NCBI RefSeq assembly: GCF_023156245.1
Contig: NZ_JAKZAH010000003.1
Location: forward strand, 62,001 to 126,000
Direction: 5' to 3'
Length of the DNA: 64,000 nucleotides
From: Marinobacter bryozoorum
Lineage (GTDB): Bacteria; Pseudomonadota; Gammaproteobacteria; Pseudomonadales; Oleiphilaceae
Below, one piece after another: positions 1 through 64,000 of the stretch. A program made the position numbers and the translations under genes. Positions within the stretch are counted from its first letter, which is position 1. Each line of letters opens with the position of its first letter. The notes beneath the pieces were generated by a model, which made no database searches, was not told the DNA's origin, and saw nothing but the letters and a program-made list of their open reading frames with translations.

Positions 1-133
1 TATCGCGACAGATCAGTGTCAGGCGAACCCCCGGCACCGGTTTCATCGCAAAACGCTTGAGGACTCCGACGTGGCTGTGGCCACCACCTATCAGTACGAT
101 GTCACGCAGTACCGGCTGTTCCGTTTCCTTCAT
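1..133 (-). CDS. FAD/NAD(P)-dependent oxidoreductase, N-terminal part (SelD-fusion type), partial
   Basis: Only the first 44 codons lie in the window; the gene continues leftwards past base 1. The translated start holds a Rossmann dinucleotide-binding motif, [17 protein letters not shown] at residues 12-28, followed by [15 protein letters not shown]. This GGGHSHV...LKRFAM pattern is characteristic of the pyridine-nucleotide-disulfide oxidoreductase that in many Proteobacteria is fused to selenide,water dikinase (SelD). The start ATG at 133-131 overlaps the stop of the upstream HhH protein gene (ATGA), so the two are probably translationally coupled. Whether the SelD domain is present cannot be seen. 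The family call rests on the motif alone. Confidence 0.7.
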
Positions 134-822
134 CCGATCAGTTTCTTCGCTTCGTCGGGCCAGTTCCGGAAGCCCTTCATGCCGGAGAACTGGTTCAACT
201 TCTCCTGCTCGGCTTCGGTCGGATTGGCGATCTGGTTAATGGAGGTAATGCCGGAACCCTGCAATTTGCGTGCGGTTACCGGGCCAATACCCTTGATCCT
301 GGTCAGGTCACCCAGATCATTGCCTTTGCTGGCGGCCTTTGCGGTAGCGCCAGCCTTGCGAGCTCCAGCCTTGGTGTCTGCCGTCGCCTTGCTGGCGCTG
401 GCTTTCGCCTTGGCAGCCGTTTTCTTGCCAGCTTTTTTCGCCGTTTTTGCGGTGCTGGTAGCCTCTTTCTCCAGGGAGCGAGTCACCGCCTGCTGCCCAC
501 GCTTTGCTTCCCGCTGGGCAATTCCCAGGCGCTCCATCACCGTGTTCTGTATCTTCTGGAACTCCTCCATGCGACGGTCAAGCTCGTCGTGGAAGCGCTT
601 CATTTCACGGTCACGAAGCTCATCCATCTCGTTCATCAGCTTGCGTACGGGGTCCTGGATCTGGTGCTGAAGCGAATCCAGTTGTTTGAAGGCGTCGTCC
701 ACCAGCTTTTCGATCTGGGTGGAGGTTTTCTCGAACTCCTTGTTGACCTTTTTGACGATCTTGTCGACGTTGGGCCGGTTATCGCCGGTTTTCGTATTCT
801 TGGTGTTCTTGCTCTTTGCCAT
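130..822 (-). CDS. Coiled-coil / histone H1-like / helix-hairpin-helix protein
   Basis: A 230-residue protein in three clear parts. Residues about 17-105 are a highly charged, phasin-like coiled coil with long helices and no prolines except near position 58. Residues about 115-168 are an Ala/Lys-rich low-complexity tail resembling histone H1 or the C-terminal domain of PhaF-type phasins. Residues about 170-230 form a helix-hairpin-helix domain with [20 protein letters not shown] and a second helix pair, expected to bind DNA non-specifically. No signal peptide or membrane segment is visible. It may be a nucleoid- or granule-associated protein; the function is inferred from architecture. It overlaps the oxidoreductase start downstream by 3 nt. 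Confidence 0.8.
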
Positions 823-947
823 GGTGCCACTCCCTGTTCACATCGTGTGACGAGCTGATGGTTTATACCACTGTGAAGACCGACCGGATTACCTGGCCGG
901 AAAACTCGAATGCCCGGGCGATATTGTGGGAACGGCGTTAGAGCCGG

Positions 948-1373
948 TTATGCGGTAGCGCCGGCGCCAGTACTCCCGCGCCGTGACAGCAACGACTGCT
1001 TGCGGTCAAGCACATCCAGGATACGCCTCAACTGGTCAGAATTATCGGCTTTAGGTCGATAATCGATTCCCACAAAATCAATGGAATAAAAGAAATTGCT
1101 ACAGTACTTTCTACGCTCTGTAACCAGCCCGGTCAGACCGCCCGCCAACAGGTTCTCGAAGGGCATGGTCATTTCCAGCTCCAGTCCCAGGGTATCACCC
1201 GGTTCGAATACCTTATCGGTTTTCAGTACACACCCGAACTGATTAAGGTCAAACAGACTGGCTTCGACCACTTCTTTGCGGAACAGGCCCTTCTTGAGGG
1301 TGAAGCGTGCCAGCAGGTCTGGCAGGGGTGTGTGATAGCGGTTATCTGACATCTGCATGGTACATTCCGACAC
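948..1373 (-). CDS. PilZ-domain-like protein
   Basis: A 141-residue soluble protein. The centre (about 30-110) has a beta-rich PilZ-like pattern: EASLFDLNQFGCVLKT, then a GDTLGLELEM strand and a YSIDFVGID strand. PilZ proteins bind c-di-GMP through an RxxxR and a (D/N)xSxxG motif; here the second is degenerate (DLNQFG), so nucleotide binding is uncertain. The longest frame begins at GTG 1373; ATGs at 1358 and 1352 (MQMSDN, MSDN) are plausible starts. It is flanked by about 125 and 208 bases of non-coding DNA and appears monocistronic. The family call is tentative. Confidence 0.55.
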   Translation of the reverse strand: MSECTMQMSDNRYHTPLPDLLARFTLKKGLFRKEVVEASLFDLNQFGCVLKTDKVFEPGDTLGLELEMTMPFENLLAGGLTGLVTERRKYCSNFFYSIDFVGIDYRPKADNSDQLRRILDVLDRKQSLLSRRGSTGAGATA

Positions 1374-1581
1374 TTTTACCTACCCGCCTGCAACCTGGCG
1401 AAGAGATCTCCCGGCGATATCACCCATCACGGCAGATTATCCCTGCAACAAGGCGAAGTGAAAGACTTGTCGTGTTACGTAAACCTTAGCCACGGATAGT
1501 GGCCAAGACAATACTTTCAAATTAATAGAGACTGGTCTTAACGCGAGGTAGTGCCTTTTCGGGCAAACTGGAAGCGCCGTC

Positions 1582-3135
1582 TCATGATTCGTCCTCTACG
1601 ATATCATGATCTCTGTCGTTCGTGTGGAGGGTATATAAATCCGTCCGGCGATCCTTCAGGTTGGTTACCGACCCCTCGGCCCGGACCAGTTTGAGTTTTT
1701 CCAGGTCCAGGTCCGAGAACATGATCATTTCCGTGTTCGGGGTGGTCTCAGCCATTACCGCGTCGTGGGGAAACGCAAAGTCCGACGGCGAGAACACTGA
1801 TGACTGGGCATATTGAACGTCGAGGTTTTCCACCTTCGGCAGGTTCCCGACACTACCGGTGATGACTACGTAGCACTCGTTTTCAATGGCCCGGGCCTGG
1901 GCGCAGTGGCGAACCCGGAGATAGCCGTTCTTGGTATCCGTCCAGAACGGCACACAGATGATATCCACTTCCTCCGCTGCCGCAATTCGTCCCAGCTCGG
2001 GAAACTCAATGTCGTAGCAGATCATGATGGCGACCCGGCCGGCATCGGTATCGAACACCTGGAAACGGTCGCCCCCTTCGATAACCCAGTCCCGGCGCTC
2101 GTGGGGCGTAATGTGGATCTTGCGCTGCTCATCCACGCGGCCGTCCCGGTGGCAGAGGTAGGACACGTTGTAGACCCGGTCATCCTCGATCAGGGGCATG
2201 GAACCGGTGATGATATTGATGTTGTAACTGACCGCCATGTCCGACATCTGGTTACGGAACTGCTCGGTAAACCCTGCGAGGAAACGGACAGCCCGGGTCT
2301 GGTCCATCTGGTCGGTCAGGCCCATCAGTGGCGCATTGAAGAACTCGGGGAAGATGGCGATGTCGCTCTTGTAGTCAGAGAGGGCATCAACAAAGTATTC
2401 CACTTGCCGAAGCACTTCTTCCACGGAGGTAAACTCCCGCATCTGCCATTGCACCGCGCCCATGCGAACCTGGGTTTTACGCGCGTTAACCACGGTGGAT
2501 GGCGGCGTATAGAGAATGTTTCTCCATTCCAGCAATGTCGCGTAACCCAATGATTTCTGGTCTTCCGGCAGGTATTTATGCATCAGGCGGGTTACCTGGA
2601 AATCGTTGGACAGCTGGAAGCTGAGTATCGGGTCGTAGATTTCCTTGCGATCCACCCGCTGGATGTACTCTGCCGGCGTGTACTGGTCCGCGTACTTGTG
2701 ATAGCTGGGAATCCGGCCACCGGCCAGGATAGCCCGCAGATTCTTGGAGCGGCAGAGTTCCTTGCGCGCCTCATACAGGCGCCGGCCCAGGCGGTAACCT
2801 CGATAGTCAGGGTGGATGAATACATCCAGCCCGTACAGGGAGTCGCCGTTGGCGTTATGCCAGATTTTCTCGTTACGGAGAATCAGGTCGTCGTAGGTAT
2901 GGGGGTTGCTGAAGCGCTCGTACTTCACGCACACCGTGAGTGCCACGGCAATCAGTTCGCCACTCTCTTCGATGCAGATCTGCCCATCGGGAAACTGCTC
3001 GATCAGTGCACTGATGGTTTCTCGCGGCCAGGCCCCGCCAATGTCATCGTACACTCGGTCCATCAGCACCCTGAGCTGCTCATAGTCGTCTTCGGTGAGG
3101 TTGCGCAGGTTGAGGTGCAGGTCATCATGTACCAT
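1582..3135 (-). CDS. GNAT acetyltransferase / carbon-nitrogen hydrolase fusion protein
   Basis: 517 residues with two enzymatic halves. Residues about 8-185 are a GNAT N-acetyltransferase domain; the acetyl-CoA loop is YRGYRLGRRLYEARKE (111-126). Residues about 220-500 are a nitrilase-superfamily carbon-nitrogen hydrolase with the full triad: Glu264 (IFPEFFN), Lys339 (QRKIHITPHE) and Cys373 (MICYDIEFPE). The hydrolase half resembles omega-amidase/aliphatic amidase-type enzymes, which cleave small amides. No signal peptide is visible, so it is cytoplasmic. The fusion is a recognised but functionally uncharacterised arrangement in marine gammaproteobacteria; the substrate cannot be told from sequence. 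It stands alone on the minus strand, divergent from the chemoreceptor gene. Confidence 0.9.
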   Translation of the reverse strand: MVHDDLHLNLRNLTEDDYEQLRVLMDRVYDDIGGAWPRETISALIEQFPDGQICIEESGELIAVALTVCVKYERFSNPHTYDDLILRNEKIWHNANGDSLYGLDVFIHPDYRGYRLGRRLYEARKELCRSKNLRAILAGGRIPSYHKYADQYTPAEYIQRVDRKEIYDPILSFQLSNDFQVTRLMHKYLPEDQKSLGYATLLEWRNILYTPPSTVVNARKTQVRMGAVQWQMREFTSVEEVLRQVEYFVDALSDYKSDIAIFPEFFNAPLMGLTDQMDQTRAVRFLAGFTEQFRNQMSDMAVSYNINIITGSMPLIEDDRVYNVSYLCHRDGRVDEQRKIHITPHERRDWVIEGGDRFQVFDTDAGRVAIMICYDIEFPELGRIAAAEEVDIICVPFWTDTKNGYLRVRHCAQARAIENECYVVITGSVGNLPKVENLDVQYAQSSVFSPSDFAFPHDAVMAETTPNTEMIMFSDLDLEKLKLVRAEGSVTNLKDRRTDLYTLHTNDRDHDIVEDES

Positions 3136-3323
3136 ATCGGGAATGGCTCCGGTTGCCGAATTGAGAACTGAATGAATCGATTATAGACGTTTACGGGGTG
3201 CACACCGCAATGGATGTAGCCTCCCGGCTATTCGAGAGTGAACGGGTCTGCCTCAAGATGTGCCGACAGTGGCCGTTATTCTGGGGTACTGACACATATA
3301 AATCCGTACCGGAGCAACCCCCG

Positions 3324-5210
3324 ATGAACCTGTCCTTTGGCCAGAAACTGCTGATTGCGTTCGGCGTGCTCCTGGTGCTGGTGGTCGGCAGCTATGCCAT
3401 CACCGGCGACCAGCGCCTGACCTCCACCACCGACCGGTATGTTGAAGCCATGTCCGGCGATGCCGCCGCGCAGGCGACCGCCAGCATTGCCGAGTGGCTC
3501 AATACCCGCCTGCGAATGACCGAGGGCGTCGCCGAGGCGCTGGAATCGGCCGAAGATGACCGGCAGGCCCGGGCGATACTGCGATCGGCCAACACCGGGG
3601 GTGGCTTCAAGGACGTCTATGTCGGGCAGGGCAATGGCAACATGCTGATGCGTGACCAGGCGGCTCAGGCGACGCTGCCGGATGGCTATGACCCCAGGGA
3701 GCGTCCGTGGTACCAGCTGGCGGAGGAGCTGGGCCGGGGATCGATTACCGACCCCTATGTGGATGCGGCTTCCGGTGAAGTGGTGCTGTCCACCCTGGCG
3801 CCCGTCAAACAGGGGGAGTATCGCGGCGTGGCAGGTGGTGATATTACCCTTACGGCCGTGGATGAAGTCCTGGCCACCGTCAATCTTGCGAATACAGGTT
3901 ACGCGGCCCTGGTCAGCAGCGACGGCACCGTGCTTTACCACCCGGAAAGTGACTGGGTTGGCGAGCCCGTCTCCTCACTACTGGGTGAGTCACCGGATTT
4001 TTCCGGCGCCCCTCGCACACTGATGATCGACGATACGCCCTGGCGGGTAAGCTTCCATGCCATTGAGCAGGCACGGGGCGTGGACTGGCACCTGGCCATG
4101 TTTGCCAACGAAGACCTCGTCAATGCGCCGGTGCGCCAGGCCCGGGCCACCGGCCTGGTGATCCTGGTGGTTGGCCTGCTGGGTACCCTGGTGATCCTGC
4201 ATTTCGGTATCCGGTTCCTCATGCAGCCGGTGCGGCGTCTCAACACGGCAATGGCCGATATTGCCAGCGGCGAGGCGGACCTGACGCGACGCCTGGAGGT
4301 CGAGACCCATGATGAATTTGGTCGGTTGGCCGGCAGCTTCAATCAGTTCGTCGAGCGCATCCAGAATGTCATACGGGATGCCCAGCGTGGCGCCGGTGAT
4401 CTCCACGAGTCCGTCATTGCGCTGCGTGGCACGGCCAGTACCAGCCGCAGCAGTGTTGAGGGCCAGCAGGTGGAGGTGGATATGATCGCCACAGCCATCA
4501 ATGAAATGTCGGCCGCCGCCGGCGAGATCGCACGTAACGCCCAGCAAACTGTGGATGCGGCGCAAACCGCCGATGGTGAAGCACGCCAGACGGTGGCAAC
4601 GGTCGCAGCCTCCCGGGAAGCGGTGGAGCGCCTGTCCGGTGAGATTGCCAGTGCCGCCACGGTGATTGAACGCCTGGGCCAGGACGTCAACGAAATCACC
4701 AGCGTGCTGGAGGTCATCCAGGGGGTGGCAGAACAAACCAACCTGCTTGCCCTGAATGCGGCCATTGAAGCGGCCCGGGCAGGGGACGCGGGTCGGGGCT
4801 TCGCGGTGGTCGCCGACGAGGTTCGCAACCTGGCGCAACGCACGCAGCAAAGCACTGGCGAAGTGAGCGCGGTTATCGAACGCCTCCAGGACGGTGCCCG
4901 TGATGCCGTACGGGTAATGGAAGCCTCTACCGAGGTATCGTCCGAGAGTACGGCACGCGCCCAGGAGGCGATGGATGCCTTGTCCCGCATTGCGTCGGCA
5001 ATTACCTCCATCAACGAGATGACCTCCCAGATTGCCACGGCCTCAGAGGAGCAGACTTCTGTCACCGAGGAACTGAACAGTTCCATCACCAGGATTGCCG
5101 AGAAGGGCCAGGACGCTGCCGCCGCAGCCACAGAGAATGATCAACACAGTAACCGCATCGATACGGTGGCTTCAGTCCTGAAGGACAAGGTGCAGCAGTT
5201 CCGCGTCTGA
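3324..5210 (+). CDS. Methyl-accepting chemotaxis protein (Cache sensor)
   Basis: The ATG at 3324 is preferred (GGAG at 3311-3314, nine bases upstream); the frame stays open upstream, but that stretch encodes no plausible N-terminus. The 628-residue product has a membrane segment at about 8-27, a periplasmic Cache-type sensor with a DPRERPWY motif near residue 124, a second membrane segment at about 275-295, a HAMP linker, then a methyl-accepting helical bundle. The invariant hairpin tip lies near residues 463-510 ([18 protein letters not shown] then [16 protein letters not shown]). It signals to CheA/CheW to steer flagellar motors. The ligand is unknown; this Cache subtype often binds amino acids. 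No che genes are nearby. Confidence 0.93.
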
Positions 5211-5248
5211 ACCGGTAACTGGCTTGGCTAAAAGAATCCCGGCGGGAA

Positions 5249-6202
5249 TCAGCCCCGGCTGCTCCCGATGTGGATTCGACGGCGGAGGCTTTCCAGGGCG
5301 TCTCGCCACACTGGTTCGGAGTCAGAACTGAGGAAGGGGTTGTTGAGGATGAGAATCTGGCGCCGATCCAGGTTGAGTGAGTCCACCGCGCGGCCATAGT
5401 AATCAGAGAGGAAGCGAGCGAAGGAGCCATCCTCAATGGCTCGTTCCAGTCCCAGCTGCACTCGCTGGGCGGTATCGTGGTCGTCGGGCCCGACAAAGAA
5501 ATAGGAGGGCATGGGGTAGGCCAGTAACAGGTTGGGTTCTATGGCGAGTTGATGGTCGTGCAACGAATCCAGGTCGTACAGCACCTCGCTGACGCCCCTT
5601 GCAAAGCAGTCAAATCGACCGCCTGCCAGCATCGTAAACAGAGTTTCAAAGCGTGTGTGGGTAGTCACCTTTATGCCGTTGGCACGCAGGATATCCGTGT
5701 CCGGCCAGTGAGCCCCCTGGCCGATGCTGATTCCGCGGTCCACAAGGTCCTGAATGCTGTTGATACCGCGGTAGAGCTCGAGCTGGTCTTTGCGCACAAC
5801 GCAGACCCGGAAGCCAAGCAGGCCGCCGTCGACAGGCAGAGGGATTGCGTAAAGAGACTCTTCCCGCGACGGTGAAGTGGCTACGTTGGCGATATCAACC
5901 TGGCGATCCGGCGGGGCTTTACGGAGCTCCAGCATGGCGCGACCCTGGACCATCTCTACAGACCGGGTTATGCGGTAGTCGCCATATTCGGGGGTCTTGT
6001 CGAAAGCCAGTTCAAGTGCGGCATGCACCGCCGGGCTGTCATAGTTGCGATACCAAAGGCGATACTCGTGAACCTCACCGACAGGGGGCGCCGAGACCTC
6101 GGCAGACGGCGCAAGCTCACTGGCCCCGAGCCCGGTAACCACAAGCAGCGCCCCAGCCAGCAGGGCTGTGGTAGCGGTGCGGTATGAGCGGGCGACAGCC
6201 AT
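5249..6202 (-). CDS. Periplasmic solute-binding protein, SBP_bac_3-like, solitary
   Basis: 317 residues starting with a signal peptide (TATTALLAGALLVVTGLGASE, cleavage probably near residue 28). The rest follows the bilobal family-3 binding-protein fold, with segments such as VDGGLLGFRVCVVRKD, IQDLVDRGISIGQGAHWPDT and LFTMLAGGRFDCFARG matching the hinge and second lobe. No permease or ATPase gene is adjacent, so it is unlikely to serve a classical ABC importer encoded here; such orphan proteins often act as sensory or uncharacterised periplasmic proteins. It converges on the chemoreceptor gene with a 38-base gap. Ligand unknown. Confidence 0.75.
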   Translation of the reverse strand: MAVARSYRTATTALLAGALLVVTGLGASELAPSAEVSAPPVGEVHEYRLWYRNYDSPAVHAALELAFDKTPEYGDYRITRSVEMVQGRAMLELRKAPPDRQVDIANVATSPSREESLYAIPLPVDGGLLGFRVCVVRKDQLELYRGINSIQDLVDRGISIGQGAHWPDTDILRANGIKVTTHTRFETLFTMLAGGRFDCFARGVSEVLYDLDSLHDHQLAIEPNLLLAYPMPSYFFVGPDDHDTAQRVQLGLERAIEDGSFARFLSDYYGRAVDSLNLDRRQILILNNPFLSSDSEPVWRDALESLRRRIHIGSSRG

Positions 6203-6305
6203 AGCCAGTTTCCATACTTCCAGACGTCAGGCACCAGCGCCGAAACGTTAACTCCTATGAGTGTAGCTTTTTTACCGTTTTGGTATAGCCCCGGTTGGTC
6301 AATTT

Positions 6306-8174
6306 TCAGCGGTCGCCGGGCAGGGAGTTCAACAGGTCCAGGAAAATATCGCCGTAACGCTCAAGCTTGGCGGTACCTACACCGCTGATCAGGGACATTT
6401 CGTCCCGGTCAGCAGGCCGCCGCTCCAGCAGTTCCTGGAGGGTAGCGTCGTGGAAGATCAGATAGGGCGGCACTCCCTGCTCATCGGCCAGCTCCTTGCG
6501 TTTTGCCCGCAGTGCTTCCCAGCCGGCCGGGTCCTGGATGTGCTGGCTTCGGTCCGCACTGGCCTTCGGTTTCGACGTGCGTCTGGACGCCTTCCGCTCC
6601 GGGTCCCTGCGCAGTTCTATCGTGACTTCGCCGCGCAATACCGAACGGCACTGTTCCGTGAGCACCAGGGCACCATAGCCTTCCGGATCCGCGCGCAGGT
6701 AACCGTTGGCCACCAGTTGCCGGAACACCGACTTCCACTGGGTGGCTGATAACTCCGTACCGATGCCCCAGGTGGAAATCGCCTGGTGGCCGGCCTGGCG
6801 AATACGGTCGTTGTCTGCCCCCCGCAGCACATCGATAACATAGTTGACCCCGAACCGCTGGCCGGTGCGGTAGACACAGGACAACGCCTTGCGCACGGCT
6901 TCGGTACCGTCCCAGGTTTCCGGCGGGGTCAGGCAGGTATCGCAGTTGCCACAGGGCTCATCAAGCACATCCCCGAAATAGCGCAGCAGGGCCTGGCGGC
7001 GGCAGGTCGTTATCTCACACAGGCCCAGCATGGCATCCATTTTCTGGCGCTCAACCCGCTTGAAATGATCGTTGCCCTGGGAGGCTTCCAGCATCTGGCG
7101 CAGCTTGATCACGTCCTGCAGGCCGTAGACCATCCAGGCGGTGGACGGGTTGCCGTCGCGCCCGGCCCGGCCGGTTTCCTGGTAATAGGCTTCCAGGCTT
7201 TTGGGCAGGTCCAGGTGAGCGACAAAGCGCACATCCGGCTTGTCGATACCCATCCCGAACGCAATGGTCGCGACGACGATAACGCCTTCTTCCCGCAGGA
7301 AACGCTCCTGGTTCCCGGCCCGTTCCTCGGCTGTCAGGCCGGCATGGTAGGGCAGGGCGTTGTAGCCTTTTTGCTGCAGCAGGCGTGCAGTGGCGTCGAC
7401 TTTGTTGCGGGACAGGCAATAGACAATGCCGGAATCCGCAGAGTGTTCTTCACCGATAAAATCCAGCAACTGTTTGTTGGCATTGGTTTTGGGCGCAATT
7501 CGGTACTGGATATTGGGCCGGTCGAAGCCGCTGATGAAATGCCTTGCATCGGTCAGGGCGAGGCGCTCGGCGATTTCCTTGCGGGTACGTTCGTCTGCCG
7601 TCGCGGTAAGCGCGATCCGGGGAACGGCCGGGAAGCGCTCAGCGAGCATGCTCAGGCCGAGATAGTCCGAGCGGAAATCATGGCCCCACTGGGACACACA
7701 GTGGGCCTCGTCAATGGCGAACAGTGACAGCGAGGCGCTCTCCAGTAGCTCCAGCATGCGGGGTTGCAGCAGTCGTTCAGGGGCACAGTACACCAGGTCC
7801 AGCTCACCACGAAGCAGGGCATTCTCGGTTTGCCAGGCCTGTTCCGGTGCCATGGACGAGTTCAGGAACGCCGCCCGGACGCCCAGCTGGTTTAACGCCG
7901 CCACCTGGTCCTGCATCAGCGCAATCAGTGGGGAGATCACGATACCGGTACCCGGGCGCACCATGGCCGGTATCTGATAGCACAACGACTTGCCGCCCCC
8001 GGTAGGCATCAGAACCAGGGCATTGCTCCCGGCCACCAACTCGTGGACGATGTCCCCCTGCAATGGTCGGAAAGACTCGTAACCGAACACTTCGTGCAGT
8101 ACCTGTTCCGGACTGACGGAAGGGATTACGGGCTTTTCTGTACTGAGGCTGTCGAAATCCGTGTATGGGTCCAT
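6306..8174 (-). CDS. recQ: ATP-dependent DNA helicase RecQ
   Basis: A 622-residue superfamily 2, 3'-5' DNA helicase for recombination and fork repair. Visible motifs: Walker A PTGGGKS (57-63), DEAH box (155-158), motif [12 protein letters not shown], then the RecQ-Ct zinc site (CEITTCRRQ...CGNCDTC), a winged helix, and a C-terminal HRDC domain (about 525-610). Start chosen at ATG 8174 (MDPYTDF); the frame remains open a further 1 kb upstream but that part is antisense to the acyltransferase gene and has no helicase homology. Divergent from the acyltransferase operon. Confidence 0.95.
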
Positions 8175-8345
8175 GGGTGTGGGAGCCGGTTCTGAAACGA
8201 AGCCGGGATGATAACAAAACCACGGGCGGGTTGTCGGGAGGAGGCGCGACGGCCCTCGCCGCGATACAATAGCGCCGTTTTTCATGCCGGCCCACCACGC
8301 CGGATCTTGTCGTTTTTCAGAAAAGGCAATAAAAACAGGATTGTA

Positions 8346-9554
8346 ATGCAGGAATTTGATGCGATACGTCCCTACGGGGATGACGAGGTCGAAGGCGCGG
8401 TAAAGCGTCTGTCCAACGACCCCGACTTCTTGTTGATGGTGGGCCGCTTTCGCTCGCCGTTCCTTGCCCGCTGGTTTCCAGGCCTGTTGCGCAAGCGGGT
8501 CAAGTCCTGGTTGTGGAAGCAGTTTGGCAGCGCTCGCACTGTTCGCGACATTCAGTTGCGTGTGGCAGACCACGTCACTGAGCTGGTTAACCACACCACT
8601 TCCAGGCTGACGTCCTCGGGCCTTGATCGCCTGGATCCGACCAGCTCCTACCTGTTTATCTGCAACCATCGGGACATTGTGTTTGATCCCATGGTGATCA
8701 ATCACCTGCTTCACCTGCACGGGTTTGACACCACCCGCATCGCGATCGGTGATAACCTGCTGAAGAATCCGGTGTTCGCTGAAATGATGCGGCTTAACAA
8801 GAGCTTCGTTGTACAGAGGGACATCCAGAGTCCGCGGGAGATGCGGCAGGTGTTCCTGACCCTTTCCGGCTTTATCAACCATAGCCTGGATGATGGCCAC
8901 AGTATCTGGATCGCCCAGCGGGAAGGCCGGGCCAAGGACGGGGTTGATCTCACCGATCCGGCCATCATCAAGATGTTCTACATGAGCCGGAAAAAAGAGG
9001 GGCTGGGCTTCGCCGAGGCCATGGACCGCATGCGGATTGTGCCTGTTTCCATTGCCTACGAGTATGATCCCTGTGACGCCGACAAGGCCCGTGAACTGGA
9101 AACCCGCGAGCGGACTGGCAGTTACACCAAGGCGGAAAACGAAGATTCGGAACAGATCGTCAAGGGCCTGACCGGATTCAAGGGCCACGTCCATGTTCAT
9201 TTCGGCTTACCCATTGAGGATGCGCCGGACAATGCGAAAGACCTGGCTGCCCATATAGATGGTGAAATCCACGCCAATTACCACCTGCACGCGTCTAACC
9301 TGGTGGCTTACAACATGCGGGGCATGCACCCTTCGGCCCATGACACGCCGGAGAATGTAAGCGAGGAGGTGGTCACCGCCGAGAGCTGGACCCCGGCAGA
9401 GCTCGAGGCCGCCAGTAAAGAGCTCGAACGGCGGATTAATGCCTGTGATGAAGCGATCCGCCCGTACCTGGTCGCCATGTACGCCAACCCGGTGATCAGT
9501 TCGCTGACTGCCCTGAACGCGCAACAAACGCACCAGACCGAACCCGAGAGGTAA
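8346..9554 (+). CDS. Glycerolipid acyltransferase (PlsC/PlsB superfamily)
   Basis: A 402-residue acyltransferase starting at ATG 8346, chosen because AGGA precedes it closely and homology begins there. The catalytic block is [11 protein letters not shown] (105-115), where His108 and Asp114 form an HX5D variant of the usual HX4D; block III is [12 protein letters not shown], replacing the FPEGTRS form; KSFVVQRD (142-149) corresponds to block II. This places it with the NHRD-type acyl-glycerophosphate acyltransferases, probably transferring fatty acyl groups onto a glycerol phosphate or related acceptor at the inner membrane. No strong membrane helix is seen. It heads a run of three genes with an esterase and ACP phosphodiesterase, pointing to acyl-group metabolism. 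Confidence 0.85.
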
Positions 9555-9555
9555 C

Positions 9556-10218
9556 ATGCAGAAACTCGACTATATCCAGCTCGATACCGGTGAGAACCCG
9601 GACGCCGCGGTTATTTGGCTCCATGGCCTCGGTGCCAGTGGCCATGATTTCGAGCCGGTGGTACCGGAGCTGGGCCTGCCACAGGACGCCAGCGTGCGCT
9701 TTATCTTCCCCCATGCGCCGGAAATGCCCGTCACCATCAATGGCGGTATCCGTATGCCGGCCTGGTATGACATCAAATCCCTGGAACTGGGCCGTACCGT
9801 AGACAAGGACCAGCTGGTGGCATCCGCAGAGGCCGTGGCAGCCCTGGTGGAACAGGAACTGGAGCGGGGCGTGAAGCCAGAACGCATTGTGATCGCCGGC
9901 TTTTCCCAGGGCGGGGCCGTGGCCTATGAGCTGGGCCTGGGTTATCCGAAGCGACTGGCGGGAATCCTCGCCCTGTCCACCTATTTTGCAACAGCAGACT
10001 CCGTCAATTGTTCCGAAGCCAATCGGGACATCCCCATCAGTGTGTTCCACGGCACCCACGACCCAATGGTGCCGGAAGCCCTGGGTCGCGATTCCGTCGC
10101 AAAACTCCGGGATATGGGCTACAGCGTGGACTATGAGACCTATCCCATGGAGCACGCAGTCTGCCTGGAAGAAATCCACGCCATCGGACGGTTCCTGCGT
10201 AACGTGTTGTCCCTGTGA
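9556..10218 (+). CDS. Alpha/beta-hydrolase, carboxylesterase type
   Basis: 220 residues, the family's normal length for phospholipase/carboxylesterase-like acyl-protein thioesterase relatives. The catalytic triad is visible: Ser117 in GFSQGG (115-120), Asp169 in GTHDPMVP, His200 in PMEHAVC. The oxyanion segment is WLHGLGASGHDF near residue 21. It hydrolyses short-chain carboxylic esters or thioesters in the cytoplasm; no signal peptide is present. The ATG lies one base after the acyltransferase stop, and its own stop overlaps the next start (GTGA), so the three genes form one translational unit. Confidence 0.92.
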   Translation: MQKLDYIQLDTGENPDAAVIWLHGLGASGHDFEPVVPELGLPQDASVRFIFPHAPEMPVTINGGIRMPAWYDIKSLELGRTVDKDQLVASAEAVAALVEQELERGVKPERIVIAGFSQGGAVAYELGLGYPKRLAGILALSTYFATADSVNCSEANRDIPISVFHGTHDPMVPEALGRDSVAKLRDMGYSVDYETYPMEHAVCLEEIHAIGRFLRNVLSL

Positions 10219-10799
10219 ATCACTTTGCCCACCTTTATCTGGCCCGCCCGACGGTGGAGTCCCGGGTGGGCAACCTGCTCGGCGATTTCGCCCAGGGCCT
10301 GGATACCGACCGGTTGCCGAAGGGGGTGAGGGCAGGGCTGGAACACCACCGGGCCGTGGATGCCTATACCGATGCCCACCCCGAGGTACTGGCATGCAAG
10401 GCCCTGTTCTCAACCGAAAGGCGCCGCTTCGCCGGCATTGCCCTGGATATCCTCTTCGACCACTACCTGTTACGACACTGGGACCGTTTCGGACAAGGCG
10501 ACCGCAGCCGGTTTATCGCTGAGCTGTACCGGGACCTGGAGCAGGGCGAGCAGCTGATGCCTGCCGAGATGGCCCGGGTAACCCGGAGCATGGTCACCCA
10601 CGACTGGTTTCACGCCTACCAGGACCTCGAAAAGGTTGGCGCAGCCATGGACCGGGTTGCCCAGCGCATTCGGTTCCGCCACCAGTTTGCCGGTATTATC
10701 GAGGAGATCCGTCCACTTGATCGCGAGCTGGAAGCCCGTTTCCTCACATTCTTCCCGGACCTCAAGGCATTCAGCCAATCCCGCAGCCACTCCGCCTGA
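10215..10799 (+). CDS. acpH: Acyl carrier protein phosphodiesterase (AcpH family)
   Basis: 194 residues matching AcpH, which removes the 4'-phosphopantetheine arm from holo-ACP. Family hallmarks are MNHFAHLYLA at the start, GNLLGDF (about 20-26), HHRAVDAYTDAHP near 43-55, and ALDILFDHYL near 76-85; these His/Asp residues bind the metal in this HD-related fold. It begins with GTG at 10215, overlapping the esterase stop (GTGA). A hairpin lies directly after the stop. Confidence is high for the family; the role in ACP turnover is known for E. coli. Confidence 0.9.
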   Translation: MNHFAHLYLARPTVESRVGNLLGDFAQGLDTDRLPKGVRAGLEHHRAVDAYTDAHPEVLACKALFSTERRRFAGIALDILFDHYLLRHWDRFGQGDRSRFIAELYRDLEQGEQLMPAEMARVTRSMVTHDWFHAYQDLEKVGAAMDRVAQRIRFRHQFAGIIEEIRPLDRELEARFLTFFPDLKAFSQSRSHSA

Positions 10800-10802
10800 G
10801 AA

Positions 10803-10837
10803 GCTCTCTTCAGGCCCGCTATGGCGGGGTGTAGAGC
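10803..10837 (+). terminator. Hairpin after the acyltransferase-esterase-acpH run
   Basis: Four bases after the acpH stop: outer stem GCTCT/AGAGC (10803-10807 with 10833-10837) and inner stem CCCGC/GCGGG (10815-10819 with 10824-10828) around the loop TATG. There is no U-tract, so this is at best a weak or Rho-assisted terminator, or an mRNA 3'-end stabiliser. Confidence 0.35.
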
Positions 10838-10960
10838 CAGGACCCTTAACTGGCAAGTTACAGGACAGACACTGAACATTGCGAAGTGTGTCACGTAAAC
10901 TTCTGAATCAATGAGTTCGTAAGAAACCTGAACGTCAACGAATCGAGGAGGTACGTGTCT

Positions 10961-11575
10961 ATGGTTTCCAAAAAGTCATCGCATGGTCTGGTCCTGGGGT
11001 TGTTCGCAACTGCCAGTCTTCTGTTTCATGGTGGTGTCATCGCCACCACAAACGATGAGACAAAGTCCGAGCCTGCGGAACAAATGGGCTTCGTGGAATG
11101 GGTCGTGATGAAAGATACCGGCTTGCGTATGAAGGCCCGTCTGGACACCGGCGCGAAGACCTCTTCGCTGCACGCCACGGATATTGAAGGTTTCGAAAAA
11201 AATGGAGAAGAGTGGGTCAGGTTTCGCCTGCCACTGGACGACCACAACGACATCGACTCACCGGAAAATGAAGGCATAGTGCTGGAATTCGAGCGTCCGG
11301 TAGAGCGCACCGTACTCATCAAGCGCAAAGGGGCGCCATCCCAGAGGCGTTACGTTGTGCTTATGGAGTTCTGTATTGCCGGCAAAACCCATGAAACACA
11401 GTTTTCCCTGACTGATCGCGGCCGCTTTACCTACCCGGCTTTGCTCGGACGTCGGTTTATGGCTGACGACAACGTACTGGTGGATTCCACCGACAGTTTC
11501 CTGGCGGAGGCTGAGTGCGAGTACAACGCTATCGAAGAGATCGCTGAACTACCGGAGGCGGAAAACTCAAACTGA
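10961..11575 (+). CDS. Secreted retropepsin-like protein (ATP-dependent zinc protease family, PF05618-type)
   Basis: The ATG at 10961 has GGAGG nine bases upstream; a GTG two codons earlier is too close to that site. The product is 204 residues with a signal peptide (residues about 1-29, GLVLGLFATASLLFHGG then VIATT). The conserved core includes ARLDTGAKTSSLHA with Asp62-Thr63-Gly64, the aspartic-protease-like signature of this RimK-associated family, and later ALLGRRFMADDNVLVD. Most relatives are cytoplasmic; this one is predicted periplasmic. Despite the historic name, enzymatic activity is not proven for the bacterial members. It appears monocistronic. Confidence 0.82.
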   Translation: MVSKKSSHGLVLGLFATASLLFHGGVIATTNDETKSEPAEQMGFVEWVVMKDTGLRMKARLDTGAKTSSLHATDIEGFEKNGEEWVRFRLPLDDHNDIDSPENEGIVLEFERPVERTVLIKRKGAPSQRRYVVLMEFCIAGKTHETQFSLTDRGRFTYPALLGRRFMADDNVLVDSTDSFLAEAECEYNAIEEIAELPEAENSN

Positions 11576-11687
11576 CCGGTGATGCTCGCCGAGTGAGGAA
11601 CAAAGACGGATATACCTGTTTGATTTCCTTGCGCCGGTTGGCCATATTTAGGGTCCGAATCAGTACATCGGAGCCAGGAGTGCAGCC

Positions 11688-12668
11688 ATGAAATACCGGC
11701 GTTTAGGAAACAGCGGCCTGAAAGTCTCCCCCTTGTGCCTGGGTACCATGACCTATGGCACCCCGGACTGGCGGGAATGGGTACTGGACGAACAGGCCAG
11801 CCGACCCTTCCTGAAAAAGGCACTGGACGCCGGCATCAACTTCTTCGATACCGCCGACATGTACTCCGAGGGCGAATCGGAACGGGTAGTCGGTCGCGCG
11901 CTGACAGACTATGCCGACCGCGAGGAATTCGTCCTCGCGACAAAGGTATTCATGCCGATCGGAAAGGGCGCCAATCGGGGCGGCCTGTCCCGCAAACACA
12001 TCATGGATGCCATTGACGGCTCGCTTCAGCGGCTGGGCACGGACTACATCGACCTCTACCAGATTCATCGCTGGGACTACGACACCCCCATCGAGGAAAC
12101 CATGGAAGCGCTTCACGACGTCGTGAAAGCGGGCAAGGCACGCTACATCGGCGCGTCATCCATGTTTGCCTGGCAGTTTGCCAAGGCCCAGCATGTGGCC
12201 GACCGCAACGGCTGGACACGGTTTGTCAGCATGCAGCCCATGTACAACCTGGTCTATCGGGAAGAGGAGCGGGAGATGTTTCCACTCTGCCGGGACCAGG
12301 GCGTGGGCGTTATACCCTGGAGCCCACTGGCCCGTGGCGTACTTGCTGGCAAGGCGCAGGGGCAGGGCGCGGCAACCACTCGTGGGCGTACCGACGAGAA
12401 TACCCGTAAATGGCACCTGGGCAGCGATATTGACCAGCCAGTGATTAATGCGCTGAATACTATCGCCCAGGAGCGAAACCTCCCCATGGCCCAGATTGCG
12501 CTGGCATGGGTGGCCGCCAACCCGGTTGTCACCGCACCCATCGTCGGTGTCAGCAAGGAAAAACAACTGGACGATGCATTGGCGTCCCTGGACATCCAGC
12601 TGACAACCGGGGAAATGGAGCGCCTCGAAGAACACTATGTTCCCCACGAGGTAGCCGGGCATGCTTGA
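11688..12668 (+). CDS. Aldo/keto reductase
   Basis: 326-residue NADPH-dependent oxidoreductase of the AKR superfamily with a TIM-barrel fold. The catalytic tetrad is recognisable: Asp54 and Tyr59 (FFDTADMYSEG), Lys86 (ATKVF) and His127 (YQIHRWD). The C-terminal segment NPVVTAPIVGVSK is the cofactor-binding signature. The sequence resembles the voltage-gated-potassium-channel-beta/YakC-like class that reduces aldehydes and ketones; the physiological substrate is unknown. GGAG at 11671-11674 plus AGGAG near 11678 provides a ribosome site. It is followed 55 bases later by a 2-hydroxyacid dehydrogenase on the same strand, possibly cotranscribed. Confidence 0.92.
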   Translation: MKYRRLGNSGLKVSPLCLGTMTYGTPDWREWVLDEQASRPFLKKALDAGINFFDTADMYSEGESERVVGRALTDYADREEFVLATKVFMPIGKGANRGGLSRKHIMDAIDGSLQRLGTDYIDLYQIHRWDYDTPIEETMEALHDVVKAGKARYIGASSMFAWQFAKAQHVADRNGWTRFVSMQPMYNLVYREEEREMFPLCRDQGVGVIPWSPLARGVLAGKAQGQGAATTRGRTDENTRKWHLGSDIDQPVINALNTIAQERNLPMAQIALAWVAANPVVTAPIVGVSKEKQLDDALASLDIQLTTGEMERLEEHYVPHEVAGHA

Positions 12669-12723
12669 TCAATGTGCTCATCGAATCTGAAGCTCATTTC
12701 AGGTCAAGAAGAGGAGTCCGGTA

Positions 12724-13656
12724 ATGGCCATTGATATCCTGATAGCAGGGCGTTTACCCCCCAACGTACTTCCCCAGTTGGAAAAACGGTTCCGACTTCA
12801 CCGACTGCCGGAAGAAAGGAATGAGGTCGGCGCCTTCCTGCAGGAGGTGGGAGGATCAATCCGGGGACTGCTGACCAATGCCGCGCAGGGGGCGCCGGAA
12901 CACCTACTGAGCGCGTTACCGAAGCTGGAGATTATTTCGTCATCCGGGGTGGGAACCGACGCGCTCAATGTGGATATCGCCGAAGCCAGGGGAATCAGCG
13001 TCAGAACCACACCAGGGGTACTCACAGAGGATGTTGCCGATGGCGCCATTGCCCTGATGCTGGCAACGAGCCGACGGCTCATGCAGGCCGAGCGAAACGT
13101 CCGCGCCGGCCGCTGGCTGAAAGATCTGCCGCTGGGGAACCGGATGACAGGCAAACGTCTGGGTATCCTTGGCCTGGGCAAGATCGGCCAGGCGCTCGCC
13201 AAGCGGGCGGCGGCCTTTGACATGCCCATTGCCTACCATCAACGCAACCGCAATCCCGACGTTCCGTATACCTATCACGATTCCGTCGTGTCATTAGCGG
13301 AGGCCAGTGACTTCCTGGTGGTCATCGTCCCTGGCGGCCCCGCCACGGAGAACATGGTAGACGGGAAGGTGCTCGATGCACTGGGGCCAGAAGGCATACT
13401 GATAAATGTGGGCCGCGGCAGCACTGTGGACCAGCCGGAGCTTATACGTGCCCTGGAGCAGGGTCGAATTCGGGCAGCCGGGCTTGATGTGCTCGCTGAA
13501 GAGCCCCACGTACCGGACGCCTTGCTCGCGCTGGATAATGTTGTCCTGACCCCACACTACGCCAGCGGCACAACCGAGACCCGGCTGGCGATGGGGCAGC
13601 GCGTGGTGGACAACCTGCTGGAGCATTTCGAGGCCGAGTTACAGGGAACAGGCTAA
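12724..13656 (+). CDS. D-2-hydroxyacid dehydrogenase (glyoxylate/hydroxypyruvate reductase type)
   Basis: 310 residues. The NAD(P)-binding motif GILGLGKIG lies at 147-155, and the catalytic residues are Arg231 (NVGRGSTVD), Glu260 (LAEEPHVPD) and His278 (LTPHYASG). YHQRN following the second beta strand (171-175) suggests NADPH preference, because Arg/Gln replaces the acidic residue that selects NADH. It reduces 2-oxoacids such as glyoxylate or hydroxypyruvate; the exact substrate is an inference. AGAGGAG precedes the ATG by about eight bases. Confidence 0.92.
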   Translation: MAIDILIAGRLPPNVLPQLEKRFRLHRLPEERNEVGAFLQEVGGSIRGLLTNAAQGAPEHLLSALPKLEIISSSGVGTDALNVDIAEARGISVRTTPGVLTEDVADGAIALMLATSRRLMQAERNVRAGRWLKDLPLGNRMTGKRLGILGLGKIGQALAKRAAAFDMPIAYHQRNRNPDVPYTYHDSVVSLAEASDFLVVIVPGGPATENMVDGKVLDALGPEGILINVGRGSTVDQPELIRALEQGRIRAAGLDVLAEEPHVPDALLALDNVVLTPHYASGTTETRLAMGQRVVDNLLEHFEAELQGTG

Positions 13657-13692
13657 GCCGGGTTCCTGCTCTCTCTTCCATATCGTATTTAA

Positions 13693-13708
13693 CATAATAT
13701 ACATTATG
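13693..13708. repeat. AT-rich inverted repeat between convergent genes
   Basis: CATAAT and ATTATG flank the four bases ATAC, giving a perfect 6-bp dyad in an otherwise GC-rich region. It sits between the ends of the convergent hydroxyacid dehydrogenase and selO genes. It may be a weak bidirectional terminator core or a protein-binding site; neither is shown. Confidence 0.3.
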
Positions 13709-13792
13709 CGCAGTACTGGGTTGGAAATGAGGACTGATCAAAAGGGTTCTCGACGACCACATAGGAAGAACCCGGGGTTGCGCCATTTCGAA

Positions 13793-15508
13793 TCATGATG
13801 AGCAGCTCAGATGCGATACCCCGCCCACATCGGAAAGCCCCGGCGGCTTCAGTCTGAAGTATTTCTTCTCCACGTCCTCAGATTGCTCCGCGTATGGCTG
13901 AGTGATGACATCTTGCAGTTCCCGCAGCAAGGTGTAATCCCCGGCTGCGGCTTGCTGATAGGCAGGCACAACGAACCATTCCCTCAGGCTGTACTTCGGG
14001 TTGACGAGCTTCATCTGGTTGGAAAGCTCTTCACGAGAACGGGATTGAGTGAGCGATTGCCAGTTTGCGAGCCACGCTGACCAGCGCCTGTCCATCCCAT
14101 CAGGGTTTGCGGCATAGGTCGGGCCCTGGTAAAAGCTTTTCCTTAGCGGTTCGATGTTATCTGGCAAAGACGAGAGTTCACGGAAGAACATGGTGTAATC
14201 GACCGGAGTTTGCATCATCAGCATTGCCAGTTCGCGGAACAGTTCCGCGTCGAAAGCGTCGAGTCCGAGCTTGGCAGCCCACATCGTTTCCATCTTCGCC
14301 TGCATGACCTGCAGGAAATCACCCTCAATTTCATCGAGTTGCTGCAAATAGTTCGAATCCGACGTTAGCAACGGCCGCAACGCCGAACAAAAGGAGTGAA
14401 AGTTGCGTTCTGCCGCCATGGGTTGATTCAAAAACGAGAAATGCGCCCCGCCACCGGTCCATGGCTGGTACTGTGGATCAAACACATCAATGAAACCAAA
14501 GGGCCCATAATCCAGCGTAAAGCCGCCAGCTGCACAGTTATCGCTGTTGAAGTTCCCCTGGCAGTAGCCCACGCGGATCCAGTTCGCCACCAGTGATGTC
14601 AGCCGACTGCGGAACTCCCGTGCAAGCAACACGATTTTATCGGCGGTGGGCAGTGACTGATCAATAACGTCACTGTACTCACGATCGATCAGGTGCAGCA
14701 CGAGCTTCTCGAGCTCCTCCATTGCCTGCGGGTGTTCCTGCTTGCGGGCACGACGACCGAATAGCTCAAGCTGCCCTACCCGGATGAACGACGGAGCCAC
14801 ACGGGTCGAGATGGCAACGGGCTCGGATACAAGAATATCGGGATCTGCTGAGCGTGAGCCCTCCGAATACCACGGGCGCCTGACTTGCTCGGTTTTTGAC
14901 ACGTACAGGCTCAGGGATCGTGATGTGGGCACGCCGAGCGCGTGCATGTGCTCCTGGGCCAGGAACTCCCGCACACTGGACCGCAGAACAGCCCGGCCGT
15001 CCGCGCCCCGGCAGTAGGGTGTGCGCCCTGCCCCTTTCAACTGCATTTCCCAGCGCTGCCCGTTGATGACAGCCTCGAGCACGGAAATAGCACGACCATC
15101 GCCGTAGCCATTGCCGGTCTGGAACGGGCACTGCTGGTAGAACTCATTGCCGTAGATGGAAAGTGCGTAGCCACACGCCCAGCCAACGTTATGCAGAGGC
15201 GCGGGAACCCCGGATAAGTCGCCGGAGAACATGCGGATGAAGTCGTCGGACTGCGCCAGGCTGTCGGCGAATCCCAGCTCGTGAAAAAGATTCTTCCCGT
15301 GGGCGACGTATTCAGGGTTTTCTATGGGCGTGGGCTGGACCGGAACATAGTGGCCCGAGAAGACCTGTCTTGGCGCGTGGTCGGCTCCGTCTGCTTTCGC
15401 GCCAGGATCACGGTTGAGCGTGTCGATGAATGAATAGTCTGCCAACGGCGCGACATCGTCGAGGGTTTCGACAACCGGGGGTGTCTCGCGGGGCAGTCGC
15501 TGTTGCAT
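13793..15508 (-). CDS. selO: Protein adenylyltransferase SelO (YdiU/UPF0061)
   Basis: 571-residue pseudokinase-fold enzyme that transfers AMP from ATP to protein Ser/Thr/Tyr residues, known from E. coli and mitochondrial SelO. Conserved blocks include [14 protein letters not shown], the Lys-containing [30 protein letters not shown], and the [21 protein letters not shown] region with the metal-binding Asn and Asp. The extreme C-terminus is CSS, matching the redox-regulated C-terminal Cys (selenocysteine in animals). Length is slightly above the bacterial norm of about 480-500 because of an N-terminal extension. It probably takes part in the oxidative-stress response. ATG at 15508. Confidence 0.93.
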
Positions 15509-15564
15509 AGACAGTCCTCACACAGGGCTTTGATGGGGGGCTGGCGTGCCTTCAACCCGTTTTG

Positions 15565-17025
15565 TCACGCCTCGTCCGGGACAATCCCCAGCCGCTGATT
15601 GACGGCATCGCGGATCTCCCGGTAACGATCCGGTTGCCCGATCAAGGTGTCCAGGTCATCTTCGGGAAAGATCTCGCTCTTCTTTTTGCGGGCTTCCTCT
15701 TTGGTGAACACTGAGGGAATCAACTGCTCAAGGCATCGCAGCATCACTTCGGGCGACACCGACGCTCCCGGTGACGCCCCCAAGAGCGTACCGTAGGTTT
15801 TGTCTTCGGAGACAAGGATTTCCGTGCCCATCTGCAGGTCTCCGTCCTTGATGATCTGTACCCGCTGGCCAGCTTCGATTGGCTTCCAGTCAAATTTTGT
15901 GCTCAGGCCCGGCGCAAAGCTGTCGAGCTCTTCGAACATGCTCTTTTCGCCTTTAAACGTCTCCGAAACCAGATACCTCACCAGTGGGAAATGTTCAAAA
16001 AACACACTGAAAAACCCGGGTAGATCGTGGGCACGGATGGATTTCAGGTAATCCAGAAAGCCGCGACCGCGCTCGAGGACCGGTTTGAATGAGGCAAACG
16101 GTCCAAATAACAGGTAGTGCTTGCCCTCCACTACCCGCAAATCCAGGTGCGGGACTGACATGGGAGGCGCGCCCACCTTTGCCTTGCCATAAGTCTTGGC
16201 AGTGTAATATTCCGCCTGCTCCGGGCTGATTGGCGTCTGAAGAAACCGTCCACCCACGGGAAAGCCGGCGAACCGGTTCCTGAACGGCAAATGGCTCTTT
16301 TTCAGTAGCGGAAAAGCGCCCCCGCCGGCACCGACAAAGAGCACATCCGCCTTGTGCTGAACCGGCTTGTCTCCTTGTACCGCTTCGATAAGCCAGCTTC
16401 CAGAGGGGCTTCTGTGCACACGTCTGACGTGGGTGCCGTATTCGAATTTTACGCCAAGGTCATGCTCGGCATGCCTGGCCATGTGCTCGGTTAACGCACC
16501 AAAGTTTACGTCCGTGCCTGTTTCAACGACGGTTGCCGCCATTTTCTCGTGGTGTGGCCGCCCTTCCATGGTATAGGGAATCCAGCTTTTGATTTCGTCG
16601 AAGTCTTCCGAGTAGCGCATCTGCTCAAAAAAATGATGCGCGGACATTTCCTTGAATCTCAGGCGCAGTTCTTCGATGGCGGGTTCCGGAACGATGGTGC
16701 AGTGCCTGGTTTGTCTGATGAAGACACCGGGGTCTTTAATGGCGCCCTTTTCGATCAGGTGAGCCCAGAACTGCTTGGCAACATTGAACTGGGCATGGAT
16801 TTTCAGGGCTTTTTCAACCGCGATGATCTCTCCGTCTACCGGGGTATAGTTGAGCTCACAGTTGGCCTCATGGCCCGTGCCAGCGTTGTTGAAGGCCCAG
16901 GAGTTCCCTGCCCCGGCCCGGTCCAGCCGCTCCAGTATGGTGATATCCAGGTCCGGTGACAGCTCCTTTGCCAGGGTAGCAAAGGTGGTTCCCATGATTC
17001 CGGCGCCGATAACAATGATGTTCAT
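15565..17025 (-). CDS. mqo: Malate:quinone oxidoreductase
   Basis: 486-residue FAD-dependent peripheral membrane enzyme that oxidises malate to oxaloacetate and passes electrons to quinone, replacing or supplementing NAD-malate dehydrogenase in the TCA cycle. The FAD-binding motif VIGAGIMGTTFATL is at 5-18, and the family signature NSWAFNNAGTGHEANCELNYTP follows at about 41-62. GILLGASPGAS-like text near the C-terminus (TLLGASPGASVSPEVML) is also diagnostic. Length agrees with the Mqo family. It stands 56 bases downstream of the selO start on the same strand. Confidence 0.95.
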   Translation of the reverse strand: MNIIVIGAGIMGTTFATLAKELSPDLDITILERLDRAGAGNSWAFNNAGTGHEANCELNYTPVDGEIIAVEKALKIHAQFNVAKQFWAHLIEKGAIKDPGVFIRQTRHCTIVPEPAIEELRLRFKEMSAHHFFEQMRYSEDFDEIKSWIPYTMEGRPHHEKMAATVVETGTDVNFGALTEHMARHAEHDLGVKFEYGTHVRRVHRSPSGSWLIEAVQGDKPVQHKADVLFVGAGGGAFPLLKKSHLPFRNRFAGFPVGGRFLQTPISPEQAEYYTAKTYGKAKVGAPPMSVPHLDLRVVEGKHYLLFGPFASFKPVLERGRGFLDYLKSIRAHDLPGFFSVFFEHFPLVRYLVSETFKGEKSMFEELDSFAPGLSTKFDWKPIEAGQRVQIIKDGDLQMGTEILVSEDKTYGTLLGASPGASVSPEVMLRCLEQLIPSVFTKEEARKKKSEIFPEDDLDTLIGQPDRYREIRDAVNQRLGIVPDEA

Positions 17026-17176
17026 CTGGTTCTGGTCCTGTCCTGGTCGGAAGGGCTACGCAGGTTTGTTTAACGCAGCCAAACGCAACTGGAAAGTTTG
17101 AATGGTTCTCCCTGAGGATAGTTGTTTGGGGCGATAATGCACCATGCTCGCCATTGTCCCGGGCAGGTTCAACGTC

Positions 17177-18331
17177 TCAGGTCAGCCCGAACGGCTCTCC
17201 ATGCTCGGCCCACTCTGAATCCGGCACGATAACGATCTTGCCCAGGTAGCCACTGCCGCGGTTGACGAAATAGTGCTCGGCATCGTGCAGCTTTGACAAA
17301 CGGAAAGTCGCGTGCAGGACGGGTTTGAGCTGGCCGTTGCGGATCCATTCGATCAACTGTTCTGCCTCCTCGCGGGTGCCGTGGGAGACGCCGAATATCT
17401 GGACCTGGTAGAGGTAGATCCGCGTCCACATGATCCCGGTTAGATTGCCGGCGCTGGCGCCTGCGATACTCAGGCGCGGATAGTCCTGTCGCGATGGCAT
17501 ATCAAAGATCATGGCGTCTATGAACTGATTGGTCATCTCGCCACCCGCCAGGTCCATGACGGCGTCGAAAGGTGCTCCGCCGGTCACCGCTTTGACGCGT
17601 TCCTCGAAGTTGTCCATGTGAGAGCGGTCCAGGACGGCCTCGGCGCCCAGTCTTTTCAGGGCCTCGGCCTTGCTTTGCTGGCTCAGGGCGTAGGGTATGG
17701 CCCCCACAATGCGGCAGAGCTGGATCAGAGCCGTGCCCACGCCTCCGCTGGCCCCGGTGACCAGCACGCGTTCGCCTTTTTTGATCCGGGCCGACGTCAT
17801 CATGTGGTAGGCGGTCTGGTAGGAGCACATGCCCATGGACGCCAGCTCGGCATCGGCCAGCTCCGGGTTGGCCACGTGGTGAAACTGATCGGACGGCACT
17901 GCCACATATTCGGCGAAACCGCCATCAGCGCCGTGGCCATAATAGTCCGGTGTCAGGTTGATGCCCCGGCGGTCGTCCGGATACAAGTTAAAATCCAGCA
18001 GGCCTCGTTCGCCGATGCGGGCTTCATCCACGCCCTCACCTACCGCGACCACACGGCCTACGATATCCGCCCCCTGGATTCTGGGGAACGTCAGCGTTGG
18101 CTCGCCGCCCATGGCGAAGGAGGTCACATCGCCCTTGTCCTTGGTGGGGTATAGCCCTTCACGGGCTTTGCGGTCGGTATTGTTCTTGGCGGTTGCCGTC
18201 ACTTTCACCAGAACTTCGCCGCGCCCCGGGGCAGGTGTGGCGGCATCCTCCCTGTAAACCAGTTTTTCGGTCTCGCCATGGCCGGTCAGCACCATGGCCT
18301 TCATGGTTGCCGGGATCGTGTGTTCATTCAT
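17177..18331 (-). CDS. MDR-superfamily NAD(P)H-dependent oxidoreductase
   Basis: 384 residues in the medium-chain dehydrogenase/quinone oxidoreductase fold. The N-terminal GroES-like domain contains GEVLVKVTATAKNNTDRKAREG and the catalytic domain has the Rossmann motif VTGASGGVGTALIQL near 185. The Cys/His/Cys ligands of catalytic zinc in alcohol dehydrogenases and the four structural-zinc cysteines are missing, so a zinc-independent quinone or enone reductase is more likely than an alcohol dehydrogenase. Substrate unknown. It is monocistronic, divergent from fabH. Confidence 0.82.
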   Translation of the reverse strand: MNEHTIPATMKAMVLTGHGETEKLVYREDAATPAPGRGEVLVKVTATAKNNTDRKAREGLYPTKDKGDVTSFAMGGEPTLTFPRIQGADIVGRVVAVGEGVDEARIGERGLLDFNLYPDDRRGINLTPDYYGHGADGGFAEYVAVPSDQFHHVANPELADAELASMGMCSYQTAYHMMTSARIKKGERVLVTGASGGVGTALIQLCRIVGAIPYALSQQSKAEALKRLGAEAVLDRSHMDNFEERVKAVTGGAPFDAVMDLAGGEMTNQFIDAMIFDMPSRQDYPRLSIAGASAGNLTGIMWTRIYLYQVQIFGVSHGTREEAEQLIEWIRNGQLKPVLHATFRLSKLHDAEHYFVNRGSGYLGKIVIVPDSEWAEHGEPFGLT

Positions 18332-18602
18332 GTCGGGGCCCTCCGGTTACGAGTTCCTGAACCCTAAAGGTGCAACTCCGCACCTGCAATGTCGGGAATG
18401 TCATGATACTTGGCCAGCGCCTAAAAGCTCCTGGGGCGGAAACCGCGCGCTCGCCCATGTTCCCGGTTGCCGATTCATCGAAGAAAACGGTGCTCGCGCC
18501 TCTTTGACAAATCGCTAATAACCCCAAATGCTTGATACAGTGTAGGATGCGTTCTTAAACTTCGACTTTTACAACATTTTGCAATCCCGGGAAACGTCAC
18601 GC
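18332..18602. other. Intergenic region between the divergent MDR reductase gene and fabH
   Basis: About 270 bases without a gene. A small hairpin GGTGC/GCACC lies at 18369-18384 and a TTGACA hexamer at 18504-18509, but no well-spaced -10 box follows, so I do not call a promoter. Confidence 0.4.
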
Positions 18603-19571
18603 ATGCCATACGCCAGAATTACCGGCACAGGGTCCTACCTGCCGGAAAATGCCCTGACCAACAAAGACTTGGAAAAAATGGTGGATACCACCGACCAGTG
18701 GATCAGGGAGCGTACCGGCATTTCGCAGCGCCATGTGGCGGCCCCCGATCAGACCACCGTTGACCTGGCCGAAGTCGCTGCCCGGCGAGCCGCCGAAGCG
18801 GCTGGGGTTGAGCTGCAGGACATCGACCTGATTGTCTTTGCGACCTCGACACCTGACAAGATCTTCCCCAGCTGCGCGTGCATCCTGCAGGCCCGTCTTG
18901 GCATTCAGGGGTGCCCGGCGTTCGATATCCAGGCGGTCTGCAGCGGGTTTGTCTATGCCCTGTCAGTGGCAGATAAATTCGTTCGCACGGGCAGCAGCCG
19001 CAAGGCTCTGGTGGTTGGTGCAGAGGTCTTTTCCCGAATCGTCAACTGGGAAGACCGGGGCACCTGCGTGTTGTTTGGTGACGGGGCTGGAGCCGTGATC
19101 CTGGAGGCGGACGAAGAAACCGGTATTCTGTCTACCCATATCCACGCAGACGGCCAGTATGAAGAGTTGCTCCACGTGCCCTGCGGGATCGCCTCCAACT
19201 ACGACCAGGTCAAGGCCGGCAAGGCCTTTATCGAGATGAAGGGTAACGAGGTTTTCAAGGTTGCGGTCAACACCCTCGGCAAGATTGTTGACGAAACCCT
19301 GGCCGCCAACCAGATGGAAAAGTCAGACATCGACTGGCTGGTGCCCCACCAGGCCAACCTGAGGATCATTGCTGCGACCGCGAAGAAACTGAACATGTCC
19401 ATGGACCAGGTAGTGGTTACTGTGGATCAGCACGGCAATACCTCGGCGGCCTCCATACCCCTGGCCCTGGATGTTGCCGTGCGTGACGGCCGCATCAAGC
19501 GCAATGAAGTGGTTCTTCTGGAAGCCTTCGGCGGCGGCTTCACCTGGGGATCAGCCCTGCTGAGGTTCTGA
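18603..19571 (+). CDS. fabH: Beta-ketoacyl-ACP synthase III
   Basis: 322 residues, the normal FabH length. It condenses acetyl-CoA with malonyl-ACP to start fatty acid synthesis. The catalytic triad is Cys113 (AVCSGF), His249 (PHQANLRI) and Asn279 (HGNTSAAS). The N-terminus ([15 protein letters not shown]) aligns with E. coli FabH, which supports the ATG at 18603 over a TTG eight codons upstream. It stands alone, away from any plsX-fabD-fabG-acpP cluster, so it may be a second, dedicated FabH with different acyl specificity; this is inference. Confidence 0.95.
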
Positions 19572-19599
19572 GCCCCCGGCGTTCCGCCTTTCCAGTTGG

Positions 19600-19626
19600 A
19601 TAACCGGCATCAGCGCAGCCGGTTAT
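19600..19626. terminator. Hairpin between convergent fabH and DUF2789 gene
   Basis: A perfect 9-bp stem, ATAACCGGC (19600-19608) with GCCGGTTAT (19618-19626), around a 9-base loop. It overlaps the 3' end of the DUF2789 coding sequence and lies 29 bases after the fabH stop. No U-tract follows on either strand, so termination strength is doubtful. Confidence 0.4.
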
Positions 19627-19840
19627 TCAGGGTGTCCACCAGTTCTGCCCAGTCTGCATCTTCCTCCCATTCCTCCTTCAGGAAATGGCGCTGGCTTTCG
19701 TTCCAGAAAGGTGCGTCTGGCAGCCGTGTGCCCTCTGGCAATGGTCGATGTTCCGCAATAAAGGCTTCAATGGCATCGCTATCACTGGGCAACCCCAACT
19801 GCTCAAACAGTTCTGACAATGTGTGAACCGGTTTTTCCAT
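19610..19840 (-). CDS. DUF2789 family small protein
   Basis: 76 residues from ATG 19840: MEKPVHTLSELFEQLGLPSD begins a helix-rich, acidic protein ending in WAELVDTLNNRLR. This is the typical length and opening of the DUF2789 family (PF10982-like), found singly in Pseudomonas and relatives. No function is known. The frame is open further upstream, but homology begins at this ATG, with GAGGTCCTCATG giving a close ribosome site. Converges on fabH. Confidence 0.85.
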   Translation of the reverse strand: MEKPVHTLSELFEQLGLPSDSDAIEAFIAEHRPLPEGTRLPDAPFWNESQRHFLKEEWEEDADWAELVDTLNNRLR

Positions 19841-20027
19841 GAGGACCTCGTTGCAGTGAAAGTAAGTGGTGGCAAGGAGTCTGCGGCGGGAGCTTCTATC
19901 GCCGGAGTTCCTGATGCTGACCTGAAGTATAGAACGACTTTCAGGGTATGACCCATGACCTTGAATTAATGAATCGATCATAGGATGATTGCCTCCCCAG
20001 CCTTATCGCCTTGGAGGAGCCTGAGGC

Positions 20028-21032
20028 ATGAAATTCCGCCTCGATACCTTCACTTTGCTACTTCTGGGCGCCATCGTGCTGGCGACCTTCCTGCCCGTGA
20101 GAGGGAGTGCTGCGGAGGCTCTATCCGTGGCCGGTACGGTCGCAGTTGCCCTGCTTTTCTTTCTTCATGGCGCAGCCCTGTCGCGGCAACAGATCATCGA
20201 CGGTGCGACCCACTGGCGCCTGCACATTATTATCACTGCCTTCACCTTTGTCTTCTTTCCCCTGATGGTGCTGCCCGTCAATGCACTGAGTGGCATTGCT
20301 CCCCGATGGATGCCTGAAGACCTGGGGTTGGGTTTTCTCTATCTCGGGGTCCTGCCCTCAGCGGTATCGTCGTCCATCGCCTACACGGCAATGGCGCGCG
20401 GTAATGTCCCTGCAGCGATCTGCAGTGCGGCTGCCTCCAACGTATTCGGTATGATGCTCACGCCTTTCCTGCTGATCCTGCTGGTCAGTACCTCAGGTGG
20501 CGGCAGTTTTTCGGTACTCGAAGCACTGAAGGATATCGTGGTGCAGTTGCTGTTGCCCTTTGCAGTCGGACATGCCATGCGCCCCTGGCTGGGTGGCTTT
20601 CTGGCACGTCACGAAAACCTCGCGTCACGGTATGACCAGTGCGTAATCTGGCTGATCGTTTACTCGGCGTTCTCCCATTCCGTGGTGAGCGGACTGTGGG
20701 AGAACTTGCCGCTAACCGCTATCGGGCTGACTATCGTGCTGTGCTTTGCCCTGCTGGGGTTCTTTATGCTTGTGGCGCACCTGCTGGTACGACGCTTCGG
20801 GTTCAGCCTGGAGGACGAGGCGGCCGTGGTATTTTGCGGTTCGAAGAAAAGCCTGGCGTCGGGATTGCCCATGGCCAAGGTGCTGTTTTCCGGTCACCCG
20901 GGGTTTGGCATGATCGTGCTGCCCATCATGTGCTACAACCAGATACAGGTCATCGTCGGGGCCATGCTGGCACAGCGCTACCGCCGGCTTATTGAGGCGG
21001 CAAATGAACCGGCAGCCGCCGGCAAACCCTGA
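20028..21032 (+). CDS. Bile acid:sodium symporter-family transporter (SBF-like)
   Basis: 334-residue polytopic membrane protein with about nine or ten hydrophobic helices (first near 9-25). Conserved patterns include FLHGAALSRQQIIDG, the LGFLYLGVLPSAVSSSIAYTAMARGN crossover with the broken helix, and FCGSKKSLASGLPMAK in the second half, as in YfeH-type members of the SBF/DUF4137 family. It is predicted to import an organic anion with sodium at the inner membrane; the substrate is unknown. GGAGG-like AGGAGC precedes the ATG by about ten bases. Confidence 0.9.
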   Translation: MKFRLDTFTLLLLGAIVLATFLPVRGSAAEALSVAGTVAVALLFFLHGAALSRQQIIDGATHWRLHIIITAFTFVFFPLMVLPVNALSGIAPRWMPEDLGLGFLYLGVLPSAVSSSIAYTAMARGNVPAAICSAAASNVFGMMLTPFLLILLVSTSGGGSFSVLEALKDIVVQLLLPFAVGHAMRPWLGGFLARHENLASRYDQCVIWLIVYSAFSHSVVSGLWENLPLTAIGLTIVLCFALLGFFMLVAHLLVRRFGFSLEDEAAVVFCGSKKSLASGLPMAKVLFSGHPGFGMIVLPIMCYNQIQVIVGAMLAQRYRRLIEAANEPAAAGKP

Positions 21033-21061
21033 GTTGGGGCAGCCCCTGGCTAACCGCTGGC

Positions 21062-21784
21062 TCAGCCGCCTCCCCCGGTCAGCGCACCGAACAGGCTCGT
21101 AAGGATAATAATACCCACAATCCAGCCGAGAACCGCAGGCCAGAAGTTTGTCATCTGGGGACGTTCCTGTTGCGCATTGTCGTCGCCATGATCAGCGGGA
21201 AAGCTGATGCCCTGATAGCGGCCGGCATCGTCGAGTGCAACATCACCCTCTTCCTGCCGGTCCAGGGCGTCTGTCATGCCATACCAGCCGAACCAGTCGC
21301 CCAGGAAGCGTGCCACCGGTGCCGGCAGGCGGGATTCATCGGCAAGGGGGCGAAGTCGTGGTTCCAGCTCAACGCCGATGGCGGCCCGCACATGGTCCTG
21401 GTCCGCCGGCGGTTCTGTCAGGATGGCTCGCCAGATCGCCACATCCTGGGACCGGACATGGTCATTAAGCATGGCATTAACCTGGATGACCACTTCCCGG
21501 ACGACTTGTTGCTCGCTGCCAGACAGGGGCGCGCTGCGTGACTCCGCCTGCCAGCCGGAAGCCTCGTTGCCAGGGGGCTCTTGCGGTTGTTGCTGCGCCT
21601 CACCTGCGGACACGGGGCCAGCAGTGGACACCGGGTGCCCGGCCTCTTCCATAGCGTTGTGATAGGCTGCTTCCAGCCGCCGGGCCTCTTCTCCCTCAGC
21701 AAACTTGCTTTGCTGCTCGAAAGCCTCCCGGATCCGGGCGTTATCGCGGGTTGGCTCAATGCCCAGTATTTCCCAACAGTTCAT
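21062..21784 (-). CDS. Degenerate J-domain-like, tail-anchored membrane protein
   Basis: 240 residues. The opening CWEILGIEPTRDNARIREAFEQQ resembles helices I and II of a DnaJ domain, but the HPD tripeptide that activates Hsp70 ATPase is absent (the loop reads SKFAEGEE). A Gln/Pro/Ser-rich linker follows (about 50-90), then an uncharacterised helical region (about 90-175) and one C-terminal membrane helix (about 212-235, FWPAVLGWIVGIIILTSLFG), leaving the bulk in the cytoplasm. The function is not known; it may be a co-chaperone relative that has lost Hsp70 coupling. Divergent from the TonB receptor gene. Confidence 0.7.
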   Translation of the reverse strand: MNCWEILGIEPTRDNARIREAFEQQSKFAEGEEARRLEAAYHNAMEEAGHPVSTAGPVSAGEAQQQPQEPPGNEASGWQAESRSAPLSGSEQQVVREVVIQVNAMLNDHVRSQDVAIWRAILTEPPADQDHVRAAIGVELEPRLRPLADESRLPAPVARFLGDWFGWYGMTDALDRQEEGDVALDDAGRYQGISFPADHGDDNAQQERPQMTNFWPAVLGWIVGIIILTSLFGALTGGGG

Positions 21785-21896
21785 GAATCACGGTGCTCCT
21801 GGTTGCAGGCGGCTGACTTTCCGATATCATGCCAATTCCTGAGCTAATCTTAAAACAATATTCATCAGGCTCGTCTCCGGTAAGGCCCTAATTACC

Positions 21897-24038
21897 ATGA
21901 ACCACAAACTTGGCAACGCTAGCCCACCGGTCAAACCAGCTGGTTTGATGCTTGTGCTCGGCCTTGGCCTGGCCTTGTCCTCACCACAGGCTGGTGCCAG
22001 TGAATCCGAAGTGCCGCCCTGGCTCGCACTAGGCGAAACGGACGTGCCAGAAGGCGGCTATAGCGCTGTTCCCGAAGTCCTCACCACTGCCAGGCTACGC
22101 CAGCCCAAAGCCCGGGTGCCAGGCACCACCACTGTCATTTCCGGCGAGACCATCCGCGATCTCGGTATGGTTTCGCTGGCCGATGTGTTTCGCCTGGTGC
22201 CGGGCATGACAGTGGCCGCCGTTGAGAGCAATCAGCCAACGGTGAGCTATCACGGCACCGTAGCCTATGAACAGCGGCGGCTGCAGGTTCTGATTGATGG
22301 GCGTACCGGGTACCTGCCCAGCCTTGCGGACGTTGACTGGAATGCCATGCCGGTTCCCATAGAACTGATTGATCGCGTCGAAATCAGCCGGGGGCCCAAC
22401 TCCGCCGCCTATGGCAACAACGCGTTCCTGGCGTCCATCAATATTATTACAATGTCGCCGGAGAATACGGCAGGCACCGGTCTGCACGTCCAGGGTGGTG
22501 GTCCCGGTATTCGCAACTATACCGCCTACCACGGCCGTACCCGGGACGATTACAGCTGGCGGGTTGCCTGGCACCGCAAGGAGTCGGACGGATTCGATTT
22601 TCAATACGACACCGGCAGTCAGCTGCGCAAGGCACCGATTCGGGATGGTTTCGAATTCAATCAATTCTATTATGACGGGGTTGTACAGCCCTCCCCCCAG
22701 CACTCTCTCGAGCTCCGCGCCGGTATAGTTGACGGCATTGACCAGGATGACCCGATAAAGATTGGTTCAGACCTGGGCATTCAGAACAACCCGGACGACG
22801 AAGTCCGGGATTATTATCTGCAGGCGACCTATGGTTTCAGCGGACTGGATAAACACCTGATCGAATTCCAGACCAGCTACCAGCGGTACAACCGTGACAA
22901 GGACTGGATCAGCTGCATCGAGCTCGGAGGCACCCCTGCTCCCATGTGCGCCAGGCTCAATGAGGATCTCAATCAGCACCGGCTGGAGTTCGAGCTCCAG
23001 GATACCTGGGAGATCAATCCCGATCTGAGACTGGTCAGTGGCCTGGGCTATCGGGAAGATGGCTACGAATCTGAAACCTATTTCGGGGGAAGTGGCAACA
23101 TTTACCAGTCCCGCCTTTTTGCAAACCTGGAATATACGCCGCTTTACTGGCTGACCTTCAACGCTGGCGCGAACTACGAACATACCTCGCTGATGGACGA
23201 CAGCTTCCTGTCCCCCCGGCTCGCTACCAACCTGCACCTGACCGAGAACCAGTCCCTGCGCTTTGTCTACTCACGGGCGGTCCGTACTCCCGACGCCCTG
23301 GAACAACGTGCAGACTGGGCGTACACCCCGAGAAACGTCAGCCCGTCAATCTACAGCGACCTCGAAGGCCAGCGCATCGATGAGGAGTTTGACTCCGTCA
23401 GCCCGGTAGACTTTTCAAGCTACTATACAGAAGCTCCCGGTGATCTGGATGAGGAACGGATTACCAGCAGGGAAATCAGCTATTACGGCCAGTTCCGTCT
23501 GGGAAGTGGCGTGGTTTCCACCGAAATTCGATACTTCTATGACGAGCTCAGGGACCTGGTAGCAGGCATTATCAATATCGAAGACTATGACCTTGGAAAT
23601 CGCGTCGCCATCGACCAGCAGGGTATAGAGTTGGAAACCGCACTGGACCTGGGTGACACACGGCTTCGGTTGACCTACGGTTACATGGACCAGGAAGGGT
23701 GGTACACCGCCAATGACGGGCTGTCGCCCGACGAGCAACAGGAGACCGTAGCCCGCGAAGGCCGGTTATCGGTTCGTCACACGGGCAGTCTGGCCTGGAT
23801 CCAGCGTTATTCCAATGACTGGAGTTCAGCCGTTGCCTGGTATGTCGCTGATGAATTCCGCAGTGGCCCTTACCAACGGGCCGATCTGCGCTTAGCGAAA
23901 ACCGTGCACGGCCCCAGGGTGAGCTATGATATAGCCCTGATTATGCATCACTACCTCAATGACAACCCTTTGTTGAGCAGAGACAACAACTACAGGGATC
24001 GCAACCAGTTCTTCCTCGAAGCCGGTGTCCGTTTCTGA
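21897..24038 (+). CDS. TonB-dependent outer-membrane receptor
   Basis: 713 residues with a signal peptide ending near ASPQAGAS (about residue 37), a plug domain at about 75-190 (TTVISGETIRDLGMVSLADV, then RGPNSAAYGNNAF) and a C-terminal 22-stranded barrel closing with FFLEAGVRF, the terminal Phe expected for outer-membrane insertion. It takes a ligand such as an iron or metal chelate into the periplasm using TonB energy. No Fur box is evident upstream. The next two genes, a periplasmic binding protein and a hybrid kinase, follow with 25-base spacing and then overlap, so the ligand may be sensed rather than only imported. The ligand is unknown. Confidence 0.9.
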   Translation: MNHKLGNASPPVKPAGLMLVLGLGLALSSPQAGASESEVPPWLALGETDVPEGGYSAVPEVLTTARLRQPKARVPGTTTVISGETIRDLGMVSLADVFRLVPGMTVAAVESNQPTVSYHGTVAYEQRRLQVLIDGRTGYLPSLADVDWNAMPVPIELIDRVEISRGPNSAAYGNNAFLASINIITMSPENTAGTGLHVQGGGPGIRNYTAYHGRTRDDYSWRVAWHRKESDGFDFQYDTGSQLRKAPIRDGFEFNQFYYDGVVQPSPQHSLELRAGIVDGIDQDDPIKIGSDLGIQNNPDDEVRDYYLQATYGFSGLDKHLIEFQTSYQRYNRDKDWISCIELGGTPAPMCARLNEDLNQHRLEFELQDTWEINPDLRLVSGLGYREDGYESETYFGGSGNIYQSRLFANLEYTPLYWLTFNAGANYEHTSLMDDSFLSPRLATNLHLTENQSLRFVYSRAVRTPDALEQRADWAYTPRNVSPSIYSDLEGQRIDEEFDSVSPVDFSSYYTEAPGDLDEERITSREISYYGQFRLGSGVVSTEIRYFYDELRDLVAGIINIEDYDLGNRVAIDQQGIELETALDLGDTRLRLTYGYMDQEGWYTANDGLSPDEQQETVAREGRLSVRHTGSLAWIQRYSNDWSSAVAWYVADEFRSGPYQRADLRLAKTVHGPRVSYDIALIMHHYLNDNPLLSRDNNYRDRNQFFLEAGVRF

Positions 24039-24063
24039 CGAACCGCCTTTCAGGAAACTGATA

Positions 24064-25050
24064 ATGACCAGGATGGGTATGGGTAGCTGTATTTCCCGCA
24101 AAGCCAGAAAAGTACGCCGCGCCGGTTTGCTCCCCGATTGGGGACTGGCGTTCGTCCTGCTTTTGGTGATGCCGCTTGCCCTTTTGGCGCAACCGCTCAA
24201 CGCCGATGTGGTCTATCTGCAGGGATCGGCCAACCCCACCTTCAACCTGCGATTCACCGAACTGCTGCAGCAGCAACTCGGGCCTGAGACGGAGGTGCGC
24301 AGGTTTTCGTCTCTGCAGACGTTCGAGGGGCCGCCCGGACCGGTCATCACACTGGGTCAGGAGGCACTGACCCGGGTGCTGGAAGCCAGCACACAAAGGC
24401 AGGTACTCGCACTGTTGATTGATTCGGACACACTCGCGGGGGTGGCCGAGAATTCCGGAATCGCGATATCTACCATCTGGTACGATCCGCCACTGCTTCG
24501 TCAGGCCCTCATTGGCCGGACTATCCTCCCCCAGGCCAGCCGGATGGCCTTGCTGGCCCGCCCGGGTGACGCCGGTCGATACGAACCGCTGCTGGATGAA
24601 CTGGCAGACTATGGTATCGAGGCACGGGTGTTCCTGGTGACGGGGGACGACTCACTGATTCCGACCCTGTCGCGGGCACTGAGCTTTGGCGATTTCCTGC
24701 TGGCGACACCGGACGATGCCATCTACAACCCCCGCACGATCAAACATATCCTGTTGACGACCTATCGACGTAACCGGCTCGTTATAGGCCCCAGCCATGC
24801 TTTTATCAGGGCTGGCGTGCTTGCCTCCTCCTATGTACCGCTGCCGGACTACGCCGCCAGGGCAGCACAGTATGTCCGGGAATGGCAACGTACCGGAAAC
24901 CTCCCCGAACCGTCCTACCCGGATAGCTTCAGCATTGAGATCAACCGGCAGGTTGCCAGGTCCCTTAACCTGCCCCTGCCGGACCGGGAGCAGATCGTGG
25001 AAGAAGTCCGTGCCCTACTCCGGCAGTCGACAATGGAGGTGCGGCCATGA
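24064..25050 (+). CDS. Periplasmic ABC_sub_bind-family protein
   Basis: 328 residues from ATG 24064, which has AGGAA seven bases upstream; an in-frame GTG at 24025 overlaps the receptor gene and is less likely. A hydrophobic segment (about 19-42, LAFVLLLVMPLALLAQPLNA) is a signal peptide or anchor. The rest has the type-1 periplasmic-binding fold with VITLGQEALTRVL, SQASRMALLARPGDA-like and FLLATPDDAIYNPRTIKHIL, matching the ABC_sub_bind (PF04392-like) family. No ABC permease is nearby. The stop overlaps the histidine kinase start (ATGA), suggesting that it presents a ligand to that kinase. Confidence 0.82.
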   Translation: MTRMGMGSCISRKARKVRRAGLLPDWGLAFVLLLVMPLALLAQPLNADVVYLQGSANPTFNLRFTELLQQQLGPETEVRRFSSLQTFEGPPGPVITLGQEALTRVLEASTQRQVLALLIDSDTLAGVAENSGIAISTIWYDPPLLRQALIGRTILPQASRMALLARPGDAGRYEPLLDELADYGIEARVFLVTGDDSLIPTLSRALSFGDFLLATPDDAIYNPRTIKHILLTTYRRNRLVIGPSHAFIRAGVLASSYVPLPDYAARAAQYVREWQRTGNLPEPSYPDSFSIEINRQVARSLNLPLPDREQIVEEVRALLRQSTMEVRP

Positions 25051-27008
25051 GGCAACGCACCGCCAAGAGGAGCCTGGCCAACCAGTTGCTGTTATTGGGT
25101 GCCCTGCCCGCCGTTTTGATGTTTATCGGGCTGATGGTGTTTTTCACCCATGCCCGCCTGACAGATGCCCGCCAGGAGCTTTTCGATTCCACCCAGGTTT
25201 TGGTTGATAACCTTGCCCCGGCCATGGAGTACGCCGTCGTTTCCGGAAACCTTGAAGTCCTCGAAGACCTGCTCAGCCAGGCCAGCAGCCGCACCAGCCT
25301 GGAATGGATCCGGGTTACCGATGTGGTTGGCAACCAGATGGCGTTTGTGGGTAGCGAGCGCTTCAGCGAGTGGCCCGGCGCCGACCAACAGCAAGAGGGT
25401 ATTCACCGATTCAGTTCCGATATCCTGCAGTTACCCGTGACCCTGGGCAGTGCCAGTGAAGACTGGTTCGAGCCGGACTACCGGGTGTCCGGCGGGGCCA
25501 TGCGGGTAGGAACGGTAGAGGTTGCAGTTAGTGAGCAGCGTCTGACCGAAAGGCGCGGTGATATCCTGCTTACCTCCGGTGTGGTCGGTATATCACTGCT
25601 GGTTTTTGCCCTCCTGCTGATTTACCGCCTTACGGCGACCCTCCTGGAGCCCATGCAAACACTTGCTGACCGGGTCATGGCCATGACCCGCAGGGATTAC
25701 CGGGAAAGTCCCCCGGTGGGCACCCGGGTCGCCGAGTTTGCCCAGCTGGAAGATAACCTGAACCAGCTGGCCCGCAACCTGGGGAACCTGCAGGAATCAC
25801 GGGACCAGACCCTTGCCCTTTCGGAAAGCGCCCGTGAAAAAGCCGAACAGGCCAGCCAGGCCAAGACCGAATTCCTTGCAGTGATGAGCCACGAGTTACG
25901 CACACCACTGAACGGCATGCTGGCAATGGTAGACCTGGTTTCCGAGCAGCCGCTGACTGGCCGCCAGGCGGATTACCTGAACACTGCCCGGCGCTCCACT
26001 GAAGACCTGTTGACCCTTATTAACGACATCCTGGATGTTTCCCGCCTGGATCAGGGCACATTGTTACTGCAATCACGTCCGTTCAACCCCAGGGAACTGG
26101 CAGAGAACTGCATGGCCAGTTTCCGGCATGCGGCCGAGCAACACGGCCTGCAGCTGGCACTGGAGCTTTCGGGGAACTGGCCGGACGAGCCCGAGGTGGC
26201 GGGTGACGCAGTACGGTATCGACAGGTACTGGCCAACCTGCTCGACAACGCCATCAAGTTCTCGGATCAGGGTGTCATCAGGGTGACCATGGACTGGCAC
26301 CTGGAGGCTGATGATTGTGTCTTTATCACGTGCGAAGTAGAAGATAATGGACATGGCATTGCGCCGGAACAGCTGGAGCAGGTATTCAACAGTTTTGAGC
26401 AACTGGACTCATCCCATTCGCGGACTACCGACGGAACCGGCATCGGGCTTACCCTGGTTCAGAAGCTGGTAGAGCTGATGGGAGGCCATATCAGCCTGGC
26501 CAGTGACTTCCAGGAGGGCTCCAGTTTTCGCTTTGAAGTGCCTTTTGAGCTTATTCGTCATGCGCAGGGCAGCCAGCCCGAATCACCGCAGGGCCAACCA
26601 ACGCCCCAGGAAGGGGTGGAACGGCAAACTCCGCGGGCGCTGGTGGTGGAGGATAACCCGGTTAACCAGCGAGTGGCACGCACCCTGCTCGACCGCCTCG
26701 GATTTGACACCGCAGCCGTGACAAACGGGCGTGAGGCGGTCGAGTCCGTTACCTGCACCGACACGCCGTTTACCGTCATCCTGATGGACTGCCATATGCC
26801 TGTCATGGACGGCTTTGCCGCTGCCCAGGCCATTCGGGAATGGGAGCGCCAGGAAGAACAGCACCAGATTCCGATTATTGCCCTGACAGCGGATGCGTTA
26901 CCGGGTACGGAAAAAAGCTGCCTGGAAGCGGGAATGAACGATTACCTGTCCAAGCCCGTCCGTAAGGAGCAGCTCAGGAGCGTACTGAGTCGCTGGGTGC
27001 CGCTTTAA
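25047..27008 (+). CDS. Hybrid sensor histidine kinase/response regulator
   Basis: 653-residue inner-membrane kinase. Order: membrane helix (about 12-34), periplasmic sensor (about 35-170), second helix (about 173-195), HAMP (about 196-250), HisKA with His282 ([11 protein letters not shown]), HATPase with the N box (NLLDNAIKF), G1 DNGHGI and G2 GTGIGL, then a receiver with phosphoacceptor Asp581 ([11 protein letters not shown]) and Lys near SKPVRKEQL. No Hpt domain or DNA-binding output is encoded, so a separate Hpt protein or regulator must receive the phosphate. It overlaps the upstream binding-protein gene by 4 nt (ATGA); the first ORF of the module is the TonB receptor. Confidence 0.93.
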
Positions 27009-27041
27009 CCCCGGGTCGGTTACCCGTACCTGTCGAACGAT

Positions 27042-28403
27042 TTATGCCACCGGTGTACGCATGGTGACAAACTCCTCAGCCGATGTCGGGTGAATTCCGA
27101 GGGTGCTGTCGAAGTCTGCCTTGGTCGCACCACATTTCAGGGCCACGCCCAGGCCCTGGGTGATTTCACCGGCATCTGCGCCAACCATATGCGCGCCCAA
27201 CACCCGGTCATCATCCGCGTCCACTACCAGTTTCATCAGGCTGCGTTCATCACGACCGCTGAGGGTATGTTTCATCGGCCGGAACTCGGAGCGGTAAATC
27301 ACGACCCGGTGTCCGGCTTCCTTCGCTTCTGCTTCCGTCAGGCCCACGGTGCCGATATTCGGCTGGCAGAAAACCGCTGTCGGGATGTTGCGATAGTCCA
27401 TCTCCCCCTGACCATCACCAAAGAGACGTCGGGAGAGCACCATCGCCTGGGCCAGTGCAACCGGAGTCAGTTGTGGTGTGCCAATGACGTCACCGAGCGC
27501 AGTGATGGAAGGCACGGCCGTCTGGAAATATTCGTCGACCTGGACATGGCCGCTGGTTGTGAATTCCACGCCCAGTGTTTCAAGGTTCAGGCCATCGGTC
27601 AGTGCCCGGCGTCCTGTAGCCGCCATCACCAGGCCCGTTTCCATCACACTGCCGTCCGACAGGGTCACTGCATATCCGCTGCCAGACTCTTCGACCGCAG
27701 TGATATTGCTGTTGAACCGCAGGCGAATGCCCTTTTTCTCCAGCTCGGTAACGAGGAAACGACGAACGTCGTCATCAAAGCCGCGAAGGAACAGTTCTCC
27801 CCGGTAAATCAGGGTGGTCTCTACCCCAAGACCGGCGAGAATGCCTGCAAACTCCACGGCGATATAACCACCGCCCCAGATGACCGCCTCGCGGGGCAAC
27901 TGCGGCAGATAGAACATCTCGTTGGAAGAGAGCACCAGCTCACGCCCGGGCACATCGGGAATCGAAGGCCAGCTGCCGGTGGCTATGGTGATGCGGTCTG
28001 TGGTCAGTTCCCGGTCACCCACCACGACGGTGTTGGGATCACGCAACGACGCGGTTCCCTGGATAACCGTTACACCTGCACCCTCGAGCAGTTGACCGTA
28101 GATGCCGTTCAGTCGCTCGATCTCGGCGTTCTTGTTGGCGACCAGGGTGGGCCAGTCAAAGCGCACGTCGGAACGTGGCACCTGCCAGCCATACCCGGCT
28201 GCATCTTCCAGGTCTTCGCCGACATGGGCACCGTAGACAAACAGTTTCTTGGGTACGCAACCTACGTTGACACAGGTACCACCCAGGTACCGTGACTCGA
28301 CTACCGCCACCCGCGCGCCCTGCTGGGCGGACATGCGGGCAAGGCGAACACCGCCGGAACCGGCGCCAATAACGATCAGATCATAATCCCGGGATTCAGA
28401 CAC
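27042..28403 (-). CDS. gor: Glutathione-disulfide reductase
   Basis: 453-residue flavoprotein that reduces oxidised glutathione with NADPH in the cytoplasm. The redox-active disulfide is Cys44/Cys49 ([13 protein letters not shown]), FAD motif [11 protein letters not shown] at 10-20 and the NADPH domain motif [17 protein letters not shown] near 178. The C-terminal catalytic pair is His438 and Glu443 (IHPTSAEE). Length and motifs match Gor rather than lipoamide or mercuric reductase. On the same strand as, and 58 bases downstream of, a GNAT gene. Confidence 0.95.
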
Positions 28404-28461
28404 GTGGACTCCTGTTCAACTTGATCAAAACAGACCGGTCAGCCGCCTGAAACCGACAGGA

Positions 28462-29148
28462 TCAGGAGGCCTGGAAGCCAGCCTTCGTGGATGCAACGTC
28501 CCCATCCCTGAACAGTACAAAATCCTCATAGTCCCCCAACCGGATGGTACCCAGGCTACGGAACCCTTCCGATTCATAGAAAGGCAGGTAACGGCTATTG
28601 CCGGTATCCAGCACCAGGCCGCTACCTTGCGGGTTTTCCGAACACAGTGCCTCGACTGAGGCCAGCAAGCGGCGACCAAAACCGCGATTCTGGTATTTCG
28701 GGTGAACCCCCATCAGTGGCAACTGATAGGTGCCCTCTGTCGGCAACATGTTGCGGATCTTTTCATGGTAATCAAGGTAACGCCGGGTAGAAGCGAAGCC
28801 TGCAGTCAATACCATGCGCAGTCGCCAGCTAAGCTGTTCAGCAAGGTTAAGCCGCAGCTCGGGCGCACCTATAAATGCCACCGCCACCAGGGTCTCGTCT
28901 GCCATGACGCCGATGGCATCCTGGTTGAGTTCGAAATAGAGATTAAGCAATTCACGGATAGTTGCACGAACCCGTTTATCATACCCGGGCTTGCGATGAT
29001 CGAACAGGTACTGAAAGGTGGGCTCGTGCCGGTACGCCTGGTAGAGAATCGACTTGGCCTCGTTAAAGGCGGTGTCGTCCAGCCGCACAATGGAAGGTTC
29101 CCGGGCGATCTTGTTATCGTTGTCTGCCGTTGTCATACCTTCTGCCAT
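28462..29148 (-). CDS. GNAT family N-acetyltransferase
   Basis: 228 residues with a GNAT fold, opening at REPSIVRLDDTAFNEAKSIL. The acetyl-CoA motif A is LMGVHPKYQNRGFGRRLLA (about 144-162), with the Gln/Arg-x-x-Gly-x-Gly/Ala pattern, followed by VLDTGNSRYLPFYESEGF, the C-terminal motif common to this family. The acceptor substrate is not known. It lies in the same direction as the T2SS operon, 73 bases beyond gspM, with no obvious link to secretion. The start at ATG 29148 is the first with good context (AAGGTATG-like sequence further upstream). Confidence 0.85.
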   Translation of the reverse strand: MAEGMTTADNDNKIAREPSIVRLDDTAFNEAKSILYQAYRHEPTFQYLFDHRKPGYDKRVRATIRELLNLYFELNQDAIGVMADETLVAVAFIGAPELRLNLAEQLSWRLRMVLTAGFASTRRYLDYHEKIRNMLPTEGTYQLPLMGVHPKYQNRGFGRRLLASVEALCSENPQGSGLVLDTGNSRYLPFYESEGFRSLGTIRLGDYEDFVLFRDGDVASTKAGFQAS

Positions 29149-29221
29149 CGAAAGGCTCCCCTTCGGTTAGCGTTATGCCGCCGATAACGGCGTCTTTTCA
29201 GTTACTTTCCCTCATTAATCC

Positions 29222-29749
29222 TCAGATTGCCAGTGTCAGTCGCACAGACACGACACCCGGCGCGCCCCGCCGGTCCATGGCTGCCTGCTCGATCAGTATG
29301 CCGTGATCGCTGCTTAGTCCTTCAAGCCACTGGGCGACCTGGCCAAAAGGCACATCTTCAAGCCAGACCCGGATCGAATCGTCACCGCTGGGTTCAAAGC
29401 GCTGCAAATCGAGGCCGGCTTCCCGGGCAGTGCCGGTAACGGTCGCCATCAGCTCACGGCCATTCTCCGGCTTGTTGGCCGCACTGGTCCCGGTGGTACC
29501 GCCGTCGCTCAGACCCCGGATGACCTCCCGGTTCTGCTGCATCCATGCCAGCAATTCACTGGCATTGGTCCGGGCGCTTACGGCCTGGTCATGGTAGCTT
29601 GCCACCGGGCGCCAGATGGCAAAATAAACCAGTGCCAGCAACAACGCCACAACCATAAACTTGAGGGCCTGCTGATCCCGCCGTGGAAGCTGGTCATAGC
29701 GAGTGATGAGTCGTGTTACGGACGGGTTTTCCCTGAGTTTACGAAGCAC
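29222..29749 (-). CDS. gspM: Type II secretion inner-membrane protein GspM
   Basis: 175 residues, last gene of the gsp operon. One membrane helix (about 28-47, KFMVVALLLALVYFAIW) follows a short cytoplasmic N-terminus; the periplasmic part has the ferredoxin-like fold expected of GspM, ending VSVRLTLAI. It partners GspL and GspC in the assembly platform. It starts with GTG at 29749, two bases after the gspL stop. GspM is poorly conserved, so identification depends on position and topology. Confidence 0.85.
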   Translation of the reverse strand: MLRKLRENPSVTRLITRYDQLPRRDQQALKFMVVALLLALVYFAIWRPVASYHDQAVSARTNASELLAWMQQNREVIRGLSDGGTTGTSAANKPENGRELMATVTGTAREAGLDLQRFEPSGDDSIRVWLEDVPFGQVAQWLEGLSSDHGILIEQAAMDRRGAPGVVSVRLTLAI

Positions 29750-29751
29750 GG

Positions 29752-31050
29752 TTAGCCCCCTGATACGGTAAGACGGGCGCGGGTACCGTCAGAATCGTTG
29801 ACCACCGAACCAATACTCGCGTCCAGCCCCTGGTCGGCAATCCCTGAACGTAGCGCATTGAGCCGTTCGTAGCTGTCTGCGCGCACATCTACCACCAGCT
29901 CGCCCCGGGAACTGGTGTAATTAACCGAGTTGAACAGGACCGACTGACCACCTGTTAGCCGGCTGTATTGTTGCCCCGTGTGTTTCATTAACGGCAGGAA
30001 GCCGGCATCACCACCTTGCTGGCCCGCCACCCGGAGTTGTCCTTCGATAATCCGGCGAACGTTTCGGGGCGAAGCGCGCCGGTCATCCGGAAACGCCTGC
30101 CGGTATATTGCCATAGCCTGCTCTTCCAGGGCCGTAGCTTGTTGTTGATGGTAATAGCCCATTCCCAGCTTGGCACCGACCAACAGCACCAACCAGGCCG
30201 CAGCGATGGCTATTGCCGGTCGCCAGGCGGTCAGCGCACTGCCCCCGGCCTGGCCCGGCGCATAGCTGCCCTGGCACAGGTTGATGGGATCAGTTGCATG
30301 GTGATAGTGGGCACTGGCGAGCAGTTCAGTAATGTTCCCTTCCATAGGCTCGCGATGCACGCTCAGTCGGGACGTTCCGGCCAGGGCGGATAACGCAGGT
30401 TCGTTAGCGGCGAAGGCGGACTCGGTACCATAAACCACAACCTGCACCTCGGCTGCTACTTCGTCCGCCGAGGGAACGGCGAGGGTCTGGGCGAAGACCG
30501 CCAGGTTCTCTGCTTTCATGGTCATCCACTCGCCCCGCCGTGAGGCCAGCAAGGCGGCGTCTTCACCAAGGCAGATTGCCCAGTCATGCTCTTTCAGGGG
30601 TACCAGGGCTGCATCCGGGTAGATGGCTTCGAGCTCAATGCCTTCCCAGTCCAGAAAGCCTTCCCGCCACAAAGCCATGCGCTGCTGGTCGATGGCGGCG
30701 ACGCGGTAGCCGTCTCCGGTTAGCCCGCCCAGGGCCAGGTGAACCGTATCGACGTCCTGGGCCAACTGCTCTTCAACCGCAAACGGTAAGGCCTGGCGGA
30801 TAAACCGCGCCTGTTTGGCTGGAATATCCGCAAAACAGAACAGGGCCTCATCACCGGGGACCAGGCCGACCAGGCGCACGCCTTCAAGGGAGTTTCGACT
30901 GACCGCATCCTCGATGCTTTCCCTGCCCTCGGCCTGGCCACTGGCCTGCAGTTCGCCACTGGCGTCCAGCAGCACCCAGTCCAGTCTCAGCTCCCCGCCG
31001 GAAGGGGCCGGGCTGCCGGCCACCGGCCTTGCATAAAGGTGATATGACAT
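29752..31050 (-). CDS. gspL: Type II secretion inner-membrane protein GspL
   Basis: 432 residues with a cytoplasmic actin-like (ASKHA) domain at about 1-270, one transmembrane helix at about 279-300 and a periplasmic ferredoxin-like domain. The cytoplasmic part recruits the GspE ATPase; the segment FIRQALPFAVEEQLAQDVDT is typical of GspL. It lies between gspK and gspM in the canonical order with minimal spacing. It is expected to couple ATP hydrolysis to pseudopilus assembly. Confidence 0.92.
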   Translation of the reverse strand: MSYHLYARPVAGSPAPSGGELRLDWVLLDASGELQASGQAEGRESIEDAVSRNSLEGVRLVGLVPGDEALFCFADIPAKQARFIRQALPFAVEEQLAQDVDTVHLALGGLTGDGYRVAAIDQQRMALWREGFLDWEGIELEAIYPDAALVPLKEHDWAICLGEDAALLASRRGEWMTMKAENLAVFAQTLAVPSADEVAAEVQVVVYGTESAFAANEPALSALAGTSRLSVHREPMEGNITELLASAHYHHATDPINLCQGSYAPGQAGGSALTAWRPAIAIAAAWLVLLVGAKLGMGYYHQQQATALEEQAMAIYRQAFPDDRRASPRNVRRIIEGQLRVAGQQGGDAGFLPLMKHTGQQYSRLTGGQSVLFNSVNYTSSRGELVVDVRADSYERLNALRSGIADQGLDASIGSVVNDSDGTRARLTVSGG

Positions 31051-31066
31051 GATGTGCGTCCTTGTT

Positions 31067-32092
31067 CTATTCCTCGGACACCCCGAAGGGCTCCTTGGTT
31101 ATTCTGTGCTTCTGACCGGTATCGCGACGGACGACCGATAGCTCACCTTCGCTGTTGCGGTACATGGTGCTGACCAGGTTCACGACCCTGTCATTCCAGG
31201 TGATCCGGGAAACCACGTCGAAAAACTCTGACCGTACCTGTAACCCTTCCGGGCGCAGGCCCAACCCTGCGAACTCCGGCAAGCCGATAAAATCGCCCGT
31301 GGTCAGGAAACGCTCCTCCTGCCGGCGCTCGACCACAGCGTTGGCCTGGGCGTCGGTAATTTGCTGGTGCAGCGACCGGATAACCGGAACTGAAGCCATG
31401 TTAACATTGATGCCGGTGCCGGAAACCGGAAGTGCCGCAACATGTGGACGTAACAGCTGGTACGCCTCTTCAGTCATGCCCTCGATCAGCCGCAACTCGG
31501 TTACACTGGCGAACGGCTGATTGCCTGCCCGGTACGCCGGCTCCTTCATCAGGTACTGGCCATCTTCCGCGCCGTAGGCGGAGATGGGCTCTTCATCCGG
31601 GTCTACCCAGTCGACCAGGGCATCCACATGCACATCAGTAATGCCGAGGACCATTAAAAGGCGCGTCAGCCTTTCACGGGTTAACTGGTCAACGGTATCG
31701 GCCGGGCTCACCAGGTCGTTGAGGTTAATCCGGCCTGACAAGTCATCAACCTGCACTTCCGCCACACCCCCCTCATCCAGGGGTAGTATGGCGGCATAAC
31801 GCCACCAGGTCTCGTCAGGGCTGTCCACCAGCTCGTTGTCCTCGCGGTCGGTTTTGAGATCCTGGAACAGCACCTGCTTGGCGAAGGCTTCCGCACCCAG
31901 TGCGACGTTATAGCCCTGGGTTTGGGCAAGGAAGTGGCCGGCACGAAAGACCCGGACCCCTTGCTGCTTGACCATGCCAGCCGCCATCATGACCACCAGC
32001 GCCATGGCAAGCAGGACCATGATGAGCGCCATGCCGCGCTGTTGACGAGCTGGCCTGCCCTGGTGACGGATACCCGGAACCACCACCCTCAC
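31067..32092 (-). CDS. gspK: Type II secretion minor pseudopilin GspK
   Basis: 341 residues, largest of the minor pseudopilins. The N-terminal prepilin cleavage site is RG/MALIMVLLAMALVVMMAAG near residue 20; as usual for GspK it lacks the Glu at position 5 found in other pseudopilins. The globular domain contains the inserted alpha-helical domain (DWVDPDEEPISAYGAEDGQY). It forms the pseudopilus tip with GspI and GspJ. The start overlaps the gspJ stop (ATGA). Confidence 0.93.
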   Translation of the reverse strand: MRVVVPGIRHQGRPARQQRGMALIMVLLAMALVVMMAAGMVKQQGVRVFRAGHFLAQTQGYNVALGAEAFAKQVLFQDLKTDREDNELVDSPDETWWRYAAILPLDEGGVAEVQVDDLSGRINLNDLVSPADTVDQLTRERLTRLLMVLGITDVHVDALVDWVDPDEEPISAYGAEDGQYLMKEPAYRAGNQPFASVTELRLIEGMTEEAYQLLRPHVAALPVSGTGINVNMASVPVIRSLHQQITDAQANAVVERRQEERFLTTGDFIGLPEFAGLGLRPEGLQVRSEFFDVVSRITWNDRVVNLVSTMYRNSEGELSVVRRDTGQKHRITKEPFGVSEE

Positions 32093-32895
32093 GAGCCGCC
32101 CCCCTGGTTTTCAGGCGGAGCCAGCCCCTGCCCGGAGCCAGTCTCAGAACTGCCTGGGTCATCATCCTGATCATCCCCTTCTTCCTCATCAGCCAGGTTG
32201 CCCTGCGTGATGGCTGTCTGCACGGCCGCATAGTCAAAATCGGGCATAACGAACAGGCGCACCAGCTCGCCAAAGCGCTCATGCTCCAGGCTCACCTCCA
32301 CGGCCATGGGCAGGGGTATCACTGGCGCGCCAGGCCCGCTGGGAATGCCCTGATTGGGCGGCGGCCAGTCGTCCTGCCAGTCCCGGTTCCGGTCCAGAAA
32401 ACGTATGGAAAAATTCGTTACCCGGTCCAGCATAAGCTGGTCCCTGCTCTCATCTTCCTGGGCCTGGTCAAGTATGGTCCAGTATCGACGGCGAACTTCA
32501 TCGCCGGTGAACTCCCAGGCGCTGCGCTGCAATTCGCTGCGCTGCTTGCCCAGGGGGTTGCGCCACCCCTGGCGGGTAACGGTCAATTCAAAGGACTCTC
32601 CGGCGGAGGTCAGCGCGGGCTCGTAATCGCCGTAGATATTCCGGACCGGTCGGCTGACCACCTGGCGCAGGTCCCGCTCGAGGAGAAGAAACGTCTTTTG
32701 CAGGCCGTCGAATTGCTCCGACACCTGGTCTACCCTATCCCGGGCGGTAACGATACTGGATAGCACCTGCCAGATACCAAGGCCAATTACGGCTGTAATG
32801 GAGACCGCAATCAGCACTTCCATAAGGGTGAAACCTGACTGTCGGCGCAGTACGGTCGGCAGGGCTACCCCGGTGGAGCCAGGGGAAACAGTCAC
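32089..32895 (-). CDS. gspJ: Type II secretion minor pseudopilin GspJ
   Basis: 268 residues. The prepilin signature QSGFTLMEVLIAVSITAVI lies near residue 20-38, with the Gly-Phe processing site and Glu5. The globular domain continues with FLLLERDLRQVV and FSIRFLDRN, family hallmarks. The C-terminus is a long acidic, Gln/Gly-rich tail (after about 225) not usual in GspJ. It starts at ATG 32895, overlapping the gspI stop by 4 nt (ATGA). Confidence 0.93.
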   Translation of the reverse strand: MTVSPGSTGVALPTVLRRQSGFTLMEVLIAVSITAVIGLGIWQVLSSIVTARDRVDQVSEQFDGLQKTFLLLERDLRQVVSRPVRNIYGDYEPALTSAGESFELTVTRQGWRNPLGKQRSELQRSAWEFTGDEVRRRYWTILDQAQEDESRDQLMLDRVTNFSIRFLDRNRDWQDDWPPPNQGIPSGPGAPVIPLPMAVEVSLEHERFGELVRLFVMPDFDYAAVQTAITQGNLADEEEGDDQDDDPGSSETGSGQGLAPPENQGGGS

Positions 32896-33272
32896 AGGGT
32901 CTGCTCCGGATCCCGAATGAAGCCGGACAGGCTTTGCAGCTGAACCGGGTCACCCTGGCCGCGGTAGGTCTGTACCCGGATTTCTACCCGGCGCATGCTG
33001 TCCTCGTCGGTATCAGAAACCTCCGTAATGACGCGCCAGCGCCGGTCGGCATACTCCAGTTCTTCGCTGTTCTCGGATACGGATGGGAATGCCTCCTGAA
33101 GACGGATCTCGTTCATCCGGTTTCCGGCGATCCAGGAGGCGAACGTCAGGTCCCGGACCCGCTCATAACTGCTGAGGTACTGGCTGCCAACCTGGGATGC
33201 GGCGGTGGCTATCAGGCCGAAAACCATCAGCGCCACCAGCACCTCGATCAACGTAAATCCCTGTTGTCGCAT
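32892..33272 (-). CDS. gspI: Type II secretion minor pseudopilin GspI
   Basis: 126 residues. Starts MRQQGFTLIEVLVALMVFGL, with the Gly-Phe cleavage site after residue 5 and Glu5 of the mature protein. A GspI domain follows (FASWIAGNRMNEIRLQE). It initiates assembly of the GspI-J-K tip complex. Its ATG overlaps the gspH stop (TGATG). Confidence 0.93.
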   Translation of the reverse strand: MRQQGFTLIEVLVALMVFGLIATAASQVGSQYLSSYERVRDLTFASWIAGNRMNEIRLQEAFPSVSENSEELEYADRRWRVITEVSDTDEDSMRRVEIRVQTYRGQGDPVQLQSLSGFIRDPEQTL

Positions 33273-33832
33273 CAGATGTCGTCCGTCTCCGATGGCGTTT
33301 GCAACTCAATGTCATCCAGCCCGTCGGCAATCAGCCGGTAGCGTCGCTCAGGCGAGGGTGTGGCCAGGAGTTCCAGCTCAAACGGGCTGGTTTCGCCGCT
33401 GGAATAAAACACGATATCGGGGCGTAGGCGGCCCTTTTCGTCTTCCCGGTCATCATTGCCCCGGGCCAGCCGGGGGAGGTCGTGTTCGCTGAACAGGGTC
33501 ACACTCATCCATTCCGGGAAACGGCGGCCCTGGAAAAGACGCTCGCTTTGACTGCGCCATTCCTGCTCGAGTTCATCGTAGACCAGAAAGCGATAGCCCT
33601 GCTCGTCCACGACCAGGCCCAACTCTTCATTGTTGAGGATGGCCTGCTCCGAGGCGGTTTGCATCAACACGTAAAGCTCACGGATCTTGCTGTTCATCTC
33701 CCGCTGTTCGCTACCCCCGCCCAGGTTGACGATGGCCAGCGATGCCAGCAGGCCGACCAGTACCAGCACCACCAGGATCTCGATCATGGTGAAGCCGGCC
33801 TGCGCAGGCCGCCCGGGAGATAGCCCTGCCAT
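33272..33832 (-). CDS. gspH: Type II secretion minor pseudopilin GspH
   Basis: 186 residues from ATG 33832, chosen because it gives a short basic leader before the cleavage motif AGFTMIEILVVLVLVGLLAS (near residue 12); the frame continues upstream but overlaps gspG and lacks a leader. The rest fits the GspH/FimT fold, a minor pseudopilin linking the pseudopilus shaft and the tip. The gap to the gspG stop is only four bases. Confidence 0.92.
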   Translation of the reverse strand: MAGLSPGRPAQAGFTMIEILVVLVLVGLLASLAIVNLGGGSEQREMNSKIRELYVLMQTASEQAILNNEELGLVVDEQGYRFLVYDELEQEWRSQSERLFQGRRFPEWMSVTLFSEHDLPRLARGNDDREDEKGRLRPDIVFYSSGETSPFELELLATPSPERRYRLIADGLDDIELQTPSETDDI

Positions 33833-33836
33833 TGAA

Positions 33837-34268
33837 TCAGTCGAGGTCGTGAACGCTGATATCAGCTGCGTCACCTTCCCCACCTTCCTGGCCGTCAGAT
33901 CCCAGTGAGTAAAGGTCATAGGCACCTTCGGCACCCGGGCTCTGGTACTCATAGGTGTTATCCCAGGGATCTTCGGGTACGCTCTTCAGATAACCATCAG
34001 GATTCCAGTTCTTGGGTTCCGGTGAACCGGTCGGGCGATTGACCAGCGCCTCGATGCCCTGCTGGGTGCTGGGGTAATGGCTGTTGTCCAGGCGGTAAAG
34101 GTCCAGGGCATTCGCAATGTTGCTCATCTGGGTCTTGGCGATGGTGACCTTGGCCTGGTCACTGCGGCCCATGATATTGGGGGCGACTACCGCCACCAGC
34201 AGGCCCAGAATGACCATGACCACCATAATCTCGATAAGGGTAAACCCTCGCTGGTTGCGTTGTTTCAT
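33837..34268 (-). CDS. gspG: Type II secretion major pseudopilin GspG
   Basis: 143 residues. Leader MKQRNQRG precedes FTLIEIMVVMVILGLLVAV, the prepilin peptidase site and hydrophobic helix. The conserved calcium-site region and the NRPTGSPEPKNWNPDGYLKS pattern mark the major subunit of the periplasmic pseudopilus. It has the strongest identity in the family and is probably highly expressed; a 105-base leader separates it from gspF. Confidence 0.95.
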   Translation of the reverse strand: MKQRNQRGFTLIEIMVVMVILGLLVAVVAPNIMGRSDQAKVTIAKTQMSNIANALDLYRLDNSHYPSTQQGIEALVNRPTGSPEPKNWNPDGYLKSVPEDPWDNTYEYQSPGAEGAYDLYSLGSDGQEGGEGDAADISVHDLD

Positions 34269-34354
34269 CGTTGTACTCTCTTCCGTTGTGGTTTCAGGTT
34301 GCTTTGCAGTTCAGTCTCAGCTTTTGACAGCTTGTTTGTTGTTATCTCCGCCTG

Positions 34355-34371
34355 GCAGGAACCCCCTTGTG
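34355..34371 (-). repeat. Small hairpin in gspF-gspG intergenic leader
   Basis: In the 105-base gap on the minus strand, GAACC and GGTTC pair around a seven-base loop, right after the gspF stop. It lacks a U-tract. It might stabilise or process the mRNA to raise gspG output; this is inference. Confidence 0.3.
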
Positions 34372-34373
34372 GT

Positions 34374-35585
34374 TCACCCCACCAGATTACTCATGTTCAG
34401 GATCGGCAACATAATGGCCAGCACAATAATAAGCACCACCACCCCCATTACCAGCAGCATCAGGGGTTCGAACAGACCGACCATGGCGGCAATCTTCGAC
34501 TGCAGGGTGTTTTCCTGCATCCGCGCTGTGCGTTCCAGCATGCTGTCCAGTTCACCACTGGCCTCACCGGAGGCAATCATATGAAGCATCATCGGCGGAA
34601 AGTAACCGGTCTGCTCCAGGGCCTTGTTGAGGCTTCCCCCTTCCGAAACAGCCTGGGCAGCGTCCCGCAGCCGCGCACGGAGATGGTCGTTGCCCAGGAC
34701 CTCACCGGCAATGCGCATGGCCTCCACCAGCGGCACACCGCTGGTTGTCAGGATACTGAGAGTGCTGGCATAGCGTGCGGTATTCACCCCGCGAACCATA
34801 CCTTTCAGCAGGGGCATGTCCAGCAATGCCTTGTGAAAGCGTCGCCGGTTACCCTCGGATCGAAGCGAAAAACTGAAGGCAACTGCGCCAATGATCAGCG
34901 CGAGCAGCAACCAGATACCATAATTCGACAGGAAATCTGACGCGGACAACATGGCCCGGGTAAGTGCGGGTAACTCCTGGCCCTGCTTGACGAATACCTC
35001 AATGATATCCGGTACCACATAGGTCAACAGGAATACCACGATGGCGATGGCGACAACGCTCAGGATGATCGGGTAAATCGCAGCCAGCTGGATTTTCTGT
35101 CGGGCCTCCTGCCTTGCCTCGGTGTAGTCCGCCAGTCGGCTGAGCACCAGGTCCAGGTGCCCGGCGTGCTCGCCTGCGGCGACCGTGGACCGATAAAGGC
35201 GGGGGAACGCACGGGGAAACTCGCCGAGGCTATCCGCCAGGGTGTAGCCCTCCATGACCTTGGCCCGGATGGCTATCAGCATGCTCTTCATGGCCGGCTT
35301 CTCGGACTGCTGGGCCGCTGCCGAAAGGGCCTGCTCTATGGGAATGCCGGACTGGATCAGGGTTGAGAGTTGCCGGGTAACGAGGGCCAGGTCAGCCGCA
35401 CCCAGGCTGCCCCGGCGACCGAAAGAGGAACCCTTGGCCTGTTTCTCGGTGGCAGGCTCCACCGCCAGCGGCGCCATTCCCTTTTCTCGAAGTTGCTGAC
35501 GCACCGCCCTGGCGCTGTCCGCCTCGATAACGCCACTGGCCTGCTTGCCGCGCCGGTCGAGCGCCTTGTAGTCAAAGGCTGGCAT
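34374..35585 (-). CDS. gspF: Type II secretion inner-membrane platform protein GspF
   Basis: 403 residues from ATG 35585 (MPAFDYKALDRRGKQASGVIE), the typical GspF start; a TTG directly before it is ignored. Two homologous cytoplasmic GspF domains (about 72-195 and 275-397) are separated by membrane helices near 170-195, 220-240 and at the C-terminus (about 375-398). It is the rotating or scaffolding platform driven by GspE. Its ATG overlaps the gspE stop (ATGA). Confidence 0.95.
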   Translation of the reverse strand: MPAFDYKALDRRGKQASGVIEADSARAVRQQLREKGMAPLAVEPATEKQAKGSSFGRRGSLGAADLALVTRQLSTLIQSGIPIEQALSAAAQQSEKPAMKSMLIAIRAKVMEGYTLADSLGEFPRAFPRLYRSTVAAGEHAGHLDLVLSRLADYTEARQEARQKIQLAAIYPIILSVVAIAIVVFLLTYVVPDIIEVFVKQGQELPALTRAMLSASDFLSNYGIWLLLALIIGAVAFSFSLRSEGNRRRFHKALLDMPLLKGMVRGVNTARYASTLSILTTSGVPLVEAMRIAGEVLGNDHLRARLRDAAQAVSEGGSLNKALEQTGYFPPMMLHMIASGEASGELDSMLERTARMQENTLQSKIAAMVGLFEPLMLLVMGVVVLIIVLAIMLPILNMSNLVG

Positions 35586-37162
35586 CAACGGCTCCGGTGG
35601 GTCACACGGAGTACTTCTTCCACCGTGGTAACACCGTCAAGAATCTTCTGGACGCCATCGGCGTGGATGCTCGGGCCGGCCTCCCGGGCGACCTTTTCCA
35701 GGTCCAGTTCCCCTGCCCGCTTGTGAATCATGGAGCTCATGGCGTCGGTGATCTCCACCACCTCATAGATACCGATCCGCCCCTTATAGCCCAGGCTATT
35801 GCAGTGCTCGCAGCCGCGGGCCTTGTAAATGGTCGGAGGATGGGCCGGGTCGGCCTGGATAAATTCGCACTGTTCGGCCGAGGGTTCATAAGGCTCCCGG
35901 CAGTCCTGGCAGAGCACCCTGACCAGCCGCTGGGCCACCAGGCCCACAAGGCTGGAGGAAATCAGAAATGGTTCAATGCCCATATCCATGAGACGTGTGA
36001 TCGCCCCCACCGCGGTATTGGTGTGCAGGGTGGAAAGCACCAGGTGACCTGTGAGACTAGCCTGGATGGCAATCTCGGCGGTTTCCAGGTCCCGGATCTC
36101 ACCAATCATCACCACGTCCGGATCCTGGCGCAGAATGGCGCGCAGACCTCGGGCGAAGGTCATGTCTACCTTGGCGTTGACCTGAGTCTGGCCAATGCCC
36201 GGCAGGTTGTATTCGATGGGATCTTCGACGGTCAGGATGTTGCGGCTGCGATCGTTGATTTCCTGCAGGCCGGCATAGAGCGTCGTGGATTTACCGGAGC
36301 CCGTCGGCCCCGTGACCAGCAGAATGCCATAGGGACGCTTGACCATCTTGCGCAGCAAGGCCAGGTCACGGCCTTTCATGCCGAGGGATTCCAGCCGGAT
36401 GTTACCGGCCTGCTTGTCCAGAAGGCGCAACACCACCCGCTCGCCACTGGCCGAGGGCATGGTGGATACCCGGATATCAACCTCACGGCCGGCCACCCGC
36501 AGCGCGATGCGACCATCCTGGGGGACCCGTTTCTCGGCGATATCCAGCTTGGCCATAACCTTGATCCGGGACACCAGCAGCGGTGCCAGGGCCCGTTTTG
36601 GCTGCACCACTTCCCTCAAGACGCCGTCCACCCGAAAGCGGACCACCAGGCGTTTCTCATAGGTTTCAATGTGAACGTCAGAGGCGCCGCTTTTCACGGC
36701 CTCGGTGAGAATGGCGTTGATCAGGCGGATAATCGGTGCGTCGTCTTCCTGTTCCAGCAGGTCTTCGGTTTCCGGTACCGACTCAGCCAGCGAAGCCAGG
36801 TCCATATCATCGCCAATGCCCTCCACCATCTGCATGGCCTCGGCGGAGTCGTTCTGGTAGGCATTGTTGAGTGCCTCATCAAATGCACCAGCCTCGATAG
36901 ACTCGAAAGTGGCATGCCCCCCGCTGATACGGTTGGCTTCTGCCAGGGCACTGCGAGGGGCTCCGGGACGGACCAGGATCACGGGCTCACCGGTACCCTT
37001 ACGGGTCAGGATGACACCATTACGCTTGGCGAACGTGAACGGAAGGCGTCCCAGCGGAGCATCCTGCGGCTGGATGTGCGTTTCAGTAGTCAAGGCAGTC
37101 CCCGTGTTTTGTTCAGAACCGACGTCAGGATTTGAGACCTGCCTCCCTGAGCATCGTTCCAC
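35585..37162 (-). CDS. gspE: Type II secretion ATPase GspE
   Basis: 525 residues in the longest reading, from GTG 37162 (AGGGA seven bases upstream); a TTG at 37093 (reading M-TTETHIQPQ) is an alternative start. The hexameric ATPase powers pseudopilus assembly. Visible are the Walker A GPTGSGKST near residue 284, an Asp box, Walker B VVMIGEIRDLETAE, a His box near STLHTNTAVGAI, and the tetracysteine zinc motif CQDC...CEHC near 418-460. N-terminal domain residues 1-130 bind GspL. It is the first gene of the gspEFGHIJKLM operon. Confidence 0.95.
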   Translation of the reverse strand: MERCSGRQVSNPDVGSEQNTGTALTTETHIQPQDAPLGRLPFTFAKRNGVILTRKGTGEPVILVRPGAPRSALAEANRISGGHATFESIEAGAFDEALNNAYQNDSAEAMQMVEGIGDDMDLASLAESVPETEDLLEQEDDAPIIRLINAILTEAVKSGASDVHIETYEKRLVVRFRVDGVLREVVQPKRALAPLLVSRIKVMAKLDIAEKRVPQDGRIALRVAGREVDIRVSTMPSASGERVVLRLLDKQAGNIRLESLGMKGRDLALLRKMVKRPYGILLVTGPTGSGKSTTLYAGLQEINDRSRNILTVEDPIEYNLPGIGQTQVNAKVDMTFARGLRAILRQDPDVVMIGEIRDLETAEIAIQASLTGHLVLSTLHTNTAVGAITRLMDMGIEPFLISSSLVGLVAQRLVRVLCQDCREPYEPSAEQCEFIQADPAHPPTIYKARGCEHCNSLGYKGRIGIYEVVEITDAMSSMIHKRAGELDLEKVAREAGPSIHADGVQKILDGVTTVEEVLRVTHRSR

Positions 37163-37227
37163 TTATTATTCCCTGTAGGTGTGAAGGCTACCACAGGTTT
37201 TGGCGCCCCCTGAATAACTCAATACAC

Positions 37228-37233
37228 TATAAT
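37228..37233 (+). promoter_or_regulatory. Possible -10 box for gspC
   Basis: A perfect TATAAT hexamer lies 58 bases before the gspC ATG in the divergent gspE-gspC region. A TTGGCG at 37200-37205 could serve as -35 but the 22-base spacer is too long. Treat as a weak candidate promoter. Confidence 0.3.
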
Positions 37234-37291
37234 CGGCAACAAGATGTTACATTGTGATGAGCGTTCAGGACCTCGGAAATTAAGGATAGCC

Positions 37292-37951
37292 ATGCCTGCT
37301 CTCAGCGCCAGACTGCCCGCGATTACTGCACTGATACTCGCTGCTGCCATGGTGGCTACCCTGGCCTGGCAGGGTTATCGGTTCTGGGAGCAGGAACAGG
37401 CCCTGGATGGCCAGCCAACAACGGCCCAGCCGGCCCGTAACGCGACGCCTTCACAACAGCAACCACAGGTACCACTCGCCAGCATTGAAATGTTTGGCCG
37501 GGCGGACCCGGAAGCCCTTGCTGCCGACCAGGACACGGAAGACCTCCCCGAAACCAACCTCCGCCTTTTCCTGCGCGGGGTACTGGCAGGCACCGAGGAC
37601 ATGCCCGGCAGCGCCCTGGTTGAGGATGACAGAAACCGCACTGAGGTCTATATCATTGGTGATGAGCTTCCAGGGAATGCCAGGCTTCGCTCAGTGCATG
37701 CCAACCGCATCATCATTGAACGCAGCGGTAAACTGGAGAACCTGTACTTCCCCGAGACGGACGACTCCCGGGGCATGGAGCTGGCAGCCTTTGATAACGG
37801 AGCCCAGTCCAATGGCCAGCCCGACGCTGGCGGCGGAAACCAGGTCAGCGGTCAGTCCCGGGCCATGGCAACACCCCAGGCCACCGACGAACGTCGCCAG
37901 CAAATCCGCCAGCGGCTCGAAGAACTTCGTCAACGGCTGAAGGACCAATAA
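37292..37951 (+). CDS. gspC: Type II secretion protein GspC, coiled-coil type
   Basis: 219 residues from ATG 37292 (AAGGA five bases before), preferred to an in-frame upstream start. One membrane helix at about 8-28 (AITALILAAAMVATLAWQGY), the homology region (about 60-150, LRGVLAG...ALVEDDRNRTEVYIIGDELPG), then a linker and a C-terminal coiled coil (DERRQQIRQRLEELRQ). The PDZ domain found in many GspC is absent, as in XcpP. It normally connects the inner-membrane platform to the secretin GspD. Here gspD does not follow; a cysteine protease gene does. Confidence 0.88.
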   Translation: MPALSARLPAITALILAAAMVATLAWQGYRFWEQEQALDGQPTTAQPARNATPSQQQPQVPLASIEMFGRADPEALAADQDTEDLPETNLRLFLRGVLAGTEDMPGSALVEDDRNRTEVYIIGDELPGNARLRSVHANRIIIERSGKLENLYFPETDDSRGMELAAFDNGAQSNGQPDAGGGNQVSGQSRAMATPQATDERRQQIRQRLEELRQRLKDQ

Positions 37952-37966
37952 CGTTGAGGTAACTCC

Positions 37967-38617
37967 ATGGCAATCACGCGGCAGGCGGCCAGACGCAGTT
38001 TCCTGCTCATGGCCCTGCTGTTCGCCGCCGTTGCCACTGCGTTAGAGCTGGGCCCGGGCCTGCTGCAATATATTCAGCAGGAATACGGCCTGGAAGCCCG
38101 GGCCAGGCTGGAAAACTGGGAGCGACTCCACAAGCTTGCCGAACCCGCCCCCACCAGGCGCCAGGTACAACTGGTCAACTCCTTCTTCAACCGCACTCCG
38201 TTCGTCAGCGACCTGCAACACTGGGACCAGGAAGATTACTGGGCGACCCCGGTGGAAATGCTGGCCACCAATGGCGCCGACTGCGAAGATTTCTCCATCG
38301 CCAAATACCTCACCCTGCGATCACTCGGGGTACCGGATAACCAGCTTCGTATCGTCTACGTCAAAGCCCTGGAACTCAACCAGGCCCACATGGTCGTTGC
38401 CTGGTACCCGACGCCGGACGCTGACCCGCTCATTCTCGATAATCTAATCAACCAGATCCGCCCGGCTTCGCAAAGGGACGACCTGGAACCCGTCTACAGC
38501 TTCAACGGCGAAGGACTCTGGCGCATACGCGGCAACCGCACCAGGCGCTCCGGCGATGCCGAACAGCTGCGCCATTGGCGCTCGCTGCAGGATCGCCTCA
38601 TCGACGTCTTGAAATAA
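37967..38617 (+). CDS. Periplasmic transglutaminase-like cysteine protease (LapG family)
   Basis: 216 residues with an N-terminal signal/anchor (about 11-28, FLLMALLFAAVATALELG) and a BTLCP (PF06035) domain. The catalytic triad is Cys106 (NGADCEDFSIAKY), His141 (NQAHMVVAWY) and Asp158 (LILDNL). LapG-type proteases cleave the N-terminal retention module of LapA-like adhesins when c-di-GMP falls and LapD lets go. No lapD or adhesin gene is adjacent. The gene begins 15 bases after gspC, so the two are likely cotranscribed. Confidence 0.88.
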   Translation: MAITRQAARRSFLLMALLFAAVATALELGPGLLQYIQQEYGLEARARLENWERLHKLAEPAPTRRQVQLVNSFFNRTPFVSDLQHWDQEDYWATPVEMLATNGADCEDFSIAKYLTLRSLGVPDNQLRIVYVKALELNQAHMVVAWYPTPDADPLILDNLINQIRPASQRDDLEPVYSFNGEGLWRIRGNRTRRSGDAEQLRHWRSLQDRLIDVLK

Positions 38618-38661
38618 CCCGTTACTGCTAATGGACAACCCTTGCGCAGGTATAGAGTTTG

Positions 38662-38679
38662 GTTTACGTTAACGTAAAC
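38662..38679. promoter_or_regulatory. LiuR operator candidate, perfect 18-bp palindrome
   Basis: GTTTACGTTAACGTAAAC is its own reverse complement and lies 17 bases before the liuR start. MerR-family LiuR regulators of branched-chain amino acid genes are known to bind a TTTACGT-like palindrome, and this is the only place in the window where I see the full 18-mer. It likely mediates autoregulation and control of liuABCDE. Confidence 0.7.
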
Positions 38680-38696
38680 TGCAAAAGAACAAGACC

Positions 38697-39089
38697 ATGG
38701 CCTCACCAGCGCACTACACCATCAGCGACCTGGCGCGGGAATTCGACATCACCACCCGCACCATCCGCTACTACGAAGAATCCGGCATGCTCAGTCCCAT
38801 CCGGGACGGCCAGACCCGGCTGTACAGCGACGCCGACCGGGTCAAGCTCAAACTGATCCTTCGGGGCAAACGCCTGGGGTTCAGTCTTTCGGAATCCCGG
38901 GAGCTTATCGAAATGTACGACCCGGATTCTGATAACCGACATCAAATCAATGCGTTGTTATCCAAAATTCAGAAACGACGTGAACAGTTGGAAGCACAAC
39001 TACACGACATCCGCCTGATGCAGGAAGAACTTGACGAAGCAGAGGCCAAGTGCCGTGAGGCCCTTGGTGCAACTCTAACAATCAACTAG
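38697..39089 (+). CDS. liuR: MerR-family regulator of leucine degradation
   Basis: 130 residues. N-terminal winged HTH at 7-75 (TISDLAREFDITTRTIRYYEESGM), then the dimerisation coiled coil (about 85-118, KIQKRREQLEAQLHDIRLMQEELDE) and a short C-terminal tail with a single Cys, so it is not a metal sensor of the CueR kind. As first gene of the operon, with liuA starting 27 bases after its stop, it is expected to control isovaleryl-CoA catabolism, probably derepressed by a CoA thioester intermediate. Confidence 0.9.
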   Translation: MASPAHYTISDLAREFDITTRTIRYYEESGMLSPIRDGQTRLYSDADRVKLKLILRGKRLGFSLSESRELIEMYDPDSDNRHQINALLSKIQKRREQLEAQLHDIRLMQEELDEAEAKCREALGATLTIN

Positions 39090-39116
39090 CTCCCGATAAC
39101 CAGAGGCACAAAAACA

Positions 39117-40283
39117 ATGAGCCAGTACACCACCCTCAACTTCAACCACGGCGAAACCCTGGACACCCTCCGGGACCAGGTGCAGCGCTTCGCCCAGAAC
39201 GAAATCGCCCCGGTCGCCGACAAGACCGACAGGGACAACCAGTTCCCCAATGACCTCTGGCCAAAACTCGGTGACATGGGTCTGCTGGGCATGACCGTCA
39301 GTGAAGAATATGGCGGCAGCAACATGGGCTACCTCGCCCACGTGATCGCCATGGAAGAGATCAGTCGCGCCAGCGCCAGCATCGGCCTCAGCTACGGGGC
39401 CCACTCCAACCTCTGTGTTAACCAGATCCACCGCAATGGCACCGACGCCCAGAAACAGAAATACCTGCCCAAACTGGTCAGTGGCGAACATATCGGGGCG
39501 CTCGCCATGAGCGAACCCAACGCCGGGTCCGACGTTGTCAGCATGAAACTGCGAGCCGACAAGAAAGGCGATCGCTATATCCTCAACGGCAGCAAGATGT
39601 GGATCACCAACGGCCCGGACGCTGACACCTATGTTATCTACGCCAAGACCGATCCCCAGGGTGGCCCCAGGGGTATCACCGCCTTCCTGGTGGAGCGCGA
39701 CTGGAAAGGGTTCTCCCGCGGACCGAAGCTGGACAAGCTGGGCATGCGGGGCTCCAACACCTGCGAGCTGATCTTTGAAGACGTGGAAGTGCCGGAAGAG
39801 AACATCCTCGGCAAGGAAAACGAAGGGGTAAAGGTACTGATGTCCGGCCTGGACTACGAGCGCGTGGTGCTCTCAGGCGGCCCCACCGGAATCATGCTGG
39901 CCTGCCTTGACGTGGTCGTGCCCTACGTCCACGAGCGCAAGCAGTTCGACCAGCCCATCGGGGAGTTCCAGCTGATCCAGGGCAAACTCGCGGATATGTA
40001 TACCGAACTGGCGGCCAGCCGCGCTTACCTGTATGCCGTGGCCCAGGCCTGCGACCGGGGTGAAACCACGCGCAAGGACGCCGCCGGTGCCATTCTCTAC
40101 ACCTCCGAGCGGGCCACCAAGATGGCCCTGGAAGCGATCCAGATCCTGGGCGGCAACGGCTATATCAATGACTACCCCACTGGTCGCCTGCTGCGGGACG
40201 CAAAACTCTACGAGATTGGCGCCGGCACCCAGGAAGTACGCCGCATGCTGATCGGTCGCGAACTGTTCAAGGAATCCAACTGA
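39117..40283 (+). CDS. liuA: Isovaleryl-CoA dehydrogenase
   Basis: 388-residue FAD acyl-CoA dehydrogenase, oxidising isovaleryl-CoA to 3-methylcrotonyl-CoA and handing electrons to electron-transfer flavoprotein. Family blocks: [35 protein letters not shown], and catalytic base Glu248 in [11 protein letters not shown], the position used by isovaleryl-CoA dehydrogenase rather than the Glu near the C-terminus in short-chain enzymes. The last helix carries [32 protein letters not shown]-type conserved text. Second gene of the operon. Confidence 0.96.
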
Positions 40284-40290
40284 GGTCGCC

Positions 40291-41898
40291 ATGGCAATTA
40301 TCCACAGTACCATCAATGCCCAGTCGGACGAGTTCCGGCAACGCCGGGAAGCCATGGAGGCGCTGGTCGATGACCTGGCCACACGCCTCGAAAGGGCTGC
40401 CCAGGGCGGCGGCAAGGAAGTCCAGGAACGCCACCGAAGCCGCAACAAACTGCTGCCCCGCGAGCGGGTCAACCGCCTGCTGGACCCGGGCTCACCGTTC
40501 CTGGAAATCGCCCCCCTGGCGGCTGATGGCGTCTATGACGACGACGTGCCCGCTGCCGGGATCATCGCCGGCATCGGCCGGGTTCAGGGTGTGGAGTGCC
40601 TGATCGTTGCCAACGACTCCACGGTCAAGGGTGGTACCTATTACCCCCTGACGGTAAAGAAGCACATTCGCGCCCTCACCGTTGCCGAGGAAAACCACCT
40701 GCCCTGCATCTACCTGGTGGATTCAGGCGGTGCCAACCTGCCCCAGCAGGATGAAGTGTTCCCGGATGCGGAGCACTTTGGCCACATTTTCTATCGCCAG
40801 GCCAACATGTCCGCCAAGGGCATTCCCCAGATCGCCGTGGTACTGGGGCTGTGCACGGCCGGTGGTGCCTATGTACCTGCCATGGCAGACGAAAGCATCA
40901 TGGTTAAAGGGCAGAGCTCGATTTTCCTGGCGGGCCCGCCGCTGGTGAAAGCCGCCACCGGTGAAAGCGTGTCCGCAGAGGAGTTGGGCGGTGCCGACGT
41001 TCACTGCAATATTTCCGGTGTCGCCGACCACCTGGCGCACACCGAGGAGGAAGCCCTTGAGCGCGCCCGCCGATGCATCGCCAACCTCAACCACTCCAAA
41101 CAGAACAAGCTCACCACCCATCCGGCAAGGGAACCGCTCTACGACCCTGGCGAACTCCACGGCGTGGTCCCGGCTGAGCTGCGCACCCCTTACGACGTCA
41201 AGGAAGTCATTGCCCGCCTGGTGGACGGCTCGGAGTTTGATGAATTCAAGGCCGGTTACGGTACTACCCTGGTGTGTGGCTTTGCCCACCTGTATGGCCA
41301 TCCGGTGGGTATCGTGGCCAACAACGGGATTCTGTTTTCGGAGTCAGCCCTGAAGGGCGCGCACTTCATCGAACTCTGCAGTCAGCGGGGTATTCCGTTG
41401 ATATTCCTGCAGAACATAACCGGATTCATGGTAGGCAAGCAGGCCGAACATGGCGGCATTGCCAAGAATGGCGCCAAGATGGTCACCGCGGTCGCCTGCG
41501 CCCGTGTTCCCAAATTCACCGTCATCATCGGTGGCAGTTTTGGCGCAGGTAACTATGGAATGTGCGGACGCGCCTACAACCCCCGCTTCCTGTGGATGTG
41601 GCCCAATGCACGCATTGCCGTCATGGGCGGCGAACAAGCCGCCGGCGTGCTGGCGGACGTCAAGCGTACCGGGCTCGAACGTAAGGGCAAGAGCTGGAGC
41701 AACGAGGAAGAGCAATCGTTCAAGCAGCCTATTATCGACCAGTTCGAAGAACAGTCCAGCCCCTACTACGCCTCTGCCCGACTCTGGGACGACGGGGTGA
41801 TTGACCCCGCCGATACCCGCGACGTCCTGGGCCTGGCCCTTACTGCTTCACTCAACGCACCGGCCGAAGACACACGCTTCGGCGTGTTCCGGATGTAA
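40291..41898 (+). CDS. liuB: Methylcrotonyl-CoA carboxylase, carboxyltransferase (beta) subunit
   Basis: 535 residues of the crotonase-like carboxyltransferase fold, moving CO2 from biotin on LiuD to 3-methylcrotonyl-CoA to give 3-methylglutaconyl-CoA. The N-terminal half shows [16 protein letters not shown] and [12 protein letters not shown]-like [20 protein letters not shown]; the C-terminal half has [24 protein letters not shown] and [15 protein letters not shown]. It starts seven bases after liuA and is followed closely by liuC. Confidence 0.96.
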
Positions 41899-41908
41899 GG
41901 AGAGCCCC

Positions 41909-42703
41909 ATGACCGAATCCGCCGTTATCAGCACCACTGACAGCCGTGGCGTCACCCGGATCACCCTGAACCGTCCGGACAAGCGCAACGCCTTTGATGA
42001 CCGCATCATTGCCGAACTGACCGATGCCATCAAAACCGCCGGCGAGAACCCGGAATGCCGCGTGGTAGTCCTCGCCGGTGAGGGTAAGCATTTTTCTGCC
42101 GGTGCCGACCTGAACTATATGAAACGCACCGCTGAACTAACCCAGCGGGAGAATGTGGAAGACGCCCGTCGGCTGGCCGGCCTGATGCAGGCCCTTGACC
42201 GGCTCGACCGCCCCACCCTGTGCCTGGTACAGGGCGCGGCCTACGGTGGAGCCCTGGGCCTTATCTGTGCCGCCGACATTGCCATTGGTACCGAGGGCAG
42301 CCAGTTCTGCCTCAGCGAGGCAAGGCTGGGTATTACCCCGGCGGCAATCGGCCCCTACGTGGTGCGCACCCTTGGTCAGCGCCATGCCCGCCGCTACTTC
42401 CAGACCGCCGAGGTGATCCGCGCCGGGCGCGCACTGGAGCTGGGCCTGATCCATGAATGTGTTCCTGAAGACCAGCTCGCCAGCAAGGCGGAGGAGCTGA
42501 TCACCGCCCTGCTTCGCAACGGTCCGGTGGCAATGGCCGCCGGCAAGGAACTGGTATCCGCGGTCTCCGGCGGTGCTGTTTCCGATGACATTATTCAATA
42601 CACCGCCGAAGTCATCGCCCGCCTGCGCACCGGCGATGAAGGGCAGGAAGGCCTTGCGGCCTTCTTCGAAAAACGGACTCCTGACTGGGCGGTAACCTCA
42701 TGA
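41909..42703 (+). CDS. liuC: Methylglutaconyl-CoA hydratase (enoyl-CoA hydratase family)
   Basis: 264 residues from ATG 41909 (AAGGAGA before it). The crotonase signature FSAGADLNYMKR and oxyanion-hole Gly in GAAYGGALGLICAADIAIG (around 108-126) are present. It hydrates 3-methylglutaconyl-CoA to HMG-CoA. The frame is open further upstream in the liuB 3' end but homology starts here. The stop overlaps liuD (ATGA). Confidence 0.94.
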   Translation: MTESAVISTTDSRGVTRITLNRPDKRNAFDDRIIAELTDAIKTAGENPECRVVVLAGEGKHFSAGADLNYMKRTAELTQRENVEDARRLAGLMQALDRLDRPTLCLVQGAAYGGALGLICAADIAIGTEGSQFCLSEARLGITPAAIGPYVVRTLGQRHARRYFQTAEVIRAGRALELGLIHECVPEDQLASKAEELITALLRNGPVAMAAGKELVSAVSGGAVSDDIIQYTAEVIARLRTGDEGQEGLAAFFEKRTPDWAVTS

Positions 42704-44706
42704 GCAACAACATAACGTCAATACTGGTAGCAAACCGGGGCGAGATAGCCCTGAGGATTTTCAAAACTGCGGAAGCCATGGGGCTCAGCACTGTAGCCGT
42801 CTACTCGGATGCGGACGCAAACGCCCCCTTTGCGCTGGAAGCGGACACAGCCCTGAACATCGGTCCGGCGGAAGCCGCCAGGAGCTACCTGGACATCGAA
42901 AAGATCATCACAGCCGCCCGCACCAGTGGCGCCGATGCCATCCACCCGGGTTATGGTTTCCTCTCCGAGAACACCGACCTGGCCGCGGCCTGCGAGAAGG
43001 CCAGGCTACGTTTTATCGGTCCTCCTGCCAGTGCCATCGCTGCCATGGGTTCCAAGAGCGCTGCCAAGGCCCTGATGGAAGAGGCCGGCGTGCCGCTGGT
43101 GCCGGGTTACCACGGCGAGGACCAGGCCACCGATGTCTTCCATAGGGAGGCAAACCGCATCGGTTATCCGCTGCTGATCAAGGCCAGTGCCGGCGGTGGC
43201 GGCAAGGGTATGCGGGTCGTGCGGGATGCTGCTGAGCTGACCGCACAGGTGGAAGCTGCCCAGCGTGAAGCCAGCTCGTCCTTTGGTGATCCGAAACTGC
43301 TCCTCGAACGCTACCTGGAAACGCCCCGCCACGTGGAAGTCCAGGTGCTGTTTGACCAGCATGGCAAGGGGGTATACCTGTTCGACCGGGACTGTTCGGT
43401 TCAGCGCCGGCACCAGAAGATCATCGAGGAGGCACCGGCCCCGGGCATTCCGGATGATGTTCGCAAGGCGATGGGCGAGGCGGCCGTGCGCTGCGGGGAA
43501 GCCATCGGCTACGTTGGCGCAGGTACGGTGGAATTCCTGTACGAACCGGAAAGCCACGAGTTCTTCTTTATGGAGATGAACACCCGCCTGCAGGTGGAGC
43601 ACCCGGTTACCGAAATGGTCACCGGCCTGGACCTGGTGGAGTGGCAGGTTCGCATCGCCAATGGTGAGCGTCTGCCCTGGAACCAGGAAGACCTGCGCTG
43701 TCAGGGGCACGCCATGGAAGCCCGGATCTACGCGGAAGATCCGGACAACGGTTTCCTACCCCAGACCGGACGACTGAACACCCTGCAGGAGCCAGCCGAA
43801 AGCGGGACGGTCCGGGTTGATTCCGGCGTCCGGCAGGGGCTGGAGGTCACCCCCTGGTATGACCCCATGCTGGCCAAGGTGATCACATTCGGCGAAGACC
43901 GGGATGAGGCCAGGATCAACCTGGTCGAGGCGCTTAACCGTTACCACACCGACGGTGTGGTCCTGAATACAGACTATGTGAGCCGAGTACTGCGGCACGA
44001 TGACTTCGCCAACGCCCGACTCACCACCCGTTTCGTAGAGATCCATGAGGAGGATCTCGCCAGGCCGTTGTTTACGCCCTGGGCACGCAAGCGTCTCAGC
44101 CTGGTTGCCTGGCTCAATGACGTGGGCGCCCTCACCTGTTGCGACAGCCGGGATGTCTGGAGCCGACTGACGGGCTTCCGTGCCGGTGACAGACATTGGC
44201 AGCCCTTCGAGCTGGATCTGGGGGGTGAGCGCTACCACGGTCACTACCAGGTGCTCCGTGTCGGAAAGGTGTATGGGCACCTTATCGTGTCCATGGATGA
44301 TGAAGAGACCCGCGTCCGCTGGGGCCGGATGGATGACGGTGCCCTTGAAGTCCGCCTGTCTGGTCGCCGGATCCGGCTTGGTGGCGCAGCCCGTGGTGAT
44401 GAACTTGCCGTCTTTGCCGACGCCGCAACCTGGAAAGCCAGGGTCAATCATCCGGAAGTGGCCCAGGGCGCCGCTGCGGATGAAACCGAGCTCACCGCCC
44501 CGATGCACGGACGTGTTACAGCGGTACTCTGCACGCCGGGAGAAGCCGTAAAGGCTGGCCAGGCCCTGCTGACCATGGAGGCCATGAAAATGGAGCACAC
44601 CCTCAAAGCCGGGTTTGATGGCACTGTGGAAGCCGTTCACTGTCAAACTGACAGTAACGTGGAAGCGGCCCAGGTACTTATTACCCTGGAAAAACCGGAG
44701 GGCTGA
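42700..44706 (+). CDS. liuD: Methylcrotonyl-CoA carboxylase, biotin-carboxylase/BCCP (alpha) subunit
   Basis: 668 residues. N-terminal biotin carboxylase (about 5-450) with VANRGEIALRIFKTA, ATP-grasp loop ASAGGGGKGMRVV and catalytic EMNTRLQVEHPVTEM; a middle BT domain; and a C-terminal biotinyl domain whose acceptor Lys630 is in MEAMKMEHT. It carboxylates its biotin with bicarbonate and ATP and passes it to LiuB. Starts by ATGA overlap with liuC. Confidence 0.96.
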   Translation: MSNNITSILVANRGEIALRIFKTAEAMGLSTVAVYSDADANAPFALEADTALNIGPAEAARSYLDIEKIITAARTSGADAIHPGYGFLSENTDLAAACEKARLRFIGPPASAIAAMGSKSAAKALMEEAGVPLVPGYHGEDQATDVFHREANRIGYPLLIKASAGGGGKGMRVVRDAAELTAQVEAAQREASSSFGDPKLLLERYLETPRHVEVQVLFDQHGKGVYLFDRDCSVQRRHQKIIEEAPAPGIPDDVRKAMGEAAVRCGEAIGYVGAGTVEFLYEPESHEFFFMEMNTRLQVEHPVTEMVTGLDLVEWQVRIANGERLPWNQEDLRCQGHAMEARIYAEDPDNGFLPQTGRLNTLQEPAESGTVRVDSGVRQGLEVTPWYDPMLAKVITFGEDRDEARINLVEALNRYHTDGVVLNTDYVSRVLRHDDFANARLTTRFVEIHEEDLARPLFTPWARKRLSLVAWLNDVGALTCCDSRDVWSRLTGFRAGDRHWQPFELDLGGERYHGHYQVLRVGKVYGHLIVSMDDEETRVRWGRMDDGALEVRLSGRRIRLGGAARGDELAVFADAATWKARVNHPEVAQGAAADETELTAPMHGRVTAVLCTPGEAVKAGQALLTMEAMKMEHTLKAGFDGTVEAVHCQTDSNVEAAQVLITLEKPEG

Positions 44707-44708
44707 TC

Positions 44709-45602
44709 ATGGCAGACAACAAGGTAACCCTGGTGGAAGTCGGTCTGCGTGACGGGCTTCAGAACGAGAAACCCCCGGTCTCGCCGGCACAGCGAGCGGC
44801 ATGGTTCAATGCGCTGGTGGCGGCTGGCCACCAGCGTATCGAGGCTGGCAGCTTTGTTTCCCCGAAGTGGGTACCCCAGATGGCAGGTACCGATGAGGTT
44901 ATGTCCCTCATTCAAAAACCCGCCAGCGTCACAGCAGAGGTACTGGTCCCCAACCTGAAGGGGCTGGAGGCAGCGCTGCAAACACCGGCCGAAGTCATGG
45001 CCGTGTTTACCGCAGCCTCCGAGAGCTTCAACCAGAAGAACATCAACTGCTCCATCGAAGAGAGTATCGAACGGTTCCGACCGGTGGTTGAGGGCGCCAG
45101 GGCTTCCGGCCGGCGGGTCCGGGGCTATGTTTCCTGTGTGGTGGGCTGCCCCTACGAGGGCCGCATTGAACCCGCACAGGTCGCCAACGTGACCCAGCGC
45201 CTGTTGGACCTTGGCGTGGATGAAATCTCCCTGGGGGACACCATTGGTGTCGCCCGCCCGCGGGAAATCCATGCCCTGCTGGATGCCATCATTCCGGATA
45301 CCGGCACCGATATCCTCGCCCTGCACTGCCACGACACCTATGGTCAGGCCATCGCCAATATCACCGCGGGGCTGGAGCGTGGCATCCGCATATTCGACTC
45401 GGCCGTTGCCGGACTGGGCGGTTGCCCGTACGCCCGGGGGGCAACCGGCAACGTAGCCACCGAAGATGTGCTTTACCTCCTGGAGGGGGAAGGCTTCGTA
45501 ACAGGCGTCAACCTGCAGAAGGTCGCTGACCTGGGTGCTTCGATCTGTCAGGTCCTGTCCAGGGACAACCCCTCTCGCACCGGCAAGGCGCTGACGGCCT
45601 GA
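44709..45602 (+). CDS. liuE: Hydroxymethylglutaryl-CoA lyase
   Basis: 297-residue TIM-barrel enzyme of the DRE-TIM (HMGL-like) family, the last step of leucine breakdown: HMG-CoA to acetoacetate plus acetyl-CoA. The active-site Arg14-Asp15 pair is in VGLRDGLQNE, and the catalytic-loop Cys239 is in GLGGCPYARGATGNV. Metal ligands His in LALHCHDTYGQA are present. It starts two bases after the liuD stop, so the whole operon is liuRABCDE in one strand. Confidence 0.96.
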   Translation: MADNKVTLVEVGLRDGLQNEKPPVSPAQRAAWFNALVAAGHQRIEAGSFVSPKWVPQMAGTDEVMSLIQKPASVTAEVLVPNLKGLEAALQTPAEVMAVFTAASESFNQKNINCSIEESIERFRPVVEGARASGRRVRGYVSCVVGCPYEGRIEPAQVANVTQRLLDLGVDEISLGDTIGVARPREIHALLDAIIPDTGTDILALHCHDTYGQAIANITAGLERGIRIFDSAVAGLGGCPYARGATGNVATEDVLYLLEGEGFVTGVNLQKVADLGASICQVLSRDNPSRTGKALTA

Positions 45603-45698
45603 CCCATGCCGTACCGGAAGCAGCACCGCTTTCGGTCCCGGTGCCTGCGTTGAAGCCGGCGCAGCCGGTGGGCATCTTTCCTGGCCAGGGCCCCGTGG

Positions 45699-46268
45699 TT
45701 ACCCCATGACCCGGGATGCCCACTCGGGCACGTCCTTCACAAAGACTTCCCAGGCACCGTCCTTCCAGGAGGCAATCCGGACGTAGGGTTTGATGGTACT
45801 GGAGTTATCCACCAGGTGAAGTTCGTCCGCCAACCCCACGGAATCCCGGATATTGGAGAAGGTTCTCGGAACGCGGCTGTTTACCTTCGACTCGGGAACA
45901 TCGTGACCGCCGGCCTGCACACGGGACGCAACCCGGGCGTTATGCAGTCCGGTATCGCCCAGGTGGAAATAGAAGATGTGGATGCGGAACCCCGCCGCCT
46001 TGGCAGTGGCAATAAAGTCGAGCTTTGACGGATGTGAATATACCGTCTCGAAGCAGAAGGTCTGTCCTTCCTCAACCAGCCGGAACCGTTCTTTCTCAGC
46101 GATCAGGGCGGCTTCGTAGCTATGGGCTTCCGGTTCAGTCGGCCACAGGGTACGGGCGATGTTGTCCGCGTTGATAAGGGGGATATTCCTCGGCTTTAAG
46201 AAACGTTCGTAAAACGTTGATTTACCGGCGCCATTACCTCCAGCTAGCAGCCACAACTCAGGCTGCAT
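45699..46268 (-). CDS. Zeta-toxin-family kinase (putative toxin)
   Basis: 189 residues with Walker A GGNGAGKST (10-18), catalytic-base-like Asp35 (INADNIAR), FETVYSHPSK, and the ASRVQAGGHDVPE loop common to small zeta/AAA_33 proteins that phosphorylate UDP-GlcNAc precursors or other targets. It starts 11 bases inside the end of the upstream antitoxin-like gene, a typical toxin-antitoxin arrangement. Toxicity is not proven. A relic of a related gene occurs at 61.4 kb. Confidence 0.8.
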   Translation of the reverse strand: MQPELWLLAGGNGAGKSTFYERFLKPRNIPLINADNIARTLWPTEPEAHSYEAALIAEKERFRLVEEGQTFCFETVYSHPSKLDFIATAKAAGFRIHIFYFHLGDTGLHNARVASRVQAGGHDVPESKVNSRVPRTFSNIRDSVGLADELHLVDNSSTIKPYVRIASWKDGAWEVFVKDVPEWASRVMG

Positions 46269-46671
46269 GGTCCTGTCCGCTCAGTGGCTCGAAACGGCCA
46301 TTGCGGAACTGTCCGGTAATTCTCTGCCCATCCGGGTAAATGGCCTCAAGGTAACCCGGGCGTCGCTCGGAGGCCTGGTAAACAATACGGCCGCTGGTGA
46401 TGTGGCGGGACAACGAACCTGACTCGCGGTCAGCCTCAACCTCTGCCCAGATATCGTCCCCGGTGACCGGTTCAGGCACCACCGGTTCCACTCGCACCCG
46501 GCGTATACCCTGACTGATGGCAATCAGATCTTCAGCGCTCACCTCACCGGCAACCGCCCGGCCGATCTCGGCCCAGAACTCGATCTGTTTGGGCGTGGAC
46601 CGCCGATGGACTTGCGCCTCCGCCGCTGCATGGCGTACCAGGGTATCTTCAAGCCGTACGGGAGTAGTCAT
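46258..46671 (-). CDS. ParD-like antitoxin protein
   Basis: 137 residues from ATG 46671 (AGGAGG before it). The N-terminus PVRLEDTLVRHAAAEAQVHRRSTPKQIEFWAEIGRA matches the ParD-like (PF11903-like) antitoxin domain, a ribbon-helix-helix relative; the remainder includes a YQASERRPGYLEAIYPDGQ segment. It would repress its own promoter and inhibit the following zeta-type kinase. The assignment is by pattern and gene order. Confidence 0.72.
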   Translation of the reverse strand: MTTPVRLEDTLVRHAAAEAQVHRRSTPKQIEFWAEIGRAVAGEVSAEDLIAISQGIRRVRVEPVVPEPVTGDDIWAEVEADRESGSLSRHITSGRIVYQASERRPGYLEAIYPDGQRITGQFRNGRFEPLSGQDHAA

Positions 46672-46894
46672 GGGGCCTCCTGACATTCTGGATTGCATGA
46701 TTCAGATTACCACAGGTGTTGCGTTTTGCAACAGTCGATGCGCCGGTTATCCTCCCTCTGCCTTTTTACTGTTCAGCCCTCTATACTGCCCACAACCCTA
46801 CCGGGGGATCACCCGGCAGCCCCAGCCGGGACCGGAAGCCGGCACGACCCTCCGGACCGGGCCAGAACGATTCGAGAAAACACCAAAAGGCTCT

Positions 46895-47749
46895 ATGAAG
46901 GTTCCAAAGCGATTGCAACCACTGGTAGATGATGGCCTGGTAGATGAAGTTCTCTATCAGTTAATGAGCGGCAAGGAGGCACAGGTCTACGTGGTGCGTT
47001 GTGCCGGCCAGCTCCGCTGCGCCAAGGTCTTCAAGGAGGCACAGAAGCGCAGCTTCAAACAGGCGGTCGAATACCAGGAAGGCCGGAAGGTTCGCAACAG
47101 CCGGCGGGCCCGGGCCATGAGCCGGAAAACGAAGTACGGCCAAAAGGAACAGGAAGACGCCTGGCTGAACGCCGAAGTGGACGCCCTCTACCGCCTGGCT
47201 GGTGCCGGCGTGCGGGTGCCCGAACCCTTCGGCTTTGTCGACGGTGTACTTCTGATGGAGCTGGTGGCCGACAGCAATGGCGAGGCTGCACCACGGCTTG
47301 ATGACGTCACCCTCACCCCGGAGCAGGCGCGCGACTATCACGGCCAGGTTATCGCCGATGTCGTCCGCATGCTGTGCGCAGGACTGGTTCATGGCGACCT
47401 GTCGGAATTCAACGTGCTGGTCGACCCTGCCGGCCCGGTTATTATCGACCTGCCTCAGGCCGTTGATGCGGCCGGTAACAATAATGCCGAACGCATGTTC
47501 CAGCGGGACGTCGACAACATGCGCCGCTATTTCGGCCGCTTTGCCCCGGAGTTACTCAAGACCGACTACGCCGGTGAGATCTGGGCACTGTACGAAGCCG
47601 GCAAGCTTCACCCCGCAAGCAAGCTCACCGGCCAGTTCGTTCGCGACGAAAAGATTGCCGACGTCAATGAAGTGATGGAGGTGATTGCTGCAGCCACGGA
47701 AGAAGAGCGGGAACGGCTCGAACGGCAACAGGACGCGGACGAGGATTGA
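46895..47749 (+). CDS. RIO-family serine kinase
   Basis: 284 residues from ATG 46895; a longer open frame upstream runs into the antitoxin gene region and has no homology. RIO kinase marks are Lys44 in the RCAKVFKEA strand, the catalytic loop HGDLSEFNVLV with Asp168 and Asn173, and Asp185 of IIDLPQAV (the DFG position). Bacterial RIO1-like proteins are poorly understood ATP-dependent kinases; some have roles in RNA or ribosome-related processes. Divergent from the antitoxin-toxin pair with a 223-base gap. Confidence 0.9.
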   Translation: MKVPKRLQPLVDDGLVDEVLYQLMSGKEAQVYVVRCAGQLRCAKVFKEAQKRSFKQAVEYQEGRKVRNSRRARAMSRKTKYGQKEQEDAWLNAEVDALYRLAGAGVRVPEPFGFVDGVLLMELVADSNGEAAPRLDDVTLTPEQARDYHGQVIADVVRMLCAGLVHGDLSEFNVLVDPAGPVIIDLPQAVDAAGNNNAERMFQRDVDNMRRYFGRFAPELLKTDYAGEIWALYEAGKLHPASKLTGQFVRDEKIADVNEVMEVIAAATEEERERLERQQDADED

Positions 47750-47767
47750 GCTCTAAGGTCTGTCCCC

Positions 47768-48442
47768 TCACCAGGCCAGCCATATAACATGGCGGGCGCC
47801 CTTGCCGGGCCGGTGGGCGCGGACAGTCACCGGTTCCACGGAAAGCCCGGCGCGCTTCAGGCGCTCGGTAAAGGCGGGATCCTGCCCGGCAGACCAGTAA
47901 GCCAGTATCCCGTCCGGCGTCAGCGCCGCCTGGGCCGCAGCAATACCCGGGGTGGTATAGAGCCAGTCATTCTCCTTCCGGGTCAGTCCTTCCGGCCCGT
48001 TATCGATATCCAGCAGAATGGCATCGTAGGCACCCGGCGAAGACCGGATCAGCTCAACCACATCGCCGATATGCACCCGTGCCCTGGGATCGTTCAGAGG
48101 GTACCCCGCCGCACTGCCCAGGGGCCCGCGATTCCAGGTTTCCACTTCCGGCACCAGTTCGGCCACGGTAACCTCGGCCTCCGGTCCCAAGGCGCCGAGC
48201 GCCGCTGCCAGCGTAAATCCCATCCCCAGCCCTCCGATCAGCACCCGCGGTGCAGGGAGGTCCACGAGGCGCTCACAGGCCAGGGTGGCCAGCGCATCCT
48301 CCGACCCATGCAGACGACTGTTCATCAGCTCACCCGGACTACCCGCGATCTTTATTGAAAATTCGTCGTTGCGCTGCAGCAACCGCAGTTGTGTCCCCTT
48401 GCCGGGAATAATAGCGGTGCCAAGCTGCTCGAAACGGGCCAT
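47768..48442 (-). CDS. Spermidine-synthase-like class I methyltransferase-fold protein
   Basis: 224 residues. Rossmann SAM-binding motif VLIGGLGMGFTLAAAL (about 66-81), acidic motif VTVAELVPEVE, and LLDIDNGPEGLT correspond to the polyamine-synthase family, but the protein lacks the N-terminal beta domain of true spermidine synthases. Several relatives are annotated as spermidine synthase-like proteins of unknown reaction. Converges on the RIO kinase gene with an 18-base gap. The function is uncertain. Confidence 0.78.
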   Translation of the reverse strand: MARFEQLGTAIIPGKGTQLRLLQRNDEFSIKIAGSPGELMNSRLHGSEDALATLACERLVDLPAPRVLIGGLGMGFTLAAALGALGPEAEVTVAELVPEVETWNRGPLGSAAGYPLNDPRARVHIGDVVELIRSSPGAYDAILLDIDNGPEGLTRKENDWLYTTPGIAAAQAALTPDGILAYWSAGQDPAFTERLKRAGLSVEPVTVRAHRPGKGARHVIWLAW

Positions 48443-48648
48443 GGACTACCTCGGTTAATCTAAATTAAATGGAGAACAGGCAGGGTGGAAGATTACACGC
48501 CTTGCCCGGATAAAACCTCATTTCGGGGAAACCTTGTGCACCCGACCACCCGGAATAACTGAGCCATGTCAAACCGCAACGAAGTTTCTGCCAATGACCT
48601 GTAGAACTGGTATACATTTCCTCAGTCACCCATTACTTCCAGGAAGCC

Positions 48649-51165
48649 ATGTCCGGATACACCCCGCCTTCGGATAAAGCGATTAACCTGCTTGCAGCAC
48701 CTCAGCTGGCTGGCCTGGTCGTGGTTATTCTGGCCCTGCACCTGATCGCCAGCGAACAGTTCCTGTTGTTTCACACGTTGGTAGAACTCCTTCGTATCCT
48801 GGTCCTGGGGGGGCTCTTTGTGCTGGCGTGGCACACCAGGAAATGGGCAGACAATCATTTTCTGCGTGTCGTGGGTATTTCAGCGATCTTTGTCGCCAGC
48901 CTGGAACTCTTCCATACCCTTTCCTACCGGGGCCTCGGCCTGTTGGGCCAGGACGATGGCAACCTGCCGACGCAGCTCTGGGTAGCATTCCGCCTGATGG
49001 AAGCCAGCGCATTCCTGCTCGCCGCACTGCTGGTTGGCAAGGCAGTCTTCCCGAACCGGATTCTGGTCGGGTACGCCAGTAGCACCGTGCTACTGGGACT
49101 ATCCATTGCCGCCGGTGTCTTTCCTGACGCCTTCCTCGATCCCGGGGGACTGACGCCGTTCAAGGTCAATGCCGAGTATCTGATCGCTGTTACCTTCGGC
49201 GTTGCCATGGCCGTGCTGTATACCCGCAGGAAAAAGTTTGATGGCAGGGTTCACTGGCTGATCCAGGCGTCACTGGCGTTCAACATCCTGGCGACCCTGT
49301 CTTTTACCCGCTACGTCAGTGTCTATGGGCTGGCCAACGAAATCGGCCACTATTTCCTGCTTGTATCTGCCTACCTGATCTACCGGGGTATTCTGGTAGC
49401 CGGACTTGCCACTCCCTACCAGGTGCTCTTCCGTGACCTGAGGCATCACCAGAAACACCTCTCCGAGCTGGTTGAAGAGCGCACCGCCCAACTGCACCAG
49501 AGTGAACAGTTGAACCAGTCTTTCCTGGAACATTCACCTGCCGCGCTGCTTCTGCTCGACGAGCATGCCAGGGTGGTTCTGGCAAATCCCGCAGCTGCCA
49601 GGCTAACCGGATATTCCCGGGAGGAACTGCTGGGCATGAGCCTGCAAGCGGTTGATGCAGGTAACCACCGGGGTGGAATAACGACACAGCTTGAGCAGGT
49701 CGGGCAAGCCGGCGTTGGGCACTTCGAGTCCAGCTGGCGACACAAAAACGGCCAGACCCGGGAGGTGGAGCTGAGTGTCCAGGCCTTCGATGGCGTTGTC
49801 ACTCACGGTTTCTGCCTCTTTGCCCGGGACGTCAGCCAACAACGGGCAGACCTCCGCCGCATTGAATTCCTGGCCCGGTATGACGCGCTCACCGAACTTC
49901 CCAATCGAACCAGGTTCGAAGAGCTCGCCCAGCAGCGCCTTCAGCGCGCCAGGCACACCGGCCAGAAGGGCCTGCTCGTTTATATTGACCTGGATAACTT
50001 CAAGGACATCAACGACTCCCTCGGCCACTATATGGGCGACGCCCTGTTGCGTGCGATCGGTCAGCGCCTGCTGGCCCTCGGCGACCTGCAGCGGCTCTTT
50101 GGCCGCTCGTCCGGGGATGAGTTCATTGGCCTGCTGGAAGTGGGGGCGGGAGAAGGCGTGATGGCCACCGAACTGGCTCGCATTCAGCAGGCTGTCGTGG
50201 AACCTGTAACCGTCAACGGCCACCAGCTGCTGACGACGGTTTCTGTTGGCGTTTCCGCGTTTCCTGACGATGGCCAGGATTTCACCACGCTCTACCGTAA
50301 CGCCGACACCGCCATGTACGCCGCCAAGGAAGGCGGCCGCAACACCTGGCGACGGTTCGACAAGACGATGCAGGAGAAGGCCCTGGAGCGCCAGGTACTC
50401 CTCAGTGAACTCCGGGGCGCCCTTGCGCGGGATGAGTTGTCCATCCACTACCAGCCGCAATTGCGCCTGGCCAACCGCGAACTGGTGGGAGCCGAGGCGT
50501 TGCTGCGCTGGCACCACCCGAAGCTCGGCGAGGTTTCGCCAGCCAGGTTTATACCAATCGCAGAGGAAAGCGGTCTGATCGTGGAAATCGGCGAGTGGGT
50601 GTTGCGGGAGGTCTGTCGCCAGGGCCGCGCCTGGCAGGACGCTGGCCTGCCCCCGGTTACCCTGGCGGTAAATCTTTCAGCCATTCAGTTCCAGCGCCCT
50701 GACTTGCCGGAAACCGTCGCAAGAATACTGGAAAGCACAGGATTTTCCGAGCGTCACCTGGAGCTGGAACTTACGGAATCCGTGCTCGCTGGTGACGAGG
50801 CCCGCGTTGCCAATACCATCACCCGGCTCAAGACCTATAATATCCAGGTGGCGATCGATGATTTCGGAACCGGTTACTCCAGCATGGCGTACCTTAACCG
50901 GTTTGCCGTAGACAAACTCAAGATCGACCAGTCCTTTGTGCGGGACATGACAACCGACCGAAACAGTGCCTCAGTGGTTACCGCCATTATCCGGCTGGCC
51001 CACAGCCTGGACCTCCGGGTGATAGCCGAAGGGGTTGAGAGTGAACAGCAGGCGACCAGCCTGCAGCACCTCGGTTGTGACGAGGCACAGGGTTACCTGT
51101 TCAGCAGCCCCGTACCGCCGAAAAGCTTCGTTGCACTCCTTGAAGCACAGGTAACTCATGGATAG
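48649..51165 (+). CDS. MASE3-PAS-GGDEF-EAL c-di-GMP signalling protein
   Basis: 838 residues. N-terminal MASE3 membrane sensor (about 15-250, with ELFHTLSYRGLG and several helices), a coiled linker, a PAS domain (about 285-400), GGDEF (about 405-560) and EAL (about 580-830). The diguanylate cyclase site reads RSSGDEF (488-492 SGDEF), with Ser for the first Gly. The EAL site keeps Glu616-Ala-Leu, DDFGTGYSSM and KIDQSFV, so phosphodiesterase activity is likely; cyclase activity is doubtful, though SGDEF is sometimes active. It controls c-di-GMP in response to an unknown signal. Confidence 0.93.
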   Translation: MSGYTPPSDKAINLLAAPQLAGLVVVILALHLIASEQFLLFHTLVELLRILVLGGLFVLAWHTRKWADNHFLRVVGISAIFVASLELFHTLSYRGLGLLGQDDGNLPTQLWVAFRLMEASAFLLAALLVGKAVFPNRILVGYASSTVLLGLSIAAGVFPDAFLDPGGLTPFKVNAEYLIAVTFGVAMAVLYTRRKKFDGRVHWLIQASLAFNILATLSFTRYVSVYGLANEIGHYFLLVSAYLIYRGILVAGLATPYQVLFRDLRHHQKHLSELVEERTAQLHQSEQLNQSFLEHSPAALLLLDEHARVVLANPAAARLTGYSREELLGMSLQAVDAGNHRGGITTQLEQVGQAGVGHFESSWRHKNGQTREVELSVQAFDGVVTHGFCLFARDVSQQRADLRRIEFLARYDALTELPNRTRFEELAQQRLQRARHTGQKGLLVYIDLDNFKDINDSLGHYMGDALLRAIGQRLLALGDLQRLFGRSSGDEFIGLLEVGAGEGVMATELARIQQAVVEPVTVNGHQLLTTVSVGVSAFPDDGQDFTTLYRNADTAMYAAKEGGRNTWRRFDKTMQEKALERQVLLSELRGALARDELSIHYQPQLRLANRELVGAEALLRWHHPKLGEVSPARFIPIAEESGLIVEIGEWVLREVCRQGRAWQDAGLPPVTLAVNLSAIQFQRPDLPETVARILESTGFSERHLELELTESVLAGDEARVANTITRLKTYNIQVAIDDFGTGYSSMAYLNRFAVDKLKIDQSFVRDMTTDRNSASVVTAIIRLAHSLDLRVIAEGVESEQQATSLQHLGCDEAQGYLFSSPVPPKSFVALLEAQVTHG

Positions 51166-51322
51166 GCCGACAATGGCTGGTTCACCCGCACTTTACCAGT
51201 GAACTCCAGCTACGTATGATTAGCCTATTATTGCTTTATGGAATGAGCATATACCCCGCCCTTCTTAATGAATGCCACCAAGACCGGTGCGGGGCAACCA
51301 CCACCGATAAGAGGAAACCAAG

Positions 51323-51787
51323 ATGAGAAAGACTGGAGTTCTGACTGCAGGCCTGCTCGCAGCTGCCATGACATTCCCGGCATTCGCACAAATGAGCGTT
51401 GAAGACCAGATCGAGGCCCGCCAGGCCGCCTATCAGTTCATGTCCTGGAACATGGGCAAGATCAAGGCCCAGGTTATCGATGGCGAAGTTGCTTTCAATG
51501 CCGATCAGATGATGGCTGCTGCCAATGCCATTGCAGCCACCGCCAACTCCGGGCTCGGTGCCCTGTACAGCCCTGAATCCGCCATGGACCAGGCTGACGA
51601 CACCCGCCTGAAACCGGAGTTCTTTGAACAGCCCGAGAAAGCCCGGGAAGTGGGCGGCAACTTCGTTCGGGAAGCCAATAAACTTCAGGAAGTGGCGGCA
51701 ACCGGCGACCAGGAAGCGCTTGCCAGTCAGTTCGCCGCGGTGGGCAAGACCTGCAAGGCCTGCCACGATAACTTCCGCGCCGACTGA
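51323..51787 (+). CDS. Cytochrome c'
   Basis: 154 residues with a signal peptide (MRKTGVLTAGLLAAAMTFPAFA, cleaved near 22). The mature four-helix bundle ends in the haem-binding CKACHDNF (Cys144, Cys147, His148), as in class II cytochromes c. Such periplasmic proteins bind NO/CO and may handle nitric oxide or electron transfer. A good ribosome site (GAGGAAACCAAGATG) precedes the ATG. It is convergent with the b561 gene just downstream. Confidence 0.93.
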   Translation: MRKTGVLTAGLLAAAMTFPAFAQMSVEDQIEARQAAYQFMSWNMGKIKAQVIDGEVAFNADQMMAAANAIAATANSGLGALYSPESAMDQADDTRLKPEFFEQPEKAREVGGNFVREANKLQEVAATGDQEALASQFAAVGKTCKACHDNFRAD

Positions 51788-51802
51788 TTCAGCCTATCCG
51801 AG

Positions 51803-52495
51803 CTACCACCCCAGATTCTGTGGTGGTGGCTCAGGTGCCGGCGCTGGTGGAATCAGCTCTCCGCTGGCAGCGACTACAACCACCGCAGCCACTGCTAACG
51901 CAACCACCAACGCCACTGGCCCACCCCCGGTGCCATCAACGGCGACCTCCGGAGGTACGACCTTCCTTCCCGTTATCATCGGCTTCAGCAGGTTGTCCTT
52001 GCGTACCACCTTATAGTACAGAACTGCAGCCACGTGGAGTGCGACGAGGCCATACAGGTACCACTCGGTTTGGCGGTGCCAGCTGCTGAGGGTGTCGCTC
52101 CAGCCAGATGACACCAGGGGAACCAACGGACCATTGAAGGCAATCTCATCGTTGGCAAACAGTCCAGACACAGCCTGGAAACCAAACAGGCCCAGCAACG
52201 CCAGTACCGACCATGCCCCCAGTGGGTTATGACCTAGACCCTGCCACTGCCCCCTGAGATAACGCACCACGGCCCCGGGTCCCCTGACAAACATGCTGAA
52301 CCGGGCATATCGGGAACCTATAAAACCCCAGACAATCCGGAAGCTCAGCAGCCCCACTACCGCAAGGCCGAAGCGCTCATGCCATACCATCCAGTCGCCC
52401 CCGGCCTTGATCGTGGCGACAGATCCGATCACTGCTGTAACCAGAAGCCAGTGAAACAGTCGCAGGGGCAGGTCCCAAAGCCGGATAACGGTCAT
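51803..52495 (-). CDS. Cytochrome b561-family protein
   Basis: 230 residues with four membrane helices and the haem-ligand histidines of bacterial b561 (RLFHWLLV near 15, WHERFGLAV near 39, SSWHRQTEWYLYGLVALHVAAVLYYKVV near 140-165). It is a quinol-linked inner-membrane electron carrier often found beside cytochrome c' or other c-type cytochromes. The C-terminus adds a fifth hydrophobic stretch (VALVVALAVAAVVVVAASG) and a Pro-rich tail. The 15-base gap to the convergent cytochrome c' gene suggests a functional pair. Confidence 0.88.
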   Translation of the reverse strand: MTVIRLWDLPLRLFHWLLVTAVIGSVATIKAGGDWMVWHERFGLAVVGLLSFRIVWGFIGSRYARFSMFVRGPGAVVRYLRGQWQGLGHNPLGAWSVLALLGLFGFQAVSGLFANDEIAFNGPLVPLVSSGWSDTLSSWHRQTEWYLYGLVALHVAAVLYYKVVRKDNLLKPMITGRKVVPPEVAVDGTGGGPVALVVALAVAAVVVVAASGELIPPAPAPEPPPQNLGW

Positions 52496-52611
52496 GGCAA
52501 TTCCTCATCGGATAACAGGCGTGAAGACTGAAAGACAACGGTGAGCTTACTAAGTTCCGCCGCCCGGGTCATCCGGGAAACGTTGTCCCCGCCGGGTTTA
52601 GAGCCAGGCCG

Positions 52612-54375
52612 CTAAGACCGCGCCAGACCGAACACACCTTCTACCTCACCGGCAACAACCACGGGTATGAACGAGAGCGTAAACCGGCGGGCGTGCTCGC
52701 CGAAATTCTGGAACGTGAGTGTCACGGGCGACGGAGTCAGTCCGCTGAGCGACTGGGCATAGGCGTGTTCAAACCTGGCCAGATCCTCTACCGGAACGGT
52801 GGTTTCGTTGATTAGCTCCCGGAAATCCATGCCAGCCAGGCGATTAGCCGCCATACCGAGGGCCTCTGCAGTGGCCGCATTCAACCGCAGGAATCGACGC
52901 TCCCGGTCGAAGACGAATACCGGGTCAGGGTTACGCTCGATGAGGGCCCGGAGACGCTGGGCTTCAGCCTCCAGTTTGCTGGTCCGCTGCTTGCTCTCTT
53001 CCATCATGGTACGGGCGTGCATGGCCACGAAGGCGAGGAACAGCCCAAAACCGAGGATGAGTGCCGGTAGCAGCCCCATGCGCCCGGGTTCCCCGGCCGC
53101 AGAAAGGGTAAGGGCTCCGCCATGGCTGCCGAGACGGAAAGACCGTGTGGCCAGGGTAACGTGATCAACGGGTCCTGCTTCCTCCGGTAGCGACCATTCT
53201 CCCAGGGGACCCGCCAGGCGCAGCCCTGCAACGGCCAGGTCCGGCGGAAGTTCTTGCTGTATGAGAATATTCAGGTCCAGCAGTGCGACCAGGTATTGTT
53301 GGGTACTGTCTGATGGACGCGTAATAACGAGGATACGCTCTGGATGCTGGTCATCAGGGACCAGCCAGGAATGGGTCCCGCTGCGCTCCGGGAATAACCT
53401 CACCCAGCGCAGTCCCTCGTCTTTAAGCAGCTGATTCTCCAGCCAGAGGGTCAGGTCCGGGTTATCAGAAAAGCGCCAGTTTTGCCGTGCCTGCTTGTTA
53501 ATCTTCAGCAGCGCACGAAGCGCGGCATGATCTGACAACAGGATCCGGGCGTCCCGGACCTGGTCAGCGCCCCCCGGACGACCGCCAAGCCGGGCCCAGC
53601 TATCGACCAGGCGTTCGAGCATCCGTGCCCGGTCGGTAAGGGCACTCTCAAGGGTTCCGGCATAGTTATCCAGCCATTGGGCCACCAACAACCGCCGGGC
53701 GTGCTCCTGGGCATGTGTCGCCTGAAAGGCAAGGGAAAAAGTGACAACGATAGCCCCCAGACCCAGTACCATTGCCGATTGGGAGAGCCTCAGCTTCTCA
53801 GTACCGCCCTGGCCTGTGCTCGCCAGCCAGAACGCGCAGCCAAGACCAATTGCGGCAATAGCTCCGAGAGGGGTAGCCTGCCCCTGCAAGGCTTCCAGGG
53901 CGCCCCCTGCTCCGATTTCGGATTCACCCACCAGCGCCGCCAGGCCAAATGCTATGCCGATGGTTCCGCCAAGTCGCCACAGCCATCGACCGAACCTTCG
54001 CTTGTTACCAAACCAGCAACAGAACGCCAGCAGGATCGTGATCAGGCTGGGTGCCACCGGCATAAGGTAGGGAGCGGCCGGGAGCTCCAGTTGCCAGACC
54101 TGCGAGAGTATCTGGGAAAGAGCGCTGGCGGCACCGTGAAGTGCCAGCAATACCGGTAATATCACCCGCCCCAACCGATCACCCAGCAGGACCGCACCCA
54201 GGGTGGCGCTGGCCATCGCCACGCCTATCGCTCCCCCGGGGGAAAGTCTCCACACCTGCGATACCGCATAGTTCGGAAGCAGCATCAACAACAGGGTCAA
54301 CAGGGCAACCGACAGGCAACTGACGACGATCAGGAACAGCGCCACTTGCCGGGGAAGGTTATTGGTTATTCTCAT
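52612..54375 (-). CDS. Membrane sensor protein with terminal PAS domain and no output domain
   Basis: 587 residues. N-terminal helical membrane block (about 10-235), a periplasmic region (about 236-435, CHASE- or Cache-like), another helix (about 442-462), a short coil, then one PAS domain (about 480-587) which ends at GVFGLARS. In relatives the PAS is followed by GGDEF, EAL or kinase domains, often as FGLARDITERK. Here a TAG stop comes directly after the PAS and only 117 bases separate it from the b561 gene, none of which encodes an output domain. It may interact with a partner or be a truncated gene. Confidence 0.8.
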   Translation of the reverse strand: MRITNNLPRQVALFLIVVSCLSVALLTLLLMLLPNYAVSQVWRLSPGGAIGVAMASATLGAVLLGDRLGRVILPVLLALHGAASALSQILSQVWQLELPAAPYLMPVAPSLITILLAFCCWFGNKRRFGRWLWRLGGTIGIAFGLAALVGESEIGAGGALEALQGQATPLGAIAAIGLGCAFWLASTGQGGTEKLRLSQSAMVLGLGAIVVTFSLAFQATHAQEHARRLLVAQWLDNYAGTLESALTDRARMLERLVDSWARLGGRPGGADQVRDARILLSDHAALRALLKINKQARQNWRFSDNPDLTLWLENQLLKDEGLRWVRLFPERSGTHSWLVPDDQHPERILVITRPSDSTQQYLVALLDLNILIQQELPPDLAVAGLRLAGPLGEWSLPEEAGPVDHVTLATRSFRLGSHGGALTLSAAGEPGRMGLLPALILGFGLFLAFVAMHARTMMEESKQRTSKLEAEAQRLRALIERNPDPVFVFDRERRFLRLNAATAEALGMAANRLAGMDFRELINETTVPVEDLARFEHAYAQSLSGLTPSPVTLTFQNFGEHARRFTLSFIPVVVAGEVEGVFGLARS

Positions 54376-54803
54376 GGGCCCGTTTCCGGTTGGGATGACG
54401 GGTGCCTTTCAAAAGGCGGCACCTGTAATTGCGAGCAGACAAATTACTGAAAAAAGCGGCCTGTGTCTTTATCCCTTCTCATACATAAAGGCCTGCAATG
54501 ACTGTTTCTTTGAAATCGTGACCAGGTACTCAAACCCTCAGGGCCATTTTTAATAGCCAACGCCGGAGCAAGCCTCATTGATCCCATTCCGGCAAACTCG
54601 CCTGCCTGCGTAGCTGTCTCATGGGCGTACTGAAACTTTATCGGTTTCCGTCAGGAGGGTTCTGACCACAAGGTTGATCTGGTCAACGCTACAAACCGTA
54701 ACTATCTGACACTGGTCTGGAAGCGGATTTGTGAATAGCATCACAACAACTCACTATCCGCTACTGCACCCGGTTACCCGTTCACCCGCTCCCGAGTTAA
54801 ACC
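54376..54803. other. Intergenic region upstream of the MHYT kinase gene
   Basis: About 430 bases between divergent genes. It is AT-richer than its neighbours, with scattered short direct and inverted motifs but no credible ORF, tRNA or recognised riboswitch. Its 3' end holds only a weak ribosome site for the TTG start at 54804. It probably carries the promoters of the flanking sensor genes. Confidence 0.5.
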
Positions 54804-57686
54804 TTGCTGTCACTCGAACACTTTTTTGTTGTCGGCCCTGCCCCCGAAAGACTGGTTTCTGGCCAGTATGACCCCTGGTTGGTTGCCCTCTCCCTGTTTA
54901 TCGCCATTGGCGCCTCTTATATGGCGATGACCCTTGCCGCTGCGGCGAGGCGGAGTCAATCCGTGTTCATGGAACGACTGCACCTGGTCAGTGGCTCTAC
55001 ATCGCTAGGGCTGGGTATCTGGTCCATGCACTTTATCGGCATGCTCGCGTTCCAGATGCCCACCCATGTCCATTATCACCCGGGCATTACGGTGTTATCG
55101 GCGGTGCCAAGCCTGATTGCTTCCTGGGTCACTCTCAGCCTGCTGTCGCGCCATGAACTCACCCCGGTCAGGCTGGTGGCCGGCGGGCTGGCCGTGGGTG
55201 CGGGTATCGGTGCCATGCACTACCTGGGTATGGCGGCCATGGAAATCGGCCCGGCGCTTCGCTATGACCCGGCGTTGTTTGCCATTTCCCTCGCTGTAGC
55301 CCTGGCCTTGGGCACCCTCGCGCTCTGGATCAGCTTCGGGTTGAGACACCAACACCGGCTGCGTGGCTACAAGCGGCGCCTTCTGGCAGGGACCGTTATG
55401 GGACTGGCCATTGCCGGCATGCACTACACGGCCATGGAGGCTGCCCGCTTTATCGGCACGCCCGCCGAGGACTTTCAGCCCGGCAGCCAGCGCCATACTG
55501 TGTTGGCCCTCGTTATTGCCTTTATCACTATTTCCTTCAGCCTGCTTGCGGCCGGTGTTAATGCCATCGCACGTTACCGCAGCCTGCTCCGGCACAGCCA
55601 GGAGGTTGCCAGCGAGTTGCAGGCAACGATGGATGCTGCAGTTGATGGCATCATCAAGATTTCGGATCAGGGCACCGTATTATCTTTTAACGAGTCGGCC
55701 GAACGCATACTGGGTTATCGAGCCCGTGAGGTGATTGGCCAGAACGTGAACATGCTGATGCCCAACCCCCACCGGGACGCCCACGATGGTTACCTGGCCA
55801 ACTACCTGCGCACGGGAGAGCGCAAGATTATCGGCACCGGCCGGCGGGTAATGGCCCTGCACAAAGATGGGCACCAGGTACCGGTTCGCCTCGCCATTGG
55901 CGAGGCCCGCACGAATGGCAAGAGCACGTTCGTGGGCTTCCTCACAGACATTTCCGCGAGGGTGCGCATGGAGAACGAGCTGCGCCAGGCCAAGGAGGCT
56001 GCGGAGCAGGCTGCGGAGGCAAAGAGCAGCTTCCTCGCTAACATGAGCCACGAAATCCGCACGCCCATGAACGCCATCATCGGTTTCACGGATCTGTTAC
56101 TCGACACAGGGCTGGACAGTTCGCAGGCGAAGCATCTGGGTGTTGTCAGTAAGTCAGCCCACAACCTGCTCGCACTGCTCAACGACATCCTTGATACAGC
56201 AAAGCTCGATGGCGGTCATACGATCCTTGAAGATAAAGATTTCTCCCTGCATAGCATCTGTGAGCAGATCGTTGCCACCCAGTCATTGAACGCAAAGCGT
56301 AAAGGGCTCTACCTGACCCTCAACTACCAGGCGCCGGAATACTTTCGTGGTGATCCGCTGCGAGTCCAGCAAGTCGTGCTCAACCTGGTGAGCAATGCCG
56401 TCAAGTTTACTGAGGAAGGTGGGGTCACCCTGACCGTCAGCCAGAACAACGATCACGGCGTCACCCTGGAAGTGACCGACACCGGGATTGGTATCTCCGC
56501 CGACCGGATTGACCGGATTTTCGAACCCTTCACCCAGGCCGATGCCAGCATGACCCGGCGCTTCGGAGGCACCGGCCTGGGTACGACTATCGCCAGGCAG
56601 CTTACCGAACTGATGGACGGGCGAATCTCCGTGGACAGCACACCCGGAGCCGGCACCCGCTTTTGTGTTGACTTGCCACTGCCCCCGGGCGAGGCCGTTG
56701 CGGAAGAGGCACGGGCTGAGCAGGAAACGCCCCTGCCACCGCTGACTGTGCTGGTGGCAGACGATGTCACCCAGAACCTGGACCTGCTTGAAACATTGCT
56801 CGAGCAACGCAAGCACACCGTGGTGACTGCACAAAACGGTGCGCAGGCCCTCGCCTGTTACCAGGCGCAGAAATTTGATGTGGTACTGATGGATGTCCAG
56901 ATGCCGGAAATGAATGGTCACGAGGCCACTGAAGCCATCCGTCAGTACGAAACAGACCAGCAACTTCCCCGCACGCCAGTGATCGCCCTTACCGCCAGTG
57001 TGCTGGAAGACGACCGACGGGACGCCACGGCAGCCGGGATGGACGGCTTCGCCACCAAGCCGATTAACCTGCCGGAATTGACCGCGGAAATCGCCATACA
57101 GCTTGGTCTTGAGCCCGTCTCCCACCATGCCCTTGCGACCGGGCAAGAAGGTGTGGTGGACAATGCGATGATTGATCAGCTCTGGCCAGACAGTCGTATC
57201 CACTTGCGTTCGGCCCGACAATTTCTGACGTCACCTCCAAATCAGCCAGCGTCATTGCGACAGCAATCGGATGCCAGCCAGGCCCGGGAACAGGCACACA
57301 GGGTCAGGGGAACTGCGGCAAATCTGGGTTTAACCCGCCTTGCACGAAGCCTGGCGACCATCGAGCTGACCATTCAGCAGGGTGAGTCCGTCAGTGAACT
57401 GCACTGGCAGCAACTGGAGGAACAATTCACAGCTGCCCGACAGTGGCTGGACCGTCAGCCGGATGCCAACGAGCCGGGGGACCAGGTGAACAAACAGCCA
57501 CCCAATGCAAGCGCGATCGACCAGTTGGTCGCACAGCTTGATCAAGGGGAAATACCGGACCAGGCCCTGGCTCTGATCACTGCCACCCTGCCCGACCCCG
57601 AGCGCGATGAGGCAATCAGCGCTCTGTCTGACTTCGAGCCAGAAAAAGCCGCCCGAATACTGTCCCGTTTCAACGAGACCCGATGA
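54804..57686 (+). CDS. MHYT-PAS hybrid histidine kinase with receiver and Hpt
   Basis: 960 residues starting with TTG 54804, needed to keep the first membrane helix. MHYT sensor (about 20-250) shows three M-H-Y/F-x motifs, SMHFIGM, AMHYLGM and GMHYTAM, suggested to bind metal or gas. Then PAS (about 268-385), HisKA with His416 (NMSHEIRTP), HATPase, receiver with Asp697 (LMDVQMPEMNG), and an Hpt with His832 (AHRVRGTAANLG). A full phosphorelay is thus inside one protein. Its stop overlaps the start of the HD-GYP regulator (ATGA), the probable target. Confidence 0.92.
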   Translation: MLSLEHFFVVGPAPERLVSGQYDPWLVALSLFIAIGASYMAMTLAAAARRSQSVFMERLHLVSGSTSLGLGIWSMHFIGMLAFQMPTHVHYHPGITVLSAVPSLIASWVTLSLLSRHELTPVRLVAGGLAVGAGIGAMHYLGMAAMEIGPALRYDPALFAISLAVALALGTLALWISFGLRHQHRLRGYKRRLLAGTVMGLAIAGMHYTAMEAARFIGTPAEDFQPGSQRHTVLALVIAFITISFSLLAAGVNAIARYRSLLRHSQEVASELQATMDAAVDGIIKISDQGTVLSFNESAERILGYRAREVIGQNVNMLMPNPHRDAHDGYLANYLRTGERKIIGTGRRVMALHKDGHQVPVRLAIGEARTNGKSTFVGFLTDISARVRMENELRQAKEAAEQAAEAKSSFLANMSHEIRTPMNAIIGFTDLLLDTGLDSSQAKHLGVVSKSAHNLLALLNDILDTAKLDGGHTILEDKDFSLHSICEQIVATQSLNAKRKGLYLTLNYQAPEYFRGDPLRVQQVVLNLVSNAVKFTEEGGVTLTVSQNNDHGVTLEVTDTGIGISADRIDRIFEPFTQADASMTRRFGGTGLGTTIARQLTELMDGRISVDSTPGAGTRFCVDLPLPPGEAVAEEARAEQETPLPPLTVLVADDVTQNLDLLETLLEQRKHTVVTAQNGAQALACYQAQKFDVVLMDVQMPEMNGHEATEAIRQYETDQQLPRTPVIALTASVLEDDRRDATAAGMDGFATKPINLPELTAEIAIQLGLEPVSHHALATGQEGVVDNAMIDQLWPDSRIHLRSARQFLTSPPNQPASLRQQSDASQAREQAHRVRGTAANLGLTRLARSLATIELTIQQGESVSELHWQQLEEQFTAARQWLDRQPDANEPGDQVNKQPPNASAIDQLVAQLDQGEIPDQALALITATLPDPERDEAISALSDFEPEKAARILSRFNETR

Positions 57687-58678
57687 GAAAAGCCATGCTG
57701 ACCGACACCCGAACCCTTCTGCTTGTCGACGATGAACCTGCCAACCTGCAGGTGTTGCGCAATATCCTTTCGGACCAGTACCGCCTGCTGTTTGCCCGGG
57801 ATGGCGAGAGAGCCCTGCACCTGGCCTGCACCGAGGCACCGGACCTGATCCTCCTCGATGTCATGATGCCGGGGCTGAGCGGGTATGAGGTCTGCGAAGC
57901 ACTGAAGGCAAATGACAGCACAAACCGGATTCCGGTGATCTTCGTAACGGCCCTGTCGGATGTGGATGACGAGGCCCGGGGCTTCCACCTTGGTGCGGTG
58001 GACTATATTACCAAGCCGGTGCGAGCGCCCATCGTTCTTGCCAGGGTGCAAAATCACCTTTCCCTGGTGCGTGTGGATGAACTGGTGGAAACACGCCTGG
58101 CGGTGGTGCAGCGGTTGGGGCGAGCCGCTGAATACAAAGATAACGAAACCGGCCTGCACGTCATACGCATGAGCCATTTCTCGAAATTGATAGCGCTTAC
58201 CGCGGGACTGGGACAGACCTGGGCCGATACCCTGCTCAATGCCGCGCCCATGCACGACGTGGGCAAGATCGGCATTCCGGATGCCATCCTGCAGAAGCCT
58301 GGCAAACTGGACGCCGATGAGTGGGCCATTATGCAGAGCCACGCTGAAATCGGCGCCGAGATCATAGGCGAAGACGGCTCCGCACTACTGGACATGGCCC
58401 GGGAAGTCGCCCTGTGCCACCATGAAAAATGGGATGGAAGCGGCTATCCGCGAGGCCTCAGTGGCGACGATATTCCCATGTCTGCCCGCGTCGTGGCCAT
58501 TGCCGATGTCTTCGACGCCCTCACCAGCGAGCGCCCCTACAAAAAAGCCTGGCCCATTGAAGAGGCAACACAACTGATCCGGGAACAAGCCGGCAAGCAC
58601 TTTGACCCAACCCTCGTGGAGGCATTCTTTCAGTGCCTGCCGGAGATCTTGCAAGCCCGTGATCGCTGGCAGGAATAG
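57683..58678 (+). CDS. Response regulator with HD-GYP c-di-GMP phosphodiesterase domain
   Basis: 331 residues. Receiver domain with Asp59 (LILLDVMMPG) and Lys111 (TKPVRAP), a short helix, then an HD-GYP domain with His191-Asp192 (MHDVGKIGIPD), HHEKWDGSGYPRGLSG (Gly254-Tyr-Pro), and IADVFDALTS. All metal-ligand residues are present, so c-di-GMP hydrolysis to GMP or pGpG is expected when phosphorylated. It overlaps the MHYT kinase gene, so it is the likely output of that relay. Confidence 0.94.
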   Translation: MRKAMLTDTRTLLLVDDEPANLQVLRNILSDQYRLLFARDGERALHLACTEAPDLILLDVMMPGLSGYEVCEALKANDSTNRIPVIFVTALSDVDDEARGFHLGAVDYITKPVRAPIVLARVQNHLSLVRVDELVETRLAVVQRLGRAAEYKDNETGLHVIRMSHFSKLIALTAGLGQTWADTLLNAAPMHDVGKIGIPDAILQKPGKLDADEWAIMQSHAEIGAEIIGEDGSALLDMAREVALCHHEKWDGSGYPRGLSGDDIPMSARVVAIADVFDALTSERPYKKAWPIEEATQLIREQAGKHFDPTLVEAFFQCLPEILQARDRWQE

Positions 58679-58699
58679 CCAGGGAACTGTAGCTGATCT

Positions 58700-59275
58700 T
58701 CACTGAGGTACAGCACTAACCCCAAGCCAGTCTTCCAGGTCCTGGTTCGGCTTCTCGTGACGGAACCTGGCGTAGAGCTCGATTCCCTGACGGTCTTCCA
58801 GGACATCAACCTGGACACCTTTGTCCCGCAGTTGGGTCTCTGTGCCGGATGCATTGGTGACGTCACCCACGACAACCCGTGGAAATCCCCGCATGCTGAT
58901 CAGCGTTGCACAGACCTTGCAGGGGCTGAGGCTGGTGTAAAGGGTGGTCCGGCTGAAATCGATGCGGCCCGCGTCGCGGATAGCCGACGTCTCTCCGTGA
59001 TTGTAGGGGTGATTTTCCTGAACCAGTGTATTGTGCCCCTTGCCCAGGATTTCACCTGTGGTGCTGTCCACGATCACCGCGCCAATGGGGCAACCACCCT
59101 CATCGTAGCTCTTGCGCGCCAGCCGGACTGCAATTCGCATGAAGTCGGCGTCTGTCAGGTTCGCGTTGAAGCTACTGTCCATAAGTACCGGCAGGCTTCT
59201 GGTTGGCATATGAGCGATGGCTTCCAACGCTGCCTCGGTTACCGGCGATGCTTGTTCAAGCAGGGGTTTTATCAC
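58700..59275 (-). CDS. Cytosine/nucleoside deaminase (yeast Fcy1-like)
   Basis: 191 residues from GTG 59275 (AGGAGG eight bases upstream). The zinc site is His93-Gly94-Glu95 (YNHGETSAI) with Cys119 and Cys122 (SPCKVC). The TTLYTSLSPCKVC context, GGCPIGAVIVD and the end DLEDWLG closely recall yeast cytosine deaminase rather than tRNA adenosine deaminase or cytidine deaminase. It would deaminate cytosine or a related base for pyrimidine salvage. No codB or carB-type neighbour is seen. An N-terminal stretch of about 35 residues before the domain is not typical. Confidence 0.82.
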   Translation of the reverse strand: MIKPLLEQASPVTEAALEAIAHMPTRSLPVLMDSSFNANLTDADFMRIAVRLARKSYDEGGCPIGAVIVDSTTGEILGKGHNTLVQENHPYNHGETSAIRDAGRIDFSRTTLYTSLSPCKVCATLISMRGFPRVVVGDVTNASGTETQLRDKGVQVDVLEDRQGIELYARFRHEKPNQDLEDWLGVSAVPQ

Positions 59276-59545
59276 GATATGAGCCTCCTGGACTTTGCAG
59301 CATCGCAGTGGTTCCCAACACCTGTTGCTGCAGACTTGGCTATGGGTGCTTTCTGAAGAGATAGTGGAAGATCAGGAGACAAAGGGGAAGAGCGTTTAAC
59401 AATCTTCAACAGTTTGAACGGAGATGACGATCTTCTGGGCTTAGAGGGAAGTTAATAGATAGAAGCGACAAAAAACGTCGTCACAACGATTTGTTACAAA
59501 AACACGGTTCAGCAAAAGACCGACGTTTCCGTATAACCGGGCGCC

Positions 59546-60208
59546 TCAGTACCCCGGATACCGCTCCCAAAGCCCATCAGCGTCCATATCAGAATGCCAC
59601 TCCCGGCAGGTCCACAAATCTGAAGCGACGGCCTCGATAACCTCCCGAAGTTCCAACGGCGCCAGCCACCGTTGCGGAATCACATGGGTACCGAGCATGG
59701 CGCCAAGGATATTCCCGGTGATAGCTCCCGTGGAGTCTGAATCTCCATCGTGATTGACTGCCATCACAATGCCCTGCTCAAAACTTGCGGCCACCAGGGC
59801 ACAATAAACAGAAATTGCCAGTGCTTCCTCGGCTACCCAGCCCTCGCCCAGCTCACGGACTGCAATGTGTGGTGGCTTGCCAGAGTGGCTCAGTTCAACT
59901 GCATTCTCCAGGGCCGCCAAAGTCTCCTCGTGACCGGGCGCTGCCTCCAGTAACGTCCTGGCGGTACTCAGGGCGTCCAGCAGTGTTTGATCGTTCAATA
60001 ACTCAAAGATCAAAACGGCCAGCACGCCACCTGTCAGATACCCGCTGGGATGGCCATGGGTGAGGCCAGCGCACATACAGCCATCTTCAAATACCCTTTC
60101 CAGCCCGGAGCTACCCTTGAAGGTGCGCCAGAACAGTCCAACCGGAGCCACCCGCATTACCCCGCCGCAACCCTTGCTGTCATTGCTGGCGGTTTCGGGA
60201 ACGCCCGG
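59546..60208 (-). pseudogene. 5'-truncated ADP-ribosylglycohydrolase (DraG family)
   Basis: The readable frame carries the C-terminal two-thirds of a DraG-family protein: NDSKGCGGVMRVAPVGLF, CAGLTHGHPSGYLTGGVLAV, and AVNHDGDSDSTGAITGNILGA with the metal-binding Asp residues. It starts at a TAG (60209-60211), just before the conserved Ser-Asp block; the N-terminal region with the first metal ligands (GxxxGDALG) is missing. An ATG at 60157 could express a fragment of 203 residues but without a complete active site. I judge it a remnant that lost its 5' end. Confidence 0.75.
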
Positions 60209-60236
60209 CTAACCACTGAGACTTGAAGCGGTGGAT

Positions 60237-60289
60237 CCGGTTGTGGCCCTTGCCGCCTTTGAGTTGCGACGGGATATGACCACAACCGG
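60237..60289. repeat. Long inverted repeat after the WYL regulator gene
   Basis: CCGGTTGTGG (60237-60246) and CCACAACCGG (60280-60289) form a perfect 10-bp stem around a 33-base loop, downstream of the WYL gene and next to the truncation edge of the DraG remnant. It could be a terminator-like hairpin or a scar of the rearrangement that removed the DraG 5' end. Confidence 0.4.
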
Positions 60290-60300
60290 GATTTTCCGGT

Positions 60301-61308
60301 CTATCGAGCCTTGGTCTGACGGGTCCGTTTCAGCCCCTGCTTGAGCGTGGCTTCAATCTCTTCCCGCAGCCACGCCGGTTCAAGAATATCGCAGTGTACC
60401 GCCTGGGCGGTGAGCCACCAGCGCAAGTCCTGGGTGTCGCCCACGGTGACGCCGATTTCGAAGGTCTTATCGTCAATCTCGTTAGTGATCTGATCAAATC
60501 CCAGCGGAGATTCGATCAGGTGGTTCAGCACCGGTTTATCGCAACGTAACTTCAGGTAGACCGGCTCGTCGGATTTCAGAATGCCCATGGCACCGGTGTG
60601 GATGTACAAATCCAGGTCAAAATCTTCCGGGCGGTCGATAAATTCTTCCACCACTTCACCGGCTGTCGCCCTGTGCAGCACCAGCTGACGTATCCCTTCC
60701 CTGCCTTCGATGGTGCCGATCAGATACACGTTTGGGTCCCGGAAGATGAGCCCGAACGGATGCACCACAATCTCCTCCGGCTCCGGCCAGCTGCGGGCCT
60801 GGTACGTGAGTTTGCATTGATATTCCCGGAGTAAGGCCTCGGTGACCGCTTCCAGAACATCCGCATCAACGGTTGGGCGAGCCCCTCCCAGCCCCCGGTT
60901 GATCACCCGGACCCGGTCGGGCCATTGGCCCAGGGGGTTCTTTTCACGCAGCAGTGTGCGGTGGGCTTCATCGAAGTGGGGCTTGAGGTGAGACAGGGCC
61001 CTCGGTGGCAGCATCGGGGACAGGTAGGCCCGGGCCAGCTCGAAGGTGAGTGCGGCTGGCAGATCCAGTGCCGGGATGATGTCCATGGTGGCATTGCGGT
61101 CGAACGACCAGCGGTAAGGCCGGGAGTTTTCGTCTACCAGCAGGGGGAAATCCGTACTCAGTTTTTCCAGGTCCCGCTGGATAGAGCGCATGGTCACCGA
61201 GAAGCCCTGCTCTTCCAACCGGCTTGCCAGTTCGGTGGTGGTAATAGACCTTGGATACCGGGGCACCATCCGGAGCATGGTGAGATAGCGAACGGCCGTG
61301 TTGGACAT
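60301..61308 (-). CDS. WYL-domain transcriptional regulator
   Basis: 335 residues. N-terminal HTH (about 1-65, [30 protein letters not shown]) and a WYL ligand-sensing domain (about 140-235, with [20 protein letters not shown]), followed by the WCX extension. WYL regulators often govern defence, DNA-repair or phage-response genes. The gene sits between the DraG remnant and the zeta-toxin relic, which suits a former accessory locus. The ligand and targets are unknown. Confidence 0.9.
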
Positions 61309-61687
61309 AGCGGGATCCTTGCGTGCGGAAACATTTTAGCGACTTTAGATGTCGTTTTACTTTATCCAACATTGGACACGCAAACCACTCACCTACTCTT
61401 TCCTGAGGGTAACAAGGCCCGGTTACTCCATGATGCGGGAGGCCCACTCGGGTGCGTCCTTGACAAAGATCTCCCAGGCAACGTCCTTCCCTGAGGCAAT
61501 TCGGGCATCGGCAACAAGTCAATCAATACCAAGGACCGGCACTTTATAAACTAACCATTTGCTGCGAAGATCAATATGGTTTTTAGGCACATGTAAATCC
61601 TGGTGGAGCCGGTCGGGGATGTTTTTCCCGGACCGACTCCAGGGCATCAGAGCTGGCAGGCGCGTAAAAGAACAAGAGGAAAAAACG
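61309..61687. other. Intergenic region with toxin relic
   Basis: About 380 bases between the divergent WYL regulator and AGPS-like genes. Apart from the zeta-toxin relic at 61423-61504 and presumed promoters, nothing else is recognisable; the ribosome site AGAGGA lies before the AGPS-like ATG. Confidence 0.6.
61423..61504 (-). pseudogene. 3'-terminal relic of a second zeta-toxin gene
   Basis: On the minus strand the sequence translates as ARIASGKDVAWEIFVKDAP then EWASRIME and stop, matching VRIASWKDGAWEVFVKDVP/EWASRVMG at the C-terminus of the zeta-type protein at 45.7 kb. I count about 69 of 82 bases identical, with many changes conserving the protein. There is an in-frame TGA shortly upstream and no remaining kinase domain, so it is a fragment of a diverged paralogue. 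Confidence 0.85.
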
Positions 61688-63316
61688 ATGCGCAGATGGA
61701 ACGGCTGGGGTGACGACAGTATCCAGCCCCAACTCCCGGAGAATGGCCTCACCTTCCTCAAGGACCGCATTGGCGCCGCTACTCGCCTGCCCCAGGCCAT
61801 ACTCGAAGACGTCATCAGCAAGGTGCCGCCCTCCCGGCTTCCCGATCAGCCGCTGATCTCCAGGGATCCCGAAACCCGCATCCGTCACGCTCGTGGCCAG
61901 AGCCTTCCGGACTGGCTCGCCATGCGCAGCGGCCATATACCAGCTTACCCGGACGGCGTTGCCCGTCCTGGCAACACCCACCAGGTCCGGGAACTGCTGC
62001 AACTCGCCCGGGATCAGGGTTTCCATGTCATTCCCTATGGCGGTGGCACCAGCGTCGCCGGACACATCAACCCGCTGGCGGGCGACACTCCCGTGCTGAC
62101 CATCAGTATGGCCCGCATGAACCGCCTGCTGGACCTGGACACGGAAAGCCAGATTGCCACCTTCGGTGCCGGCACCCCCGGACCTCTGGTGGAATCCCAG
62201 CTACGCGCTCACGGTTACACCCTTGGCCATTTCCCCCAGTCCTTCGAGCTGTCCACCCTCGGCGGCTGGATCGCCAGCCGCTCCAGCGGCCAGCAGTCGC
62301 TGCGATACGGGCGTATCGAACAGCTTTTTGCCGGCGGCACCGTGGAAACCCTGCGCGGCAGTCTCCGCATCCCTACTCTGCCTGCCTCCTCGGCGGGCCC
62401 GGATGTGCGGGAAATGATCCTCGGTTCGGAAGGTCGGCTCGGCATTATCACTGAAGCCAAGGTGCGGGTGACACCGTTGCCCGAGCAGGAATCTTTCCAT
62501 GTGATGTTCTTCCCCAACTGGACACTGGCGCGGGAAGCTGCCCGACGAATGGTGCAGGCAAAACTGCCCCTGTCCATGCTGCGTCTGAGCAACGAGGAGG
62601 AAACCAGAACCCAGCTCGCCCTGGCCGGCCACCCGGCACAGATCCGCCTGCTTGAAAACTACCTCGCCCTGCGCCGGGCAGGGTCAACAAAATGCATGAT
62701 GACTTTCGGTATCACCGGTAGCCCTCGTCAGTGCCGGTTTGCCCGGGAAGAAGTCAGGCGATTATGCAAACCCTTCAGAGGCGTCTACATGGGCACCGGC
62801 ATGGGCAGGAAGTGGGCCGAGAAACGATTCGCCATGCCCTACCTCCGGGAAACCCTGTGGGAACTGGGTTACGCGGTGGACACCCTGGAAACCGCCACCG
62901 ACTGGGACAATGTGGATACCCTGATGGGGATGGTGGAGGACAACCTGCGCCACGGTCTGATGGAGTATAACCAGCCGGTCCATGTTTTCAGCCATCTTTC
63001 CCACGTCTATCCCCAGGGCAGCAGCATCTACACCACCTATGTATTTCCGGTGGCGGACAACTATCGCAATACATTCGCCCGATGGCAGCATCTGAAGGAC
63101 ACCACCTCCGCCCTCATCGTCAACAACCGGGGCACCATCTCCCACCAGCATGGCGTGGGCAAAGACCATGCGCCATGGTTGCCGGTGGAAAAGGGGGAGC
63201 TGGGCATGATGGCGATTCAGGGGCTGTTGGACACCTTTGATCCACGGGGGCTTCTCAACCCTGGCACCCTCATTGCCGGCAATGACACCGAAGACGGCGA
63301 ACGGCCCGAGTCATGA
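61688..63316 (+). CDS. FAD-dependent alkylglycerone-phosphate-synthase-like oxidase
   Basis: 542 residues from ATG 61688 (AGAGGA upstream). FAD_binding_4 domain with PYGGGTSVAGHINP (about 118-131), then the FAD-oxidase_C domain. The GYTLGHFPQSFELSTLGGWIASRSSG-type block and the near-C-terminal ISHQHGVGKDHAPWL, with the His-rich loop, are hallmarks of alkyldihydroxyacetonephosphate synthase, which swaps the acyl chain of acyl-DHAP for a fatty alcohol to make an ether bond. The function in bacteria is inferred. Overlaps the next gene by 4 nt (ATGA). Confidence 0.85.
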   Translation: MRRWNGWGDDSIQPQLPENGLTFLKDRIGAATRLPQAILEDVISKVPPSRLPDQPLISRDPETRIRHARGQSLPDWLAMRSGHIPAYPDGVARPGNTHQVRELLQLARDQGFHVIPYGGGTSVAGHINPLAGDTPVLTISMARMNRLLDLDTESQIATFGAGTPGPLVESQLRAHGYTLGHFPQSFELSTLGGWIASRSSGQQSLRYGRIEQLFAGGTVETLRGSLRIPTLPASSAGPDVREMILGSEGRLGIITEAKVRVTPLPEQESFHVMFFPNWTLAREAARRMVQAKLPLSMLRLSNEEETRTQLALAGHPAQIRLLENYLALRRAGSTKCMMTFGITGSPRQCRFAREEVRRLCKPFRGVYMGTGMGRKWAEKRFAMPYLRETLWELGYAVDTLETATDWDNVDTLMGMVEDNLRHGLMEYNQPVHVFSHLSHVYPQGSSIYTTYVFPVADNYRNTFARWQHLKDTTSALIVNNRGTISHQHGVGKDHAPWLPVEKGELGMMAIQGLLDTFDPRGLLNPGTLIAGNDTEDGERPES

Positions 63317-64000
63317 GCATGACCGATCCCGCACCCCACTACGACGTGATTGTAATCGGCGGCGGCATCACCGGCGCTGGCGTGGCCCGGGAAGCCGCCG
63401 CAGCCGGACTGAAAACCCTGCTGGTCGAACAGCGGGATTACGCCTGGGGTACGTCCAGCCGCTCCTCCAAGATGATCCACGGCGGTCTGCGTTACCTGGC
63501 TGGCAGGCACCCGGGGCTGACACGGGACGCCGTGCAGGAACGCGAACGGTTGCTGGAACAGGTGCCGGGACTGGTGGATCGCATGCGCTACGTCATGCCC
63601 CACTATCGCAAGGCTTTTCCCGGCCCCAGGCTCTTTCAGAAGGTGCTGTGGCTCTATGACCGGCTGGCTGGAGCCCACACCCGGCAGCTGATTCCGGTCA
63701 CTGAAATCCTGCAGTGGCTACCCGGCCTGGAGACCGAAGGACTGAAGGCCGCCTCCGCGTTTACCGACGCAGTGACTGACGACGCCCGGCTGGTGCTGCG
63801 GGTTCTCGACGAAGCCCGCGCCCTCGGCGCCGTTACCCGCAATTACACCCGCGCCACGTACGTCGAGAAACCCGATGATGCGCCCTGGAACATCACCATC
63901 GCTGATGATAGCGGCGAGAGCAGGCTGACGGCTGCCGTGGTGGTCAATGCCACCGGTGCCTGGGCCGAACACCTGTGGCGCGGGGAACACGGCAAGGAGC
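63313..64000 (+). CDS. Glycerol-3-phosphate dehydrogenase/oxidase, partial
   Basis: The first 229 codons are in view; the gene runs off the end. FAD motif YDVIVIGGGITGAGVAREAA (10-29) and the glycerol-3-phosphate dehydrogenase block TSSRSSKMIHGGLRYLAG (about 48-65) identify the GlpD/DAO family; FTDAVTDDARLVLRVLDEA follows. It oxidises glycerol-3-phosphate to DHAP at the membrane, the precursor class for the AGPS-like enzyme made by the gene it overlaps. The sequence is distinct enough from classical glpD that a dedicated ether-lipid role is possible. Confidence 0.88.
   Translation, partial: MSMTDPAPHYDVIVIGGGITGAGVAREAAAAGLKTLLVEQRDYAWGTSSRSSKMIHGGLRYLAGRHPGLTRDAVQERERLLEQVPGLVDRMRYVMPHYRKAFPGPRLFQKVLWLYDRLAGAHTRQLIPVTEILQWLPGLETEGLKAASAFTDAVTDDARLVLRVLDEARALGAVTRNYTRATYVEKPDDAPWNITIADDSGESRLTAAVVVNATGAWAEHLWRGEHGKE

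Follow-up and report, generated by a model that had tools for sequence, protein, structure and literature searches.

The window, a stretch of 64,000 nucleotides of the Marinobacter bryozoorum genome, carries on its + strand three genes encoding a TonB-dependent receptor (21897..24038, 713 aa), a periplasmic binding protein (24064..25050, 328 aa) and a hybrid sensor histidine kinase (25047..27008, 653 aa), which raises the question whether these genes take up a ligand or detect it. Both ORF coordinates and DNA confirmed the same-strand spacing of 25 bases and then a 4-nt overlap given by the sequence-only reading: the stop codon of the receptor occupies 24036-24038, the ATG of the binding protein follows 25 bases on at 24064, and the binding protein and kinase overlap in the ATGA at 25047-25050. 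With an alternative GTG start at 24025, the binding-protein gene would overlap the receptor. No ABC permease or ATPase adjoining the three genes was found in the ORF list and Pfam matches of the window, as had also been claimed; the neighbours belong to other families, namely SBF_like, glutathione reductase and GNAT by Pfam and, assigned by eye, a J-domain-like protein and further on gsp genes. The three genes are predicted to form a transport-coupled sensory operon spanning the envelope, a reading we consider probable. Iron or vitamin regulation was dropped as a hint to the ligand, since positions 15000-30000 gave no Rfam match and 162 module receptors showed no Fur-box signal around their starts (best match averaging 10.7/19 vs 10.4 in shuffles).

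The receptor contains a Plug domain (about 22107-22424, + strand, Pfam PF07715, E 1.9e-17) and a TonB barrel (about 22677-23900, + strand, PF00593, E 4.2e-16), both above cut-off, which identifies it as a TonB-dependent receptor. An STN signalling domain, as expected of a FecA-type transducer, was not among its Pfam hits at E<=0.1. When receptors of distant modules were compared with the window genome, that of L152, a class-level locus, matched the window receptor with 183.7 bits (next best place 54.3) and that of a Massilia plasmid with 133.8 bits (next best place 49.9). By these similarity scores, the module receptor is judged to be a specific, co-inherited lineage. The best NCBIfam match of the window receptor was the TOL_0244 alkane receptor family (NF053590), at 121.4 bits against a cut-off of 645 bits. 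The available part of PMC6304351 describes induction of the TOL_0244 receptor on long alkanes in Thalassolituus; the alkane link was rejected because, in the order sample, NF053590 is listed at places other than the module's.

The binding protein has a hydrophobic N-terminal signal/anchor helix, with no lipobox recognised by eye. Its assignment to the ABC_sub_bind proteins, made previously, is not borne out by its own sequence: no Pfam family matched at E<=0.1, the curated PF04392 score was not reached, and a PF04392 search of the window's own genome did not find it at E<=0.001. The label did hold through relatives, profile and fold. PF04392 matched 10 out of 27 relatives at E<=1 (best 7.8e-5) and five of six paralogues (best 1.1e-14), and the binding-protein profile A1 found 3lft at 1.4e-7, while the narrower profile A3 gave no match at E<=0.01. 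The fold model (pLDDT 89.0, pTM 0.81) had as its top five PDB matches in Foldseek 3lft (two chains), 3lkv, 6hnj and 6hni, with scores of 1.6e-12 (TMt 0.53) for 3lft, 1.5e-11 (0.52) for 3lkv and 2.1e-9 (0.71) for 6hnj, which points to a TrpX/CD0873-type fold. Of these nearest solved relatives, 3lft carries L-Trp according to its title, and CD0873 binds tyrosine. Judged by its relatives, the profiles and this confident model, the protein belongs with the ABC_sub_bind proteins, remotely.

In the kinase, a predicted sCache_4-like periplasmic sensor region (25149..25541, about residues 35-165, borders inferred from the model) precedes HAMP (25629..25781, PF00672), HisKA (25860..26057, PF00512, E 3.9e-21), HATPase_c (26202..26549, PF02518, E 1.4e-28) and receiver (26640..26984, PF00072, E 1.4e-23) domains, all on the + strand. 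In the window kinase sCache_4 scored below cut-off (17.8 bits, E 0.003); it was found in 26 of 58 relatives at E<=0.01 and above cut-off in distant loci. HAMP scored 25.2 bits (cut-off 25) with the N-terminal kinase piece and 23.7 with the full protein. The best NCBIfam match was BarA (NF008318, residues 7-510), with 392.8 bits, below the 890-bit cut-off for membership. Among the named kinase orthologues (best 80 of 175 loci), 11 of 80 lack the receiver, with ORFs of 494-526 aa (L198, L203, L215, L221, L236, L245, L254, L255, L257, L260 and L261).

Relatives were searched by the binding protein alone, ignoring the other two genes, in a family set of 163 genomes and in samples of the order (390 genomes) and the class (369). 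They were present in 139 genomes of the family, in 135 of the order sample (46/142 genera) and in 77 of the class sample (63/272 genera). In 143 opened loci, partners were counted as a same-strand TonB gene and a membrane sensor within 3.5 kb of the binding protein. Of the 143 loci, 123 had both on the strand of the binding protein (family 61/63, order 32/40, class 30/40), and because these loci had been found by the binding protein alone, the co-occurrence of the three genes is not due to chance. The named loci, the best 80 of 175, were obtained by an alignment search of genome contigs, after which matches appeared that a scan with the single binding protein did not give; many share genomes with the family set, and all 80 contain both partners in the same order. 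That the three families constitute one recurrent module, as proposed from the sequence, was therefore corroborated.

Conservation within the family is largely that of one syntenic block including glutathione reductase, GNAT and gsp genes. The genes might be co-regulated envelope genes that synteny and operon structure keep adjacent, without signalling to one another, and conservation of the block as a whole fits such an explanation. So does the weak excess of co-evolution over flanking controls: in a mirror-tree test with 52 loci, to which we attach little weight, partial r beyond these controls was 0.26 for binding protein and sensor, 0.25 for binding protein and kinase core and 0.40 for binding protein and TonB receptor, the value for the sensor being no higher than that for the kinase core. 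This explanation is nevertheless improbable in view of a plasmid copy, of outputs that change and of reordered copies within the same genus (L069, L070, L072 and L073). The order binding protein-kinase-TonB occurs in these four loci and in L107, L123 and L130, and the order binding protein-TonB-kinase in L120. A mobilizable Massilia plasmid carries a whole copy (RR-Rce1-TonB-SBP-HK), showing the portability of the module; its kinase is of the HisKA_3 type with HAMP, and sCache_4 was not recognised in it. The output also changes, as an sCache_4-HAMP-PAS-GGDEF-EAL protein replaces the kinase in L155, L160, L167 and L175. In a binding-protein tree made by a quick method, 6 changes of the TonB side and 3 of the output were counted; with 35 of its 93 inner branches open, the tree is poorly resolved and these changes are therefore only indications. 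Frames of up to 699 aa around some class-level matches were rejected as fusion proteins: in the five loci opened to check this (L143-L147) each of the three proteins has a frame of its own, overlapping the others, so the extra length is an out-of-frame extension.

Separability of the genes in relatives, which the sequence-only reading had held to speak against it, does occur and is rare. A sensor accompanies the binding protein in 136 of the 143 opened loci and a same-strand TonB gene in 128 (123 with a sensor, 5 without one recognised, one of the latter cut by a contig end); two loci have neither partner. Thirteen loci, including L092, L093 and L175, have binding protein and sensor with no same-strand TonB gene within 3.5 kb; at least two of them are cut by contig ends and two have a TonB gene nearby. 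A Teredinibacter plasmid copy shows the binding protein and a large response-regulator protein, and no TonB gene is annotated within 6 kb of it. These TonB-less loci are what would be expected if the sensor proper had two parts, binding protein and kinase, with the TonB receptor as an optional supplier, often co-encoded, which overlaps the explanation preferred here and differs from it in the part given to the receptor. We regard this as a real, if less probable, possibility: the same-strand TonB gene is present in most opened loci and in all 80 named loci (best 80 of 175), and the receptor appears to belong to a specific co-inherited lineage.

Binding proteins of the ABC_sub_bind fold usually serve ABC importers, and L096 and L132 are such importers. 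The three genes could be an operon for uptake that includes its regulator: receptor and binding protein would supply a nutrient for an importer elsewhere, while the kinase does its own sensing and only controls the uptake genes. Genes for permease and ATPase may lie away from that of the binding protein, and the permease search covered the ABC_sub_bind type. Within that scope, only L096 among the 143 opened loci gave a permease match, a weak one, so the earlier expectation that no such permease goes with the module was upheld; across all loci, including the 143 and the best 80 of 175, L132, the separate importer of the window genome, was the only addition. Nine further loci contained distant ATPase-like frames (28-35% identity), most of them a long way from the module. 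In the window, permease and ATPase are not encoded with the binding protein. A permease partner encoded elsewhere, which would have told against the sequence-only reading, did not emerge either: the genome's one PF04392 binding protein and one close permease of this type share one complete SBP-permease-ATPase operon. Together with the regular company of sensor and binding protein, this makes the uptake operon an unlikely explanation.

As for the output, the kinase had been described as lacking one and needing an Hpt or regulator elsewhere. The first part stood, with no Hpt in the window kinase at E<=0.1 (Pfam); for the second, some relatives of the module have a fused Hpt or a nearby NarL-type regulator, while the fetched flanks of the named loci (best 80 of 175) contained no NarL-type regulator. 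A module-regulator model, built from 7 of the regulators that were then counted, was used, and the best matches of module regulators in the window genome were C33:58861 and C116:34551, followed by C50:138370. By eye their neighbours were acetyl-CoA synthetase-like, aldehyde-dehydrogenase-like and a UvrC-like frame, respectively, and none of the three is clearly the partner. Another protein of the window genome, a 961-aa frame on C33, combines sCache_4 (74.9 bits) with Hpt.

In the sensory operon, the TonB receptor would use inner-membrane energy to bring the ligand through the outer membrane, and the soluble binding protein would catch it on the periplasmic side. Once loaded (or while empty), this protein may act directly on the sCache_4-like sensor domain and so switch the kinase through HAMP; we infer the flow of ligand, the direct contact and the direction of switching. 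Phosphate of the window kinase would have to pass to an Hpt or regulator encoded away from the operon, whereas some relatives have a fused Hpt, a nearby NarL-type regulator or a GGDEF-EAL output. Since no dedicated inner-membrane importer was found, receptor and binding protein may serve detection and not (or not only) uptake; the cassette recurs in many related bacteria without an adjoining matching importer and so resembles a sensing route that crosses every layer of the envelope.

Annotation usually treats TonB receptors as importers of nutrients and regards binding proteins as components of importers. The chances seem evenly balanced that these loci represent a widespread, hitherto undescribed class of envelope-spanning sensors in Gamma- and Betaproteobacteria. 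Its input unit would consist of a receptor powered by TonB and an orphan binding protein, both devoted to sensing, together with a mostly sCache-like HAMP sensor, and would be plugged into a hybrid kinase, a HisKA_3 kinase with NarL-type regulator or GGDEF-EAL. If so, many such TonB/binding-protein annotations in Gammaproteobacteria would be sensory, and there would be a direct route to the ligands, the binding protein being soluble and kinase or c-di-GMP activity giving a readable output. Since the input parts are common to loci that differ in output, the module would also provide natural chimeras for studying how signals pass from a periplasmic protein through an sCache-HAMP domain.

No description of the triad was found in titles and abstract openings of the open-licence papers that the searches listed, nor is such an operon described in the available parts of PMC8880074 and PMC7689651. 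The best match of the window kinase, BarA/GacS, is similar in its sCache_4 type of sensor; the window kinase differs in scoring far below the BarA cut-off and in the missing Hpt. In LuxP-LuxQ and TorT-TorS, a periplasmic binding protein of another family is encoded with a hybrid kinase and without its own permease, and those operons are not known to include a TonB receptor. The window shares this pairing with no adjoining permease, as in CuaDSR, but its kinase lacks an Hpt and carries an sCache_4-like sensor, and a TonB receptor is added. NspS-MbaA, a binding protein of another family with a GGDEF-EAL protein and no known TonB receptor, resembles the GGDEF-EAL variants of the module. FecA-type TonB transducers, which signal with sigma/anti-sigma factors, likewise show a TonB receptor taking part in signalling, whereas the window receptor has no STN and is paired with a kinase, the soluble protein standing between the two. 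According to the accessible part of PMC10384115, CuaD-CuaS-CuaR is a three-component system of Ruminiclostridium cellulolyticum controlling a cellobiose importer, in which a second, non-importer solute-binding protein, encoded beside sensor and regulator, binds the sensor and sharpens the sensitivity of sensing. This resembles the non-importer binding protein encoded with a sensor in the window; as far as that part goes, the Cua kinase is not described as hybrid, and there is no TonB receptor because the organism belongs to another phylum with another envelope. On these comparisons, the triad is best read as a probable variant of binding-protein-dependent three-component sensing of the LuxPQ and CuaDSR kind, to which a TonB receptor has been added.

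Three consecutive genes of the window, all on the + strand, make up the module in the 4.26 Mb genome of Marinobacter bryozoorum. They encode a TonB-dependent receptor (window 21897-24038; Plug and barrel by Pfam), an exported periplasmic binding protein (SBP) of 328 aa (window 24064-25050; ORF read from the DNA) and a hybrid kinase (HK) of 653 aa (window 25047-27008; HAMP, HisKA, HATPase_c and receiver by Pfam). The flanks hold an SBF_like transporter gene and, convergent with the trio, glutathione reductase and GNAT genes (all by Pfam), together with gsp genes and a divergent gene for a J-domain-like protein next to the receptor (window 21062-21784), both recognized by eye. These flanking genes include no ABC permease or ATPase, and the ORFs, the DNA and Pfam all bear out the sequence-only reading of three adjoining same-strand genes without such a neighbour. 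The J-domain-like protein had no Pfam family above the cut-off; across the 60 loci L032-L091 it was matched in 40. Further along, a 960-aa hybrid kinase of MHYT-PAS-HisKA-REC-Hpt look (window 54804-58678; Hpt by search, the rest by eye) overlaps a 331-aa receiver protein of REC-HD-GYP look (by eye).

Relatives were searched for with the binding protein alone, so that its partners were not selected for. They were present in 139 of 163 family genomes, 135 of 390 genomes of the order sample and 77 of 369 of the class sample. From the family 63 loci were opened. Outside the genus there were 22 carrier genomes, of which 20 contributed their main place; 37 places were picked from the genus, and six were places of secondary matches (five in the genus, one outside). 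Forty loci each from the order (38 genomes, 20 families) and the class (39 genomes) were hand-picked for spread. To detect partners, models were made from receptors and kinases of the family itself; a frame, whether longer than 300 aa or short, counted as a sensor when it matched either the sensor part or the core of the kinase. A same-strand TonB receptor and sensor lay within 3.5 kb of the binding protein in 61/63 family, 32/40 order and 30/40 class loci, i.e. 123 of 143 in total, and the expected co-occurrence of the three families was thereby found. Their inseparability held in these loci but not in five with the receptor only (L103, L104, L122, L180, L182), 13 with the sensor only (L041, L092, L093, L121, L131, L151, L159, L164, L166, L168, L174, L175, L178) and two with neither (L071, L096). 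Among these, contig ends truncate L041, L121 and L122, the receptor of L131 is on the opposite strand, that of L178 lies 3.9 kb from the binding-protein gene, and L096 is a true importer operon with a borderline match. L103 and L104, with TonB and binding protein and without kinase, have a NarL-type regulator nearby, in L104 after an acetyl-CoA synthetase-like gene (by eye). Receptor, binding-protein or kinase frames were in pieces in L083, L088, L089, L195 and L243, through decay or sequencing error.

Gene order was compared as well. TonB-SBP-HK with both partners was seen in 80/80 of the best 80 of 175 named loci (many in genomes that also contributed to the family set), but eight other loci are reordered: SBP-HK-TonB in second copies in the same genus (L069, L070, L072, L073) and in L107, L123 and L130, and SBP-TonB-HK in L120. 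In 124/136 loci the frames of binding protein and sensor abut or overlap, a count inflated by placing each start at the furthest upstream start codon. At L114:7998-9875 a tandem pair of binding-protein genes lies between kinase and receptor, and five order genomes (G263, G290, G334, G354, G447) have two binding-protein places close together.

Within the family the trio lies in one conserved block, and this alone could explain its persistence there. Five results go further than synteny: order, plasmid copy, output, receptor lineage and permease absence. A mobilizable plasmid of the betaproteobacterium Massilia sp. WG5 (NZ_CP012641.2, record 134155-140364) holds a complete regulator-Rce1 peptidase-TonB-SBP-kinase copy; its binding protein matched the profile with probability 99.8, and its kinase is HAMP-HisKA_3, with no sCache_4 recognized by Pfam. 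The module receptor is a specific lineage: the receptors of a class locus (L152) and of this plasmid both found the window receptor best in the window genome (183.7 bits, next place 54.3; and 133.8 bits, next place 49.9). In L155, L160, L167 and L175 the same operon layout has sCache_4-HAMP-PAS-GGDEF-EAL at the kinase position; of these four, L175 has no TonB gene nearby. Plasmid NZ_CP060093.1 of Teredinibacter purpureus carries a distant binding protein directly before a large response-regulator protein, and no annotated TonB gene lies within 6 kb, which counts against the trio reading. The Rce1-like membrane peptidase gene is also found inside a family genome's second copy (L074:5367-6155) and is a possible fourth module part.

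A partner permease encoded elsewhere would speak against a module without transporter. The one PF04392 protein found in the window genome precedes a permease (BPD_transp_2) and an ATPase, so the permease of this type sits with its own binding protein; the PF04392 search did not pick up the window binding protein. Since a search with this permease returned itself and one weak match (26% identity), no orphan permease of this importer's type, to which the search was limited, awaits the window protein. Importer permeases of the family's type were found in just two loci, L096 and the separate importer that the window genome encodes (L132). Nine more loci had distant ATPase-like frames (28-35% identity), mostly well away from the module.

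The label ABC_sub_bind proved right by fold and remote by sequence, because Pfam misses the protein while relatives, profile and fold model match. The nearest named relatives are from Marinobacter species (74% identity in M. segnicrescens), and no Pfam family was found at E<=0.1. PF04392 touched 10 of 27 relatives at E<=1 (best 7.8e-5) and 5 of 6 distant paralogues from the same bacterial family (best 1.1e-14), the two groups being homologous by profile comparison (probability 99.9). The profile of the 27 relatives found the solved tryptophan-binding protein 3lft (E 1.4e-7); a narrower Marinobacter-group profile gave no match at E<=0.01. The fold model was confident (pLDDT 89.0, pTM 0.81), and its top five solved matches were two chains of 3lft, 3lkv and two CD0873 structures, all of which we take to be ABC_sub_bind-type proteins.

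For the output, an Hpt or regulator encoded elsewhere had been proposed. This agrees with the C-terminal receiver of the window kinase and with relatives that carry such parts, but the partner itself is only guessed. Three of ten scanned kinases of relatives end in Hpt (L108, L149, L171), and none was found in the other seven. NarL-type regulators, detected with a model built from seven of them and some lying several kb off, were present within the fetched locus in 12/40 order, 7/40 class and 4/63 family loci, the last four being second copies; Pfam also bore out REC and GerE in L069, L110, L120, L122, L163 and the Massilia plasmid. The Marinobacter branch looks like a reduced form with its partner encoded elsewhere, because that model found none in the fetched flanks of the best 80 of 175 named loci, and the receiver is lost from 11 of the 80 kinases there, which end after the ATPase domain (L198, L203, L215, L221, L236, L245, L254, L255, L257, L260, L261). 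Several window-genome proteins have Hpt domains, one sharing a 961-aa frame with sCache_4 on contig C33; this BarA-like protein, or a GacA-like regulator, is our guess for the output partner.

In the window kinase sCache_4 stayed below the cut-off (E 0.003), was detected in 26/58 relatives at E<=0.01 and was above the cut-off in distant loci. The model of residues 1-260 was middling (pLDDT 81.4, pTM 0.56) and matched two solved entries at E<=0.001, one a WalK-YycH model, the other a LapD orthologue's periplasmic domain; CitA sensor domains ranked next. The LapD periplasmic domain acts on a periplasmic protein; the modelled likeness would fit a binding protein that acts on the sensor and proves nothing. 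We favour, with moderate confidence, a mechanism in which the receptor would import a ligand, the binding protein would capture it and would then act on the sCache-HAMP sensor. Direct contact and ligand flow are its weakest steps. What speaks for them is genome comparison and a co-evolution signal that is weak: over 52 loci the partial r of the binding protein was 0.26 with the sensor, 0.25 with the kinase core and 0.40 with the receptor. The sensor accompanies the binding protein in 136/143 loci and the receptor in 128/143, which suggests a core of binding protein and sensor; the receptor is read as a nearly constant supplier because some loci have no nearby TonB gene.

TonB receptors take part in signalling as FecA-type transducers, which have an STN domain, whereas the Pfam scan found none in the window receptor. 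LuxP-LuxQ, TorT-TorS and NspS-MbaA are examples of binding-protein-dependent sensing, which as such is already known. In a three-component system, CuaD binds the kinase CuaS (PMC10384115). No description of a receptor, an orphan binding protein and a sensor in one operon was found in the accessible portion of the open-licence literature, and within that literature it is this combination that appears new.
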